Source: Loxodes magnus (taxonomy: Eukaryota; Ciliophora; Karyorelictea; Loxodida; Loxodidae). From it: 64,000 bases of DNA. Below, piece by piece: positions 1 to 64,000 of the stretch. Made by a program: the position numbers and the translations under genes. The stretch lies in NCBI GenBank assembly GCA_946699065.1, contig CAMPDV010000015.1:806001-870000 (forward strand), given 5' to 3'. Positions within the stretch are counted from its first letter, which is position 1; every line of letters begins with the position of its first letter. Below the pieces are notes generated by a model. The model was not told the DNA's origin, did not search any database, and worked only from the letters and a program-made list of their open reading frames with translations.

Positions 1-2984
1 AATTTTTATTATTTATTAATAAAATTTTCTTATATTTTATATTTTATAACATTTTAAACTTAAATATTTTATTGTAGATTTGAATTTGTTAAATAAATTA
101 AAAATAGATTGCATTTTATATTTTTAATTAAATTTTATAGATAACTAAAATTAAATATATTTTCCTACGCTTTCATATTTGCAATAAAAATTTTGATTAA
201 AAATATTTTTTAAGCACTATTAGATTATTTATTATCCATAAAATTTATTAATTGCTATTATAATTTATGACTTATTTTCTAACTTATTTATTCTTTAAAT
301 TAAAATTATTTTAGTATGTTTACCCCAAATATTAAAAAATTTTAATAATATAATCCTGAAATTAATTATTTTTTATCTATTATGCTTTTTTGTATAATTA
401 AATATCTCTTAAAAGATGCAAATGTTCACTACAGCAAAATTAAATTTTTATTTTTTGTATTAAATTATTTTGAATAATAGATTTTATTTTTATTTTTTAT
501 TTAGAAGTTTTGTAAATCCTTCTATCATGAATAAATTAGATTAATATTATTTAAAATTTATTAATTTTTCTTCTCTATATAAATAATAAAAATTTTGCTA
601 AATTCTATTTTATTCCAAAGATTTATTTTAAATAACTAAGTTATACTTTTATTTATTAATTTTTTAATTAATTTTTTAATTAATTTTATTTTAGAATTTA
701 AAATTGAATAACTTACTAAAATTTAAAGAAGTAATCTTTTGAATAGTTAAAATTTAATTAAAAGAATTGTTGGTTCTTGGAGTAATCTAATAATTTTTTA
801 ATTATTTAAAATTACTTAATTTAGATATTTAATTTTAATAAGTTTCTTAAATAGTTTTTTCTTTATAATTTATTTTTTTAATTATAAATTTAAGTATATT
901 TTATATTTTTACAATAGATATTTATCTTTATTTTTATTAGTAATTTGTTTTAGCAAATATATTTTGGAAGAATACTCTTTTTTCTTAAATATTTAAATTG
1001 AATAATAACACTTCTTTTCTAATAAAAGTCAAACCTTTTTGCTTTAACTAACTTATTTTAAGCACATTCTTTAATTTTAATATGGAGGAATACATCTAAT
1101 TTTATAACTCATGAATTTAAAAATTATAAATGCTAAGAAATTCCTTTTTATTTAGGAATTTGAACCAAATAAATTTAATTATATTATATTATATTATTAA
1201 AATTTTTTATTGCTTTTTCAAAACTCTTAAGTATTTATATATCTCATATAACTACCTTATTTATTTTTATTTTCTTTAATTTTTATGATATTCTAATTGT
1301 ATATTAAAGTGAGTCACCATTATTTGTTTGTCTAATTATTTCAGTTATAACATACCTTTTAATAAGGAAATTTTGATTAAAAATTTAACTAAGCTTGAGA
1401 AATTTTCCTATTTATGTTACCTTAAATTAAAATTTTTAAATTAGAATATATTTTTAAAAGCGATTTTCAGAATTATTATACTTTCGTATTTATAAATTTA
1501 ATTTGATAAGCAATTCTCGAATAAATTAATTATAGAAATTGATTAAATAGCAATTAATTTATATAAACTATATTTAAAATTTAACTTTATGATTAAAATT
1601 TATTATTATTATCTACTTATATTTTAATGATTGAAAACATATTTAAAAAATTAATAATTTAAATTATTATTATTCACCAAATGCTTTTAGTTAAAGTATA
1701 TAAATATGTTTAATTTTTCAGTTTATATTTTTTTATCTAACAATTCTTTTTACAATTAAAACACTTTTAATTTGCATACTTAAAATTTTTTTTAAAATTA
1801 TAATAAATTGAAATGAAAATTATTAATTTATCTTTAATTTAATGAGGATAGTGAAATAAATAAAATTTGAAAAAATTAAAAATAAAGTTACATTAATAAT
1901 TAATTTATTAAAATACCATTTTATTTTATTAATTTTAGGAAATTAATTCTAAAATAAATAATTATTTATATTCTCTATTATTCAATAATTATAATTCATA
2001 TTTGATAATTAATATTTATGTTTTCATTTGGAACATTAATATAAAATAAACTTTAATTTAAATACTTTTAAGATAAAAATTTAAATATGCAATGGAAATT
2101 ATCTTTATTTAAAACTCTATCATAAATTAAATTATATAGTTAAAAAAGTTATATTTTTTGATTTTTTAATGTTTTGTTGATAAATAATTATAACTTTTCA
2201 GCTTGATAATTCAAATAATTAGATCAAATTTTATTAAGTTTTTAAGAAAAACTAAAAAAAGTTATTAAAACTAAAACAATCAAAGCTTACAAAATTATGC
2301 GAAAATGGGAACTAATAAATTTATTTATATTTTAATATACATTATTTAAGAATTTCTTACAATAAAAGTAATTTTAGAAAAATAAATTATTAAAACTGTT
2401 ATATTCAATCACATTTAAGAAACTTATTAATTTGAGTATCAACTTTTATAATAAACGAGTAAATTATTAAATTTTGTGTAATATTTTTATTATAATTAAC
2501 TATTTAATATAAATCTAATTTATATCTCTAATCACTAAAACTTTTAGATGATTCATTATTAAAACTATTCAAATTAGGCAGTTCTTCTGCTCTTATTCTC
2601 GAATCATTTAAATTTAAAATCAGATTTGAGAAATTAATTTCTTTTTGCTAAAAATAGATATTAAAATATATGAAAATTAAAGATTAATAAAACTAAAAAT
2701 AGATTTAGTATAATAAATTTATAATTCTTTATATAAAAATTGCTTAAAGCTCATATGATTAATATATTTAAAATATCTTTATTTTTCTTGATTGCTTTTA
2801 TTATAAAAATATATTTACACGATGTATAATATAAATTAAAAACTCACTTAAAGGAATTTAAATTAAATTAAATTTTTTTTCAATTATAAAAAATATATGA
2901 ATACAATTTCAAAAATAATGCGTTTTTTCGTTTTTAATATATTTATAAATTTTATTTTATATATTAATTTAGTATAAAAAATTT
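1..2984. other. AT-rich stretch, no recognised gene
   Basis: Very AT-rich DNA with no protein motif I can recognise on either strand. Part of it (about 150-1080) is an old paralogue of 13060-14960 and is listed separately. Long frames without TGA exist but have the composition of random AT-rich sequence, poor in G, A, D and P codons. Confidence 0.6.
150..1080. repeat. old direct duplication of 13060-14960, without insertions
   Basis: Ordered matches run through both segments: the stretch with TAGATTATTTATTATCCATA near 225 matches one near 13125, the TTAAAATTACTTAA near 807 matches one near 13698, and the segment near 1020 matches one near 14890. Divergence is much higher than in the block duplication at 2985. 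The copy at 13 kb carries a family B retroelement that is absent here, so this segment serves as the empty-site paralogue. Confidence 0.6.
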
Positions 2985-4178
2985 TTAATTATTTATTTTT
3001 ATGGAAATTCACATCTTAAATTAATTTTTATATTAAGAATGTAAGAAAAAAGTTGTAAAAGTATGAATAAAGAAACGAAAAATGAGTAAAATTAATTGTA
3101 AATAAAAATGTTTTTTCTACTTATACTATTAAAAGTTATCTAATCTTTTTCTTTTAGATTCTACCTTCTTTTGCATTTTAAAATTTAATTTCATACAGAA
3201 GGTTTCTAGTTTAAACGAATTTTTTACTATTAATAAAGGATATAAGCAGAAAAATATAGCTGAAAAATAAAGCACATAAATAAAAGAATTTAAGGAGTTA
3301 AAATTTTACTTTAAGTTATTTTTTTTATTCATTATAAAAGCATGAAAAATATAATCCTTTCAAATGAAGAACATAATATATTTGAATTTTTTTAAGCATT
3401 TCATCTATTTTTGCTATGTTGTCAAAACAATAATAATATAACGACTAAAATATAAATAGAATCTTAATTTAAAAAAATTAATTAGCGCAAAAATTAACAA
3501 ATAAATTTAAATTTTTATAAGTTAAACAATATAAAAAATAAAAATTAACTTTAATTTGGAGCAAGAATTAACTAAAAAGTTTTAAATCTAACCAATTTGA
3601 AAAATGAATATTAAATGAGCAACAAACCAAGAAAAATAGATACTTCACTTAAGAGTAAGATAAAAATAAAAATAAATTATTAAAAGTCAAAAAATATTTA
3701 GTAAAAACTGAACAAAGAAGTTAAATCTAAAATCAGTTCGAAATAAGACTAATCTAATTTGTTTTATAAGTAAGATAGGATGACTTAGCTTTATTTCCTT
3801 ATATTTAAAAATTGAATTTAAATTCAGAACAGCATTGAAATAATTTTTAAATGTAAACGATAAAAATAAAAATATATTCAAACAAAAGTTGAAAAATTGA
3901 GAACGAAAAAATTAAATAGCTTATTCTTTAAATTATTGAAAGAAAAAATTTAGAATTTTTTGCATGATCAAAATATATAAACAAACATATAAGAAGAAAA
4001 GACTTATATTTGCTTTAATTTATTATAGATCTTAAGAAAAAATGTTAAAAATACATAATAACAATAACTCAATGGATTCTACTAATTAAATCTAACATAT
4101 CTTCTATATATCCTTCTTTTTATATAACTCTAATTTTTTATTATTTTTTTTAATATTCTTTTTCTTATTTTTTATTTT

Positions 4179-5354
4179 TCACTTTTATACTCTCTTCCTT
4201 TTTATTCTTTCTATCTTCTCTTATCTTTACTAATTAATTAAATTAATAAGTCTTTACTAAACTTTCAAAATATATTACACGAACTCTTTTTCAACTTCCT
4301 ACGACAAAATATCTTTCAGTTTTACCTTTTTATCTTTTCCTCTTTTTATATTTCTTTATTTACCTAACTTACCTTTCTTCTCTCTTTATATCTCGAACTA
4401 CTAACTTTTTGATTTTTCTATTGTTTTTGTTTTAAATAAAGTTTCTTTACCATTCGTCTCCATTTCTACTTATACTTCGTTATTCTTCTTTTCGATTTCT
4501 TACAAAATTGTTTTTGTTTTTTATTACTATAAGTTCAAATTAAAGGACTCTTAATTTTTATCATAGCCATTAAATTTTATTTACTCAGTTACTTCTCTCT
4601 AAATATCACTCTAAGGTTCAGACTCTTCTTCTAAAAGATTTCTATAAAACAGACAAACTTTACTTTCATTTTTAAAAGAGTTATAAAGATTAGCCTCTCT
4701 AATCTTTTCTCTTTCTTCTTAAATTTGAAACTTCAGAAGGTTTAGTTGATTTTAAAGTTCTTTATTTTCTATCTAGAGTTCTTGATACATAAGTTTTAGG
4801 TTATAGTTTTAGTTTAATTGTTTTCTTAACTAAGCATTATCCTTCTATAATATTTCATTTTATTATTCTAGGCTAAGGTTTTATTCTTTTAGTTTACTAA
4901 GTTTAAGGTAGAATCTTTCGTTTTTAACGAATAAACTTTCATAAAGTGTCTGTTTTTCTTTAATTTCGCTTTACAAGTTAAAAACTTCTTCTTAATGCAT
5001 TTTAAGTTCTTTTTGTGTGTCTTTTAAAGTTTATGAAAGGAGTTATATTTCAATTTCCTTTTTATCGATTTCAGATTCGTAGACTTGAGTGATATTGTTT
5101 TTAATTTGTTAGAATTCTTTAGCTTTAGAAGAATAGGAAGATTATAGAGTAGGAACTTGGAGTTAATTACTTAACATTTAGTTTTCAGCTTCTAGTTATT
5201 AAATGATAGAAACAGCTTCTTAGTAAGACTTTTAAAGCTTTTAGTAGTTAGAATCGTGAAGAGCGTTAAGTTCTTATACTTTGGCTTGATCAATAAGAGT
5301 TTGTGTGTTTTTAGTATTAATAGCGAAAACGATTTATTTAATAAATAAATCCAT
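4179..5354 (-). CDS. coiled-coil protein, 391 aa (copy 1)
   Basis: With UAR read as glutamine the frame runs without a break from ATG at 5354 to TGA at 4179. It begins MDLFIKQIVFAINTKN and then enters long heptad-like stretches rich in L, Q, E and K, for example around YQEAVSIIQQLEAENQML and LQIENKELQNQLNLLKFQI. The last third is strongly basic (repeated KRGK and KRK runs) and ends RIKRKRVQK. I see no catalytic domain, signal peptide or membrane segment. It may be a structural or scaffold protein, but I do not recognise the family. The frame stays open upstream of this ATG, through 5355 to about 5600, so a longer N-terminus is possible. The second copy at 31903-33291 is nearly identical except for one extra base near the 3' end, which changes the C-terminus. 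Confidence 0.75.
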
Positions 5355-7109
5355 CTATAGGAATTATAAAGTAGATAAAAGAGATTTTTATTCTTATTTA
5401 ATAAACTTAATATTTATTATCTTATTTTTAAGATTTACGTCTAACTAACTATTTTTATCTTATTCTAATTATTTATTAATTCCCTTTAAATTTTTCATAT
5501 TAGCTTAATTGGAAAAAATAATTTAGCTTATATTTATTTATTGTACTTTTTGCTTGATGCTTTTTAATAGCATTTTGTCAACATGGTAAAGTTTATTTTT
5601 TCTTAAATTTTATCTGAGCCTTTTAAATAAATAATTGCATTTTATAAACAATTTTTAAGAGAAAGTAAACATTTTTTCCTATATGAATTTATAACTTTTA
5701 GTTTAAGAAAAATTTTTATTTTTAAACTTTTTAAAGATATTTAGCTATGAATATCTATTCTATTTTTCGAGATTGGCTTTCCAAAGTATAATTTAAAATT
5801 TTAGTTTATTTTTTGAAGATTTTTCTAATTTATTTCGTTAAGATAGCTTCTAAAATATTTTTGGTCAATGAATATTTACTCTTAATCATTTATTTAATAC
5901 TTTTATTATTTTCCAATAAGTTAATTACTCTGTTTCTCGAGATTTAACTTATTGGCCCATTTATTAGATATTGAACTTCAATTTTTATTAGCAGAAGATA
6001 AATAAAATAATGAAAATTAGCTTTTGTAATAAGACCAATAAAGTAAGCTACCCAAAAATTTACTTTATGTACTTAACTTCAAATCTTTTTAATTTCAGAT
6101 TTTAGTTTAAAATCTTTCTTGATTTTATATTCAGGAGTATCTGACAGTCATTTTAAATAACAGGAAATACAGTTAGTAAAAGAAGCAAGAATGAAAATTT
6201 ACAGCTATAAATTAGATGAGCACTCAAACTAAGGATTTATTAATTTCTTTCATCTTCAGCTAACATAGATCCTAGAAATTTTAATGATGGATATTTTTAA
6301 AATTTTTATAAACTTAATCATTTAATTTCGTTGGAATTCTAAGACCTTAAGACAAGTGTAAATAATTACTCAATAGATAATTAAATAATGCTAGATTTAA
6401 AAGTGTAATAAGCATCATTTTTAATTTAAAACCAATAAACTAAAATTAAACATAAAATTTATTTAGATTTAATGCTAAAACTAGCAAGGGTTTCCTATCT
6501 TAATTTAGTAATAAATTTCTTCTCATTTTCATTACTAAAAATTACTATCGAAGTTTGCTTTATACAATTTTTTGTAAATTAAAACGAAATAAAATTTAAG
6601 GGTTTTCTTTAAGAAATTTTTTTTCTTAATTCAACTTGAAACTGAACAGTTAAACTATTTAATAAGATAAATAGTAAAGATTAGAATTATCTATATTAAT
6701 TCATATTTTAGTTTCATGTTCTCTGCTTTTAATTATGCAAATCTATTCGAATATTTCCTTGAAAAATGGTATGAAGGATTTAAATAAATTTTATTTATAT
6801 AGAAAAATAGAAAAAAGAAGATAAAATGTAAACCTAAAATCAAGAGGGTTGTTTCATACTGATCCCTCTCAATCCTTAAGAAGAACTATAGAAGTTAGAT
6901 TAAAATATACGTTATTATTCTTTGAAGATGATAGGAAGACAAAAAACCCTAATTATGATAAAAAGTCAGTTAAAATCAAGAAAATTTACGTTAAAATAAA
7001 AAAGTAGCAAAAAACTAAGTAGATCTATAGATCAATGAACATGAGTTAACGAAATTAGAAACATTATCTAAGAAAGAGAATATAATTTTACTAAAATTTT
7101 CATATATTA
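5355..7109. other. intergenic stretch of the duplicated block
   Basis: No gene is confidently recognised. A plus-strand frame starting with ATG at 6735 reads a basic peptide (MQIYSNISLKNGMKDLNKF, later HTDPSQSLRRTIEVRLKY) that resembles coding sequence through about 7060 and is conserved in copy 2 with both silent and replacement changes, but it has no TGA stop before it enters non-homologous DNA. I therefore leave it uncalled. The hydrophobic frame at 5815-6000 (and 33746-33940 in copy 2) differs between the copies by a two-base indel and is not supported as a gene. Confidence 0.4.
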
Positions 7110-7535
7110 ATATTAATAATAATAAATATGATTATAGAGCGTGTAACACCTCGTTGGATCACAGCTATTTCAAATTTATATTTAATATTAAAAAAAATGT
7201 TATCATGCTTCTTTTTTTTCATTTTATTTGTCCAACGAGTCACATCTGCTTTTCAAAATGGGGAATTTACTTGTTAAAAATTATTCTTAAATCTTAAATC
7301 AAATGCTCTAGTCTTCTTGAATAAAATCAAAATAAGAATTAGTAATTAAGTCATTAGTAGATCCAACTTTCGTACTACTAGGAGAATCCTTGGACAAGCA
7401 AATCTTGTCTCTTCCAATCTTTCTAACCCCTTTGGTGACATCTAGTGAGAGATTACTCGAAATGCAGAATACAAGATTACTTACTAATTCTACTAGCTGC
7501 GTGCTACATCTATATTTTTATTTTAATAACAAATA
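7110..7535 (-). mobile_element. hairpin-tailed retroelement, minus strand
   Basis: On the minus strand the element ends with the 3' signature shared by families B and C: a bulged hairpin at 7136-7167 (GTG pairing with CAC in place of GCG with CGC), then CTCTATAATC and a short AT-rich tail. It interrupts the duplicated block: copy 2 at about 35045 lacks it. Near 7494-7530 there is a second, shortened and oppositely oriented piece that resembles the same tail (AGCTGCG, TGCTAC). The body has no clear ORF. Its exact 5' end is uncertain. Confidence 0.6.
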
Positions 7536-8437
7536 AAAGCAATGAAATTAAATAAGCTTTTACATATAATTTAAATATATGATATCTAAAGATAAATGAA
7601 GGAAAATTGAATTTATGAAATGAAAAATATAAATCTGAAAGAGAGACTAAAATTTGTTTAAATAATAAAGATTAATTTATTTTAGATATTTTTTATATAT
7701 TTGAACTCACTATTTATGTAAAAATATATATAAATGTAATTTTGTTCAAACAATTTAAATACAAGTTTTATATAATTATTCTTGCTTAATAATCAAAATT
7801 ATATATATCTTCCTTTATTTTTCCTAATTAAAACCTTTCATAATATCCAATTATTTTTTATTATATAGTAAATAATCTAATAATAATGCAAAATAGGTAA
7901 AAATTAGATGCATAAAACAATTTATCGAATATATTGGGCTATAGATATTTATAGAGGTATAGTAAATTATTTAAGGGTCATTATAAGAAAACCACAACAA
8001 TTGCTATAATTGTATATTCTTTTTATCTCATTCTTAAGTTTTCTTGTAATATATTAATCTTTCTAAAGCATAGATATTTGACTTAACATTTTCAAATTAG
8101 CTTTAAACTAACTCTTAATCATTTAAATATTAGCATATGATAATTAAAAAACAATCATAAGATACAAACTATTAAAACTAAAGTTGTAGAATACTGTTCT
8201 CATATAAATTTATTTATTGATATTTTCGATCTTTAGAAAGCATATAAGCATATTTTTATTTGGTTATAAAGTAAATAAATTTATAAATGTAATATTTTAG
8301 ATTAAGTTTTAAAACTTTCATTTAATTATATTCTAAGACTAGAAACTTAAATTATTCACTTCTTTAAATAAAAAGCAATAAATTAATTTATATAATAGAC
8401 AGTTAATCAGATATTTTAATCTAAAAATTAAATTAGT

Positions 8438-10180
8438 TCATCCATCTCCTCCATCCCCTCCATCTCCTCCATCATAATCACCATCACCACAATCGTCTTG
8501 AAAATCTTTATTGTCGAAATCTTCGTTGTTATAGGACTCAAAAGACACAGAATTATCTGCAATTATGTATATTTCAACATCTTCATAATCAATAAATTGC
8601 TTTATCTTTTTAGTTTTTGTTTTCTTTTCCTTTTTGAAATTAACTGTCCCTAGTTTCTATAGCAACTTGTCAAGTTTATTTTCATATTTTGTTCTAAAAT
8701 GGCTTAAACTACAACAGTAATTCCCAAATTTGATTACGTTGAAATTACCATCTATTCCCAAGTTAAATGCAAAAGGATGGGTAGAAGATACTTCTTTAAT
8801 CTTGTTTTAAAGATAATTGTTATCCTAGTTATTCTCAAAGATAAATAGCTTAAGTGGCCATTTATAAGATTTCCAATCATTTTTATCAGGAAGCTTTTCT
8901 GCATGATGATATGACCATTACTAAAAGTCATAGTTCCTATAGAAATGGAATATTCTTCCAAAAAGACTTGGATCTATTCTATCCAGTATCTACATGATTC
9001 TTAATGAGACATGCTACCATTTTAGAGTAAAATTAATCCATCAAAGAAAATCAAAAACTGTAACTATTGGTATAGGAGACATTTATACTTAAGGTTTTAT
9101 CCAATTTAGTCATTTCTAACCATCTTAAAATAAACCGCTTTCTTGCATCACTATAGGCATGATTTCTTACCAATTAAGATCTAAAGCTCTATATAGTGAA
9201 TTTGATTTTCCTTCAGTAGGTAGTTGAAAACTTTTAAACATTAGCTAACTACCAAATAGCTAATCTCCATGTTCGCCAGTTACTAAAATAGCCGTGGGGT
9301 CACTTTGAACTTAGTTTACAATGGAAGTAATATGATCTTCATCTTTTAGAATCAATTAACCAAATGTAGGATTTATACTTAAGTTATAAAATTCAGGATA
9401 TTCAGTAATGGAACTTTGTTTAAGAACTATTGTAATTTTGCTCAAAAGATCGTTTCTATTATTATTTTTAGTCCAAAGTAAAAACGAAGTTACAACAGCA
9501 GTAGAATCAATACCTCCACTTCATAGTACATAAATCTTACTACAAGGGTAATTTAAAATAGCTCCTGCAGTCTCATAACAAATTTGACCAAGTGTTTTGT
9601 TGAAAGAAGGATTGAAAGCTGGAAGTGGATCAATGATTTTAGTCTTTAAAGTTCCTTTGAGAACTCCAGTTCTGTCAATAATTTGAAAACGGAAGTAGCT
9701 GGAATATAAAAACATGAAATTTTTTTTAGGTAATATTTTAGTTTAGCTAAATTAAATTATCATTGAAAGTAAAGGATTATAGTCCAACATAAAATCAGCT
9801 ATATTCTCATTTACTTAGGATTAAGAAATTTTTTATTCCTCTTCCATTTTAGTTTATTTTTATACATTAACGAAAGTTGGAAAATTTCCACTTCCAATTC
9901 ATAGCAATTGAGGTAAAAATTCGCTTATCTATTGATTATTTTCCTTTTACTGGTGTGTCTAATATTAAGGAGTATTTATTTAAATTGCTTAGTTAGTCTA
10001 ATATTAAGGAATTTTTATTTCCTCGGGTTGGTTGTTCTAATATTAAGAAACATTTATTTCCACGAACTGATTGTTCTAGATCTAAGGAACATTGCTTTCC
10101 TTTGTTTGGCTGGATTCAATTTCATAAACATTTTTCCTTTTATTTAGGTCTTCTTTTTGAGAACTACAACAGGCTCCCAT
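8438..10180 (-). CDS. asparagine-synthase-like PP-loop protein, 580 aa (copy 1)
   Basis: The frame is intact from ATG at 10180 to TGA at 8438 with UAR as Q and internal UGA as W. The start MGACCSSQK is a textbook N-myristoylation context with two cysteines for palmitoylation, which suggests membrane anchoring. A glutamine-rich tract follows, with four 13-residue repeats of the type PQYQTNQ. The catalytic part has WSGGIDSTAVV (ATP pyrophosphatase P-loop) and TGEHGDQLFGS, matching the second signature of the asparagine synthase / beta-lactam synthetase fold. The protein ends in a DG-rich acidic tail. The N-terminal glutaminase of ordinary asparagine synthetases, with its Cys2, is absent, so ammonia or another amine would have to be the donor, or the enzyme adenylates a different carboxylate. 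Paralogues: 19891 (broken), 36199 and 52734. The substrate is unknown. Confidence 0.85.
9958..10113 (-). repeat. four tandem 39-nt units inside the synthase gene
   Basis: The string TCTAATATTAAG (the last unit diverged to TCTAGATCTAAG) recurs at 9958, 9997, 10036 and 10075, exactly 39 nt apart. Each unit encodes 13 residues containing PQ(Y/I)Q(N/T)NQ or close variants. The broken copy at 19891 has the same array (about 19959-20114). The copies at 36199 and 52734 lack it, so the array arose or was lost within this small family. Confidence 0.9.
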
Positions 10181-11949
10181 ATTTAGAATTTAATTTAATA
10201 GTTAGGGATTAAGCTATTAGGTACAATTTAACAATTTACCTTCTCAACTTACTTTGCTTTTATCAAATATAAAATATCAGCTTTTAAAGCTTTTTCATTT
10301 CTTAATTTATACTTTACTTTTCCCTTTTTCTTATTTATTTCTTGGGAGAAATGAAAGATTCCTTGCATATAAATTGAAGTTACTTTAGAATGTTAATGTA
10401 GTAAGAAATCTTATATCTAACTTCTATTTTCCTTCTATTTAGAAATTAAGTACTTTAAATAAAATTGTAACTAAATTGCTTATTAAGCTAGAAAATAGCA
10501 TAAATCAAGCCCTTTATTTTATAAACTCAAGCTTTGGACTAATTACTTACAGTTTGAATATTAAATGTATTAATCTAACTTCATTATCATAAATTCTCAA
10601 GTATTAATAAGTCCATTATAGCTAAACAATTGTTCTAACTTATTCAACAGAGATTTAGCTAATATAGTGTTTCTATCTGATCTTTTGATTCTTTCAAGAC
10701 TTTGCTACTTTAGTTAATCTTTTATCTTTATTTTGAGAAATAGCTTTTAGCTTAAAACTTAAAAAAAGCTTAAAAGCAAGTAATTTTTACAGACCCATTT
10801 AAAGAATTAGCTTGATTTATATAAGTTAGACTTTAATCTACTAATAGATTTTATTTAAAATCTTAGTTTATTACTTATCACTACGATTTGATTAGATAGA
10901 TTCATTTTAGGTAAGCATTGCAATGATAAAATCTTAGAATAGAAATATTTAAAATATTAATTTTCTAAATTTCTTAGATAAACTTAAAGTTGAAGTGCAA
11001 TTGCAGAACCTACTTAAGTAATTGAAGAATATAAATGTATTGAGATTAAATTATTTACTAACTTACTTCCCTTTTCTATATAGTTGTTTATATTGCTAAA
11101 TTAGATAATTTATTTTGACTATTTGTCGAGTTGATTATTGCAAAGAAATTTATAAAGTTTTGAAAAAACAATTTTCCTTCTCAACATCTCTAATTGTAAT
11201 GAAATACACAGTTACGAATGTAAAATATGCTGAACTAAATAATTTGAAAATGCAATAAAATAAAATAAAATAGGAGTAAATTAAATCAATTTAGCAAATT
11301 GGAAAGTTTCGTCTTTTTCTGATTTTAAGAATTTTTTATGCTTTATTAATATTTAAGCTATCTAAATGAACAAAAAGTAAAAGAATTAAAAAAATTAAAG
11401 AAAAATAAATAAATGGTGAGTGAACTAAAGGAAAAGAAAGGATTAGGGGAATGCTTTAGTTGAATGAAAACACTCAAAACAAAATTTATCCTTTTATGGA
11501 GAATTTTCTACTTTTTCCAAAGATTTTTTAGATAAAAAGATGGAACTTATAGTAAAGATTCAATAATTTAATTAATATTTTAACAATGAAATATAGAAAG
11601 AATAATAAAATAATAGAATATAAAGAAAAAATTAAAAAATATTTAAAAGTATATAAAATTAAATAGTATTAAAGTAAATTTATATTAATTAAGAAATATT
11701 AATAAAATATTCTATTTATTTTGTACTTAATTTTTTTGATTTTTTTGTAACTTTATTTTATTTAATTTTTTATAAAAAAAATAATATTTGATTGCATGAT
11801 TTTTTAATAAAATTATTTTAAAAGTTTATAACTTTTTCAAATTAAAGTATTTTAAATCATAATGGTTTTAGTATTTTAAATAGACTGTAAATTAAAATTA
11901 TTTTTAGGTTTAGAATTTTATTTTATAAATTTTTATTAAATAAAATAAA
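10181..11949. other. upstream flank of synthase copy 1, no gene seen
   Basis: Most of this stretch (to 11563) belongs to the left arm of the inverted repeat. A pyrimidine-rich block at about 10310-10360 (CCCTTTTTC, then TTATTTCTTGGGAGA) has a weaker counterpart upstream of the copy at 36199 (about 37975-38030), so it may be part of a promoter or 5' leader. I found no protein motif in it. Confidence 0.4.
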
Positions 11950-12452
11950 TAAATAAATTTGATTATAGAGCGCCTAGCACTCTCATTGTTGCGCAGCTCT
12001 TTAAAAAAAATGTTTCATACTGACAAGAATGTTTGTTACTGATAAAATTATCAGATACTGGTAGACCTTGTACAATACTGGTATAATTATTCAGTACTGA
12101 TAAAAATGTTCAATACTGATATAATTTTAGAATACTCGTAATCTTTAATACTTGCTTGAGGTCCAAGGACATGGCAGGATTGTGTTTCATTGCATCACCA
12201 AAGCAGAGGACGACATGTGTCAATTATGGATACTTAAATTCCCCACCTCTGATGAAACTCGCAATATTATTTCTTTTTCGTTCCAGAATTAAATTTAAAC
12301 TAAGCCAGTGCCGAGGGTCTAAGAATCTTATATCTAGAGGCCAAACCAAAGCAGAGGAAGACATAAAGTCGATTATGGGTACTTAACTTCCCCAACCTCT
12401 GATGAAGATGACCTTGTTGTTCACCTTCGAACAACTATGGCGGTTTTAAAAA
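11950..12452 (-). mobile_element. 5'-truncated family B retroelement (about 500 bp)
   Basis: This is a near-identical partner of 55455-55965. Read on the minus strand it starts just before the CCGCCATAG sequence, which contains the last codons of the longer element's ORF, and ends with the bulged hairpin (11967-12000), CTCTATAATC and a TTTATTTATT tail. The body contains about seven imperfect copies of a TACTGATA / TACTGGTA motif (12020-12140) and an internally duplicated segment of about 60 bp, with CCAAAGCAGAGGA at about 12200 and again at about 12348. The longer relative at 55455-56835 shows that this is a 3' fragment rather than an independent SINE. Confidence 0.8.
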
Positions 12453-13712
12453 ATATATTATTAATAAAAATTGAAAAATGGACGATGTTCTCTAGTCGGC
12501 CGAATTGATAATCTTTTGCATTATAAATTGTATTATGAATACTCTCGTAATAGAGGCACACACAGATAAGTAAATACGTTTCTTTTATGTGTAAGCCTTA
12601 GTTATTTGAGGGTTCTCTCTAGTGGTACGAAAAGCTGACTAATTGTCGCTGAAGCTCAGTCCTCAGAGTCCTCCTGTCTTTACATTTTGTTGTTTTAAGC
12701 AGGAGTAGAAAAATAACTAAAGATATTACTGTGATTAACGATAGTTTTTATTTAGAAGAATTTAAATTTAATATGCCATTTAGCACAAAAATTGATACTC
12801 TTCTAATCCTTTATAACTCCGATCTTCTTAAGGATTTTCAAAAATTTAGAGAAGAAAGTAATCAATTTTGAATCTAAAAACTGAGAATAAAGAGAATATG
12901 ATCCAACGAAGGAAAATAAATCAAGAAAATTCTGTTTAAAGAGATCAGATAAAGCTAGAATCGCTCTAAAGTTTTGCAAACAGTAAAATTTGGCATATTT
13001 TACTAATCATGTGATCCTTATAATATTTTGGTATAACGCTAATTTATTTTATTCATTTAAAATATTTTCCTTCGTTTTTATAGATTGCAGTAAAATTATT
13101 AACTAGAAATACTTTTAAACCATTATTAGATTCTTATTTATCCATAAGCTTTATTACATAGTTATAGTAATTTACGATTTATTTTCTAATTGATGGAGTT
13201 GATTAAATTCAAAAGTATTTTAAAATATTTACTACCATATTTAAAAATTTAACAAATATGATCTTAAGCATAATTAATTTTAACACTTATTACTTTTTTA
13301 TTATTGATTATCTCTTAAAAGCTGCAAATACTTACTACAGCAAAATTAAATTTTTATTTTTACATAAAATTATTTTAAATAATAGATTCTATTTTTTATT
13401 TTGTAGGTATTATGCATTATAAATAAGAAAAATAGATAAATATTATTTAAAGCATATTAATTTTTTCTTCTCTATATAAATAAAAAAAGTTACTATATTA
13501 ATTTTATTCCTAAGATTTAATTTAAATAACTAAGTTACTCTCCGTTTTATTATTTTCCCAATTTTTTTGAATATAAAATTTAATAATTTACTATAAATAA
13601 AAAAATAATCTTCTTAATAATTAAAATTTAATTAAATATCCTCTAATAAATTAGTAGAAATGTTTAATTTGAATAATTTAAATAATTTTTTAATACTTTA
13701 AAATTACTTAAA
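12453..13712. other. mostly AT-rich, possible gene remnant at about 12700-13000
   Basis: A GC-richer piece at 12480-12700 contains CTCAGTCCTCAGAGTCC and may be a decayed element, but it has no second copy here. From about 12735 a plus-strand frame reads FYLEEFKFNMPFSTKIDTLL and then SDLLKDFQKFREESNQF, which looks coding but has no recognisable start or domain. From 13060 onward the sequence is the old duplicate of 150-1080. Confidence 0.35.
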
Positions 13713-14711
13713 TTAGATTTTTTTTATAAAAAAAATGGTTGAAGGTTTCAAGTCAGGCTTCTTTACCACCTCTTCCTAAACCAAAAAGGAAGTGAGGAAG
13801 CAAGAAACCAAGTCTTAATAATCTTAACAATCTTCTCTATCACAACCTTAACCAACACTGAACTAACAAATTGGAATCTAACAAAACGAACGAAAGCCAA
13901 CCTTGAAGAATATACACACGGAAACTCCAACCTCAAGCGAGAAACCGAGGAAACAGATGAAATCTGTTCTCCACCAGGAGGTATCAGAGTTCAACCCTTC
14001 TGAACAGATGAGCATGGAGTAGCTCATCAAAGTGGTACTTAACCTCCAGGAAGAGGTCAAGAGATTGAAGAAGGACAATGATATGCTGATGGCAAAGCTA
14101 GACCTAGCAGAGTAATTGAATCAAGACTTATGTCCTAGGAAAGAGATCTTAAAGCCTTTTGGAATATCTCACAAAGTCAGACTAACGAATCCTAAAATTA
14201 GCTTTAGAAACAGACTGAACTGGATAACAGACTCGGAAAAGTAGAAGAGAAATTGTAAACTTTTAAGAAAGATTAAAGCAAAACTGGAGCTATACAAATG
14301 GAAATCGAAGTCTAGAAAGAGCAAACAAATCTAGGAAAATAATTCAAAATAAAAAAGAAATGTTTCTGCTGTGGAAGCGTATGATATTTTTATCAGAAGT
14401 GTTAAAAATTCTAATAGAAATAAAGAAACTATTGGATAAAAGAACAACAAAAGAGGAAAAAGGAAGAACCAAGAATGAAAAGAATGTATTGCAACCCGGA
14501 TGGTTCAATATACAAGATCAAGATGGAACCATATCAAGTAAAAGGAAGGAAAACCTGGAGAAACCCGAGTTCCCAATCTCGCTAAAATTGGGCGTCCCAA
14601 ACATTTATATTTAACAGCAGGGAGTCCGAACTGCTGTCCTCCTAACGGGTTAGAAATCCCTAAAACGGAAAACTCAAAATTAATATTTTTATTATTATTA
14701 GATTTTTTTTA
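13713..14711 (+). mobile_element. family B ORF1-only retroelement with 14-bp target duplication
   Basis: The element occupies 13727-14697 and is flanked by the exact direct repeat TTAGATTTTTTTTA (13713-13726 and 14698-14711). The paralogous empty site lies near 815-830. The ORF starts at 13735, eight bases into the element, as MVEGFKSGFFTTSS. It continues with a glutamine/serine-rich segment and a coiled coil (LNLQEEVKRLKKDN), then, after about one frame break, MSQERDLKAFWNISQSQ and a zinc-knuckle-like motif CFCCGSVWYFYQKC with Y in place of H. The downstream motif YCNPDG matches the YPSxDG of other members. The 3' end has small hairpins (GGGTTAGAAATCCC) and a TTATTATTA tail. There is no reverse transcriptase. 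Confidence 0.85.
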
Positions 14712-14969
14712 ATATTCTTAATTAATTTTTTCTTTAAGATTTATTTTTTAATTAAAAATGAAGAGTATTTTAGAATTTTAAAGTATGAATATTTTATTTT
14801 TATTAGTCATTTATTTAAGCAAATTTAGTTAGGAATAAAGTTATTCTTTTTCTTAAATAGTTAATAAAAAATTGAATAATATAACTTCTTTTCAAAAAAA
14901 GCAAATTTTTGCTCAATTTAAATACTAATATTTTTAACTACGTTCTTTCATTTTAAGAAGTATCACAAT

Positions 14970-15425
14970 TGATAGCTCGTAAATTGTAAAGCATGATTAT
15001 AGAAAAAGAAAAAACTAAATTAATTGATTAAGAAATGAAAAAATAAGAAAAAACTGACATAATCTTGCAAAAGAGAATAGAGAAATTGGAAAAAAGCATT
15101 TTAGAAAAAAATCCAGGAAAAATAGACTAAAAACTGTTGATTCTGCAAGGTTTGTCGTGATGATGCTGAACTTGAAAAAATTCCAGATAAAATAACAATA
15201 AAGAAAATGAAAAATGCTAATTTAACTGTGAATAACTGAAACTGGAGTATAAAAATAGAAAATGTGTGCAAGAAGTGTAGGTAATTATTTTGGTTAGCTA
15301 CCTCATAAAAAGATGTCGTTGTATTCCTCCACGTAAACAAATTGGCTACATTTACCTGCTTGAAAGTCTAGAGAAAGAAAAATTAAAAAATTTAGATTAT
15401 TACTAGAAGAAATTAATTCAACTCT
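14970..15425 (+). mobile_element. family A retroelement, 5'-truncated
   Basis: A lysine/glutamate-rich coiled-coil reading frame (IEKEKTKLIDQEMKKQEK) leads into a cysteine-rich remnant KNCWFCKVCRDD. The 3' part, with CCTCCACGT, TACCTGCTTGAAAG and then a TTATTACTA tail, lines up with the end of the family A copy at 48290-48960. It is degenerate and lacks the MEKNIR start. Confidence 0.65.
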
Positions 15426-16009
15426 CTTTATAACTTAAAAAATAAAAAAATTTCTAATTGATAAAATCCATATATAAATAAATATTTTAAACTAAATAAA
15501 TAAATTTATATTATTAAAATTAATATTTATATTTTGGTATAACTTTTTCAACTAAAATACATCAAAACACTAAGAAAATTTTAAAATTTATATTAAATTA
15601 AAATTTTATTTTAAATAAGATATGCCATTAAAAGAGATTAACATTATTACTATTCTTTTCCTATTTAGCAATTTAATTTAATATCTAATTGTTAAAGTTA
15701 TTAATTATATTAATTATTTAAATGGCTGTTAAATTATAATAATCGAATTAAAAATTTAAAACTATGACTAAAAGATATTATTGCCTTCTTATATTATCTT
15801 AATAAAGTTTTTTATTTTATATATTTTTCAATAAAAAGTTAGTTTTTTATCATAATTTGGTAGTCATTCATACCATTAAATTAAAGTATCTTTTTGCTTA
15901 CTAAAATTTAAAATTTTTAGTTCCGATTTCATTCGAAGAGTTTACCTATATCAGATTCTGGATAATTTATAACTTCTTTCCGCATTTTATAGTAGAAACT
16001 TATTATTTT
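15426..16009. other. AT-rich, no gene seen
   Basis: Nothing beyond loose similarity to parts of 1500-1750, which may extend the old duplication noted at 150-1080. Confidence 0.5.
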
Positions 16010-16436
16010 TTTGCCATAATATTTTTAAATCGAAGTCTGTAGAATTTAGTGTAGTGGGAATTATTAAAAACAAAGTTGGGCGATTGTAAATTCTTTTTGT
16101 CATTGTAAGCACGCTCTTGTTTATTTTTTCTTTCACAAAACATATTTTCTCAATACAGTTCAAAACACAAGTTTATCTCCATATTCTATCTTAGGTGACA
16201 TAAACATTCAAGCATTTTAAAGTGTCAGGAAATAACATTCTTATAACAGCTTAGAATATAAGTTCATTTCTTCATTTAATCTAATTACTTTTAAGTCCTC
16301 TATTAACATTGGTAAATCAAGTTGCTTTTTATGTAAAAGACTCCGAGATATGTCACTAATTCCTTTATTTGACTTATAAACTCCATCAATTATAATGTTT
16401 TTAGGTGAATTTTACTAATATCTGAACTAAAACATT
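16010..16436 (-). mobile_element. decayed fragment of LINE-1 reverse transcriptase region
   Basis: On the minus strand the frame reads TYLGVFYIKSNL, then YKNVISWHFKMLECL. This lines up with TYLGVILHQKKNL and YKNVTPWHFKTLCRL of the LINE at 24044-29654 (region after RT motif C). Similarity fades toward 16010. Only the thumb/connection part remains, so it is an old truncated or eroded copy. Confidence 0.7.
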
Positions 16437-16869
16437 CATTAAATATAATTACATATATAGAAGTTTTTGAGTTTTTAATTAATAAAAATTATTTTTTAAC
16501 CAAGATAAAGAAATTTGATAGATTTATTTACTTAAAATCCAGAGAATGAATTTAATCTAAGGTAATTAAGCTAATTAACTAAAAATAAAATATTTCTAAT
16601 ATTAAATTTACTTCGCTTATTTACCTATAAAGCATATATGGCTTTAAATACTAAGCAAGACTTTAGATTAAAGATAGCACTTAAAATAAAATGCATAAAG
16701 AATACTAAATAACTATCTAAATTAAATTAAACTTATTATGCATATGATTATTTAAACTACCTGTATTTCTTAAATTTATTATATAAATATATATAAAATG
16801 GCTTCTAAGAAATAACAGAACTTTTAACAAAACATTTAAACAGGAAAATTCTCTAAAAAATAAAAAAGC

Positions 16870-18056
16870 GAAATAATTACAATGAGTGAAAGTGAGAAAT
16901 ATGATTGATATGACGAACATTAACCACTTGGAAATCCAGAATTAAAAAAACTTCCGACACAAACTCAAATAGAAATATTATCTAAGTCATTAAAAGAGTT
17001 TATGTTTAAAAATAGATACCTCACTGATAAAGTAGAAAAATTAGAAAAACTAATAACTTCTTTACTTGAGAAACAATATTAATAATCATAAGAAATAGAA
17101 AACAAACTGGAACAAAGAATTAAATAAATTTAATAATAAATTCAGGTAACGCCATTTTCGTTTTAACAGAATTAATAAGATCCTATGGAAATAGAAAATG
17201 AAGCCTCAAATTAAAATAAACAGTAAACTTTTATTTAAAATAAGTAGTAAATTTAAATTAAATAAGTGTTACAGGAATAATAGTTTAAAAGAAGAATAAA
17301 ATGATACGTGTGCAATAAATAACACCAATAAAAATACTGCTACTAACTAAGCGAAATTTAAAGAAAGAATAAATAAGATATTTTTAGAAAACTATTTAGG
17401 ATATATCCAACATAAAGCGGAAATATTTATAGAAAAAAATTCTTTAATTCAAATCTTAATCCTTGGATAAATAATTAGGAACGCTAAGTGTAAGACCAAA
17501 ACTATTCCGAATATTAAAGGATGGTGCACTAATGAAGTGCTACACCGCCTAACTAAGCCTAGTAGGAATTCAAGACAAACTAATAGAGACAAGCTGATAG
17601 AATAGGTCAGCTGGCTGACTACTAAGGCTTTAACAAAGCTTTTTAACTTTAACTTTTTTATAAGCTCACTCACAAAAATGATTACATAATAATATCAAAA
17701 TTTCCTCAATTATATAAAATAAATAAGGAGGAGCAATCCTCCAACTGATATTGACTTAAGATATGGTACCAGGAAGTACCCATGGTCGAAGAACTGAACA
17801 AGAATCTTGGTAGGAGTCAAAAGAGAAGACAAAAACTAAAAAGGCTTTAATTAACGTTGCTGATGAAAGATGTCAGATAATAAGGTCTCTTAGGAAACAT
17901 TCCGATTACGCCCTATAGAAGATGAGACTTACAAAGGATGTTAGCACTGTGGAAGACTTTAGAAAAACATTTTTTTTACTTTAAAAAATTTTATTAAAGA
18001 TCTGAGCGCCATTGATGTACTACGTGCTCTCTAATCTTATTTATTTAAAAAAAATA
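16870..18056 (+). mobile_element. family C ORF1-only retroelement, full length
   Basis: The element begins just before the ORF at 16882 and ends with the shared 3' module. Around and after the TGA at 17746 there are two perfect small hairpins, GGAGGAGCAATCCTCC (17728-17743) and GGTACCAGGAAGTACC (17766-17781). About 250 bp of conserved 3' UTR follow, then the bulged hairpin at 17998-18030, CTCTAATC and TTATTTATT. The 3' half is repeated at 57440-57775 and, reversed, at 63350-63600. No reverse transcriptase is present. I could not define a convincing target-site duplication. Confidence 0.8.
16882..17748 (+). CDS. ORF1-like coiled-coil, zinc-knuckle protein, 288 aa (family C)
   Basis: This is an uninterrupted frame from ATG 16882 to TGA 17746-17748. 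It begins MSESEKYDWYDEHQPLGNP, with UGA for W. Residues of about 20-90 form a coiled coil (YLTDKVEKLEKLITSLLEKQ), followed by a very glutamine-rich linker. Then comes WYVCNKQHQQKYC, a degenerate CCHC knuckle in which the first Cys codon appears to have become TGA (Trp) and one spacer residue is missing. The C-terminus is basic and Q-rich and ends KEEQSSN, with the last codons lying inside the hairpin that opens the 3' UTR. By analogy with LINE ORF1 and Gag-type proteins it should bind the element's own RNA. This is the cleanest ORF1 among the small elements of the window. Confidence 0.75.
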
Positions 18057-18670
18057 AGCCCAGAAATATTTATACTCTCCTTAATTATATCATGTTATAA
18101 AGCTTGTCAAAGTGTAAAATAATAAATTAGAGATTTCTAAAATTCGTAATACGAAATAATTAAAAATATTAGAACAATTAAAGTAAATAATTAACTGTTC
18201 TTAGAAATTAAAATTTTTTTTATTTTTTAAATTTGCTTTAGAGTTAAGTATTTTTTTTCTATCTTTTTTTTTCGAAATTTAAATTTGGAAAATTTATAAA
18301 TTTTTTCTTTAAAAATGGGAATTTTAGCAAAATATTAAATTGCAAATTTTTTTATTTTTATCAATTTTTTAATTTATTTGACTTTTACTTGAATCGCAAA
18401 TATCAATAATTTATTCATATGTTCTCTCTTTCTTATTTTTCCATCTTTTTATATAAAAAAATTTAGAAAAAAGTAGAAAAATAGCAGTAAAAGGATAATA
18501 TTTATTTTAAGTGTTTTCATTCAACTAAAACATTCCCCTAATCCTTTCTTTTCCTTTAGTTTATTTATTATCTTTAAAATTTTTTTTTTAATTATTTTCA
18601 TTCTTTTACTTTTTGTTCATTTTGATAGCTTAAATATTAATAAAACATAAAAGATTCTTAAAATCAGAAA
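18057..18670. other. AT-rich start of the right inverted-repeat arm
   Basis: No gene seen. From 18436 the sequence is the reverse complement of 11563 and below. The block at 18515-18555 (GTTTTCATTCAACTAAAACA) matches 11455-11475 in reverse. Confidence 0.6.
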
Positions 18671-19402
18671 CAGAAGAAAAAAAATGGAGAAGAACATTCG
18701 TTTTTCTAAGAAATAGCAAAGAAAAGAAAGAAGCAAGTGACGAAAGAGGAACTAAAAAAGCAAAGACGGGATAGAGAATCTAGCTCGATTTCAGAGAAAA
18801 AATAATTGTTGGTCCGACTGAACAGTAAAACACTGAAACCAAAAATAGCAATTTACTCCAAAGTGAAATCGAACAAATGAAAAATTAAATTGCAAAATGT
18901 GAAGAGATATATTTTAATCAAGGAGAAAAAATTTTGGAGCTAATGAACTTCATAGAAGATTAAAATAACGAACTGCTAATTCTCAAAAGTTAATTGATTA
19001 AAAACTCGGTAGTAACAGAAAATTAACTTTATGAAATGTCGTAAACTAACTTCGCTTAATCACAAAGAATGATCTTAGAAGAAGATTAGCACAAACTACA
19101 ACTTTAAGAAAAGTAAATTTAAGAAAAATATGGTGCAAACTTAAGTAAAGAATTGATATGCTGGATAAAAGTTTATTAAAAACAGAAATTAGAAAAACTA
19201 TATAAAAGTTGTTGGTACTGCTAATCTTGATATCACTTAATAAGACAATCTAAGAAATGAAGATAACTCAAGTACAATGAAGAATAAAGAAATTGAAGAA
19301 ATATAAACAAACTTTGGATAACTGAGTAAGGCGTATATAAATAGAAACTATAAGCATGAAACTAAGAAAATCCTTCGTAGTAGCCGTCCACTTAAAAAAA
19401 GG
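18671..19402 (+). mobile_element. family A ORF1-only retroelement
   Basis: It is inserted in the right inverted-repeat arm immediately after the sequence CTTAAAATCAGAAA. The ORF starts at 18684 as MEKNIRFSKKQQRKERS, a start shared with the minus-strand copy at 49540-50345. A frame change follows in the basic N-terminal region, then a long coiled coil (SEIEQMKNQIAKCEEIYFNQ) and the knuckle CWYCQSWYHLIRQS, spaced as C-x2-C-x4-H-x4 with Ser in the last position. The segment KWRQLKYNEEQRNW is nearly repeated as EWKQLKLKEEQRTW in the copy at 48.6 kb. The usual family A 3' end is missing, probably through the deletion that also removed about 630 bp of the arm here. Confidence 0.75.
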
Positions 19403-19890
19403 ATTATATTAGCTAAATCTCTGTTGAATAAGTTAGAACAATTGTTTAGCTATAATGGACTTATTAATACTTGAGAATTTATGATAATGAAGTTAGATTA
19501 ATACATTTAATATTCAAACTGTAAGTAATTAGTCCAAAGCTTGAGTTTATAAAATAGAGGGCTTGATTTATGCTATTTTCTAGCTTAATAAGCAATTTAG
19601 TTACAATTTTATTTAAAGTACTTAATTTCTAAATAGAAGGAAAATAGAAGTTAGATATAAGATTTCTTACTAAATTAACATTCTAAAGTAACTTCAATTT
19701 ATAAGCAAGGAATCTTTCATTTCTCTCAAGAAATAAATAAGAAAAAGGGAAAAGTAAAGTATAAATTAAGAAATGAAAAAGCTTTAAAAGCTGATATTTT
19801 ATATTTGATAAAAGCAAAGTAAGTTGAGAAGGTAAATTGTTAAATTGTACCTAATAGCTTAATCCCTAACTATTAAATTAAATTATAAAT
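19403..19890. other. upstream flank of the broken synthase copy
   Basis: Reverse complement of about 10181-10668. No gene is seen. Confidence 0.6.
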
Positions 19891-21638
19891 ATGGGAGCCT
19901 GTTGTAGTTCTCAAAAAAAAAGACTTAAATAAAAGGAAAAATGTTTATGAAATTGAATCCAGCCAAACAAAGGAAAGCAATGTTCCTTAGATCTAGAACA
20001 ATCAGTTCGTGGAAATAAATGTTTCTTAATATTAGAACAACCAACCCGAGGAAATAAAAATTCCTTAATATTAGACTAACTAAGCAATTTAAATAAATAC
20101 TCCTTAATATTAGACACACCAGTAAAAGGAAAATAATCAATAGATAAGCGAATTTTTACCTCAATTGCTATGAATTGGAAGTGGAAATTTTCCAACTTTC
20201 GTTAATGTATAAAAATAAACTAAAATGGAAGAGGAATAAAAAATTTCTTAATCCTAAGTAAATGAGAATATAGCTGATTTTATGTTGGACTATAATCCTT
20301 TACTTTCAATGATAATTTAATTTAGCTAAACTAAAATATTACCTAAAAAAAATTTCATGTTTTTATATTCCAGCTACTTTCATTTTCAAATTATTGACAG
20401 AACTGGAGTTCTCAAAGGAACTTTAAAGACTAAAATCATTGATCCACTTCCAGCTTTCAATCCTTCTTTCAACAAAACACTTGGTCAAATTTGTTATGAG
20501 ACAGCAGGAGCTATTTTAAATTACCCTTGTAGTAAGATTTATGTACTATGAAGTGGAGGTATTGATTCTACTGCTGTTGTAACTTCGTTTTTACTTTGGA
20601 CTAAAAATAATAATAGAAACGATCTTTTGAGCAAAATTACAATAGTTCTTAAACAAAGTTCCATTACTGAATATCCTGAATTTTATAACTTAAGTATAAA
20701 TCCTACATTTGGTTAATTGATTCTAAAAGATGAAGATCATATTACTTCCATTGTTAACTAGGTTCAAAGTGACCCCACGGCTATTTTAGTAACTGGCGAA
20801 CATGGAGATTAGCTATTTGGTAGTTACCTAATGTTTAAAAGTTTTCAACTACCTACTGAATGAAATTCAAATTTACTATATAGAGCTTTAGATCTTAATT
20901 GGTAAGAAATCATGCCTAAAGTGATGCAAGAAAGCGGTTTATTTTAAGATGGTTAGAAATGACTAAATTGGATAAAACCTTAAGTATAAATATCTCCTAT
21001 ACCAATAGTTACAGTTTTTGATTTTCTTTGGTGGATTAATTTTACCTTGAAATGGTAGCATGTCTCATTAAGAATCATGTAGAGACTGGATAAAATAGAT
21101 CCAAGTCTTTTTGGAAGAATATTCCATTTCTATAGGAACTATGACTTTTAGTAATGGTCATATCATCATCATGCAGAAAAGCTTCCTGATAAAAATAACT
21201 GGAAATCTTATAAATGGCCTTTAAAGCTATTTATCTTTGAGAATAACTAGGATAACAATTATCTTTAAAACAAGATTAAAGAAGTATCTTCTACCCATCC
21301 TTATGCATTTAACTTGGGAATAGATGGTAATTTCAACGTAATCAAATTTGGGAATTACTGTTGTAGTTTAAGCCATTTTAGAACAAAATATGAAAATAAA
21401 CTTGACAAGTTGCTATAGAAACTAGGGACAGTTAATTTCAAAAAGGAAAAGAAAACAAAAACTAAAAAGATAAAGCAATTTATTGATTATGAAGATGTTG
21501 AAATATACATAATTGCAGATAATTCTGTGTCTTTTGAGTCCTATAATAACGAAGATTTCGACAATAATGATTTTCAAGACGATTGTGGTGATGGTGATTA
21601 TGATGGAGGAGATGGATGGGGATGGAGGAGATGGATGA
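19891..21638 (+). pseudogene. asparagine-synthase-like gene, frameshifted copy 2
   Basis: This is almost identical in sequence to the copy at 8438-10180, but the distance from ATG to the equivalent TGA is 1748 nt, which is not a multiple of three. An extra A in the A-run after MGACCSSQK (about 19914) shifts the frame at residue 9-10, and an extra T in the DG-rich tail (about 21616) shifts it again at the end. Between the two, the frame is open and carries the 39-nt repeat array (about 19959-20114), WSGGIDSTAVV with TGA for Trp at 20549-20551, and TGEHGDQLFGS. It has one more His codon in the YHHHAEK stretch than the 8438 copy. Unless programmed frameshifting rescues it, this copy does not make the protein. 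Its high similarity shows that it is young. Confidence 0.85.
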
Positions 21639-21753
21639 ACTAATTTAATTTTTAGATTAAAATATCTGATTAACTGTCTATTATATAAATTAATTTATTG
21701 CTTTTTATTTAAAGAAGTGAATAATTTAAGTTTCTTGTCTTAGAATATAATTT

Positions 21754-22616
21754 AATGAAAGTTTTAAAACTAAATTTAAAATTAAATTAAAATTTTAAGG
21801 TTAATGGAGTGTTCCCTTAAAAGATCCATAACTCCCTGTATTACCTTTTACAGGGTCTCGGACTCCCCGATGTCTACACCCAAGTTCACTTCCGAGCTTT
21901 CTGAACGGTCTTGGAGTTATCTTCTTACGTCATAATTTAACCATCCAAGGAAGGATAAAACATGGTAAATTCATTTCAAATCTTTTTTCTAATTTCCTTA
22001 TTTCCCTAGCATCTTCTTCAAAGATGATATTTGTTGCCACATATTTAGCACTTTTTTTTGAAGTATTTTTCTTAAGTCATGGGTTGTTCTTCTGATATCA
22101 TTGAATCTTGATTTTTTTATGGCTATTAGCTCTCTAATTTCTCTAACCTTTGCTTAATTTCTTTAACTTGCTAAAAGGCATTTTCATATTTTTAAAAGTC
22201 TATTCCCATTTATTCATCTAGTCTAACAATATCGCGTCCTATTCCTTGATATCTGTTATTAATATCCTATTTTTAACAAATTCAGTGTGTGGCTTCTCAT
22301 CGTTTACATGATCTTATAAATCTTGTTATAAACTGATAACATAATGCTCGAGATTCTCGACTTTATCAGTGTAGTCGAAAATAATATCCACAAGTTATTC
22401 CTTGTCTAAATTTATTAGTTGATTAAATGCATGCCTCTTTTTAGGAATTTTTACAGGTAGTTATTTTTCTTCTGATATTTAGCAATATTTTTTCTTTTAA
22501 ATCTTAGTTGGTATTTGTTAATTTTAGAAAGATTGATATGTAGTATTACGACTAATCCTTTCGATAAGAAAACCTTTGTTCCAACTCTCCATTTTTATAA
22601 TGAAAGTTTTAAAACT
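21754..22616 (-). mobile_element. family B retroelement with 18-bp target duplication
   Basis: The direct repeat AATGAAAGTTTTAAAACT flanks the element (21754-21771 and 22599-22616), and the left inverted-repeat arm gives the empty site (near 8310-8330). The minus-strand ORF starts at 22592, seven bases inside the element, as MESWNKGFLIERISRNT. It has a coiled coil (DKVENLEHYVISLQQDLQDH), one frame change, then EEQPMTQEKYFKKK and an intact CCHC knuckle CQICGNKYHLWRRC. After that come IWNEFTMFYPSLDGQ and a GC-richer 3' end (near 21800-21900, GGACTCCCCGATG) before an A/T tail. It inserted after the inverted duplication formed. Confidence 0.9.
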
Positions 22617-23263
22617 TAATCTAAAATATTATAATTATAAATCTATTTACTTTATAACCAATTAAAAATATGTTTATATGCTTCCTAAAGATCGAAAATA
22701 TCAATAAATAAATTTATATGAGAACAGTATTCTACAACTTCAGTTTTAATAGTTTGTATCTTATGATTGTTTTTTAATTATCATATGCTAATATTTAAAT
22801 GATTAAGAGTTAGTTTAAAGCTAATTTGAAAATGTTAAGTCAAATATCTATGCTTTAGAAAGATTAATATATTACAAGAAAACTTAAGAATGAGATAAAA
22901 AGAATATACAATTATAGCAATTGTTGTGGTTTTCTTATAATGACCCTTAAATAATTTACTATACCTCTATAAATATCTATAGCCCAATATATTTGATAAA
23001 TTGTTTTATGCATCTAAGTTTTACCTATTTTGCATTGTTATTAGATTATTTACTATATAATAAAAAATAATTGGATATTATGAAAGGTTTTAATAAGGAA
23101 AAATAAAGGAAGATATATATATTTTTGATTATTAAGCAAGAATAATTATATAAAACTTGTATTTAAATTGTTTGAATAAAATTACATTTATATATATTTT
23201 TACATAACTAGTGAGTTCAAATATATAAAAATTATCTAGTATATTACTTATTTATTATCATTT
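22617..23263. other. downstream flank of the broken synthase copy
   Basis: This is the outer part of the right inverted-repeat arm, homologous to 7683-8310 and 35440-36070. No gene is seen. The arm ends near 23238. Confidence 0.6.
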
Positions 23264-23735
23264 ATTCTTAATTCCTGTATACATTCCATACTGCTCTCCA
23301 ATAGATGGAGCCTTGAAAATTACTTTTCCTTGCTTTATATAAACTGCTTCATAAATCAATTTTTGCATTTAAAAACTATTGACAAAATCCAGAGTTCTTC
23401 CATGTAAAAATTATCCATTTGGCTTTTTAACTATAATGCTGGTACAATAAGATACAACTGAAGTAATCGAGTTTATTAAAGATGCACTCGGGATTTTAAA
23501 TCCTGTTTTCTCTGCTAAGCTCTATGAAAATTCATAGACACATCTGTTGTTTTTTTGTAATTTCGATATATTTTATTCCATAAACTCTTGATATTTTATA
23601 GGGATTTATACTTGAAACAATTTCAGCATATCGGTTAAAGGTTGCTTAAAATAGTTAAACACTTAATCATATCGTTTATATGCCGGAATATCCAAGTCAA
23701 TGCGAAATGAAGGTATTATATTTAAAGGTTTATAA
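23264..23735 (-). pseudogene. truncated copy of the NAAA-like amidase gene
   Basis: On the minus strand this matches the 5' half of the gene at 40706-41752, from codon 8 (KPLNIIPSFRIDLDIP) to about codon 162 (near GMYTGIKN), with very few differences. It includes the catalytic CTSIIVKKPNGQFLHGRTLDF region. The start codon and the first residues are absent and the 3' half is missing, so it cannot encode the enzyme. It abuts the outer end of the inverted repeat, which suggests that it was captured during the same rearrangement. Confidence 0.85.
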
Positions 23736-24043
23736 AAAAAATGGATGAAATATAGAACTCACTAGTTTTTAATAGTGACTCTTCTTTAATTAATTTCAAA
23801 GAAGCTGCAAATTCATAGGAAAAGCATAGGCAGGTGCATTTAAATCTCCAAACGAAAGATTTGGAGTAACTACAAATTAAATAAGTAAACCTAATAATTA
23901 ATTTATTAAGACAACTATTTAAAAATTGTAGTCAAAAACCGGAAAACAAATTCATACGGGTCCCATTAAAACTACTTAGGAATTCTCTTCAACGTGGATA
24001 TTAATTGTAGCGTATTATGAAAGTGAAATCAACCTATAAATAG
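23736..24043. other. short stretch before LINE-1
   Basis: AT-rich, possibly the 5' UTR of the LINE. No motif is seen. Confidence 0.4.
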
Positions 24044-27000
24044 ATGAACAGATTAACCGCCTAAAATAATACCGCGAAAGATAGGAAACGATTACCTAAG
24101 AAATCTTTCCAAAAATAAGATATTATCTTAGATAGTTAGGATTCTAAAGATATACCTTCAAATCCTAATTAAAATTCAAATAAAGATATCCTTTTATGGT
24201 AGTCAAAAATAACATAAACTTAATATTAATTTTTGAATAATACTAATTAACAATTCTATTAAATTTCAAATAACTAAATTAGTCAGAAATAAAATAATAT
24301 TACTAATCCTGATAATTCAAATAATCATTATTTACCTAATCTTCAGAGCAAACAACCTTAAAATTAAACTGCTGATTTAAGAAATGTAATATAAAATTAA
24401 ATAATTAATTAGTCTAATGAAAACTTATTTACCTTAGAAATAAAAGAACTTAAACATAATATATAAAGACTTATAGATAAGAACCAATAATTAAATGAAA
24501 TGCTAATTAATATAAAAGTAAAATATGAACGAGATATTGAAACATTGATAAGTAACTAAGAAATATCAAAAATATGCTATAAAATTTATATAAATAAAAT
24601 TTATTAGAAATATAAATAATTATAGAACAATTTTTAGTCAATCAAATCTGATATATAGCAATATCACAAAAAATGCTATCAAAATAACTAGTTCATAAAA
24701 TTACTTAAACAAACTTCTCCACTTATTCAGTAACTAAATAGTTTAAACAGATGAAATAATTAGTATAGTTCAAGAAATTTAGATATAATAGAAAAACTAT
24801 GAGAATTAAGTCAATTCAAAAGATGAAATATAATCTAATTAAGAGATTCAAATTGAAGTCAATGCTAATTAAAACTTTACTTAAGCTTAAATGATAGGAG
24901 TCAATAATTCACTATGCCAAAACTTTAATAAAATTAGTAATTTTACTTAAATTGAAATAGATAACTTTCTAAATAAAACTTAGCAAGGATATCAGAAGAC
25001 TATTAGAATAGAACTAATATTTACTTCAACAAATTACCTAATAAAAAATAATAACCGAAATTTAACTCCAAGAGTTATATTCTTAATATTAAAAATTATA
25101 AAACTAAAATAAGTAATTTATAGATTAAGAATAGAAAGCTTAAATGGAAATTTTAACTTTTAAAATCTAATTAGATAAGTAAATATAACAAAACTATGAA
25201 ATAAATATAGCTTTTAAAAATTAAATTCTATTAAAAAATAAGGAAATTCAAATGTATAAAGAATTATTTTAGAATTAAATCTAACATACAAAAGAATTTA
25301 GTAATTAATAGTAATTTTAGAAGAAGTAATTTGTAGATGCATAAACTTAGACATTATATGGAAATATTTAAACAAAGGATAGTATTATCTAAACAGATAA
25401 TATAAATAAATAATAAACAGCTTTTTTGTGTTAAAAATTTACTCAAACAAATATAATCAAGCAAGACAAGTTAATGTAAACTTAAAATAATTAATAGGAA
25501 GCATCAACTAATACTATTATAACATAACATAATAACTAATACTGTCAAATAAAATTGCCAGATGAAGATTTTGTTTTACTATAGCATTAATATCACTAAC
25601 TCAACTTAAAATTCATTTAAAGAACCCAAAATATGTAAACACTTGAGATAAAAATAGGAGAGTTTTAAAAACTTAATTAAAATTTTAAAACAGATATATT
25701 TAATTATTCTACTAAAAGACGAAAAAAAGATTAATAAAACTAAACAGATTCAATCGATGCTATTTATCAGAATTAAACCTTATCTTCCAATATTAATCTT
25801 AATATTCTTAAAAGGAAACATGAAGAAGAAGATAAAACAATTCCGCCAGCAAAACGTATGAGTAAACATAATAATAAAAAAGAGTGCAGTTAAATAATAT
25901 GTTATTTCAATCTGACTAGTCTATAACTTTAAAAGTTTATTAAATCCGAAACTTGAAGACGTCCATAGTACGAAATGTAAAATATATAGGGTAGATATGT
26001 CACAGTTACTTAAGATTTAGAATAAGGTACATGTGATAGTGTGAAAAGTAAAATTGATATAGATAGAAAGCTACTTAAAAAATATACTACGTAAGTAATA
26101 TATATTTTGATACAATATTTTCATTAACATCCTGAGTATGGAAAAAGATTAGTACATATTTAGATTAACCAATAAGGATAGAAAAGCATTTACATTTACG
26201 AAAGTGGTCTACCTGCAGGATTGGAAAAAATTAGAAAGGACTAATAAATTTAAAAAATAAAGATGGGAAATATAAATATTAATGGAATAGCGAGCAAGTG
26301 CTTGAATATTGAAGAATTTATCAGAGATAACAGTATAGATATTTTATCAATAAACGAAACCTGATAAAAAGATGACTTTCCTCCAATATTGATAAATGGA
26401 TTTAAAACATATTTTAAGAACTCAGGAAAAGGAGGAGGTGTATGCTTAATTGTAGGAGAAGAATTTAATAGTACAGAAATACATATATAAGTTAAAAAGA
26501 AATAAATAGATTCATAACAATTAAACTGGATAATATTTTAATCACGTCTTGTTACATGCCTGATAGTGGAAAAAGTTAAGATGTTAAAGATTTAGCTTAT
26601 GAACAACTAAATACATTGCTGAATTTATATAATGATAATCCACATATACTAATGAGAGATTTCAATGCTCTTTTATAAGGTTTCGGTGATAATCCTGAAA
26701 ATGCTTATGATAATAACATTAGACTATAAGAATTCTTACTATAAAACGATCTTGAGATAGTGAATGATAGCAACAGTAATACATGTATTCACAAAGGAAC
26801 AGGAAAAACGTATTGCAATGATTATATCATTATAAACAACCATTTGAACGTTAATTAGTTTGCAAATTTCACTGCTCATAATAATAGTTTATTTTCTGAT
26901 CATATTCCAGTCACTGTCGACTTTATCAATAATTCTATAGTATATTGGGAAAAGATAACTCAGAGAAAATATAAAATAGATAGGTTATAAGATGCAATAG

Positions 27001-29654
27001 ATAGGCAAAAATATTAAGAATCTTTCCTACAAACTTATCTAGAATTCTTTTAAATAGATTAAGATAATCTTTAAGATTAATATGAATGCATCAAAAGTAA
27101 TATTTAAGACAATGCTGATTAAACATTAGGTTCGCTTATTCCAGACTCAAATTATAACAAACTTCCTCGAGCTCTCACAAAGAAATATATAGAGGCAAAA
27201 AGAGCTAACTCAGAATATAAGGACGCTCACATAAAATTTGGAAGAATAAACTGACAAGTAACTAATCTTCATGAGGCAGCAAAACTACTTTGGAAAGACT
27301 TCAAGTATAATCTATGAAAATTAAAAAAGAACAAAGCAAAAAAGAAATTTCTACTTCTTAATGGAGATTCTAAGGAAATGTTTTCACAAGGTAAGAAAAT
27401 TCTAAATCCTATCAAGAGAAATACTATGAACTTTAATTAAGAAATCAAAAATAAATAAAATTGAATCATGGGAAAATTGTGTTTTTAACAAGCATTCTAA
27501 TCTAACTCAATAATAGATAAATCTTAGTAATTAAAAAATAGATAAAATATACGATAATATTTAAGAAATTAAAGATTATCCACTCTCGTATTTGTAAGGA
27601 TTTGATCTTTTTACCATAAAAGAAATGTAAGAAATTATAAAAGAAATTCCGAATCGAAAAGCAGCTGGTCCAGATGGAATAAAAGGCGAACTTCTGAAAT
27701 ATGATGGATAATATTTATTAATAATTCTTCATTCTTTTCTGAATAATATGCTAAGACTTGGAAGAATCCCTTAGGAATTAAATATATCAGTGATAATTCC
27801 AATATTTAAAAAAGGAAATAAAGATGATTTGAAAACTGACTACCTATTTCTCTTATTAATACTATTCTAAAACTATATGATAAAGCTTTAACAAAAAGAA
27901 TATACAATCTGATTTATTAGAGAAATTTGATTCACCCTTCATAAATGGGATTTATGAAAAACAGATAAACAACTTAATAAATTTGAATAATATAACAAAT
28001 AATTGATAACTATCGGAAATGTGCTAAAGGTAAGACTAAATTGATAGCAACACTGATAGACGTTGAAAAAATGTTTGACTCAATAGAAAGAAGACTCTTG
28101 TTTGATTAACTTAAGAGAGTTAAACTACCACTTGGAATAATAATAGCATTAGAATCGTTTTATAAAAACCTATATTCTTCATTTATCATAGATGGTAAGA
28201 GCACCAGAACTTTATAATTCAACAATGGAGTTATGTAAGGAAGCTCTCATGGACCAGTTTTAGCATTATTGTATTATGACATAGTAATTAGATATCTGGA
28301 AAGCAAAAGTAACTAATTGGGATTTAAATGCCAGGATTCAAGTATTAGCTTCGCTTATAGAGGATGGGGAGATAATCTTATTCTTCTTTCCAAATCTGCA
28401 AAGTAAATGTAGAATTTAATAAATGAAGCAAATAAAGTTTTTGCATGAACTCATTTAAAGATCAATGTTACCAAATCTGAATGCATCTAATTTCTAAAGA
28501 AGAATCAGAAATAATAAATTTTAAATTTATTATTAGGAAATTAACAAATTGCTTAAAAAGAACAAGTAACATATTTAGGAGTTATTCTACATCAGAAGAA
28601 AAACTTGAATCCCAATTGCAAAGAAGTTGCATTCAAATATATAGCTGCAATGAAGAAAGCTGTTTTTTAACTGATGAGATATAAAAATGTAACTCCTTGA
28701 CATTTTAAAACTTTATGTAGACTTTTTACATTACCTAAAGCAGAATATGGAGGAGACTTAGTACCATGAAGTATTCAAAAAGGAGTAACTGGAGTTTTGA
28801 ACAGAATAGAATCAAGCATGAGATTAATTTCAAGAAAAGCTTTTTAAGTAGCAACTTCAACATTTAATGAATCATGTTATATAGACCTGAATTGATTACC
28901 CTTTAAGCACATTATGGCTATAAAATTCTTCAGATTCTACCATAAAATTAAATAAGAAAGTACTGATTTTCCAAGATCAACAATAGGCTCTCTTTTCATT
29001 AATATATGGAAAAAAGGATTTCAATATTACGATTAAGTGTAGCAATTATCAGACCTTTATAATATCGATCTGCAGAATTAATAGAATAATACCAATCTTA
29101 AAACTTTTACTAAACATGTAAGAGAAAAAATACAACAATATTTCTACAAAGTAGCTACTAAAAAATTTATGAGAATGAAAACAGCTAAAGTATATACTGA
29201 ATAATTTGGTAATCTTTAACAATTTCCACAAATTACTTATACTAAATTAAACAAATAGTATAGACGAGAAATTATCAGTATATATAAACTTAGAATCTAA
29301 ACTTATAATTTCCGTAAGGATCTTTAAGATCGTCATTACCCAATTGATAATCCCTATTGTATGTGTGGAGAGTATGAAACTTTCGAGCATATTTTTAAAT
29401 GTGTGTACTATTCTAATATAATGAATTGATTATCGGAAAAGATCGGAAATTATGACTTAAGGCGCCTTATACTATACGATCAAGAATATCTAAACTCATA
29501 TTCAAGGTCTAAATTGGAATATTTAGACTTATAGATCAAAATATTTCATAAGAAGCTAATGACAAGGAGACTTGAGATTCTAGAAATGGAGAAAGCAAAA
29601 AATGAAGAAGCTAAAGATGAATAGAAAGAAGAACTAATTAAAGAAAAATGATGA
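24044..29654 (+). mobile_element. non-LTR retrotransposon (LINE-1), near full length, degraded
   Basis: A single polyprotein-like reading path, with about six or more frame changes, runs from ATG 24044 (MNRLTAQNNTAKDRKRLPKK) to the tandem TGA TGA at 29649-29654. The first 2.2 kb encode a basic N-terminus and Q/N-rich coiled coils. From about 25800 the frame runs into the APE-type endonuclease: GNININGIASK, DILSINETW (UGA = W at 26362), RDFNAL and FSDHIPV. The reverse transcriptase follows, with KAAGPDGIKGELL, motif A LIDVEKMFDSIERRLL, GVMQGSSHGPVLALLYYD, and at motif C FAYRGWGDNLILLS in place of FAYADD. The C-terminal zinc motif is CMCGEYETFEHIFKC. The gene order is that of APE-type LINE clades with an endonuclease and C-terminal CCHC. 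The motif C change and the frame breaks suggest that it is inactive. Confidence 0.9.
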
Positions 29655-30829
29655 GATGTAAACAAGATTAAAAAACTATTTAAAAACATTTACTAACGTC
29701 TATAATTGAAAGAAGCAATTCTTGCAATTAAAGACGACAAAAAACTCTTTTAGTTTAAATTTGTTTATTTATATTTAAAGGTTCATTCCTTAATAATTAA
29801 GCATTTAATACCTTATAAATTGACAATAAATAAATTCTTTAATACCTACTTTAAAAAACTATGCTAAAATACTTGGAATTAATTTCTAAGTGAAATTTGA
29901 TTCTTTAATTTGCTTATAGATTAAGCTAGTTTAAATTAAAAACCAATTTAATACAAAAAATATTTTATTATTTATTTTTATGGAAATTTACATCTTAATC
30001 TAATCTTTATACTTAGAAAGTTAGAAAAAATAGTAATAATCTGGATAAAAACGAATACGAGTAAATTTAGATGCTATAAATACAGTATTACCCTTTTATT
30101 TTGTATCATTATAGCGTATCTCATCTTTTTTTTAATTAACTTTTTTAACGCTTTACGTCTTAATTCCATAAGAATAAATGCTAATTTTAAACGGTATTTT
30201 TTATTTTTTTATAAAGGATATAAGCATAAAAAAGCTGAAAAATCAAATACATAAATTGAGAAGTTAATTTTTGTGGTTTAAGTAATTTATTTTATTCATT
30301 ACAAAAGCATGAAAAATATAAACCTTCCAAATGAAGAATATAATATATTTAAGTATTTTATCTATTATTTACAATGTAGCTACAAATTAGAATAATATAA
30401 CGACAAAAAATAAATAGAATCTTAATTAAACATAATAAATTAACACAAAAGTAACAAATAAATTTACATTTTTATAAGTTATGCAATATAGAAAATAAAA
30501 ATTAGCTTTAATTTGGACCAGGAATTGCCTAAAAAACTTTAAATCTAACCAATTTGAAAAATGAATATTAAATAAGCAACAAACCAAGAAATATAGATAC
30601 TTCACTTAAGAGCAAGATAAAAATAAAAATAAATTATTAAAAGTCAAAAAATATTTAGTAAAAACTGAACAAAGAAGTTAAATCTAAAATCAGTTCGAAG
30701 AAAGACTATTCTAATTTGTTTTATAAGTAAGATAAGTGATCTAATTTTATTTTCTTATATTTTTTAATTGATTTTAAATTCAGAATAATACTGAAATAAT
30801 TTTAAAATATAAAATATATAAAATAAAGC
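29655..30829. other. 3' flank of LINE-1 and start of duplicated block copy 2
   Basis: No gene. From about 29965 the sequence is the counterpart of about 2985-3850. The LINE ends directly upstream of the duplication boundary. Confidence 0.6.
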
Positions 30830-31795
30830 AAATATAAAATGGAAGGATTTAAAAGAGGCTTCTACACTACCTTCCATAAAATTAGAGAGGAAACCTGAAT
30901 CTAATCTTGGATAATCTTCTTTCCCTCAACCCTAACCTTTTTCTTAATCCTAATAACCTGGAGAGGAACGGAAATAAGCCCAGAAAACATCATATGCAAC
31001 AACTCCAACCTCATAAAAGAAAACAAGAAAGCAGATGAAGTCTGCTCTTCACTAGGAGGTCTTGGAGTTCAATCCTTCTAGCCAGATGAGTATGGAATAG
31101 CTCATTAAAGTGGTACTGAACATCTAGGAAGAGGTCAGGAAGCTGAAAAAAAATAATATAAAGCTAATGGAGAATCTGAACAAGCAAGAGGAAATCAAAT
31201 AAAGATTCATGTCTCAGGAGAGAGATTTAAGTGCTTTCTGCAATATATCTCAGAGTCAGAACAGCTAATCTCAGAATCGAGATTAAAAATTAGAGTAATT
31301 GACGGTAAATTAGCACAGCTAGTAGAAAATCAGCAAACATTGCAAAAGTAAATTGAATCAAATGATTAGAAATAAGACAATATGGAGATCGAAGAAATTA
31401 AAATTGACAAGCCTTTATACAAGCGAGAACTGAAATCCTACTACAACTTTGGCTCAAGAGAACACTTGTGAAGGAAGTGTAGAAATTCCTAATCTTCAAA
31501 CAGAACTACTGGCAAAAGCAAAGATAACAGTAAGTAAAAAGGAAGAGGTAGGAACGGCTCAAACTTAGAAGGAATAGAGAACAGTTATGGATGAACGCTC
31601 TTGGGAATATATGCAAGAAAAAAGGCAACCTCAATAGAAGAGAAACTAGAGATTTTAAGAGCAAGCAAGATAAGACAGTGGGTGGAGTACGAACATTTAA
31701 TTTTAGCCTCCGGATCAATCTGGAGGCAAGCTATAAATAGATTGAAATTCTACAAGAAGGCCAAACACTTTTATTAGTAATAATAATAAAAGATA
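30830..31795 (+). mobile_element. family B retroelement in the duplicated block
   Basis: It is absent from the homologous site in copy 1 (near 3855). The ORF starts at 30839 with MEGFKRGFYTTFHKIREET, close to MVEGFKSGFFTTSS of the 13.7-kb element. It has the same coiled-coil core and MSQERDLSAFCNISQSQ, and a knuckle eroded to YYNFGSREHLWRKC (two cysteines lost). The 3' end has the perfect hairpin GCCTCCGGATCAATCTGGAGGC (31706-31727) and a TTATTAGTAATAATAATAA tail. There are one to three frame changes. No reverse transcriptase is seen. Confidence 0.8.
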
Positions 31796-31902
31796 TAAAA
31801 ATAAAAATATATTCAAACAAAAGTTGTAAAATTGAGAATGAAAAAATTAAATAGCTTATTCTTTAAATTTTTGAAAGAAAAAATTTAAAATTTTTTGTAT
31901 AA

Positions 31903-33291
31903 TCAAAATATATAAACAAATATATAGAATAGAAAAAACCTCATATATACGTTGATTTATTTTAAATCTTAAGAAAAAATGTTAAAAATACATAATAACA
32001 ATAACTCAATGGATTCTACTAATTAAATCTAACATATCTCTATATATCCTTTTTTTTATATAACTCTAATTTTTTATTATTTTTTTTAATATTCTTTTTC
32101 TTATTTTTTATTTTTCACTTTTATACTCTCTTCCTTTTTATTCTTTCTATCTTCTCTTATCTTTACTAATTAATTAAATTAATAAGTCTTTTACTAAACT
32201 TTCAAAATATATTACACGAACTCTTTTTCAACTTCCTACGACAAAATATCTTTCAATTTTACCTTTTTATCTTTTCCTCTTTTTATATTTCTTTATTTAC
32301 CTAGCTTACCTTTCTTCTCTCTTTATATCTCGAACTACTAACTTTTTGATTTTTCTATTTTTTTTGTTTTAAATAAAGTTTCTTTACCATTCGTCTTCAT
32401 TTCTGCTTATACTTCGTTATTCTTCTTTTCGATTTATTATAAAATAGCTTTTGTTTATTCTTATTCTAAGCTTAATCGAAGAGATTTTTAATTTTTATCA
32501 TAGCCATTAAATTTTATTTACTCAGTTACTTCTCTCTAAATATCACTCTAAGGTTCAGACTCTTCTTCTAAAAGATTTCTATAAAACAGACAAACTTTAC
32601 TTTCATTTTTAAAAGAGTTATAAAGATTAGACTCTCTAATCTTTTCTCTTTCTTCTTAAATTTGAAACTTCAGAAGGTTTAGTTGATTTTAAAGTTCTTT
32701 ATTTTCTATCTAGAGTTCTTGATACATAAGTTTTAGGTTATAGTTTTAGTTTAATTGTTTTCTTAACTAAGCATTATCCTTCTATAATATTTCATTTTAT
32801 TATTCTAGGCTAAGGTTTTATTCTTTTAGTTTACTAAGTTTAAGGTAGAATCTTTCGTTTTTAACGAATAAACTTTCATAAAGTGTCTGTTTTTCTTTAA
32901 TTTCGCTTTACAAGTTAAAAACTTCTTCTTAATGCATTTTAAGTTCTTTTTGTGTGTCTTTTAAAGTTTATGAAAGGAGTTATATTTCAATTTCCTTTTT
33001 ATCGATCTCAGATTCGTAGACTTGAGTGATATTGTTTTTAATTTGTTAGAATTCTTTAGCTTTAGAAGAATAGGAAGATTATAGAGTAGGAACTTGGACT
33101 TAATTACTTAACATTTAGTTTTCGGCTTCTAGTTATTAAATGATAGAAACAGCTTCTTAGTAAGACTTTTAAAGCTTTTAGTAGTTAGAATCGTGAAGAG
33201 CGTTAAGTTCTTATACTTTGGCTTGATCAATAAGAGTTTGTGTGCTTTTAGTATTAATAGCGAAAACGATTTATTTAATAAATAAATCCAT
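31903..33291 (-). CDS. coiled-coil protein, copy 2, altered C-terminus (462 aa)
   Basis: It starts at 33291 with the same MDLFIKQIVFAINTKN as the copy at 4179-5354 and is nearly identical through the coiled coils. One extra T in the run at about 32187-32191 shifts the frame about 25 codons before the end used in copy 1. The C-terminus therefore changes from QRLINLINQQRQEKIERIK to QKTYQFNQLVKIREDRKNKK and runs on to a TGA at 31903-31905, giving 462 residues. The added tail is K/I-rich and looks like translated non-coding sequence, so copy 1 is the more likely ancestral form. A sequencing error in the T-run would remove the difference. Confidence 0.6.
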
Positions 33292-36198
33292 CTATAGGAA
33301 TTATAAAGTAGATAAAAGAGATTTTTATTCTTATTTAATAAACTTAATATTTATTATCTTATTTTTAAGATTTACGTCTAACTAACTATTTTTATCTTAT
33401 TCTAATTATTTATTAATTCCCTTTAAATTTTTCATATTAGCTTAATTGGAAAAAATAATTTAGCTTATATTTATTTATTGTACTTTTTGCTTGATGCTTT
33501 TTAATAGCATTTTGTCAACATGGTAAAGTTTATTTTTTCTTAAATTTTATCTAAGCCTTTTAAATAAATAATTGCATTTTATAAACAATTTTTAAGAGAA
33601 AGTAAACATTTTTTCCTATATGAATTTATATCTTTTAGTTTAAGAAAAATTTTTATTTTTAAGCTTTTTAAAGATATTTAGCTATGAATATCTATTCTAT
33701 TTTTTTTGGCTTTCCAAAGTATAATTTAAAATTTTAGTTTATTTTTTGAAGATTTTTCTAATTTATTTCGTTAAGATAGCTTCTAAAATATTTTTGGTCA
33801 ATGAATATTTACTCTTAATCATTTATTTAATACTTTTATTATTTTCCAATAAGTTAATTACCCTCTGTTTCTCGAGATTTAACTTATTGGCCCATTTATT
33901 AGATATTGAACTTCAATTTTTATTAGCAGAAGATAAATAAAATAATGAAAATTAGCTTTTGTAATAAGACCAATAAAGTAAGCTACCCCAAAATTTACTT
34001 TATGTGCTTAGCTTCAAATCTTTTTAAATTCAGATTTTAGTTTAAAATCTTTCTTGATTTTTTATTCAGGAGTATCTGACAGTCATTTTAAATAACAGGA
34101 AATACAGTTAGTAAAAGAAGCAAGAATGAAAATTTACAGCTATAAATTAGATGAGCACTCAAACTAAGGATTTATTAATTTCTTTCATCTTCAGCTAACA
34201 TAGATCCTAGAAATTTTAATGATGGATATTTTTAAAATTTTTATAAACTTAATCATTTAATTTCGTTGGAACTCATAGACCTTAAGACAAGTGTAAACAA
34301 TTACTCAATAGATAATTAAATAATGCTATATTTAAAAGTGTAATAAGCATCATTTTTAATTTAAAACCAATAAACTAAAATTAAGCATAAAATTTATTTA
34401 GATTTAATGCTAAAACTAGCAAGGGTTTCCTATCTTAATTTAGTAATAAATTTCTTCTCATTTTCATTACTAAAAATTACTATCGAAGTTTGCTTTATAC
34501 AATTTTTTGTAAATTAAAACGAAATAAAATTTAAGGGTTTTCTTTAAGAAAATTTTTTTCTTAATTCAACTTGAAACGGAACAGTTAAACTATCTAATAA
34601 GATAAATAGTAAAAATTAGAATTATCTATATTAATTCATATTTTAGTTTCATGTTCTCTGCTTTTAATTATGCAAATCTATTCGAATATTTCCTTGAAAA
34701 AGGGTATGAAGGATTTAAATAAATTTTATTTATATAGAAAAATAGAAAAAAGAAGATAAAATGTAAACCTAAAATCAAGAGGGTTGTTTCATACTGATCC
34801 CTCTCAATCCTTAAGAAGAACTATAGAAGTTAGATTAAAATATACGTTATTATTCTTTGAAGATGATAGGAAGACAAAAAACCCTAATTATGATAGAAAT
34901 TCAGTTGAAATCAAGAAAATATACGTTAAAATCAAGAAGTAGCGAAAAACTAAATAGATCTATAGATCAATGAACATGAGTTAACGAAATTAGAAGTATT
35001 ATCTAAGAAAGAGAATATAATTTTACTAAAATTTTCATATAATAATTGATAAAAGTATCTAAGTAAAATCAGATTTTAGCTAGAAAGCAATAATATTATA
35101 ATTAAAGATAATTGAAGGAAATTTGATATCTATGAAAGAAAAAATCTAAATCCGAATGAGAGCCTTAACTTTGATGAAATAATCAAGAAAAATTTAATTT
35201 GTATAATAAAAATTTATTAATGCGATTAAAGGGATTTAAACTTTAAAAAAGATAAAAATCACATGATAAAACGTAAAAAATATATTTAAGAGTGGGAAAA
35301 TATAAAAAATACTGAAACTAGTAATTTATAGAAACTAAATAAAAATAATTATTATTATTAAAAAAGTTGAAAAAAGCATAAATAAATAAAAATGAAGCAT
35401 ATAAAAAGAAAGAGAAACAAAAAAAAAGAAAAGTTTATTTAGATAATTTTTATATATTTGAACTCACTAGTTATGCAAAAATATATATAAATGTAATTTT
35501 GTTCAAACAATTTAAATACAAGTTTTATATAATTATTCTTGCTTAATAATCAAAAGAATATATATCTTCCTTTATTTTTTCCTTATTAAAACCTTTCATA
35601 ATATCCAATTATTTTTTATTATATAGTAAATAATCTAACAGTAATGCAAAATAGGTAAAACTTAGATGCATAAAACAATTTATCAAATATATTTGGCTAT
35701 AGATATTTATAGAGGTATAGTAAATTATTTAAGGGTCATTATAAGAAAACCACAACAATTGCTATAATTGTATATTCTTTTTATCTCATTCTTAAGTTTT
35801 CTTGCAATATATTAATCTTTCTAAAACATAGATATTTGAAACGTTAATATTTTCAAATTAGCTTTAAACTAACTCTTAATCATTTAAATATTAGCATATG
35901 ATAATTAAAAAATAATCATAAGATAAACATTATTAAGACTGAGGTTGTAGAATGCTGTTCTCATATAAATTTATTTATTGATATTTTCGATCTTTAGGAA
36001 GCATATAAACATATTTTTATTTGATTATGAAGTAAATAGATTTATAAATGTAATATTTTAGATTAAGTTTTAAAACTTTCATTTAATTATATTCTAAGAC
36101 TAGAAACTTAAATTATTCACTTCTTTAAATAATAAGCAATAAATTAATTTATATAATAGACAGTTAATCAGATATTTTAATCTAAAAATTAAATGAGT
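33292..36198. other. intergenic part of duplicated block copy 2
   Basis: Counterpart of 5355-8437 without the element at 7110-7535. The candidate basic frame of copy 1 (ATG 6735) is conserved near 34670. No confident gene. Confidence 0.4.
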
Positions 36199-37818
36199 TC
36201 ATCCATCTCCTCCATCCCCTCCATCTCCTCCATCTCCTCCATCGCCATCACCATCACCATCTCCATCACCCCAGTCATCACCACCATCGTCTTGAAAATC
36301 ATTATTTTCGAAATATTCGTTATTATAGTTCTCAAAAGACACATTATCTGCCATTATATATATATTAATATCGTTATAGTCGTTGTATTATTTAATCTGT
36401 TTAGTTTTAGTCTTGTTTTCCTTTTTGAAATGGACTGTCCCTGGCTTCTATAGCAACTTGTCAAGTTTATTCCCATATTTTGTTCTAAAATGGCTTAAAC
36501 TACAACAGTAGATTCCAAATTTGATAACGTTATAATTACCATCTATTCCCAAGTTAAATGCAAAAGGATGGGTAGAAGATACTTCTTTAATCTTGTTTTA
36601 AAGATAATTGTTATCCTAGTTATTCTCAAAGATAAATAGCTTTAAAGGCCATTTATAAGATTTCCAATCATTTTTATCAGGAAGCTTTTCTGCATGATGA
36701 TGATATGACCATTACTAAAAGTCATAGTTCCTATAGAAATGAAATATTCTTCCAAAAAGACTTGGATCTATTTTATCCAGTCTCTACATGATTCTTAGTG
36801 AGACATGCTACCATTTTAGAGTAAAATTAATCCACCAAAGAAAATCAAAAACTGTAACTATTGGTATTGGAGACATTTATACTTAAGGTTTTATCCAATT
36901 TAGTCATTTCTAACCATCTTAAAATAAGCCGCTTTCTTGCATCACTATAGGCATGATTTCTTACCAATTAAGATCTAAAGCTCTATATAGTGAATTTGAT
37001 TTTCCTTCAGTAGGTAGTTGAAAACTTTTAAACATTAACTAACTACCAAATAGCTAATCTCCATGTTCGCCAGTTACTAAAATAGCCGTGGGGTCACTTT
37101 GAACTTAGTTAACAATGGAAGTAATATGATCTTCATCTTTTAGAATCAATTAACCAAATGTAGGATTTATACTTAAGTTATAAAATTCAGGATATTCGGT
37201 AATGGAACTTTGTTTAAGAACTATTGTAATTTTGCTCAAAAGATCGTTTCTATTATTATCTTTAGTCCAAAGTAAAAACGAAGTTACAACAGCAGTAGAA
37301 TCAATACCTCCACTTCATAGTACATAAATCTTACTACAAGGGTAATTTAAAATAACTCCTGCTGTCTCATGACAAATTTGACTAAGTGTTTTGTTGAAAG
37401 AAGGATTGAAAGCTGGAAGTGGATCAATGATTTTAGTCTTTAAAGTTCCTTTGAGAACTCCAGTTCTGTCAATAATTTGAAAATGGAAGTAGCTGGAATA
37501 TAAAAACATATAATCTTTTTTAGGTAATTTTTTGGTTTAGTAAAATTAAATTATCATTGGAAGTAAAGGATTACAATCCAACATAAAATCAGCTATATTC
37601 TAATTTACTTAGCATTATTCAATTTATAATTCCTCTTCTATCTTAGTTTATCTTTTAACATTTGCAAAAGTTTGAAATTTTCTACTTCCAATTCATAATT
37701 TTTCCGGCAAAAATTCTTTTGTCTATTCATCGGCGTCCTTAAATTAGTTAAGCTTAGTTTTGCTTATATTTAATTTCTTTTTTTTGTTTTTCTTTTGAGC
37801 ACTACAACAAGCTCCCAT
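36199..37818 (-). CDS. asparagine-synthase-like PP-loop protein, 539 aa (copy 3)
   Basis: The frame is intact from ATG 37818 to TGA 36199. It begins MGACCSAQKKNKKKKLNIS, keeping the myristoylation/palmitoylation-type start and a polybasic stretch that would strengthen membrane binding. It has no 39-nt repeat array. WSGGIDSTAVV lies at residues 168-178 and TGEHGDQLFGS at about 249-259, followed by the conserved aromatic region (FLWWINFTLKWQHVSLRIM) and HHHAEKLPDKNNWKSYKWP. It ends in a GDG/GGD acidic tail longer than that of copy 1. There is no glutaminase domain. It is probably a functional member of the family. Copy 1 sits in the same position of the other duplicated block, so the two are allele-like paralogues with divergent N-termini. 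Confidence 0.85.
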
Positions 37819-40705
37819 AGTTGTTTTAAACTATTATTATATAAGTTGTAAAATCTTTTTATTTTAAAGGCATAAAACAATAAAACTTCTTAATAAACTT
37901 AATTATTTCAAGAAAAGCAAAATATCTAATTTTTAAGTGTTTTATAATATTAAATTTATTCTTAACTGCTCCCTTTTATATATTTTTTCCTTTTCTTTAT
38001 TTTATTTCTTGAGAGGGATAAAAATACCGGTACATAACTTTTGCTAAAATACAAATATAAAGATGATATATAAATAAATTTTTACCAAATTGCTTTAGAT
38101 AGATTATATACATCTGCTATAATGGAAATGAATGAGCAATAATAGTAAAATAAGAATCATAGCTATACAAGTTTTAGTTAGTTTGAATTAACGTTGGTTT
38201 TAATGTTTATTTATCATTACAAAATTACCTAGCTAACTTCTAATTAAAAAATCATATTTTATATATGTCTGTTTAATAATGAGTTGAAAAATAAGTAATT
38301 TAAGTCTAATTAATTATTGTTAGTTATTTATTAAGTTAGAAGTATGCTTTGAAGTCTAAAAATCATTTTTAATGCCTGGAACATTTAACTGACTTTTATA
38401 GTTGGAAATGATAATATCAATTTACTCTGAATTTATTGCTGAGATTCAAGCAAGCTAAAGAAAATATTTAATATAAACTAATCTAGCTTAATTTATTCTT
38501 ACAGGATTGAAATTAGATATGTTTTCTTTCTGTTCATATAAACTCTTCAAGCATTGATTTTTAAGTTATTCTTTTATATCCAAACCTAAGAAATATTTTT
38601 TAATTCCAAACTTAATTAAATTTTAAAATGTATGCTATTTTCTCTAATTTAAATAAAGATAGTGGCTAACCAATAAAATCAAAATTAAATAGTAAAATAT
38701 AAACTAAATAATAAGCTTTAATTAATTTAAAATCTACAATTATAACAATTCATCACAGTTTGATGAAATATCCTCATATTAAGTAAAATCATATATAAAC
38801 CACTTAAATTTCTATTTTGGAACCTTTTTTATAAGTGTAAAACTGAAGTGAAGTCATAGATCTTAGTATGATTTAATTTTATTCCGGCTATTGCTTAATA
38901 TTGCATATATTAGATAAATAGTATACTAAAACTTGATTATTTGAATATATATTCATGTATTCATATTTTCACTTCAGTTTAATTATGAATATAAGGCTTT
39001 TATTCAACATCACAAGTAATTAAATAATATTTTAGGTACTTGATAAATAATTCTCTTTGTGTTTGCTTATTTTAAACAATTTTAAGGTTTTTTCTCTGAC
39101 TATTTGGTAGGTTAAGTATAATAAAGAATTTTTTTAATTTTTTACCTAAAAAATGATTTTATTTAATAACTATAACTCTAATATTAATGGGAAATCATGT
39201 ATTAAGATAATAAAATTTGGGGAAAATTAATAGTATGAAAATAAATAAAATTCTCATACTTTTGAATCATTCAAATCTTTAAGAAAATCAATAAATTTCA
39301 ACTATATTTTCGTTAATAGTTATTTAGATCTTTGATACTTTTTAACGATTATTAATTTATCAAAATGAAAAGAAAAAAGATATAACGGAATTAGTTGAAA
39401 AAAAAGATTAAGAAAATAATCGAAGATATAAAATATCTCTATAAAAATAGAATTGAGTACAAGCTTAGTACAATATAAATTAAATAATAGGAATATAATT
39501 AATATAATGAGTTTTTCTTTCATTTGGCCAATAATTTCTTTGTCTAAAAAAAGAATATTTTAGCAAAAAGAGAGAAATTTCATATATAAGTAATTGCTTG
39601 AGATTGGAAATTAATATCAAAGGTAAATTAGGCTAAAAAATGTTATTATTAATAGAAAATTAAAAGTGAGCATCCTTGATAAAATTTCTCCCTCTAAAAA
39701 TTTCTAAGTCTTCTAAATAACTTTTACAATTTAATAATAAAATGAGCATTCCATAAATTCATAAAGCTTAAATAGTTATTTTAAAAAAGAAATTTTAAAG
39801 TTCTAAAATTACTAAATCATTGATCTAATATTTTATGATTTATTTTCTACTTCTATCTTAAATAATATCTAACTATAAAATAACTTGAAATTAACGATTT
39901 ATTTTTAACTTTATTGTTGAATACTCTGATATAAAGATTGAAATATAATATTTTTAATTTTATTTCTTTTTTAGATCTTTAAGGATTTTGATATTGTCAT
40001 GTAATTATTTTTCGTGAGTGAGTTGTTACAACTTTAAATCCTTCATTATCTGTATTAGATATGTAAATAGCGAAATTTAAATTAAGAATTTAGATGTTTA
40101 GCTAATTCTCTTTAGCTATTTAATTTTTAATTTTAGCCTTAATCTCAATTATTGTTTGAATTTAAACCTTAATAGTTAGATGGATAAAACATAATATAAA
40201 TTTCGAGTAAGACATTTAGATTTTAGTTAAACCAAAATTTAATTACCTTAAATTAAATTAAAAATACTAATTTTTAAGTAAGTCATTTTTCAAATTTTAT
40301 TTTGCTATCTCAAAAATTTGTTTATTAATCAATCAATGCTAAACTTTTATATATGCATGTATATTTAAAGAACTCCCTTTAGTTTATATATTAGTGTAAA
40401 TCACTTAATGAGATTAAAATTGATGGAATGCTAATTTTATCGCTTTAATAAAAATAAATTTTAATCTTATTATGAAGCTCTATAATCAAATCTAACCTTT
40501 TTTGTAAATAAAAATAAATATCATTGATGGTTCTTTGTTTCATTATATATTTCATAATAAAGTTTAAGCTAATTTAAGTTAAGTAACTTGTGCACTTAAA
40601 GACTAATGAAGAAGAGTATACAAGATGCTTTTTTATTTTAGGAGCGAATATTATTAATTTATTTATTTTGCTTTATGACAGCTTTCAAAATTTAAAAGGT
40701 ATAAA
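37819..40705. other. AT-rich intergenic stretch
   Basis: No gene recognised. The first 200 bp resemble the upstream flank of copy 1 weakly (CCTTTTCTTTATTTTATTTC near 37990). The rest is low-complexity AT-rich DNA. Confidence 0.5.
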
Positions 40706-41752
40706 ATGCTTAAATTATTAAGGAATAAACCTTTAAATATAATACCTTCATTTCGCATTGACTTGGATATTCCAGCATATAAACGATATGATTAAGTGTT
40801 TAACTATTTTAAGCAACCTTTAACCGATATGCTGAAATTGTTTCAAGTATAAATTCCTATAAAATATCAAGAGTTTATGGAATAAAATATATCGAAATTA
40901 CAAAAAAACAACAGATGTGTCTATGAATTTTCATAGAGCTTAGCAGAGAAAACAGGATTTTAAATCCCGAGTGCATCTTTAATAAACTCGATTACTTCAG
41001 TTGTATCTTATTGTACCAGCATTATAGTTAAAAAGCCAAATGGATAATTTTTACATGGAAGAACTCTGGATTTTGTCAATAGTTTTTAAATGTAAAAATT
41101 GATTTATGAAGCAGTTTATATAAAGCAAGGAAAAATAATTTTCAAGGCTCCATCTATTGGAGGATTTTATGGGATGTATACAGGAATTAAGAATGATTGC
41201 TATTCTCTAAGTTATAACTGCAGATTTACTAAAAGCAAGAGTGATGAAGAAGTTTTTGTTAATATGCAAAATTTAGTAGATGGAGTTCCTATGTTTGGTC
41301 AGATGATTCAATAGGGAGTCATTGAAACAGACAATTTCAACGATTTAGTGAAATATATTAGTAATCATAAAGCAGATTGTACAGGATATGTCACAATTGC
41401 AGGAAAAAATTAAGGAGAAGCTGTTATTATTGCACATGATAGAAATAAATCAGTCAATGCAAGATATATCTAGAACAATGCGTACTTAGTTCAAACTAAT
41501 TCTGATTGCTGGAATGAATCTAATGAAAATATAAGTGATAAGCTTAGAAATAGTGATACTCTTCATATTTTGGAATCATCAAAAAAATTCTAAATAGATG
41601 AATAAACGCTGATGTACAATGTTTTAAGAAGTAATAACGTTACATGTGATATAACTCTTTTCGCAGTAGTTATGGATCCAGCTGAAGGTGTTTATTATTT
41701 TGATAATAATGAAAATATTAAAGAAGAAATCCCTCAAAAGAACTACTTTTGA
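40706..41752 (+). CDS. acid ceramidase / N-acylethanolamine amidase-like hydrolase, 348 aa
   Basis: Intact from ATG 40706 to TGA 41750-41752. Residues 14-30 (PSFRIDLDIPAYKRYDQ) match the N-terminal NAAA-beta segment that carries the PxxxxNLDxPPxxR consensus of acid ceramidases. Cys103 in SYCTSIIVKKPNGQFLHGRTLDF is the expected N-terminal nucleophile that autoproteolysis exposes in this Ntn family, with the HGRxLDF motif 16 residues on. Later segments (YTGIKNDCYSLSYNCRF, QTNSDCW) fit the choloylglycine-hydrolase-like fold. The length agrees with family members. I see no obvious signal peptide, which is odd for a lysosomal enzyme, so the true start may lie elsewhere. Its 5' half is duplicated at 23264-23735. 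Confidence 0.9.
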
Positions 41753-44700
41753 TATTCTAAACTTAATCATTTAAATAATTAAAGTTTTTATCTGATTATT
41801 AGTTTATTCCAAAAGGGTAAAAATCCAATATGAAGCATCTTAAAATTTAAAAAATTTCGCACCGCTTTTTATTCCGAAATCATTTTTCTTTCTTTATGGA
41901 CTATTTTCCTTGAAAATCTTTTGATTCAAAAACTTTTGGTAAAATTGTTTTTTTTATAATTTTTAAAATTGAAATAGATTAAAATTCTCATTTTTAGACT
42001 TAAACATACGATAAAATATAAATGTAGTGTTTAGCTATTTATGGATATTCTATTTATAATTTTAAAATTTATACTAAGTGATTTTTCATTCTGTATATCC
42101 CTTATAAAATTTCTTTTTCCAAAAGATTTAAATTTTTCAGTGTATTCAACTTCACTATAATTTTATTTGCAAATTGTTATAATTAATTTATTATCATTGC
42201 ACAAGATGTAAAATACTCTAAAATTTTATTCCCCCTGTATTTTAAAAGATTTCAACCGTTTATGTTGAATGTTCAATTTTCGTTATTAAATAAATTTCTT
42301 AACCTCTTGGTATTGTAAATTTAAAGCTTCTATATACAATTTTAAATTATAGAAGATTGAAAGTTTTATGCTTTTTTGTGATCAAAGATCTAGTTTAAAT
42401 TAAAATTTTTTATATTTTTTGATAAATCAAACTGTCATTTTAGATAGTTATAATGGAAAAAAATTAAAAATTAGATATTTTTTATTAATAAACTTTTGTT
42501 AAGATTTATTTGTTTTTTTGGTTGCTTATTAAATCAAAAGATTTAAAGTATATAAAATAAAATTTTTTCTACCTTGGATTATAATTTCTAAGATGGATAT
42601 CAAATCTCATTTCGAAAAATAAATTGATGACTTAAAATGAAAATGATCATAATTTTTTAAGTTATGTTGTAAACATGTTTTTCATTCTAAAATCTGTCTT
42701 CAAATAAAATTTTCTATTTATTTCCTAGTATAATTTAAGTTTGTTTTAAATGAATTTTTAATTTAAAATATATCCCAAAATAGATTTATATTTTAATAAA
42801 ATTGATAAAAATGTTTGGAAGAATCAATAAATTTATCATATACTTTTTAAACCTCAACAAATGTAAAATATAGAGTTTTTAAATCCAGTTCATTTCCTTT
42901 TCCTACATTTTTTATGTATTTATACAAGGCAATCATTTAATAAATAATTATTTTAGCTTAATTTATCTATATTTAAATCTATAAATCATCCTAGGTACTT
43001 AATTACTGATCAAAGTATTATAAAAGGATAAAGCATTTTTAAAATCAATCAAAAGGCACTCTAAGTTTAAGAATCTCTAACACCTTAAAACATTTGAAGA
43101 TGCTTTTCGAAAAAGGGGCTATAATTAAATGATTTTTCTAAAAGGATATTTTTGGATTTATAATTATAAGTATTTAGAATTTAATTCTTCAGTAGTATGC
43201 AGAACAAGATGCAAATTAAAAATCATTAAAGTATTCCTTGAACTTTTAAGAATAATCATTTACTCTTAATTAACTATATAATACCTTAATATAATAACTT
43301 GATATATGAGACTAGCATAAATATGCTTTATTAATATCAATATATATAGGGTAAAGCTTGATCAGATGTTTTTGCTTACTACATAAATGTTTATTTAAAG
43401 TGTATAATACCTAGCATTTTATATATAAGTAGATTGTAACTTAAATATATAAACCTCTATAATTAAAATGCAATTCTTACTATATAGAGTTAAAGAAGAT
43501 GAAGCTGCAAGCTAAAAAGTAATTGGTTTTAAAAAGTTAGTCAATAAATTAAATATTTTACACTGGGTTCTTTTTATTATTATTAAAGAAGATCTAAATA
43601 TATATCTAATGGTCTTGTATTAATACTCTTATTATCATTAAATTTTTCTTAATTGTACTAGATAGAATCAATCTAAAACTGAATACTTGCTAATACTAAA
43701 TTGATTAAGCATAAGTAAGTTATCTTAAAAAAAATTCTGTTATGTTGAAGTTCCGTTTGAGAATAAGGGTAAAAGCAATGATCTTTAATTAAAGTGTTTA
43801 AAAATCTAAAAAAAGCAACTAAAGACAGATAAATAAATACTTGTTTAGTTCTATCGTAGAAAAATATACTTATATAAACATGTTCTACTCTTATTTTTGA
43901 AATAGGAATATCTGCTAGGGAGTAATATCAAAGAGAGTATATTTCAAATAAGATAAAAGCTTTTATATCCCTTTTTAAATATATACTCATACTTTTATAA
44001 TTCATATTCTTAAAATTCATATTTGATTACTATCTAAAAATGTAATGTAAGGTTAGTAAAAGAAAGCAGCCAAAAAGATAACTTTAACTAGCAAAAACGA
44101 GCATTAATTTTCTTAATAATAATAGAAAACTTTAATGTTTGCTAATAATCTTTTAGATTATTTTTAATAAATATTTATCTATTAAATAATTTGGTTATTA
44201 TTTTCTATCAAATTTGCATTTTAAATTGCTTAACTTTATTAAATAGTCCAAGCTTCTATAATTCTAAATATGAAATTATTAAAATTAATATTTAAAAAAA
44301 TAGGATGATAATTAATTATTAATATGCAGCTATTTATTATTTTATTTTTAATAATGCACAACTATGTGAAATGTATTTAGATTTATTTAAGTGACTAACA
44401 ATTTTAAACTGAAAAATTAAATTTAAAATACTGTTTACTTTCTCATTAATAAAATTGTATTCAATTATTGAGCTATATAGCAACAACTTATTAAATTTTT
44501 TATATTATCTTATTTTAATAATGTTCATATTAAAATTTGGATATTAGATTTGATAAAAATGATAAATTTAGATATTATTTGCTGAAGGAAAAAAATTTCC
44601 TTGAGTAAGGAAATATTTAAGAATTAATTTACAAGAGCTAAATTAAATTTAATCTACTTTTTATTTCATAAATATCATTATAGTTTTTAACTGTGATTCA

Positions 44701-45506
44701 TTTACATATGTAATATGCCACTAATAATTGTTTAGTGGTATATTAGTTCAGATTTTAATACTAAATTTATTTATTTATTTCTGGATTGTTATAAATACTC
44801 ATATTTTCTCAACAGTTCTTTAGATTAAATAAAAAATATCTGCTTAATTTATCTATACCCAAAGATATGTTTTAAATCAATTAAAAATTATTTTATTCTA
44901 TCTTATATATTTTACCGCTTTACTTAAAAGCTTGGTTTATTACTAGTATTATTATTATTAATAATCTACTAGTCACTCTTATTAACTATATAGTAAAGTT
45001 TACATCTAATAAAGAATTCTAGTTAGATCTAATTTACTAAACTATTAAAAGGAAAAGTTTTAATATTATACTAAAGCTATAATTCTAACTCTATACTATT
45101 CTACTAATTGGATCAATAATAAACTAAAAAGATTCATCAAATAATAAGAAAATGCTAGTCTAGTTATTTAGCTATTCTGATTAATACTTTAATTTGCTTA
45201 ATGGTATAGAAGATAAAGTTTAAGCTAATATCCAAAGTAGTGAACAGAAATTATTTCCTTTGATATTTTTTTATTATATAAAACGCATTTAGCAAGGATC
45301 TTTTCATTAAATACTTATAATCTCTAGAATAAATTATTAGCTTATTAGATCATTACGTTTTATATGAAATAGCTCAGAATTAAGAGTGGTTTATCAATTT
45401 AATAGATTGACTTAATAGTTACAAATAATTATTAATTGAATTCTTTTAATGAAGTAAGTATATTAAGCTACTACTATTTAGACTATCTATATATCAAATA
45501 AGTTAA
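41753..45506. other. AT-rich intergenic stretch
   Basis: No recognisable gene, motif or repeat shared with the rest of the window. On the minus strand the frame of the gene at 45507-45995 stays open to about 44973, but the added sequence has the composition of non-coding DNA. Confidence 0.5.
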
Positions 45507-45995
45507 TTAAATATCTTAATCGCTTTTATCATCTTCATTCTTCAAAGTGAACTTTTCTTCAAATTTACCTTAAACTCCAGATATATTTTCCTAATCTTAA
45601 TTAGATATATAATTCATCTCACTTCATTCTTCATCTTAGATTGCTTAGTCTATTAATATTTAACTTCCTCCTTTACCTGGAATTTTTCTTTATCTGAACT
45701 TTAAAGAAATAGATGGATAAGAATACTTAAATGGAACAACTTCTATATTACTTATAGGATCGATTCCTACAAAATGCCATTATTCTAAATTAATTTCGTT
45801 TTCAGACTTATAGAACACTTAAACCCCAAACTCGATTGCTTCATAATACAATCTAACTTCTTAAATAAGTTCAGTCAAAATTAGCTCCTGATTTTAATTT
45901 CTAGACACTTAAACTTATTAATAAGTGTTAGAGCTAACAACCTCAAGACAAACTTCTTTAATTATTGTAGTTTCTACCTAGCTGTAATTCTCCAT
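45507..45995 (-). CDS. unrecognised acidic protein, about 162 aa
   Basis: ATG at 45995 opens a frame with clearly coding-like composition (D, E, G, P and V well represented): MENYSQVETTIIKEVCLEVV, then LILTELIQEVRLYYEAIEFG, EQWHFVGIDPISNIEVVPFK, KIPGKGGSQILIDQAIQDEE and a charged end KNEDDKSDQDI. The alternating strand pattern of the middle part suggests a small beta-rich domain, but I cannot name the family. There is no membrane segment or signal peptide. The end is uncertain. I place it at TAA 45507, after the acidic tail, because the following codons look non-coding, yet UAA normally reads as Q here. If only TGA stops, the frame runs to about 44973. Confidence 0.55.
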
Positions 45996-47305
45996 GTACT
46001 TTATACTTATAATAACTTAATAAATTCGTTTTGTATTTAAATAATGTTTCTTAGAAAGTTCTTTGTAAATAAATGAATTACAAGATAATAGATATATAAT
46101 AAACACCTTTATTTTCATAAATTAGTTAGAATTTCTAATAAGTGCTTATTTTATCTTATATATTTTTATTTACTTCTATTCAATAAAAATTATCTTTAAA
46201 TATTTATTTCCATTAAATTCAAAACTCTTTTATTCTTTGGCTTGTTTTATATCTAATAAGCTGCTACATCTAGAGTTAATTTGATGGTTGTGATTAAGTT
46301 TATAATAACTGGTTTAATTAATTATGTTTGTCGTATTATTCTAATGAAGTTTTATATTAAAATTAATAACCTTAGAATGCTTTTTTCATTTGTGTGATTT
46401 TTCATATCAAAGATTTAAGTTTTTCTTTTACCCTAGTTTGTGTAGTTTTACTTTATACCTAACGCTCAATCCTATATCTTTGGTAAATTATTTATAGCCT
46501 TCATCGTTTTAAATCAGACTCTCATTTTGGGGTATCAACTTATCTTTCAACTTACTAGTCCATGAAGCACCCTCGAAGTCTTAATAAGCCTAATTTCTTT
46601 GCATAGCAATTACCGTTAGTAAAAGCTAGGACTAAATATCCTATACATAACTTGATATTTTAGCTAAATTAACTAGCATAATCTATTAGTAATGCTATAA
46701 GCTATTACAATAGACTTTATTATACTTTCAAATTATTTTTTCCTTTCCTAATATATTAAGATTATGTATTTTAAGCTTACTTACATGGGCAAGAAGTAGT
46801 TCTAGAGATACAGGATTAAGATTATATTATTGCAACTAAAGTAAATTAGCAGCACTAACCTAAAATATGACACAGAAAAACTAGAAATATGGTAATTAGA
46901 TGAAACACATAGAGCTTTAATTATATAGACTTAACTATTAATTTAAAATAACTACAAAGCTTCTATAAAGTACCTAACTAAAGTTCTAATCTAGTAAATT
47001 AAATAAAAGGAAATATATTAATCATAAAGGAATAATAGTTAGAATAATATTACTTAATAACCATAATATGTATTTATATCCTTATTATAATAGGATTAAA
47101 CCTATTATTTCTCTAATCTCAATACATAAATTGCTTACAAAGTGTAATATTTTTCTAGTGGTTCTTTTAGATAATAAAATATTAAACTATCAAAGATATT
47201 TCTTCATATACTAATTTTAGATGAGTAAACTAAATATAAAAGAACTAGTAAGTCTTAAGCATGCTAATACTGCTTAAAATTTAAATAATATCTCTAGATA
47301 TCTAT
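45996..47305. other. AT-rich stretch, no gene called
   Basis: A minus-strand frame between about 46350 and 46850 reads GYLVLAFTNGNCYAKKLGLL and then DTPKWESDLKRW, which is suggestive, but the opposite strand is equally open and no domain is recognised. It is left uncalled. Confidence 0.35.
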
Positions 47306-47680
47306 AAAAAGATGGTGGAATGGAACAAAGGCTTTCTCGACTAAAAGGCTTCTCGTAACTCCAACAAAGACAAAAAAGAAATAATATTGTAAAATCTCAG
47401 AAGAAAAATAATTTCCTTCCAAGATTTCAAAAAAAAGTTACACTTTCGAACAACTTATGAACTAAGATAAAAAGTCTCTTGCTTAAATCATTTTTGATTA
47501 CATTGATAAGGTAGAGAATCTCGAACATTACGTCATGAGTTTACAATAAGACTTATAAGATCATGTCGAGGACGAGAGACCGCATAATGAATTTGTGACC
47601 AAAGAGGACATTAACAACAGATATTAAGAAATAGAATGCGATATAGTAAGAATTTATGAATAAATGGGAACAGATTTCTT
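47306..47680 (+). mobile_element. family B retroelement, 5' part
   Basis: The ORF starts at 47312 as MVEWNKGFLDQKASRNS, paralleling MESWNKGFLIERISRNT at 22592 on the minus strand. The coiled coil (DKVENLEHYVMSLQQDLQDH) follows after a frame change. The element is interrupted at GGAACAGATTTCTT (47667-47680) by a family D element, and the rest of family B is missing beyond it. Thus this copy ends where D ends. Confidence 0.8.
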
Positions 47681-48000
47681 TTAATTAATTAATTTCAACT
47701 AAAAAAGTTTTTTGGACCGGAAACTCCTTTCCGATTGCACGACCCGACGCTCTCTTTTTATGGAATAACGGGGATATCCTGTTGTGCTCCAGGCCCAGCT
47801 GCTAGGGAGCTCCATCGCTATGAGCAGCCAGGTTTCAAGCCCCTACCAAGAGCGGATAATCTCAAAGACAGTGTTCCCTTCAGAAAATGACTCTGATCAG
47901 GGACTTTCTCAGCGACAGGAAAGGAACTTGTTCCTAGCCATAAAACCAGAAAGTGTTGTCACGAAGGTCATTCTCAGCTCCCACCATCTTTTCAATTATA
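47681..48000 (+). mobile_element. family D short element (about 320 bp)
   Basis: This GC-rich patch is about 98 percent identical to 61787-62108. It begins TTAATTAATTAATTTCAAC, has GGACCGGAAACTCC near 47715, and ends CCACCATCTTTTCAATTATA. It contains the perfect hairpin AGGAACTTGTTCCT. A GGTTTCAAGCCCC segment loosely resembles a pol III B box, but there is no convincing A box. One frame is open in both copies (MLQAQLLGSSIAM...) without any TAA/TAG-Q codons, but I see no selection for it. Confidence 0.75.
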
Positions 48001-48289
48001 TTTCTAATACTATATAAAAAAAAGAATTAGTTTTATAATATTGGCTTTAAATATTAGAGTTAATAATTTAGCTATTTTAAATGTTTTTAAAACCAAATTT
48101 ACATCTATGATAGCAAAGGCTTAGTTTTATTATTTACTCTGTCACTTTCTTTTACATTATTTAGATTGAGAGATATGGAGTAATTTATCTTAAGCAGCTT
48201 ATCTCTTTTTTAATCTTCGTGAGATTGTGAGAAAATAGAGTTACTAATAAGATTTTTTAAATGTTGACTTGCTTTTTTATGCTGAAATC

Positions 48290-48960
48290 AATTTTTCTAA
48301 AACTTTTTAAATTAAATTGAGAAATGAACTTAATCAAGAGGAAAAATTAGAGAACTCATGAACAATATAGATAATCAAAATAATGAATTAACGATACTTA
48401 GACGATAACTAATCTAGAATAACCTAGCCACTGAATAATAACTCTATGAATAATCTCAATCGAACTTCAAGCAAGAATAAAATATGATAATAGAAAACTT
48501 ATCTCCTTAAAAGTAAGATCAAGAAAAACAATATGAAATTGACTTAATTTTGTTGAAGAGAATTGATAAACTAGAAAAAAAAATTTCTTAAATAATCTTA
48601 GAAATAGTATAACTTTGCGTATACTGCAACTCTAAATTTCACTTGCTACGACAACGCCTAGAATGAAAATAACTTAAATTAAAAGAAGAATAGAGAACAT
48701 GAAGGGCCCTTAATCAACTATTTATATCATAGACTGGAGTATATAGGTAAAAATTGTTCGTTGGAAAAGATGGAAATTCTCTGTGGTAACCATCCACATA
48801 CACAAAAGGTCGTGGTATACATCCACGTATAAAAAAATGTCAGCAGGTACCTGGTTGAAAGCCCAGGGAAAGCAAAACATTTAAAATTCTTAGTTTACAT
48901 TATTATTATTATTAATATTATTATTATTAATATTATTATTATTATTATAAAATATTAATT
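48290..48960 (+). mobile_element. family A retroelement, 5'-truncated, intact 3' end
   Basis: The coiled-coil frame (NNELTILRRQLIQNNLATEQQ) leads to the knuckle CVYCNSKFHLLRQR and EWKQLKLKEEQRTW, matching the 18.7-kb copy. The 3' end carries the hairpin CGTGGTATACATCCACG, GGTACCTGGTTGAAAGCC and a microsatellite tail. It supplies the best 3' end for family A. Confidence 0.8.
48912..48957 (+). repeat. TTA microsatellite, tail of family A element
   Basis: A run of TTATTATTA units with occasional TTAATA variants forms the 3' tail of the preceding element. Shorter TTA runs end the copies near 14697 and 15420, and, reversed, 49540. Confidence 0.85.
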
Positions 48961-49539
48961 ATAAGCAACAAAGAAAGAGATTCAAAAACCTATAGATAAG
49001 ATTATTTTTCTGATAAATTTTGCTTTAAAATTAGAACAAGAAATGTAAGTTTTCAGAGTGTTAATATAGTTATAGAATATAAATTAGTCAGATAATTATT
49101 TAATTTTATTCATTAATACCAATTTTATCCAAACCCATTTATCAAGGAAATTTAATAAGCTTTCTAAAAGAGAGATAAACGATCTAAGTTTCACTCTGGA
49201 GATGAAAAGAGCAGAGTAACTTAATTAGCATTACTCTTTCTCATTTATATATATTCATAATCTTACTTAAATTTCATTAAACTTCTCTTAAAGTTTCAGA
49301 GTATTCTCATATTCAGCTACTTAGAATATTAAAAGAAGCAATATTAATTAATTAAATAATAGTTTAATAATTATAAGTATAAAAATAGCTAAAGAGTATT
49401 ACAAATATAATCAAAAGATTTATATAAAATAGGATATCATATGTATATAGATATTTATCTAACTTCCTATAACTTATTAATTATAAATAAGTTTATCATC
49501 TAGATATTTTAAAGATAATCTGATTCATTTTTTTTAATA
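48961..49539. other. AT-rich, no gene seen
   Basis: Separates two convergent family A elements. Nothing is recognised. Confidence 0.5.
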
Positions 49540-50345
49540 ATAATAATATTAACTGTATGTTAAAAGTTTTGGAGTTCTCCAGCATTCCAACTGATTTCAC
49601 TCAGAATTCTTTTAAAGTGGATGTATACCATGGCCTTTTTTGAATGTAGGTGGCTAGCACAAAGAATTTTTCATGTTTCTGCTAAATAGCTTCTATCTAT
49701 AAATTCCAGAATCGGTTATTCAAATCTGGTTCGAAATTCTTCATGTTTTGATTTATTCTCTTTTAGCAAAATTTTTTAATTTTTAGCCTTTTTTAATTAG
49801 TGATATTTTTAGTATCAGCATCAACAATTTTTTATCTATTTTTCTTAATCCTCTAAGGAAAAACTAATTTTTCTATTTGTTATATTCTTTGAATTAAACT
49901 TTTATCATTATTTTATTCAATAATTATTTCTTTATCTTTAGTTTAAGAAGTGAAGAATTCAATACTCATATTTAATCCTTGCTTTAAATTTTTCTAAGAT
50001 TGAATATAGAGCTATTATTCTGTCACAACAATGTTTTATATAAGTTATTGCCTAAAAATTAATAAATTCGTTATTTTGGTCCTCAATGCTATTTATAAGT
50101 TCTCAATCCTTTCTTCTTGGTTGTATATTTTTTCTTCATATTTAGAAATAAAATTTTTCATTTTTTCCATTTTGGTTAAAAATAAATAACTTGCGTCAAC
50201 TTGACCAACCATTACTTTGCCTTCTAAAGATGGATTTAATGATTGTGTTATTCATTTCTGCCTCTTTTAGTTCTTTATTCGCTTTTCTTGCATTCCTTAT
50301 CTAGATTTTAGACAGTCGAATATTCTTTTCCATTTCAATCTTTTT
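49540..50345 (-). mobile_element. family A ORF1-only retroelement, minus strand
   Basis: The ORF starts at 50333 as MEKNIRLSKIQIRNARKANK, matching MEKNIRFSKKQQRKERS of the 18.7-kb copy, and both continue to RRQSNGWSS / RKNNCWSD. Coiled-coil pieces and a degenerate knuckle (CWCWYQKYHQL) follow after frame changes. The 3' end has GGTATACATCCAC as in the 48.8-kb copy and a TTATTATTATT run at about 49540-49552. Confidence 0.75.
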
Positions 50346-50499
50346 TATTCATTTTTTAATTAGCAGCTCTATCTTTTAAGTAAATTATAATAAAATAGCA
50401 ACTAAGATCATATAATTGTTTATCTAGGTTTATTAATGATCTACTAGCTAATTTCTATGAGGAAGAATACATTAAAATAAAAATAAATAAAATAATGGC

Positions 50500-52292
50500 A
50501 GAAATTTTTAGAAATTAAGGGAGTAATATAAGTTATCACCACGTCACCAAGATTATTTAACTTGAAAATTGCAAATCTTCTCCGCAGACTTAAAAATTAA
50601 AGATTAGGTATTTCAGTAGAATATAGAAATTATGAAGGATATATATAAGTAGAATATACAGGCTGCTTCGCTTATGCAGATGATTTAGCACTAGTAAGCG
50701 AAGTAGAGCAAATGGAGGAGGTAGTATAAGAATTAACAGAATAAGCGAGTAAATTCAAACTGCAAATTGCAGAAAATAAATTGATGATCTGAAAAGCAGA
50801 AGAAAATAAATAAGATTACTTTGAAAACACAATAAACATAGGAACTTTGGGAAAAGAAAGAGTTAAAGTTTTTTAATATTTGGGTCATATAAGAGAAGAA
50901 AATTTAAGTCTTGAAAATATATGGCAAAAAGATTAGGAGCAGCGCAAAAGATGTAAGCGTGAGCTATAGGCAAATTTTACAATAAGCAAGGGTACAACAT
51001 CATATAATACAGGAATGATGATAAAAGCTTTTGTGAGCTCAATGTTTAGTTATGTAACTCAAGTAATCCCATTTTGCGAACAATCTGCAGGTAAACAAAT
51101 AATGGATTAATTAGAATTTCTACAGAAAAGATATTAGAGAGCAATTATAAATGCACCTTTCTTCGTAGAGAATGAGATGTTGAATCATGAACTATAGTTT
51201 ATGAAATTTGAGCACTACTTATGAAAAAAAGTTTGAGACTAGAAGCAAGCTATTAGAAAATTAAGGAAAAATTCTTGATGGTTTTATGAGAGAACTAAGT
51301 AGAGAGGAAATTTAATTTTCGAATAATATTGCATGACAATAAAAGCAGAACTATAATCAAGGACGAATATAACTTTATAGAGTATGGAGAAAATAATAAA
51401 AAGGAAAGTAAAATATTAGTCGTACAATTTGTGAACGCAGAATGTATGAAGGGGATAGGTGAAGAATGGATCAGATGATAGCAACACTTTAATATAGAGG
51501 ATATTGATTCGACGAGTTTATGATAGGATCTTCAAACTATCTAAAATATAATAAATATAGAAAAGAAAAAAAATTATATTTTTAGACTAAGGACAAGATG
51601 CTAAGGCAACTAAGATTGCCTTAAAGAAAGACATTTAGTAGAAAGCAGTAAATGTTCGTTTTGCGATAATTTAAAGGAAGATGAAAAATGTATAATAGAA
51701 TAATGTGAAGAATATAATGAGGGAAGAGAAATATACATCAATAATTCTGAATCAATATTATCAAAATGGAAGAGGATGTAACTATTCGACATTGTACGAG
51801 AAACGGCAAATTTCGAACAATTTTTAAGAGCATAAGAATTAGAAAAAATAATTAAAATATATTGTGAAACTAAAGAATTTATCAGATATATTAAAGAAAA
51901 AAGAAAAAGGGAGATTAAGAAAATAAAATTTTATGAAGCAAAGCAATAGGTAAGAATTATAGAACTAATTAAGGAAGATTTTATGAGTCTACAAAAACTT
52001 AATTATGAGGAAAAATATAAAAGTGAATATTAGAATGAAGTAAAAGAGAAAATAACTAAAGCTTATCAAAAAGAATTAATAAAAAAGAAAAGTAGTGGAA
52101 GAAAAATATTTAAAGAAAGTGAAAAGAGAGGAAATGGAAAACATGAAAGGGAAGGAAGATGAGAATATGAATGAAATTATAGAAAAGTTTCTTATTCCAA
52201 TTTTTTTTTTAAAGAATCTGAGAAGTATTGACATTTTAATCTACACGCTAGTGAGGTGCTATGTGCTCTTTAATCTAAGTATTTTTTAAAGT
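50500..52292 (+). mobile_element. LINE-2 3' fragment (reverse transcriptase to tail)
   Basis: It begins within reverse transcriptase motif B (GVIQ...TSPRLFNL) and continues with motif C FAYADDLALVSE, intact here, then the thumb region (KVFQYLGHIREENLSLENIW). A C-terminal zinc-like motif follows, CSFCDNLKEDEKCIIEQC, and a basic tail (RYIKEKRKREIKKIKFYEAK; ENMNEIIEKFLIP). There are several frame changes. It is clearly different from LINE-1. The 3' end (52212-52268) is a diverged form of the hairpin plus CTCTTTAATC found on families B and C, which makes this LINE the likely donor of their retrotransposition machinery. The 5' truncation is typical of target-primed reverse transcription. Confidence 0.85.
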
Positions 52293-52733
52293 AAACTTAT
52301 TAGTTCACATTATAATTTAAGACTTCTACTGATTTATAAGAATGATTATTAGACAACTTATGCAAGAATAAAAAAAGATAGTATATTTATGAAGAAATGT
52401 AGAAATAATAATATAAGCAGTTTAATTTAAGTGCATTGTAATATATTTTATATAGGTATACAATTTGCTATTTTAGTTTGAGATAGCTTTATATAGATTA
52501 GGAATTTTATATCTAAATTATTTTTAGATATGAAAATAAGAACTAAAGATATATTAATAGTGACCCAGAGTTCAAATTTATTATTTTAAGTTAAGTAAGT
52601 TAATTATTATATTAAGGAAATTTGATTTGTAGATTAAGCGCAATAAATGAATTTATATTAGATTAATTATGGTATTATATTTATATATCTTAATTAATTT
52701 AATTTTAGTAAATTTTAAAGAGTTAATAAAAGT
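52293..52733. other. 3' flank of synthase copy 4
   Basis: AT-rich with no gene seen. It does not match the 3' flanks of the other synthase copies. Confidence 0.5.
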
Positions 52734-54329
52734 TCAACCATCTGCCCCTCCATCATCTCCTCTTTCAAAACCTACTACCCAATCATCTCCACCATCATCA
52801 TGGAAAGAATTGCTTTCAAAGTCATTTTAACTATAGTCGTTATAAGACATAGAATAATCAGCTAATATTATAATATTAACATCGTGATAAGCACCGTATT
52901 CTTATATCTCTTTTGACTTTGTTTTATTTTCATTTTTGAACTGAACTGTCACTGGTTTTTATAATAATTTTTCAAGCCTATTTCCGTATTTCGCTCTGAA
53001 ATGGGTTTGACTACAGCAGTAAGCTCCAAATTTGATAACGTTGAAATTATCATCTATTCCCAAGTTAAAGGCAAAAGGATGGGTAGAAGATACTTCTTTA
53101 ATCTTGTTTTATAGATAATTGTTATCCTAGTTATTCTCAAAGATAAATAGCTTAAGTGGCCATTTATAAGATTTCCAGTTATTTTTATCAGGAAGCTTTT
53201 CTGCATGATGATGATATGACCATTACTAAAAGTCATAGTTCCTATAGAAATGGAATATTCTTCCAAAAATACTTGGATCTATTCTATCCAGTCTCTACAT
53301 GATTCTTAATGAGACATGCTACCATTTTAGAGTGAAATTAATCCACCAAAGAAAATCAAAAACTGTAACTATTGGTATTGGAGATATTTGGACTTGAGGT
53401 TTTATCCAATTTAGTCACTTCAAACCATCCTTAAAAAAACCACTTTCCTGCATCACTTTAGGCATTACTTCTTACCAATTCATATCTAAAGCTTTGTATA
53501 GTGAATTGGGTTTTCCTACTGAAGGAGGCTGATAACTTTTAAACATAAGTTAACTACCGAAAAGTTAATCACCATGCTCACCAGTAACCAAAATTGCAGA
53601 GGGATCACTTTGAAGGAAGTTAACTGCTTCAGTAATATGAGCTTCATCTTTTAGAATAAATTTACCAAAAGCAGGATTAATATTGCAGTTAAAAAACTAA
53701 GGGTATTCATCAATAGAACTCTATTTAAGGACTATTATGATTTTACTCAAAAGATCATTTCTATTATTATTTTTAATCCAAAGAATAAAGGAAATAACAA
53801 CAGCAGTGGAATCAATGCCTCCACTCCATAAAACATAGATTCTGTTACAAGGATAATTTAGAATATAACCTGCTGTTTCGTAGCAAATCTATCCTAAAGT
53901 TTTGTTAAATGACGGATCGAAGGCTGGAAGTGGATCTACAATTCTAGTTTTTAAAGATCCTCTCAGGGTTCCAGTTCTATCAGTGATTTAAAAATGAAAA
54001 TAGCAAGAGTAAAGGAACATATAATCTAGCTTAGGTAATTTTTATGTTTAGTTGAATTAAATTATCATAGGGAGCAATGGGTTATAATCCAACATAAATT
54101 CACCTATTTGCTCATTTGATTCGAATAATGGTTATAAAAATTCTTGCTCAACTTTCGTGTCTTTAGGACATTTTACAAAAGTTGCAAATTTTTTACTTCC
54201 TATTCAAAGACTTCCAGGGAAAAATTAAAACATCTAGCCCTGAACTCTACTAAATTAGTTAAGTTCAGTTTTTTTTATTTTGTATTTTCCCTTTCCTTTC
54301 TTTTTATTAGTACTAAGACTAGTTCCCAT
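52734..54329 (-). CDS. asparagine-synthase-like PP-loop protein, 531 aa (copy 4, diverged)
   Basis: Intact from ATG 54329 to TGA 52734. The start is MGTSLSTNKKKGKGKYK: glycine 2 is kept, but the CC pair of the other copies is lost, so it could be myristoylated but not palmitoylated at those positions. No 39-nt repeats. The catalytic motifs WSGGIDSTAVV and TGEHGDQLFGS are conserved, as is the region around FLWWINFTLKWQHVS. The tail is acidic but irregular (SFHDDGGDDWVVGFERGDDG) instead of a pure DG repeat. The middle part (about 53040-53390) is almost identical at the DNA level to the other copies, whereas both ends are clearly diverged, which suggests gene conversion across the centre. Confidence 0.85.
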
Positions 54330-55454
54330 ATTTTATTAGTTTTTTAAACCTGATAGCTTAATTAATTTATTTAAATGAAAGCTTAATTATTTAAATTAAG
54401 AAAAAAAATTACCAGCTTACATTAATTATAGCCACACTTAAAGCTTTAAAAGATTATTTAGTTAAATCTAAAACACACAAAAAATTTGTATACCCAGAAC
54501 TTTAAATAGCTTATGAATAAACTGAGTATCTAAGAAAGCTTAAATCAACATTAATTATAATTTCCTTATTATTCTAATTTAATAACAATTTTTTCTTCTC
54601 TATATCAGTTGAGAATAATAAGCTTAACAGTATATTTAACATTTTTCTATTTTAATTACTTATTCAATAGTTTCCCTTTGTTCTTATCTTTATGCTTCTT
54701 TTATATTTTTGGTTTAGATTTATTTTGGTTTTTTCAGCAATTTATTTAATAAAGAAAAATTATTATTGTTTTATCATATTTAGAACTAATAATATAGCTC
54801 TTTTTTTATTTCTTTCATTAATTAAGAATTTTTAGAGAAATCAATTTTCAAGTATATAAGCAACCTGTGTTACTCAATAGTATCTTATCCTTTATTAAAT
54901 TAGCTTTAGCTATCTGTTTCACTTTTTATTTATTTAAAGTTATCTAATACACTTAAACTTGTCTAAAACTACGATAAAAATAATTAAATATACATGAAAC
55001 TTTACATTTTCCTCTATTAACTTCTTTTACTATTACAACTAAATTTATGGGAGTAAGCAAAAGTGACTAAGACTAAAGATATTCTTATTTGACTGATATT
55101 AACTTTTGTACTCAATTACTTTGAAATAAATTCATTGTATTATTTCTTTTATTTAGACTGAGAGTATTATTTTAATTTTAGTCAAAGTAAATAATTACTT
55201 ATTGAGATACTTAGCTGTTTATTATATTCAGTACTTACTAGGTTTGATAACTTTTAGTTTTCTTGTTAGCTTAAAAGTATTAGCTATCAAGTATTATATA
55301 TACTTTGATTTAAATAATTAAAGTGTATTAAGTTTCATTGGCTACTGTTACAATAATTCTTAATACCTTATTTTACTATAATTGCATAGCTTCTAATTTA
55401 TTATATCTCACTTTTAGATATTACTCTAATTCTTTTTTTATAAATAATAAATAA
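54330..55454. other. AT-rich intergenic stretch
   Basis: Upstream of synthase copy 4. No gene or repeat is recognised. Confidence 0.5.
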
Positions 55455-56835
55455 ATAAATTTGATTATAGAGCGCCTACCACTCTCATTGGTGCGCAGCT
55501 CTTTAAAAAAATGTTTCATACTGACAAGAATGTTTGTTACTGATAAAATTATCAGATACTGGTAGACCTAGTTCAATACTGGTATAATTATTCAGTACTG
55601 ATAAAAATGTTCAATACTGATATAATTTAAGAATACTCGTAATCTTTTCTCTTGTCGGAGGTCCAAGGACATGGTAGGATTGTGTCTCATTACATCGCCA
55701 AAGCAGAGGACGACATGTGTCAATTATGGGTACTTAAATTCTCCACCTCTGATGAAGCTCGCAATATTATTTCTTTTTCGTTCCAGAATTAAATCTAAAC
55801 TAAGCCAGTGCCGAAGGTCTAAGAATCTTATGTCTCGAGGCCAAACCAAAGCAGAGGAAGACATAAAGTCGATTATGGGTACTTAACTTCCCCAACCTCT
55901 GATGAAGATGATCTTGTTGTTCACCTTTGAACAACTATGGCGGTTTTTAAAAAAAATATATATAATAAAATACAAATTAAACTATTTAACAGTGCCAATC
56001 TGGATAGTGTTAAAATAAGTTGTTTATCAGCAACATTTCTCATCATTCTTTACTTTATAATGAATTTATCTTTATTAAGGTCTCCTCAGTTTCTTTGGTT
56101 TGTTGTTCTTATTATTTCAACAGGTATTTTCATCATTTTCCTCTGTAAATATCTCCAACCTAGTTGCAATAGAGCCTCCAGAATTTTTTATACTTCATGT
56201 CAAAATTTTTTCTTTAAATTTTAAAATTTTAGCAATTCTTGTAAAAATGTCACTTACTCTAATAGAGTCTTCCTTACTTATTTGATTAGTTTTCGATTAA
56301 TAACCTTTTTTTATTCTATCACCATCTAATTTGCCAAATTATTTATGTTTGTTCTAATGTTATTTCGCTTAATCAACTCCAGCTCTTGTTTTTATACGAT
56401 ATCTACAAGCCTTGCTGTTTCTTACCTATATTCAGTTTAAATGTTCCAATATGCTTGAAGTTCTCTTTTTTAATTAGTAATTATAATCTCTAAGTTATCT
56501 TATCCAAGATGTAATAAGTTTGTTAGTTCTTAATTTTCCTATTTAAGCACTTTAATCTCTTCCTGGAGGTTGGATATTTCAAATGCTAACTATTAAATAT
56601 TGATTTCCCTTTTTATTATCTTTGATGTTGTTCTTTTCCTGTTATTATAATAGACTCCATTATTTTTATTAATTTAGGAGTTTTTTAATTATAGTTATTA
56701 GGTTCTTGATTAGTTTTGAAAGTAGGGAGAAGAAGACTCTTATTATTTTCATTATGCCTGCTTCTTCTCTATAGTTTTTCTTTTTTTGGCTGAAAAAAAC
56801 TGGCATTAAGATTTTAAGATTGCATTTTTTATTAA
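55455..56835 (-). mobile_element. family B retroelement with hairpin tail, full length
   Basis: Reading on the minus strand, an ORF from ATG 56825 (MQSQNLNASFFQPKKEK) has the family B layout: a basic N-terminus, then, after one frame change near 56640, a coiled coil (AFEISNLQEEIKVLKQENQEL, compare LNLQEEVKRLKKDN at 14 kb). It ends VVQR-TGA at 55921-55923. A 3' UTR of about 450 bp follows, the part also present as a truncated copy at 11950-12452, and ends with the bulged hairpin at 55469-55502, CTCTATAATC and TTTATTTATT. It connects the ORF1 families with the hairpin tail. No reverse transcriptase is present. Confidence 0.75.
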
Positions 56836-56837
56836 AT

Positions 56838-57422
56838 TAATTAATTTATATAATCTAATTTCTTTATTTCTAAGTATCTCTTACATTCTAGCTTTCAAGC
56901 GAAGCTTTAAGTATGCTAAAATAATATGAAATAATCTTGTTTTCCCTCAATAATAAACACGTTAGAATCTCCTGCATTTGGATCTTTGTTTCATTAGCCT
57001 TACACTATTTTCTTATTAGTTTTCTTATTATCAAAATATTCTAAATTGAGATATATTTCTACCATTTGATTGCTTATTGATCTAGACTTTAAATTACTTT
57101 TCGAAGAAAGCATTTGATTCACAAGTTAATCGCCCAGAAAAGGTATAGCTAAGATTAATTAAGCTTTAAATTTAGCCCTAGTAGATGTAGCTCCTATGAT
57201 CATTAAAGTTTTAAAACTAATGTTGCTAAGATTCAAGAGACATTCAAGATTTTTATTTCTCACAGATACAAGTTTCTGAGTGTTTTGCTCAGTAAAGTAT
57301 CTTTTATAGGATTTTGTAAAAATGTTATTTGCTTCTTCAATATGATATAGAAATTATTAGTCCAACTATAGTCATATTTAACATTGCACTTAATCGTAAA
57401 TTATTTTGGTAATATTGTCCAT
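56838..57422 (-). pseudogene. unrecognised gene, cut at its 3' end by a retroelement
   Basis: ATG at 57422 opens MDNITKIIYDQVQCQIWLQ, continuing FLYHIEEANNIFTKSYKRYF, SFKTLMIIGATSTRAKFKAQ, LAIPFLGDQLVNQML, then GQWNKDPNAGDSNVFIIEG and KQDYFILFQHTQSFAWKLE. The composition (G, A, P and D frequent) is that of a real globular protein, but I do not recognise the fold. After about 195 codons the frame runs, in phase, into the family B ORF start at 56825, so the host part appears truncated there. Alternatively this is an N-terminal domain belonging to that element. A truncated family C element ends about 20 bp upstream of the ATG on the other side. Confidence 0.5.
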
Positions 57423-57439
57423 TATATATGAAAATGCCA

Positions 57440-57775
57440 CTTCTTCTTTTATTATATAAATAAATAGGGAGGAGCAATCCTCCAACTGAAACTGATCTAA
57501 ACTCTGGTACCAGGAAGTACCCCATAGGTGAAGAACCAGTCAAGAGAAGACGAGATCGAAGAGACATCAAGTAGCATTAATGACGAAAGATACCAGATAC
57601 TAAGGTCTCTTAGGGTAGCATTCAGATCGTGGCCCTATAGAAGACAAAACTCACAAGGGAATGCTAGCACTGTGGAAGACTTCAACAAGGAATTTTTTAA
57701 CTTTAAAAATCTTTACTAAAGAGCTGCGCACCATTGAGGGGCTACGCGCTCTATAATCTCATTTATTTATTATTT
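57440..57775 (+). mobile_element. family C retroelement, 5'-truncated (about 335 bp)
   Basis: It begins at the equivalent of 17711, just before the end of the ORF, and keeps the hairpins GGAGGAGCAATCCTCC and the GGTACCAGGAAGTACC pair, the conserved 3' UTR (GACGAAAGATACCAGAT, CCCTATAGAAGA) and the terminal bulged hairpin at 57720-57752 with CTCTATAATC and TTTATTTATT. Short copies such as this could be mistaken for SINEs, but they are 3' fragments. Confidence 0.85.
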
Positions 57776-57929
57776 ATAAGAAAAGATGTATAAACTAAGA
57801 GTTTTAATGTAAAACAAAAAGCTTCTGTAGGATTTTATGAACAAATTGCAGTTTAATAATCAAAAATTAACCAATGCAGATATTTAATTAATTAGTTATA
57901 AACTTAAAAAGATTTCTCTTTCAAGGGAC

Positions 57930-58200
57930 TGAAAACTTTTTGCCAGCTAAATGATCAAGGATAATCCCTTGATGCACATAACGCAAATATCCTGTTGTTT
58001 AATTCAATAAGCATCGGCAAGGGAGTTCCATAAATATAGCCTGCTAGCAAGAGTAAATAACCAGAAAGATTTTTCTCTTGTTGAGATTGACTCAAACAGA
58101 AGCCTTCTCAGCGACAGGATAGGAACTTGACTTTATCCATAAAACTAAAAGGTTTTATCAGAGAATCAATCTAATTTCCCACTATCTTTTTAATTATAAC
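57930..58200 (+). mobile_element. old family D copy
   Basis: A diverged copy of the elements at 47681 and 61787: TATCCTGTTGT, AAGGGAGTTCC, CCTTCTCAGCGACAGGA and CCACTATCTTTTTAATTATA appear in order. Older than the other two by its many substitutions. It is not nested in family B sequence. Confidence 0.75.
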
Positions 58201-60539
58201 CCAATTCAAATCTTAAATGCAAGATTCATAAATTGTAGAATTTAGATATTTAGTGCATATACTTCTACCTCTTCTTATCTATATCATGCCATATTTATTT
58301 TATACCTTAAAAATATTCCATATGTGTATTTTTGATCCATAACCTGTTATTATAGTGAAAAAAAATCTATTTGAAATTTTAAGATGCATTATTTAATTCT
58401 GAGTAGCAAGATTACTTTGTTTGAAGAGATAAACTCTAGTATTTAAATGATATTATAAGGAGTATTTAATGCTTAAATGTTAGTTATAAAATCCATGTAA
58501 TATCTCTTAACTAATATTTATACCACTTGGGCTTTATAATTTTCCTTTTAATATCTATTAAGTATTGTTATATCCTTATATATCTCAATATCATCTTCTT
58601 TATTTTATCTGCTTTCTATAGTAATTTTACTAATTTAAAGAAAGACTGAAACTTTTTAAGTTTTGGACTAGAAAATAATTGCGTTTATTAAATTTAATCC
58701 AATTCTTAATCTAAATTAGATTTTTATTAGCTATGTATAATGAAATAAGCATCCTTACATCCTTAATTTCTTGCTTATATCTATTAATAGTGTTTATTAT
58801 TATATAAGTATAGCTTTCCTTATTTCCTTTCTAATTATTAAATCTCATTCATTAAAATAGCCATAAGTATCTTTAAATCTTGAAAGATAAAGGAAAGCTA
58901 AGCAGTCCAAAAGTAATAAAGATTTTAGAATGTAGCTATATATCTAGATACTAACTAGTCTCTAAATTCTATAGCTTACTAATTAGTCTGATATATTAAA
59001 TCATTTCCTAAGTCAATAGTTATTAACTTTTAAAAAGAAAGCTACAGCATAACTTAAGACCATAGTTCAATGGTAATCAAAAGCTTTCATAATATAGTTG
59101 TAAGAGATTTATTTGTTTAACTTATACATAAGTGACTAATGGTTTAGTTAAGTATATCTAAATTAAAAGAAAATTAAGATGTTATTTAAGAAAAAAATAT
59201 ACTAGAAGCTTTAAAAGTTTAGTAGTAAAAATAACTAAACACTAATAAAACTGAGACAGGCAATAGAACAACCAATTTCTAGTCTGCTAATTTCTTAATC
59301 TTAAACTACTAAGAAAAGCAGTGTCCTATAATATGATTTTTATTATTTTAAATATAAGACATAGAATATAGAATATTCAGCTAATAAAGGATTTATATTA
59401 ATAAGAAATCTAAGCTAGCACTTTTACTAAAATCTACCTAGCCAATTATAAAAAAAAAGCTTTTATATTACAGTTTATACAAATAGAAAAACTAATGGGT
59501 GCAAAGCATAACTATAGATTCATAATTGAAATAGAAAAGTTAAAAAGCTTAGTAAAAGCTTAATTTAATAGATTAAGCTTCGTTCTATAAATAGTAAATA
59601 TAATTAAATTTAAGTCAATACATTTATAAGAGAAGAGGAAAATTCTTAATATGAAGAGCCTTAGCATTTTATCTTTATTGCTAAATTATTAAAATTTGTG
59701 TATAGAATGAATAGAAAAGATTAAGCTGATAAGTGAGAGAGTTTTAATTAATGCTTACTGCTTGAAGTAGAAGAAATTCTATTGTGTTTGATAGAACTAC
59801 CAATAAAATGGAATGTTGAATAGCATATAAAGAAGTTTTAATTTTATAATGGCTATAACTTTTATTAACAGACATCATTCTATTATTTATTAAGCTAAGA
59901 GCATATTTAACTTATCTTAAATAAAGGAGGGATTAAGAAAGTAAAATTCTTTTTAGGAAAACTATTTTATATTTTCTTGGAGTATAAATGAATGCTTACT
60001 ATATAAAGCATAAATTATAAATTCAAAAAACAAATATAAAACTAAAAATTATCTTAAGAAAGAAGCTTAGAAACATATAACTAAATAGTGAATTTAAAAC
60101 TTAATCCAAAATGGTAAAAATGGATAAAAATCTTACAGCTTAAAAGCTTTAAGATGATATCTAAATCTTGAGATAATATTTGAAATCATAAAACACGAAA
60201 AAAAGTGAAATAATTAGCTTAAAAAAGCTAATACTAAATATAAAAAATTCTAAGGTGTTTATTTATTGCGATTATATTGCTAAATTAAGGTATGTTTTAT
60301 CTGATCTTCAAATCAAGAAATTAAGTTATTTATGAAATAAATGTAATATATAAGGCCAAAATATTTAGCTATAATGATGTAAAGGAAGAAAATATATTTA
60401 CTATAATTTGTTTTTATTTATATACTTCAAGCAATGAGGGATTCTTTAAAGGTGTCTTTATAGTTATTACATCAATATACTAATTAGATAAAAATGAAAT
60501 TTTCTAATTTTATTATGAATTTTATATTTTTAAATCAAA
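58201..60539. other. AT-rich intergenic stretch
   Basis: No recognisable gene or repeat. It contains the promoter side of the DHHC gene, but I see no defined promoter motif. Confidence 0.5.
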
Positions 60540-61142
60540 ATGGAAGGGAAAGAAGACATTGAAATAACCACTAAGAATAAAAATTATAAGACAGAAAAAT
60601 GAAAATTAGTAGGAAAAATAGGAAACTGTACAGGCATTTGCTTTAATAAAAAAGGAGTTCCATTATTTACAATTGGACCTCATTGACCTTTTACTAGTTT
60701 TCTTTTCATAATTTTTACGATAATTGATGGCCTTTTCATATGAATCTTAAATATTCCTGATTGACTAAGACTAACTAGCTTTATAATATATATTGCCTTT
60801 ATCATGAGTTTGACATCAGTTTCATTAATGAATCCTGGCATTTAAATAAGATAAAATGAAGATGAAATGGAAGATCTAGAAAAATCTAAGTAAGGAGATT
60901 TTCGTTATAAGCCTAAATATTGTAAATCATGTAAAATAATGAAGTAAAAATCAACCTTTCATTGTGAAGATTGCGATGTATGCGTTAGTGAGTTCGATCA
61001 CCACTGCCCTTGGACTGGAAAATGCATTGGAAGAGGAAATATAATATTTTTTTATATTTTTATCTTTTGCACCTTGGTAAACATGATATACATAATTTTA
61101 GCAGTAACCACACTAACAGGTGGAGCAACTAGATTCAAATGA
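60540..61142 (+). CDS. DHHC-type protein S-palmitoyltransferase, about 200 aa
   Basis: The frame runs from ATG 60540. The zinc/catalytic domain is complete: [19 protein letters not shown], then [20 protein letters not shown], with DHHC at residues 153-156, where the cysteine carries the acyl intermediate. Two membrane segments precede it (about 51-71 and 79-97) and one follows (about 168-190). The NPG near residue 98 is typical of the family between TM2 and the CRD. Five Trp codons before the DHHC motif are TGA, so the stop cannot be fixed from codons alone. I take the TGA at 61140-61142. Reading on through it would add a hydrophobic stretch (LFNLIQLFYVYHW) up to the next TGA at 61182-61184, possibly supplying the missing TM4. 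It would act on Golgi, ER or plasma membranes. Confidence 0.9.
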
Positions 61143-61772
61143 AGTTTATTTAATTTAATTTAACTATTTTATGTTTATCATTGAATCTATTTTCTTATTA
61201 AGTATATCATAATAATTATTAAATCACTACTAAGATTTTTTATCTATTGAATTATGTTATAATAATTAAGTATATTATTTTGGTTCTGCTTATCCTCCCC
61301 CAAATAAAATATTTGATTTTATAAATAAACTTAATTTAATAACAATACTAAATATCGTTCTTTATGAATAGGAATATCTAATAAATATCATCCGTAAAGT
61401 CCAATAACTATGAGAAAATCTCCTCTGATCTAAAGATCGACTGAGAACTTCATTAGTCCGCCTTCCTTATTTAAATTTGCATTATATAATTAAGTTTGTT
61501 GTATCTAAAAGTTTTTTTTTATTGCTAAATTATTATTATATAAATTTTCCTATATATTAAGTTTGATAATTTGGTTATATTTAAAATAGTCTTTTTTATA
61601 ATTTTTATAATTTTAAAAAAATTTAGGATTTCACCAACATCTTTTATAAAGGTGCTACCTTTGACTTATGAAGCAGCGTATTTTTTCTTATATTTAATTG
61701 TTTATTTATTCTTTTATAACTAAGTATATTTCCTGTTATCCATTGATTCTTTGATAATTTCCTAATATAATG
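61143..61772. other. 3' flank of the DHHC gene
   Basis: AT-rich. It may include the true 3' end of the DHHC coding region (see that entry). No other gene. Confidence 0.45.
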
Positions 61773-62122
61773 GGAACAGATTTCTTTTAATTAATTAATT
61801 TCAACTAAAAAAGTTTTTTGGACCGGAAACTCCTTTCCGATTGCACGACCCGACGTTCTCTTTTTATGGAATAACGGGGATATCCTGTTGTGCTCCAGGC
61901 CCAGCTGCTAGGGAGCTCCATCGCTATGAGCAACCAGGCTTCAAGCCCCTACCAAGAGCGGATAATCTCAAAGACAGTGTTCCCTTCAGAAAATGACTCT
62001 GACCAGGGACTTTCTCAGCGACAGGAAAGGAACTTGTTCCTAGCCATAAAACCAGAAAGTGTTGTCACGAAGGTCATTCTCAACTCCCACCATCTTTTCA
62101 ATAATTTTGGAACAGATTTCTT
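61773..62122 (+). mobile_element. family D element nested in family B, 14-bp target duplication
   Basis: D occupies 61787-62108 and is bounded by the exact direct repeat GGAACAGATTTCTT (61773-61786 and 62109-62122), which is also family B sequence. The same junction is present at 47667-47680, so both loci descend from one B element that already carried D. Family B is cut off a few bases upstream of 61771, consistent with 5' truncation. Confidence 0.9.
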
Positions 62123-62530
62123 AAAGTATGAAAACGCATTTTAATAAATAACGGACATAAAAAAGAGACTAGGAAAATTAGAGGAATAAGACCTAAAAAG
62201 AAATAATGATCCAATGGTAATAGAAGAATAACCTATGACGACAGATTAATTTTTAAAGAAAAAATGTTATATATGCAGCAGTTTATTCCACTTATGAAAA
62301 AAGTGTAGAAGGAATTGGTAAATAAGAAAAAATATTTGGAAAGAACTTACAATCTTTTATCCTTCCTCGGATGGTTAGCTTTGAAGAAAAAAGATAACTC
62401 CAAGACCATTCGGAAAGCTCAGAAGTGAACTTGGGTGGAGACACCGGCGAGTCCGAGACCCTGTAAAAGGTAATGCAGGGGGTTATGGACCTATTAAGGA
62501 AACATTCCATTATCCATAAAATTGTTAATT
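62109..62530 (+). mobile_element. family B retroelement, 3' part
   Basis: Continuation of the family B ORF after the nested D: IEEQPMTTDQFLKKK, an intact CCHC knuckle CYICSSLFHLWKKC (C-x2-C-x4-H-x4-C), then IWKELTIFYPSSDGQ, matching the 22-kb copy. The GC-richer end (GGAGACACCGGCGAGTCC, CTGTAAAAGGTAATGC) matches 21800-21900 in reverse. Confidence 0.85.
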
Positions 62531-62699
62531 TAATTTAATCTCTAGATATCTAAACATCTCTTTCTTAAGAAGATCATAGTAAATATTCAATGCTATTAAT
62601 GCTTATGTTTCTAATATGTTTAAGCCAAATAATTTTTAATTAAGTGCTAAATTCCATTTATATTTTTTCATATATCCATATCAATAGGAATACTTTATT

Positions 62700-63225
62700 A
62701 TTTGTCTAAAAGAAATTAAATTAAAAGAGATTAATAAATTTATTATTGGAACTATTTGTTAAATATGAGGTACAGTCAATCTAGAGAAATTAATTAGAAC
62801 CTAAGAAGATTGAAATAGATCTAAAGCTGACTTGATGATAAAATGTTATATCAAATATATACTAGTAAAAGGAAAAAGGATACATAGAAAAGAAAATTAA
62901 ATTAAAAAAAGAAATAGGAAAATAATATAGAGAATGAAAAGGATAGTTTTTATTAGCTTATAAAAATTTAATTAAGAAGAAAATAAAAAGAAACGAAAAC
63001 TAGCGAGATATGTAAGAAAAAATAAAGAAAGCTTGTAATAAAGATCTAATAAAGAAGAACAAGAGATATTATAGAGGAAAATGATGAAGATATATAATTA
63101 ATAAGAGCAGAATTTCTATTACCAAAAGGTTTACTTGAAGAAACAAACATATATTGAAGTATGGAAAGAGCTGCGCACCAACGGGGTGCTGCGCGTTCTA
63201 TAATCAAATTTATTTATTTATTTAC
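62700..63225 (+). mobile_element. LINE-2 type 3' end fragment
   Basis: The plus frame is rich in K/R/Q and ends IIEENDEDIQLIRAEFLLP, comparable to ENMNEIIEKFLIP at the end of the LINE fragment at 50500-52292. The 3' end is the bulged hairpin at 63167-63199, TCTATAATC and a (TTTA)n tail. It is strongly 5'-truncated. Confidence 0.65.
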
Positions 63226-63349
63226 TCAAGATTGCTAATAAGATGGTTTAGATCAATTTTAAATATTTAGATAATGAAATTAGTTTTATAAATCTAAATT
63301 CTAAGTTCTATTAAACCTCATCCTTGGCTTTCTTGAAGTTTTTATAAGG

Positions 63350-63602
63350 AATTTAGATTATGAGCGCATAGCACCTCAATGGCGCGCAGCTCTTATAGCA
63401 AAATTTTTTAATTTTAAAAGTTCTTCTTCGAAATTATTTTCTATTGCTAACTCTCTTGTAAATCTTGTCTTCTATAGGGTCTTGATTAAAATACTACTCC
63501 AAAAAATCTAAGTGTCTGGTATCTTTTCAACTTGTGTTACTTGATGTCTTCCATCGTGTCTTTCTTAATTCCTGCCAAGATTCTTATTTTGTTCTTCATA
63601 AA
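63350..63602 (-). mobile_element. family C retroelement, truncated, minus strand
   Basis: Reverse complement of the family C 3' UTR: ATGGAAGACATCAAGTAAC, GATACCAGACACT and CCCTATAGAAGAC in order, ending in the hairpin at 63361-63393 and CTCATAATC. It lies about 125 bp from the preceding hairpin-tailed fragment, in head-to-head arrangement of tails. Confidence 0.8.
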
Positions 63603-64000
63603 TAGGATATTAAGTGATACAATAGCTTTTATAAATCTAAGTGTTCTTCCCTACTTAAATTATATTATATAATAAGTAGAATAGCAACTAAGAAATTGCA
63701 AGCCTTTCTCAATGAATATCTAAAAATAAGAGCAGTAATCTAATTTAATTGAATAATCCCTTGATAAAGGACAATAATATCAGGTATCTTTTGCATAACC
63801 AGTGTATTAAAGAATAATAAGCCTAGAATAAGAATTAAAGCAATAAAGATTGGAAAATTAGAATAGATACTTGATAATTAGGTGAAAACCTGAACTTTAA
63901 TTTCCACCTATAGAGAAAGCAATCAATAAAAAATAATTTTAAACAGGATAAAAGCTGAATAAGATTGGCAAATAGTTAAATACAATCCTAAAAATGTTTT
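63603..64000. other. AT-rich end of window
   Basis: No gene or repeat recognised. Confidence 0.5.

Follow-up and report, generated by a model that had tools for sequence, protein, structure and literature searches.

Non-autonomous partners of LINEs are usually non-coding, and in SINE/LINE pairs of the stringent type the 3' end of the SINE is derived from that of the LINE. To our knowledge, the protein-coding exception among such partners is HAL1, which derives from its own L1 and whose ORF1 is that of L1 itself. Among LTR elements, the TR-GAG and gag-only elements of plants have kept a nucleocapsid-like gene and obtain their enzyme from elsewhere. HAL1 is a non-autonomous L1 derivative of mammals that encodes only ORF1p (PMC5753468), and it was likely moved by the L1 machinery (PMC4161310). 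For the ciliate Loxodes magnus, a MAC assembly of 706 Mbp that uses genetic code 27 (UGA meaning tryptophan or stop) has been described, together with the LINEs rnd-1_family-27 and -19, which are autonomous, 5-6 kb long, and carry RVT_1 and endonuclease domains; most interspersed repeats of this genome are unclassified (PMC11441545). Among the papers listed from the open-licence PMC literature, judged by title and the beginning of the abstract, there were no one-ORF LINE partners from Loxodes or other ciliates. This agrees with a preliminary description of the DNA analysed here, which knew of no named ciliate family with this layout, but the mammalian HAL1, as far as the accessible accounts of it go, has the same one.

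In the window, which is the whole 64-kb stretch of L. magnus DNA that was analysed, the families A, B1, B2, C, and E are separate elements of about 0.6-1 kb, each with its own 3' end. Copies were sought in 705,730,643 bases of the assembly. The B1 element (13727-14700, plus strand) has a knuckle ORF starting from the ATG at 13735, 3' hairpins, and an (ATT)n tail. This copy is frameshifted; the assembly search found at least 40 B1 places with 93-100% identity over the 923-bp query. Tails of the (ATT) type end all eight B1 loci fetched, which correspond to about four independent ones, L003 to L007 being one duplicated block. A B1-like element at 30839-31790 (plus strand) ends with the hairpin GCCTCCGGATCAATCTGGAGGC and an AT-rich triplet tail. 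The short fragment of it that entered the between-family BLASTP network had no match there, and the link of the element to B1 comes from a six-frame search (68% over 94 amino acids of the B1 protein). Family A is represented by a fragment at 14960-15430 (plus strand; C-terminal motif LWITETGVQKQK; BLASTP E=1.4e-5 to the 49-kb copy), an element at 18684-19400 (plus strand) whose ORF contains CWYCQSWYHLIRQ and LWITEQGVYKQK (E=1.6e-30 to the 48-kb copy), an element with an (ATT)n tail at 48330-48935 (plus strand), and a decayed one at 49535-50330 (minus strand) recognised by BLASTP. All 39 other places listed for the 48-kb copy begin at query base 21 or 31, with identities of 93-96%, and the bases before about 48320-48330 are not common to the other copies. 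The B2 element at 21780-22595 (minus strand) carries the knuckle CQICGNKYHLWRRC and the 19-bp flanking repeat AGTTTTAAAACTTTCATTA. A B2 5' half followed by SINE-2 lies at 47305-47670 (plus strand; sequence self-comparison and dN/dS), and a 3' half behind SINE-2 at 62106-62545 (plus strand; knuckle CYICSSLFHLWKKC; BLASTP and dN/dS). Family C proper (16788-17662, plus strand) has an ORF from the ATG at 16798 (MASKKQQNF...), a knuckle, its own 3' hairpins, and an (AACTTT)-type tail, and the family E element (55970-56830, minus strand) has an ORF with a knuckle, which reads CYYCKSKWHLYKNC in intact relatives, its own hairpin, and an (ATT)-type 3' end.

These assignments partly bear out the preliminary description, which had listed elements with a single gene for a coiled-coil knuckle protein in three families. 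Its A sites (14970, 18671, 48290, and 49540) indeed hold one-ORF elements with a predicted coiled coil and a knuckle or knuckle remnant. Its B sites hold them too, and represent B1 (13713), a B1-like element (30830), B2 (21754), E (55455), and two B2 pieces that each adjoin a SINE (47306 and 62109). Among its C sites, 16870 holds the C ORF, but 57440 and 63350 hold a SINE-like part without it. SINE-2 has an (AATT)n tail and is 97% identical between its two sites (47651-48002 and 61756-62108 (minus)). It occupies about the same position within B2 at both, which suggests that the two B2/SINE-2 loci derive from a single insertion that was rearranged or duplicated. The window also contains a LINE-1-type ORF2 fragment (50441-52084, plus strand, 70% identical), a LINE-1 3'-end fragment with the hairpin (62747-63229, plus strand, 79-81% identical), and a 3.25-kb block in two copies that are 97% identical (3860-7111 and 31795-35046), the first of which is adjoined by a LINE-1-type hairpin end (7111-7170, minus strand). 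A repeat of 1.5-2.4 kb with 80-98% identity (8294-10666, 19405-21782, 36055-37822, and 52731-54333) is probably a host gene family that has been duplicated; as judged by eye, one of the copies contains GGIDSTAVVTSFLL, which we take to resemble an asparagine-synthetase-like domain. Rfam gave no match within the 64-kb window.

For the RT genes to be open, TAA and TAG must encode glutamine and TGA tryptophan; the frames of these genes contain up to nine in-frame TGA. ORF lists made with translation table 6 were discarded as coding evidence, because reading TGA also as tryptophan leaves nearly any frame open, and evidence for coding was therefore taken from dN/dS and homology. The undisturbed proteins of E, B1, C, and a further family, F, which was found outside the window (L065 and L066), comprise 277-318 residues, with ends that we delimited by choice. 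At the A and B sites of the window, the one-ORF proteins have a predicted coiled coil and a knuckle or its remnant. The knuckle is CX2CX4HX4C in F, E, B2, and B1 (L002; a tyrosine replaces the histidine in the B1 locus L008) and CX2CX3HX4C in C, and its last cysteine is missing from the family A copies of the window. An alignment of eight rows, one of them a window fragment, has 11 invariant columns, which include three knuckle cysteines and the C-terminal Y...G.....K motif (of the type Y..xG.IYxxK). A (DP)MxIE-type motif recurs upstream of the knuckle. Pfam zf-CCHC matched F with 19.1 bits, below the cut-off of 20.8, and no match to it was listed for E, B1, or C. In BLASTP comparisons between families, B1 and E matched best (2e-18), followed by F and D (4e-12), C and B2 (2e-5), and E and F (9e-5), and family A was linked weakly (0.005 between the 18-kb copy and F); 700 decoys compared with 14 queries gave one decoy match. 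These similarities indicate that the proteins of the one-ORF families are homologous to each other, with A linked weakly. None of the knuckle proteins matched the ORF1 of LINE-1 or LINE-2 in BLASTP at E<0.05, and these two ORF1 proteins matched each other at 1e-30. By sequence, the LINE ORF1 proteins thus appear to be of a different type from the knuckle protein. The AlphaFold model of F has a pLDDT of 54, and a phmmer search of the PDB with F gave three matches (E 0.0095-0.076), the best to residues 152-184 of retinoblastoma-binding protein 6 and the next to a Copia VLP protein.

Selection on the ORF was measured as dN/dS on reference-anchored codons with the two wrong frames as controls; this codon scheme was used after frameshifts in the window copy of E had spoiled a protein-aligned comparison. 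In A, B1, and B2 the protein is clearly under purifying selection. Between B1 and the 31-kb copy dN/dS is 0.07 (p 7e-15; 1.2 in the other frames), the two halves of B2 yield 0.19 (p 7e-11) and 0.26 (p 3e-7, measured in a shifted frame that contains the knuckle), and the 48-kb copy of A yields 0.20 against the 18-kb copy (p 1e-11) and 0.44 against the 49-kb copy (p 0.005). Selection is moderate for C, with 0.45 against an old C copy (p 0.003) and a pN/pS of 0.49 for 29 copies compared with one reference, these comparisons not being independent of each other. For E, the value against the window copy is 0.67 (p 0.05), one wrong frame scores alike, and young pairs scatter around 1 (0.41-2.06). The decayed F relatives L010 and L026 gave a non-significant 0.74. 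A dN/dS below 1, which the preliminary description had named as a check on its families, is seen between subfamilies of A, B1, and B2 (0.07-0.26) and between C and an old C copy (0.45), but E and F gave no clear sign of selection on the protein.

The same description had suggested looking for an RT downstream of the ORF. Six-frame translations of 43 loci (30 C, eight B1, and five E) were searched with LINE-1 ORF1, LINE-1 EN/RT, and LINE-2 EN. No EN/RT was found downstream on the same strand in the 38 B1 and C loci (about 1.5 kb) or in the five E loci (0.2-0.5 kb). EN/RT matches occurred in L049 and L059 alone, antisense to the element, and L061 had one ORF1-like match upstream of it. Target site duplications (TSDs) behind the tails of E and B2 are stronger evidence for an enzyme-less unit than this search. 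Five E copies that were read fully have the family's own hairpin and (ATT)n tail with a TSD directly behind (four found by script and one by eye). In the script-based count, TSDs of 14-17 bp were found in four of six E copies, compared with a mean of 7.3 and a maximum of 10 in a swapped-flank control; a seventh locus, C131, was missed by the search pattern, left out of the count, and shows a 12-bp TSD by eye. The one B2 copy tested (21.8-22.6 kb) has a TSD of 19 bp. An ORF1-like protein without EN/RT is thus encoded by TSD-bounded units in both families. The 15-bp flanking repeats of B1 at the window copy and L008 are not separable from the control, and two F copies from one duplicated locus share a 6-bp flanking repeat.

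A shared 3' end with a LINE was found in family F. F has at least 40 near-full-length copies that are 98-100% identical, each of the 40 listed ones matching 876-881 of the 881 bases of the query. The final 45 bases of F can be aligned with the final 49 of LINE-2 such that both hairpin and tail coincide (score 44 against a null of 17.1+-2.7; p~1.8e-6, uncorrected for the 48 comparisons made), and for F and D alike none of 1000 shuffles matched the LINE-2 end as well. Queries from the 3' ends of LINE-2 and F were each matched to within 5 bases of the end in 40 of 40 listed copies. When 1900 segments of the retrieved sequence were scanned with the F end, the best were F, L008, L054, LINE-2, L026, and L010 (33), the next one scoring 30. 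Taken singly, the F relatives L026 and L054 resemble LINE-2 weakly (4 and 6 of 1000 shuffles as good), and L010 and L008 not significantly (67 and 94 of 1000). The C-terminal motif of the one-ORF proteins lies just upstream of the hairpin in L008, L026, and L010, and the hairpin therefore belongs to the one-ORF lineage; the motif is absent from the L054 fragment. Across eight sequences, 88.9% of the cells of the F/LINE-2 stem are paired, compared with 30-67% in slid controls, and both the covariation score and the percentage paired were reached by one of 500 shuffles. Three of nine pairs have changed on both sides, among them C-G to A-U and G-C to A-U between LINE-2 and F. This number and that of further pair types (eight) are not exceptional, being reached by 71 and 44 of 500 shuffles, respectively. 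Single-sequence hairpin z-scores are weak except that of E (-2.36; +0.27 in the 48-kb copy of A). By eye, a likely TGA stop lies within the 3' hairpin (L065 3126-3140 and L070 1610-1622; tandem TGATGA in F), and the stop signal and the presumed enzyme recognition site may overlap there. The 3' ends of A, B1, B2, C, E, and the 31-kb element had no match to those of LINE-1, LINE-2, or LINE-3 after correction for the 48 comparisons (smallest p 0.03). The preliminary idea of a borrowed LINE 3' end accordingly holds for F and its relatives with LINE-2, but not for the families and the LINE to which it had been applied.

At the other end of the elements, the first 110 or so bases of LINE-1 can be aligned with those of F, G (L045), B1, and the 31-kb element. 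The LINE-1 start was seen in three of five stretches, the other two having missed the 5' end or lacking this start. The common start (ATGGYNRGCTTCAAG...ACCACCTCCTC) occurs at the 5' ends of L069, L087, and L089, in L066, L045, and L008, and at 30839 in the window; it lies within the ORF of the one-ORF elements and out of frame with ORF1 in LINE-1. It is a possible shared promoter of LINE-1 and the one-ORF families, and F looks like a mosaic of a LINE-1-type head, its own gene, and a LINE-2-type tail.

On balance, we consider it probable that A, B1, B2, C, E, and F/D are RT-less non-LTR elements that encode a cis-binding protein and whose RNA is copied in trans by a LINE. Each of them consists of hardly anything but a single gene, begins only a few bases from the first ATG where the 5' end was seen, and ends in a 3' region with hairpins and a short-repeat tail. 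Transcription would begin from the 5' signature, and the transcript would be translated into the knuckle protein, which would most likely coat the RNA it came from like a nucleocapsid-like ORF1 or gag protein. This coating would occur in cis, because individual lineages would not retain intact ORFs if the protein worked in trans alone. The enzyme of a LINE would then dock on the 3' hairpin and begin copying in the tail, as suggested by the LINE-2 end of F/D and the TSDs of E and B2. RNA binding, cis action, and trans-mobilisation by a LINE enzyme are what we infer from these features. The partner of the lineage F/D most likely is LINE-2 or a close relative. Judged by 3'-end sequence, the partner of A, B, C, and E appears to be none of the three LINEs sampled, and their use of a LINE enzyme has no backing from tail sequence because none of the three LINE ends matched. 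RT-less elements that have diverged from each other under strong selection on their protein would demonstrate that an ORF1-type protein is able to act on its own RNA as a selfish unit separable from the enzyme.

A more far-reaching reading, which we regard as a tentative possibility, is that the families form a self-standing superfamily of RT-less protein-coding retroelements that has no LINE progenitor and swaps end modules between LINE hosts. An independent gag-like knuckle gene would then spread as its own element and keep its protein for cis packaging, F having combined a LINE-1-type 5' signature with a LINE-2-type 3' hairpin and A, B, C, and E carrying other ends. If so, the LINE machinery would have protein-carrying parasites that choose their enzyme by the hairpin.

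Somewhat unlikely is an origin in the manner of HAL1, by which each family would be a deletion derivative of an unsampled LINE with a knuckle-type ORF1, possibly of the LINE-3 clade. HAL1 itself is reported to have arisen in this way several times (PMC5753468), LINE-1 has a 5' end in common with F- and B1-type elements, and LINE-3 is abundant (at least 150 places listed; 7854 candidates at first look), its 5' part not being among the sequence seen; a stretch fetched for this part (L090) contained nothing recognisable as a LINE or ORF1. Against such an origin stand the different protein type of the LINE-1 and LINE-2 ORF1, the short high-copy units, which are 93-100% identical among the listed B1, C, and F places, and the 38 B1 and C loci, in which no longer form was found within flanks of 1.5 kb. 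Moreover, three LINE-3 3' ends are unlike those of A-E (one by score and two by eye). That lack of a 3' end in common with LINE-3 also speaks against a two-part system in which the knuckle protein serves an ORF1-poor LINE such as LINE-3 in trans as well, so that both would be partners and the elements not pure parasites. This arrangement would account for the long-term constraint on the knuckle protein, which needs an explanation, and it fits with LINE-3 ORF1 not being among the sequence seen, but we consider it very unlikely.

It is also highly improbable that, as the preliminary description had it, C and the 55-kb B type (here E) took over the 3' end of a LINE. The tail in question, a hairpin followed by TAATC and (TTTA)n, is indeed a LINE 3' end, but that of LINE-1 and not of the LINE named there as LINE-2. 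In the window, tails of this type lie near 12.0, 55.5, 57.7, and 63.2 kb; a further one is found on the minus strand at 63.35 kb, and that at 18.0 kb is degenerate. At 55.44-55.97 and 17.7-18.06 kb, the hairpin is part of SINE-like repeats, which are also found on their own. One of them, tail55, carries the LINE-1 3' hairpin, TAATC, and (TTTA)n at 55435-55969 (minus strand) and recurs at 11930-12469 (minus strand; 93.9% identical to 55435-55970), where no knuckle ORF is attached and a six-frame search found no match to the E, B1, C, or F protein; in C4000, tail55 is separate from E and in the opposite orientation. The other, tail57 (57450-57784, plus strand), also has the LINE-1 3' hairpin and, like a repeat of its type at 63339-63566 (minus strand), lacks the C ORF. 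The last 60-80 bases of both are common to LINE-1 (scores of 108 for tail55 and 90 for tail57; null about 15.6+-2.7).

The stretch from 16870 to 18056, which had been described as one element, consists of two repeats, namely C (the first 790 bases, extended to about 16788-17662) and a SINE-like repeat at 17700-18056 (plus strand) with a degenerate LINE-1-type 3' hairpin, which also occurs at 57450-57784 and 63339-63566 without the C ORF. A six-frame search of the window with the C protein found it at 16798-17595, with a weak match in B2 at 62262; at the sites 57440 and 63350 it recovered no C ORF beside the SINE-like part. C has at least 40 places in the assembly. The 39 others listed are 96-98% identical to the window copy, and none of their matches extends past base 823 of the 1187-base query, which is short of the hairpin. 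All 30 loci fetched start near ATAAAATGG and end in a variable tail of the (AACTTT) type, so that C does not 'end' in the LINE hairpin as had been proposed. A LINE-1-type hairpin in the same orientation lies within 600 bases behind C in two of the 30, the window copy (L039) and L051 (a match of 49 bases, about 375 bases past C), and could be taken to favour the takeover; in two more (L059 and L061) it is in the opposite orientation, and in the other 26 it is absent. C adjoins ATT runs in 19 of 23 distinct flanks, seven of the 30 loci having been merged for shared flanks, compared with 30% in an AT-rich background (p 3e-7), and in L049 it interrupts a LINE-1 copy, of which both junctions with C can be seen. 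Because C lands beside ATT runs, insertions that stack at tails are to be expected. TSDs of at least 10 bp were found in none of 26 C loci (four of the 30, not matched by the TSD pattern, were dropped), and the insertion mechanism of C may differ from that of E and B2.

For E, 37 of the 40 listed places that bear the ORF stop by query base 905 of 1411, which contradicts the earlier view that the 55-kb type ends in the hairpin. Three run into the hairpin repeat (the window copy C15, a near-duplicate 13 kb away, and C97). A takeover is favoured by the finding of tail55 behind E, both in one orientation, at two loci unrelated to each other (the duplicated C15 and C97), which are 88% identical over about 1.4 kb. 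At both junctions, however, the 3' end of E itself is preserved and leads into the AT-rich sequence with which other tail55 copies begin, and the flanks of E at the two composites share repeats of 8-9 bp, within the control. As E's 3' end is kept and C lands beside ATT runs, E and tail55 are read as neighbouring insertions, and a single composite unit is considered improbable. Together with the own tail of C in 30 loci, the own tail and TSD of E in five copies without tail55, and the occurrence of tail55 and tail57 without E or C ORFs, this argues against a takeover of the LINE-1 end by either family. That the families are retrocopies of mRNAs from a host gene family, as the near absence of a 5' UTR before the ATG might suggest, is extremely unlikely in view of tails that are (ATT)n, (AACTTT)n, or (AATT)-type and not poly-A, uniform 3' ends, the almost complete coverage of the query by all F places listed, and low dN/dS between copies that themselves are repeats.

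The closest known kind to the Loxodes one-ORF elements is the mammalian HAL1. Both are non-autonomous and encode only an ORF1-type protein without EN/RT, as seen here in the E and B2 units and in 38 B1 and C loci. In contrast to HAL1, the Loxodes protein shows no detectable relationship to LINE-1 or LINE-2 ORF1 and occurs in several families that have diverged from each other, and F carries a LINE-1-like 5' end together with a LINE-2-like 3' end. The 3' end of the partner LINE, a HAL1-type trait, is found in F/D with LINE-2 but not in A, B1, B2, C, or E with any of the three LINE ends. With SINE/LINE pairs, the Loxodes elements share a 3' hairpin and tail in common with a LINE (tail55 and tail57 with LINE-1, and F with LINE-2), but in A, B1, B2, and C there is a protein that selection maintains, and F and E encode its homologue. 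The natural pair of F and LINE-2 lends itself to testing hairpin recognition and cis preference. The plant TR-GAG elements differ in being LTR elements, whereas the Loxodes units have TSDs and 3' tails, and an unsystematic look at them revealed no LTRs. Autonomous and non-autonomous elements that have a 5' signature in common are also known, from the accessible accounts, among trypanosomatids, namely the LINE/SIDER elements with their 5' Pr77 promoter; the likeness is one of description, and the Loxodes signature is a candidate promoter. The LINEs rnd-1_family-27 and -19 come from the same genome as LINE-1, LINE-2, and LINE-3 of this study and are set beside them by description; in the accessible part of that report, one-ORF families are not described alongside them (PMC11441545). 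One-ORF elements may account for part of the unclassified repeats of Loxodes. In all, these elements would work like HAL1, but with a protein that apparently did not come from the LINE ORF1s sampled.
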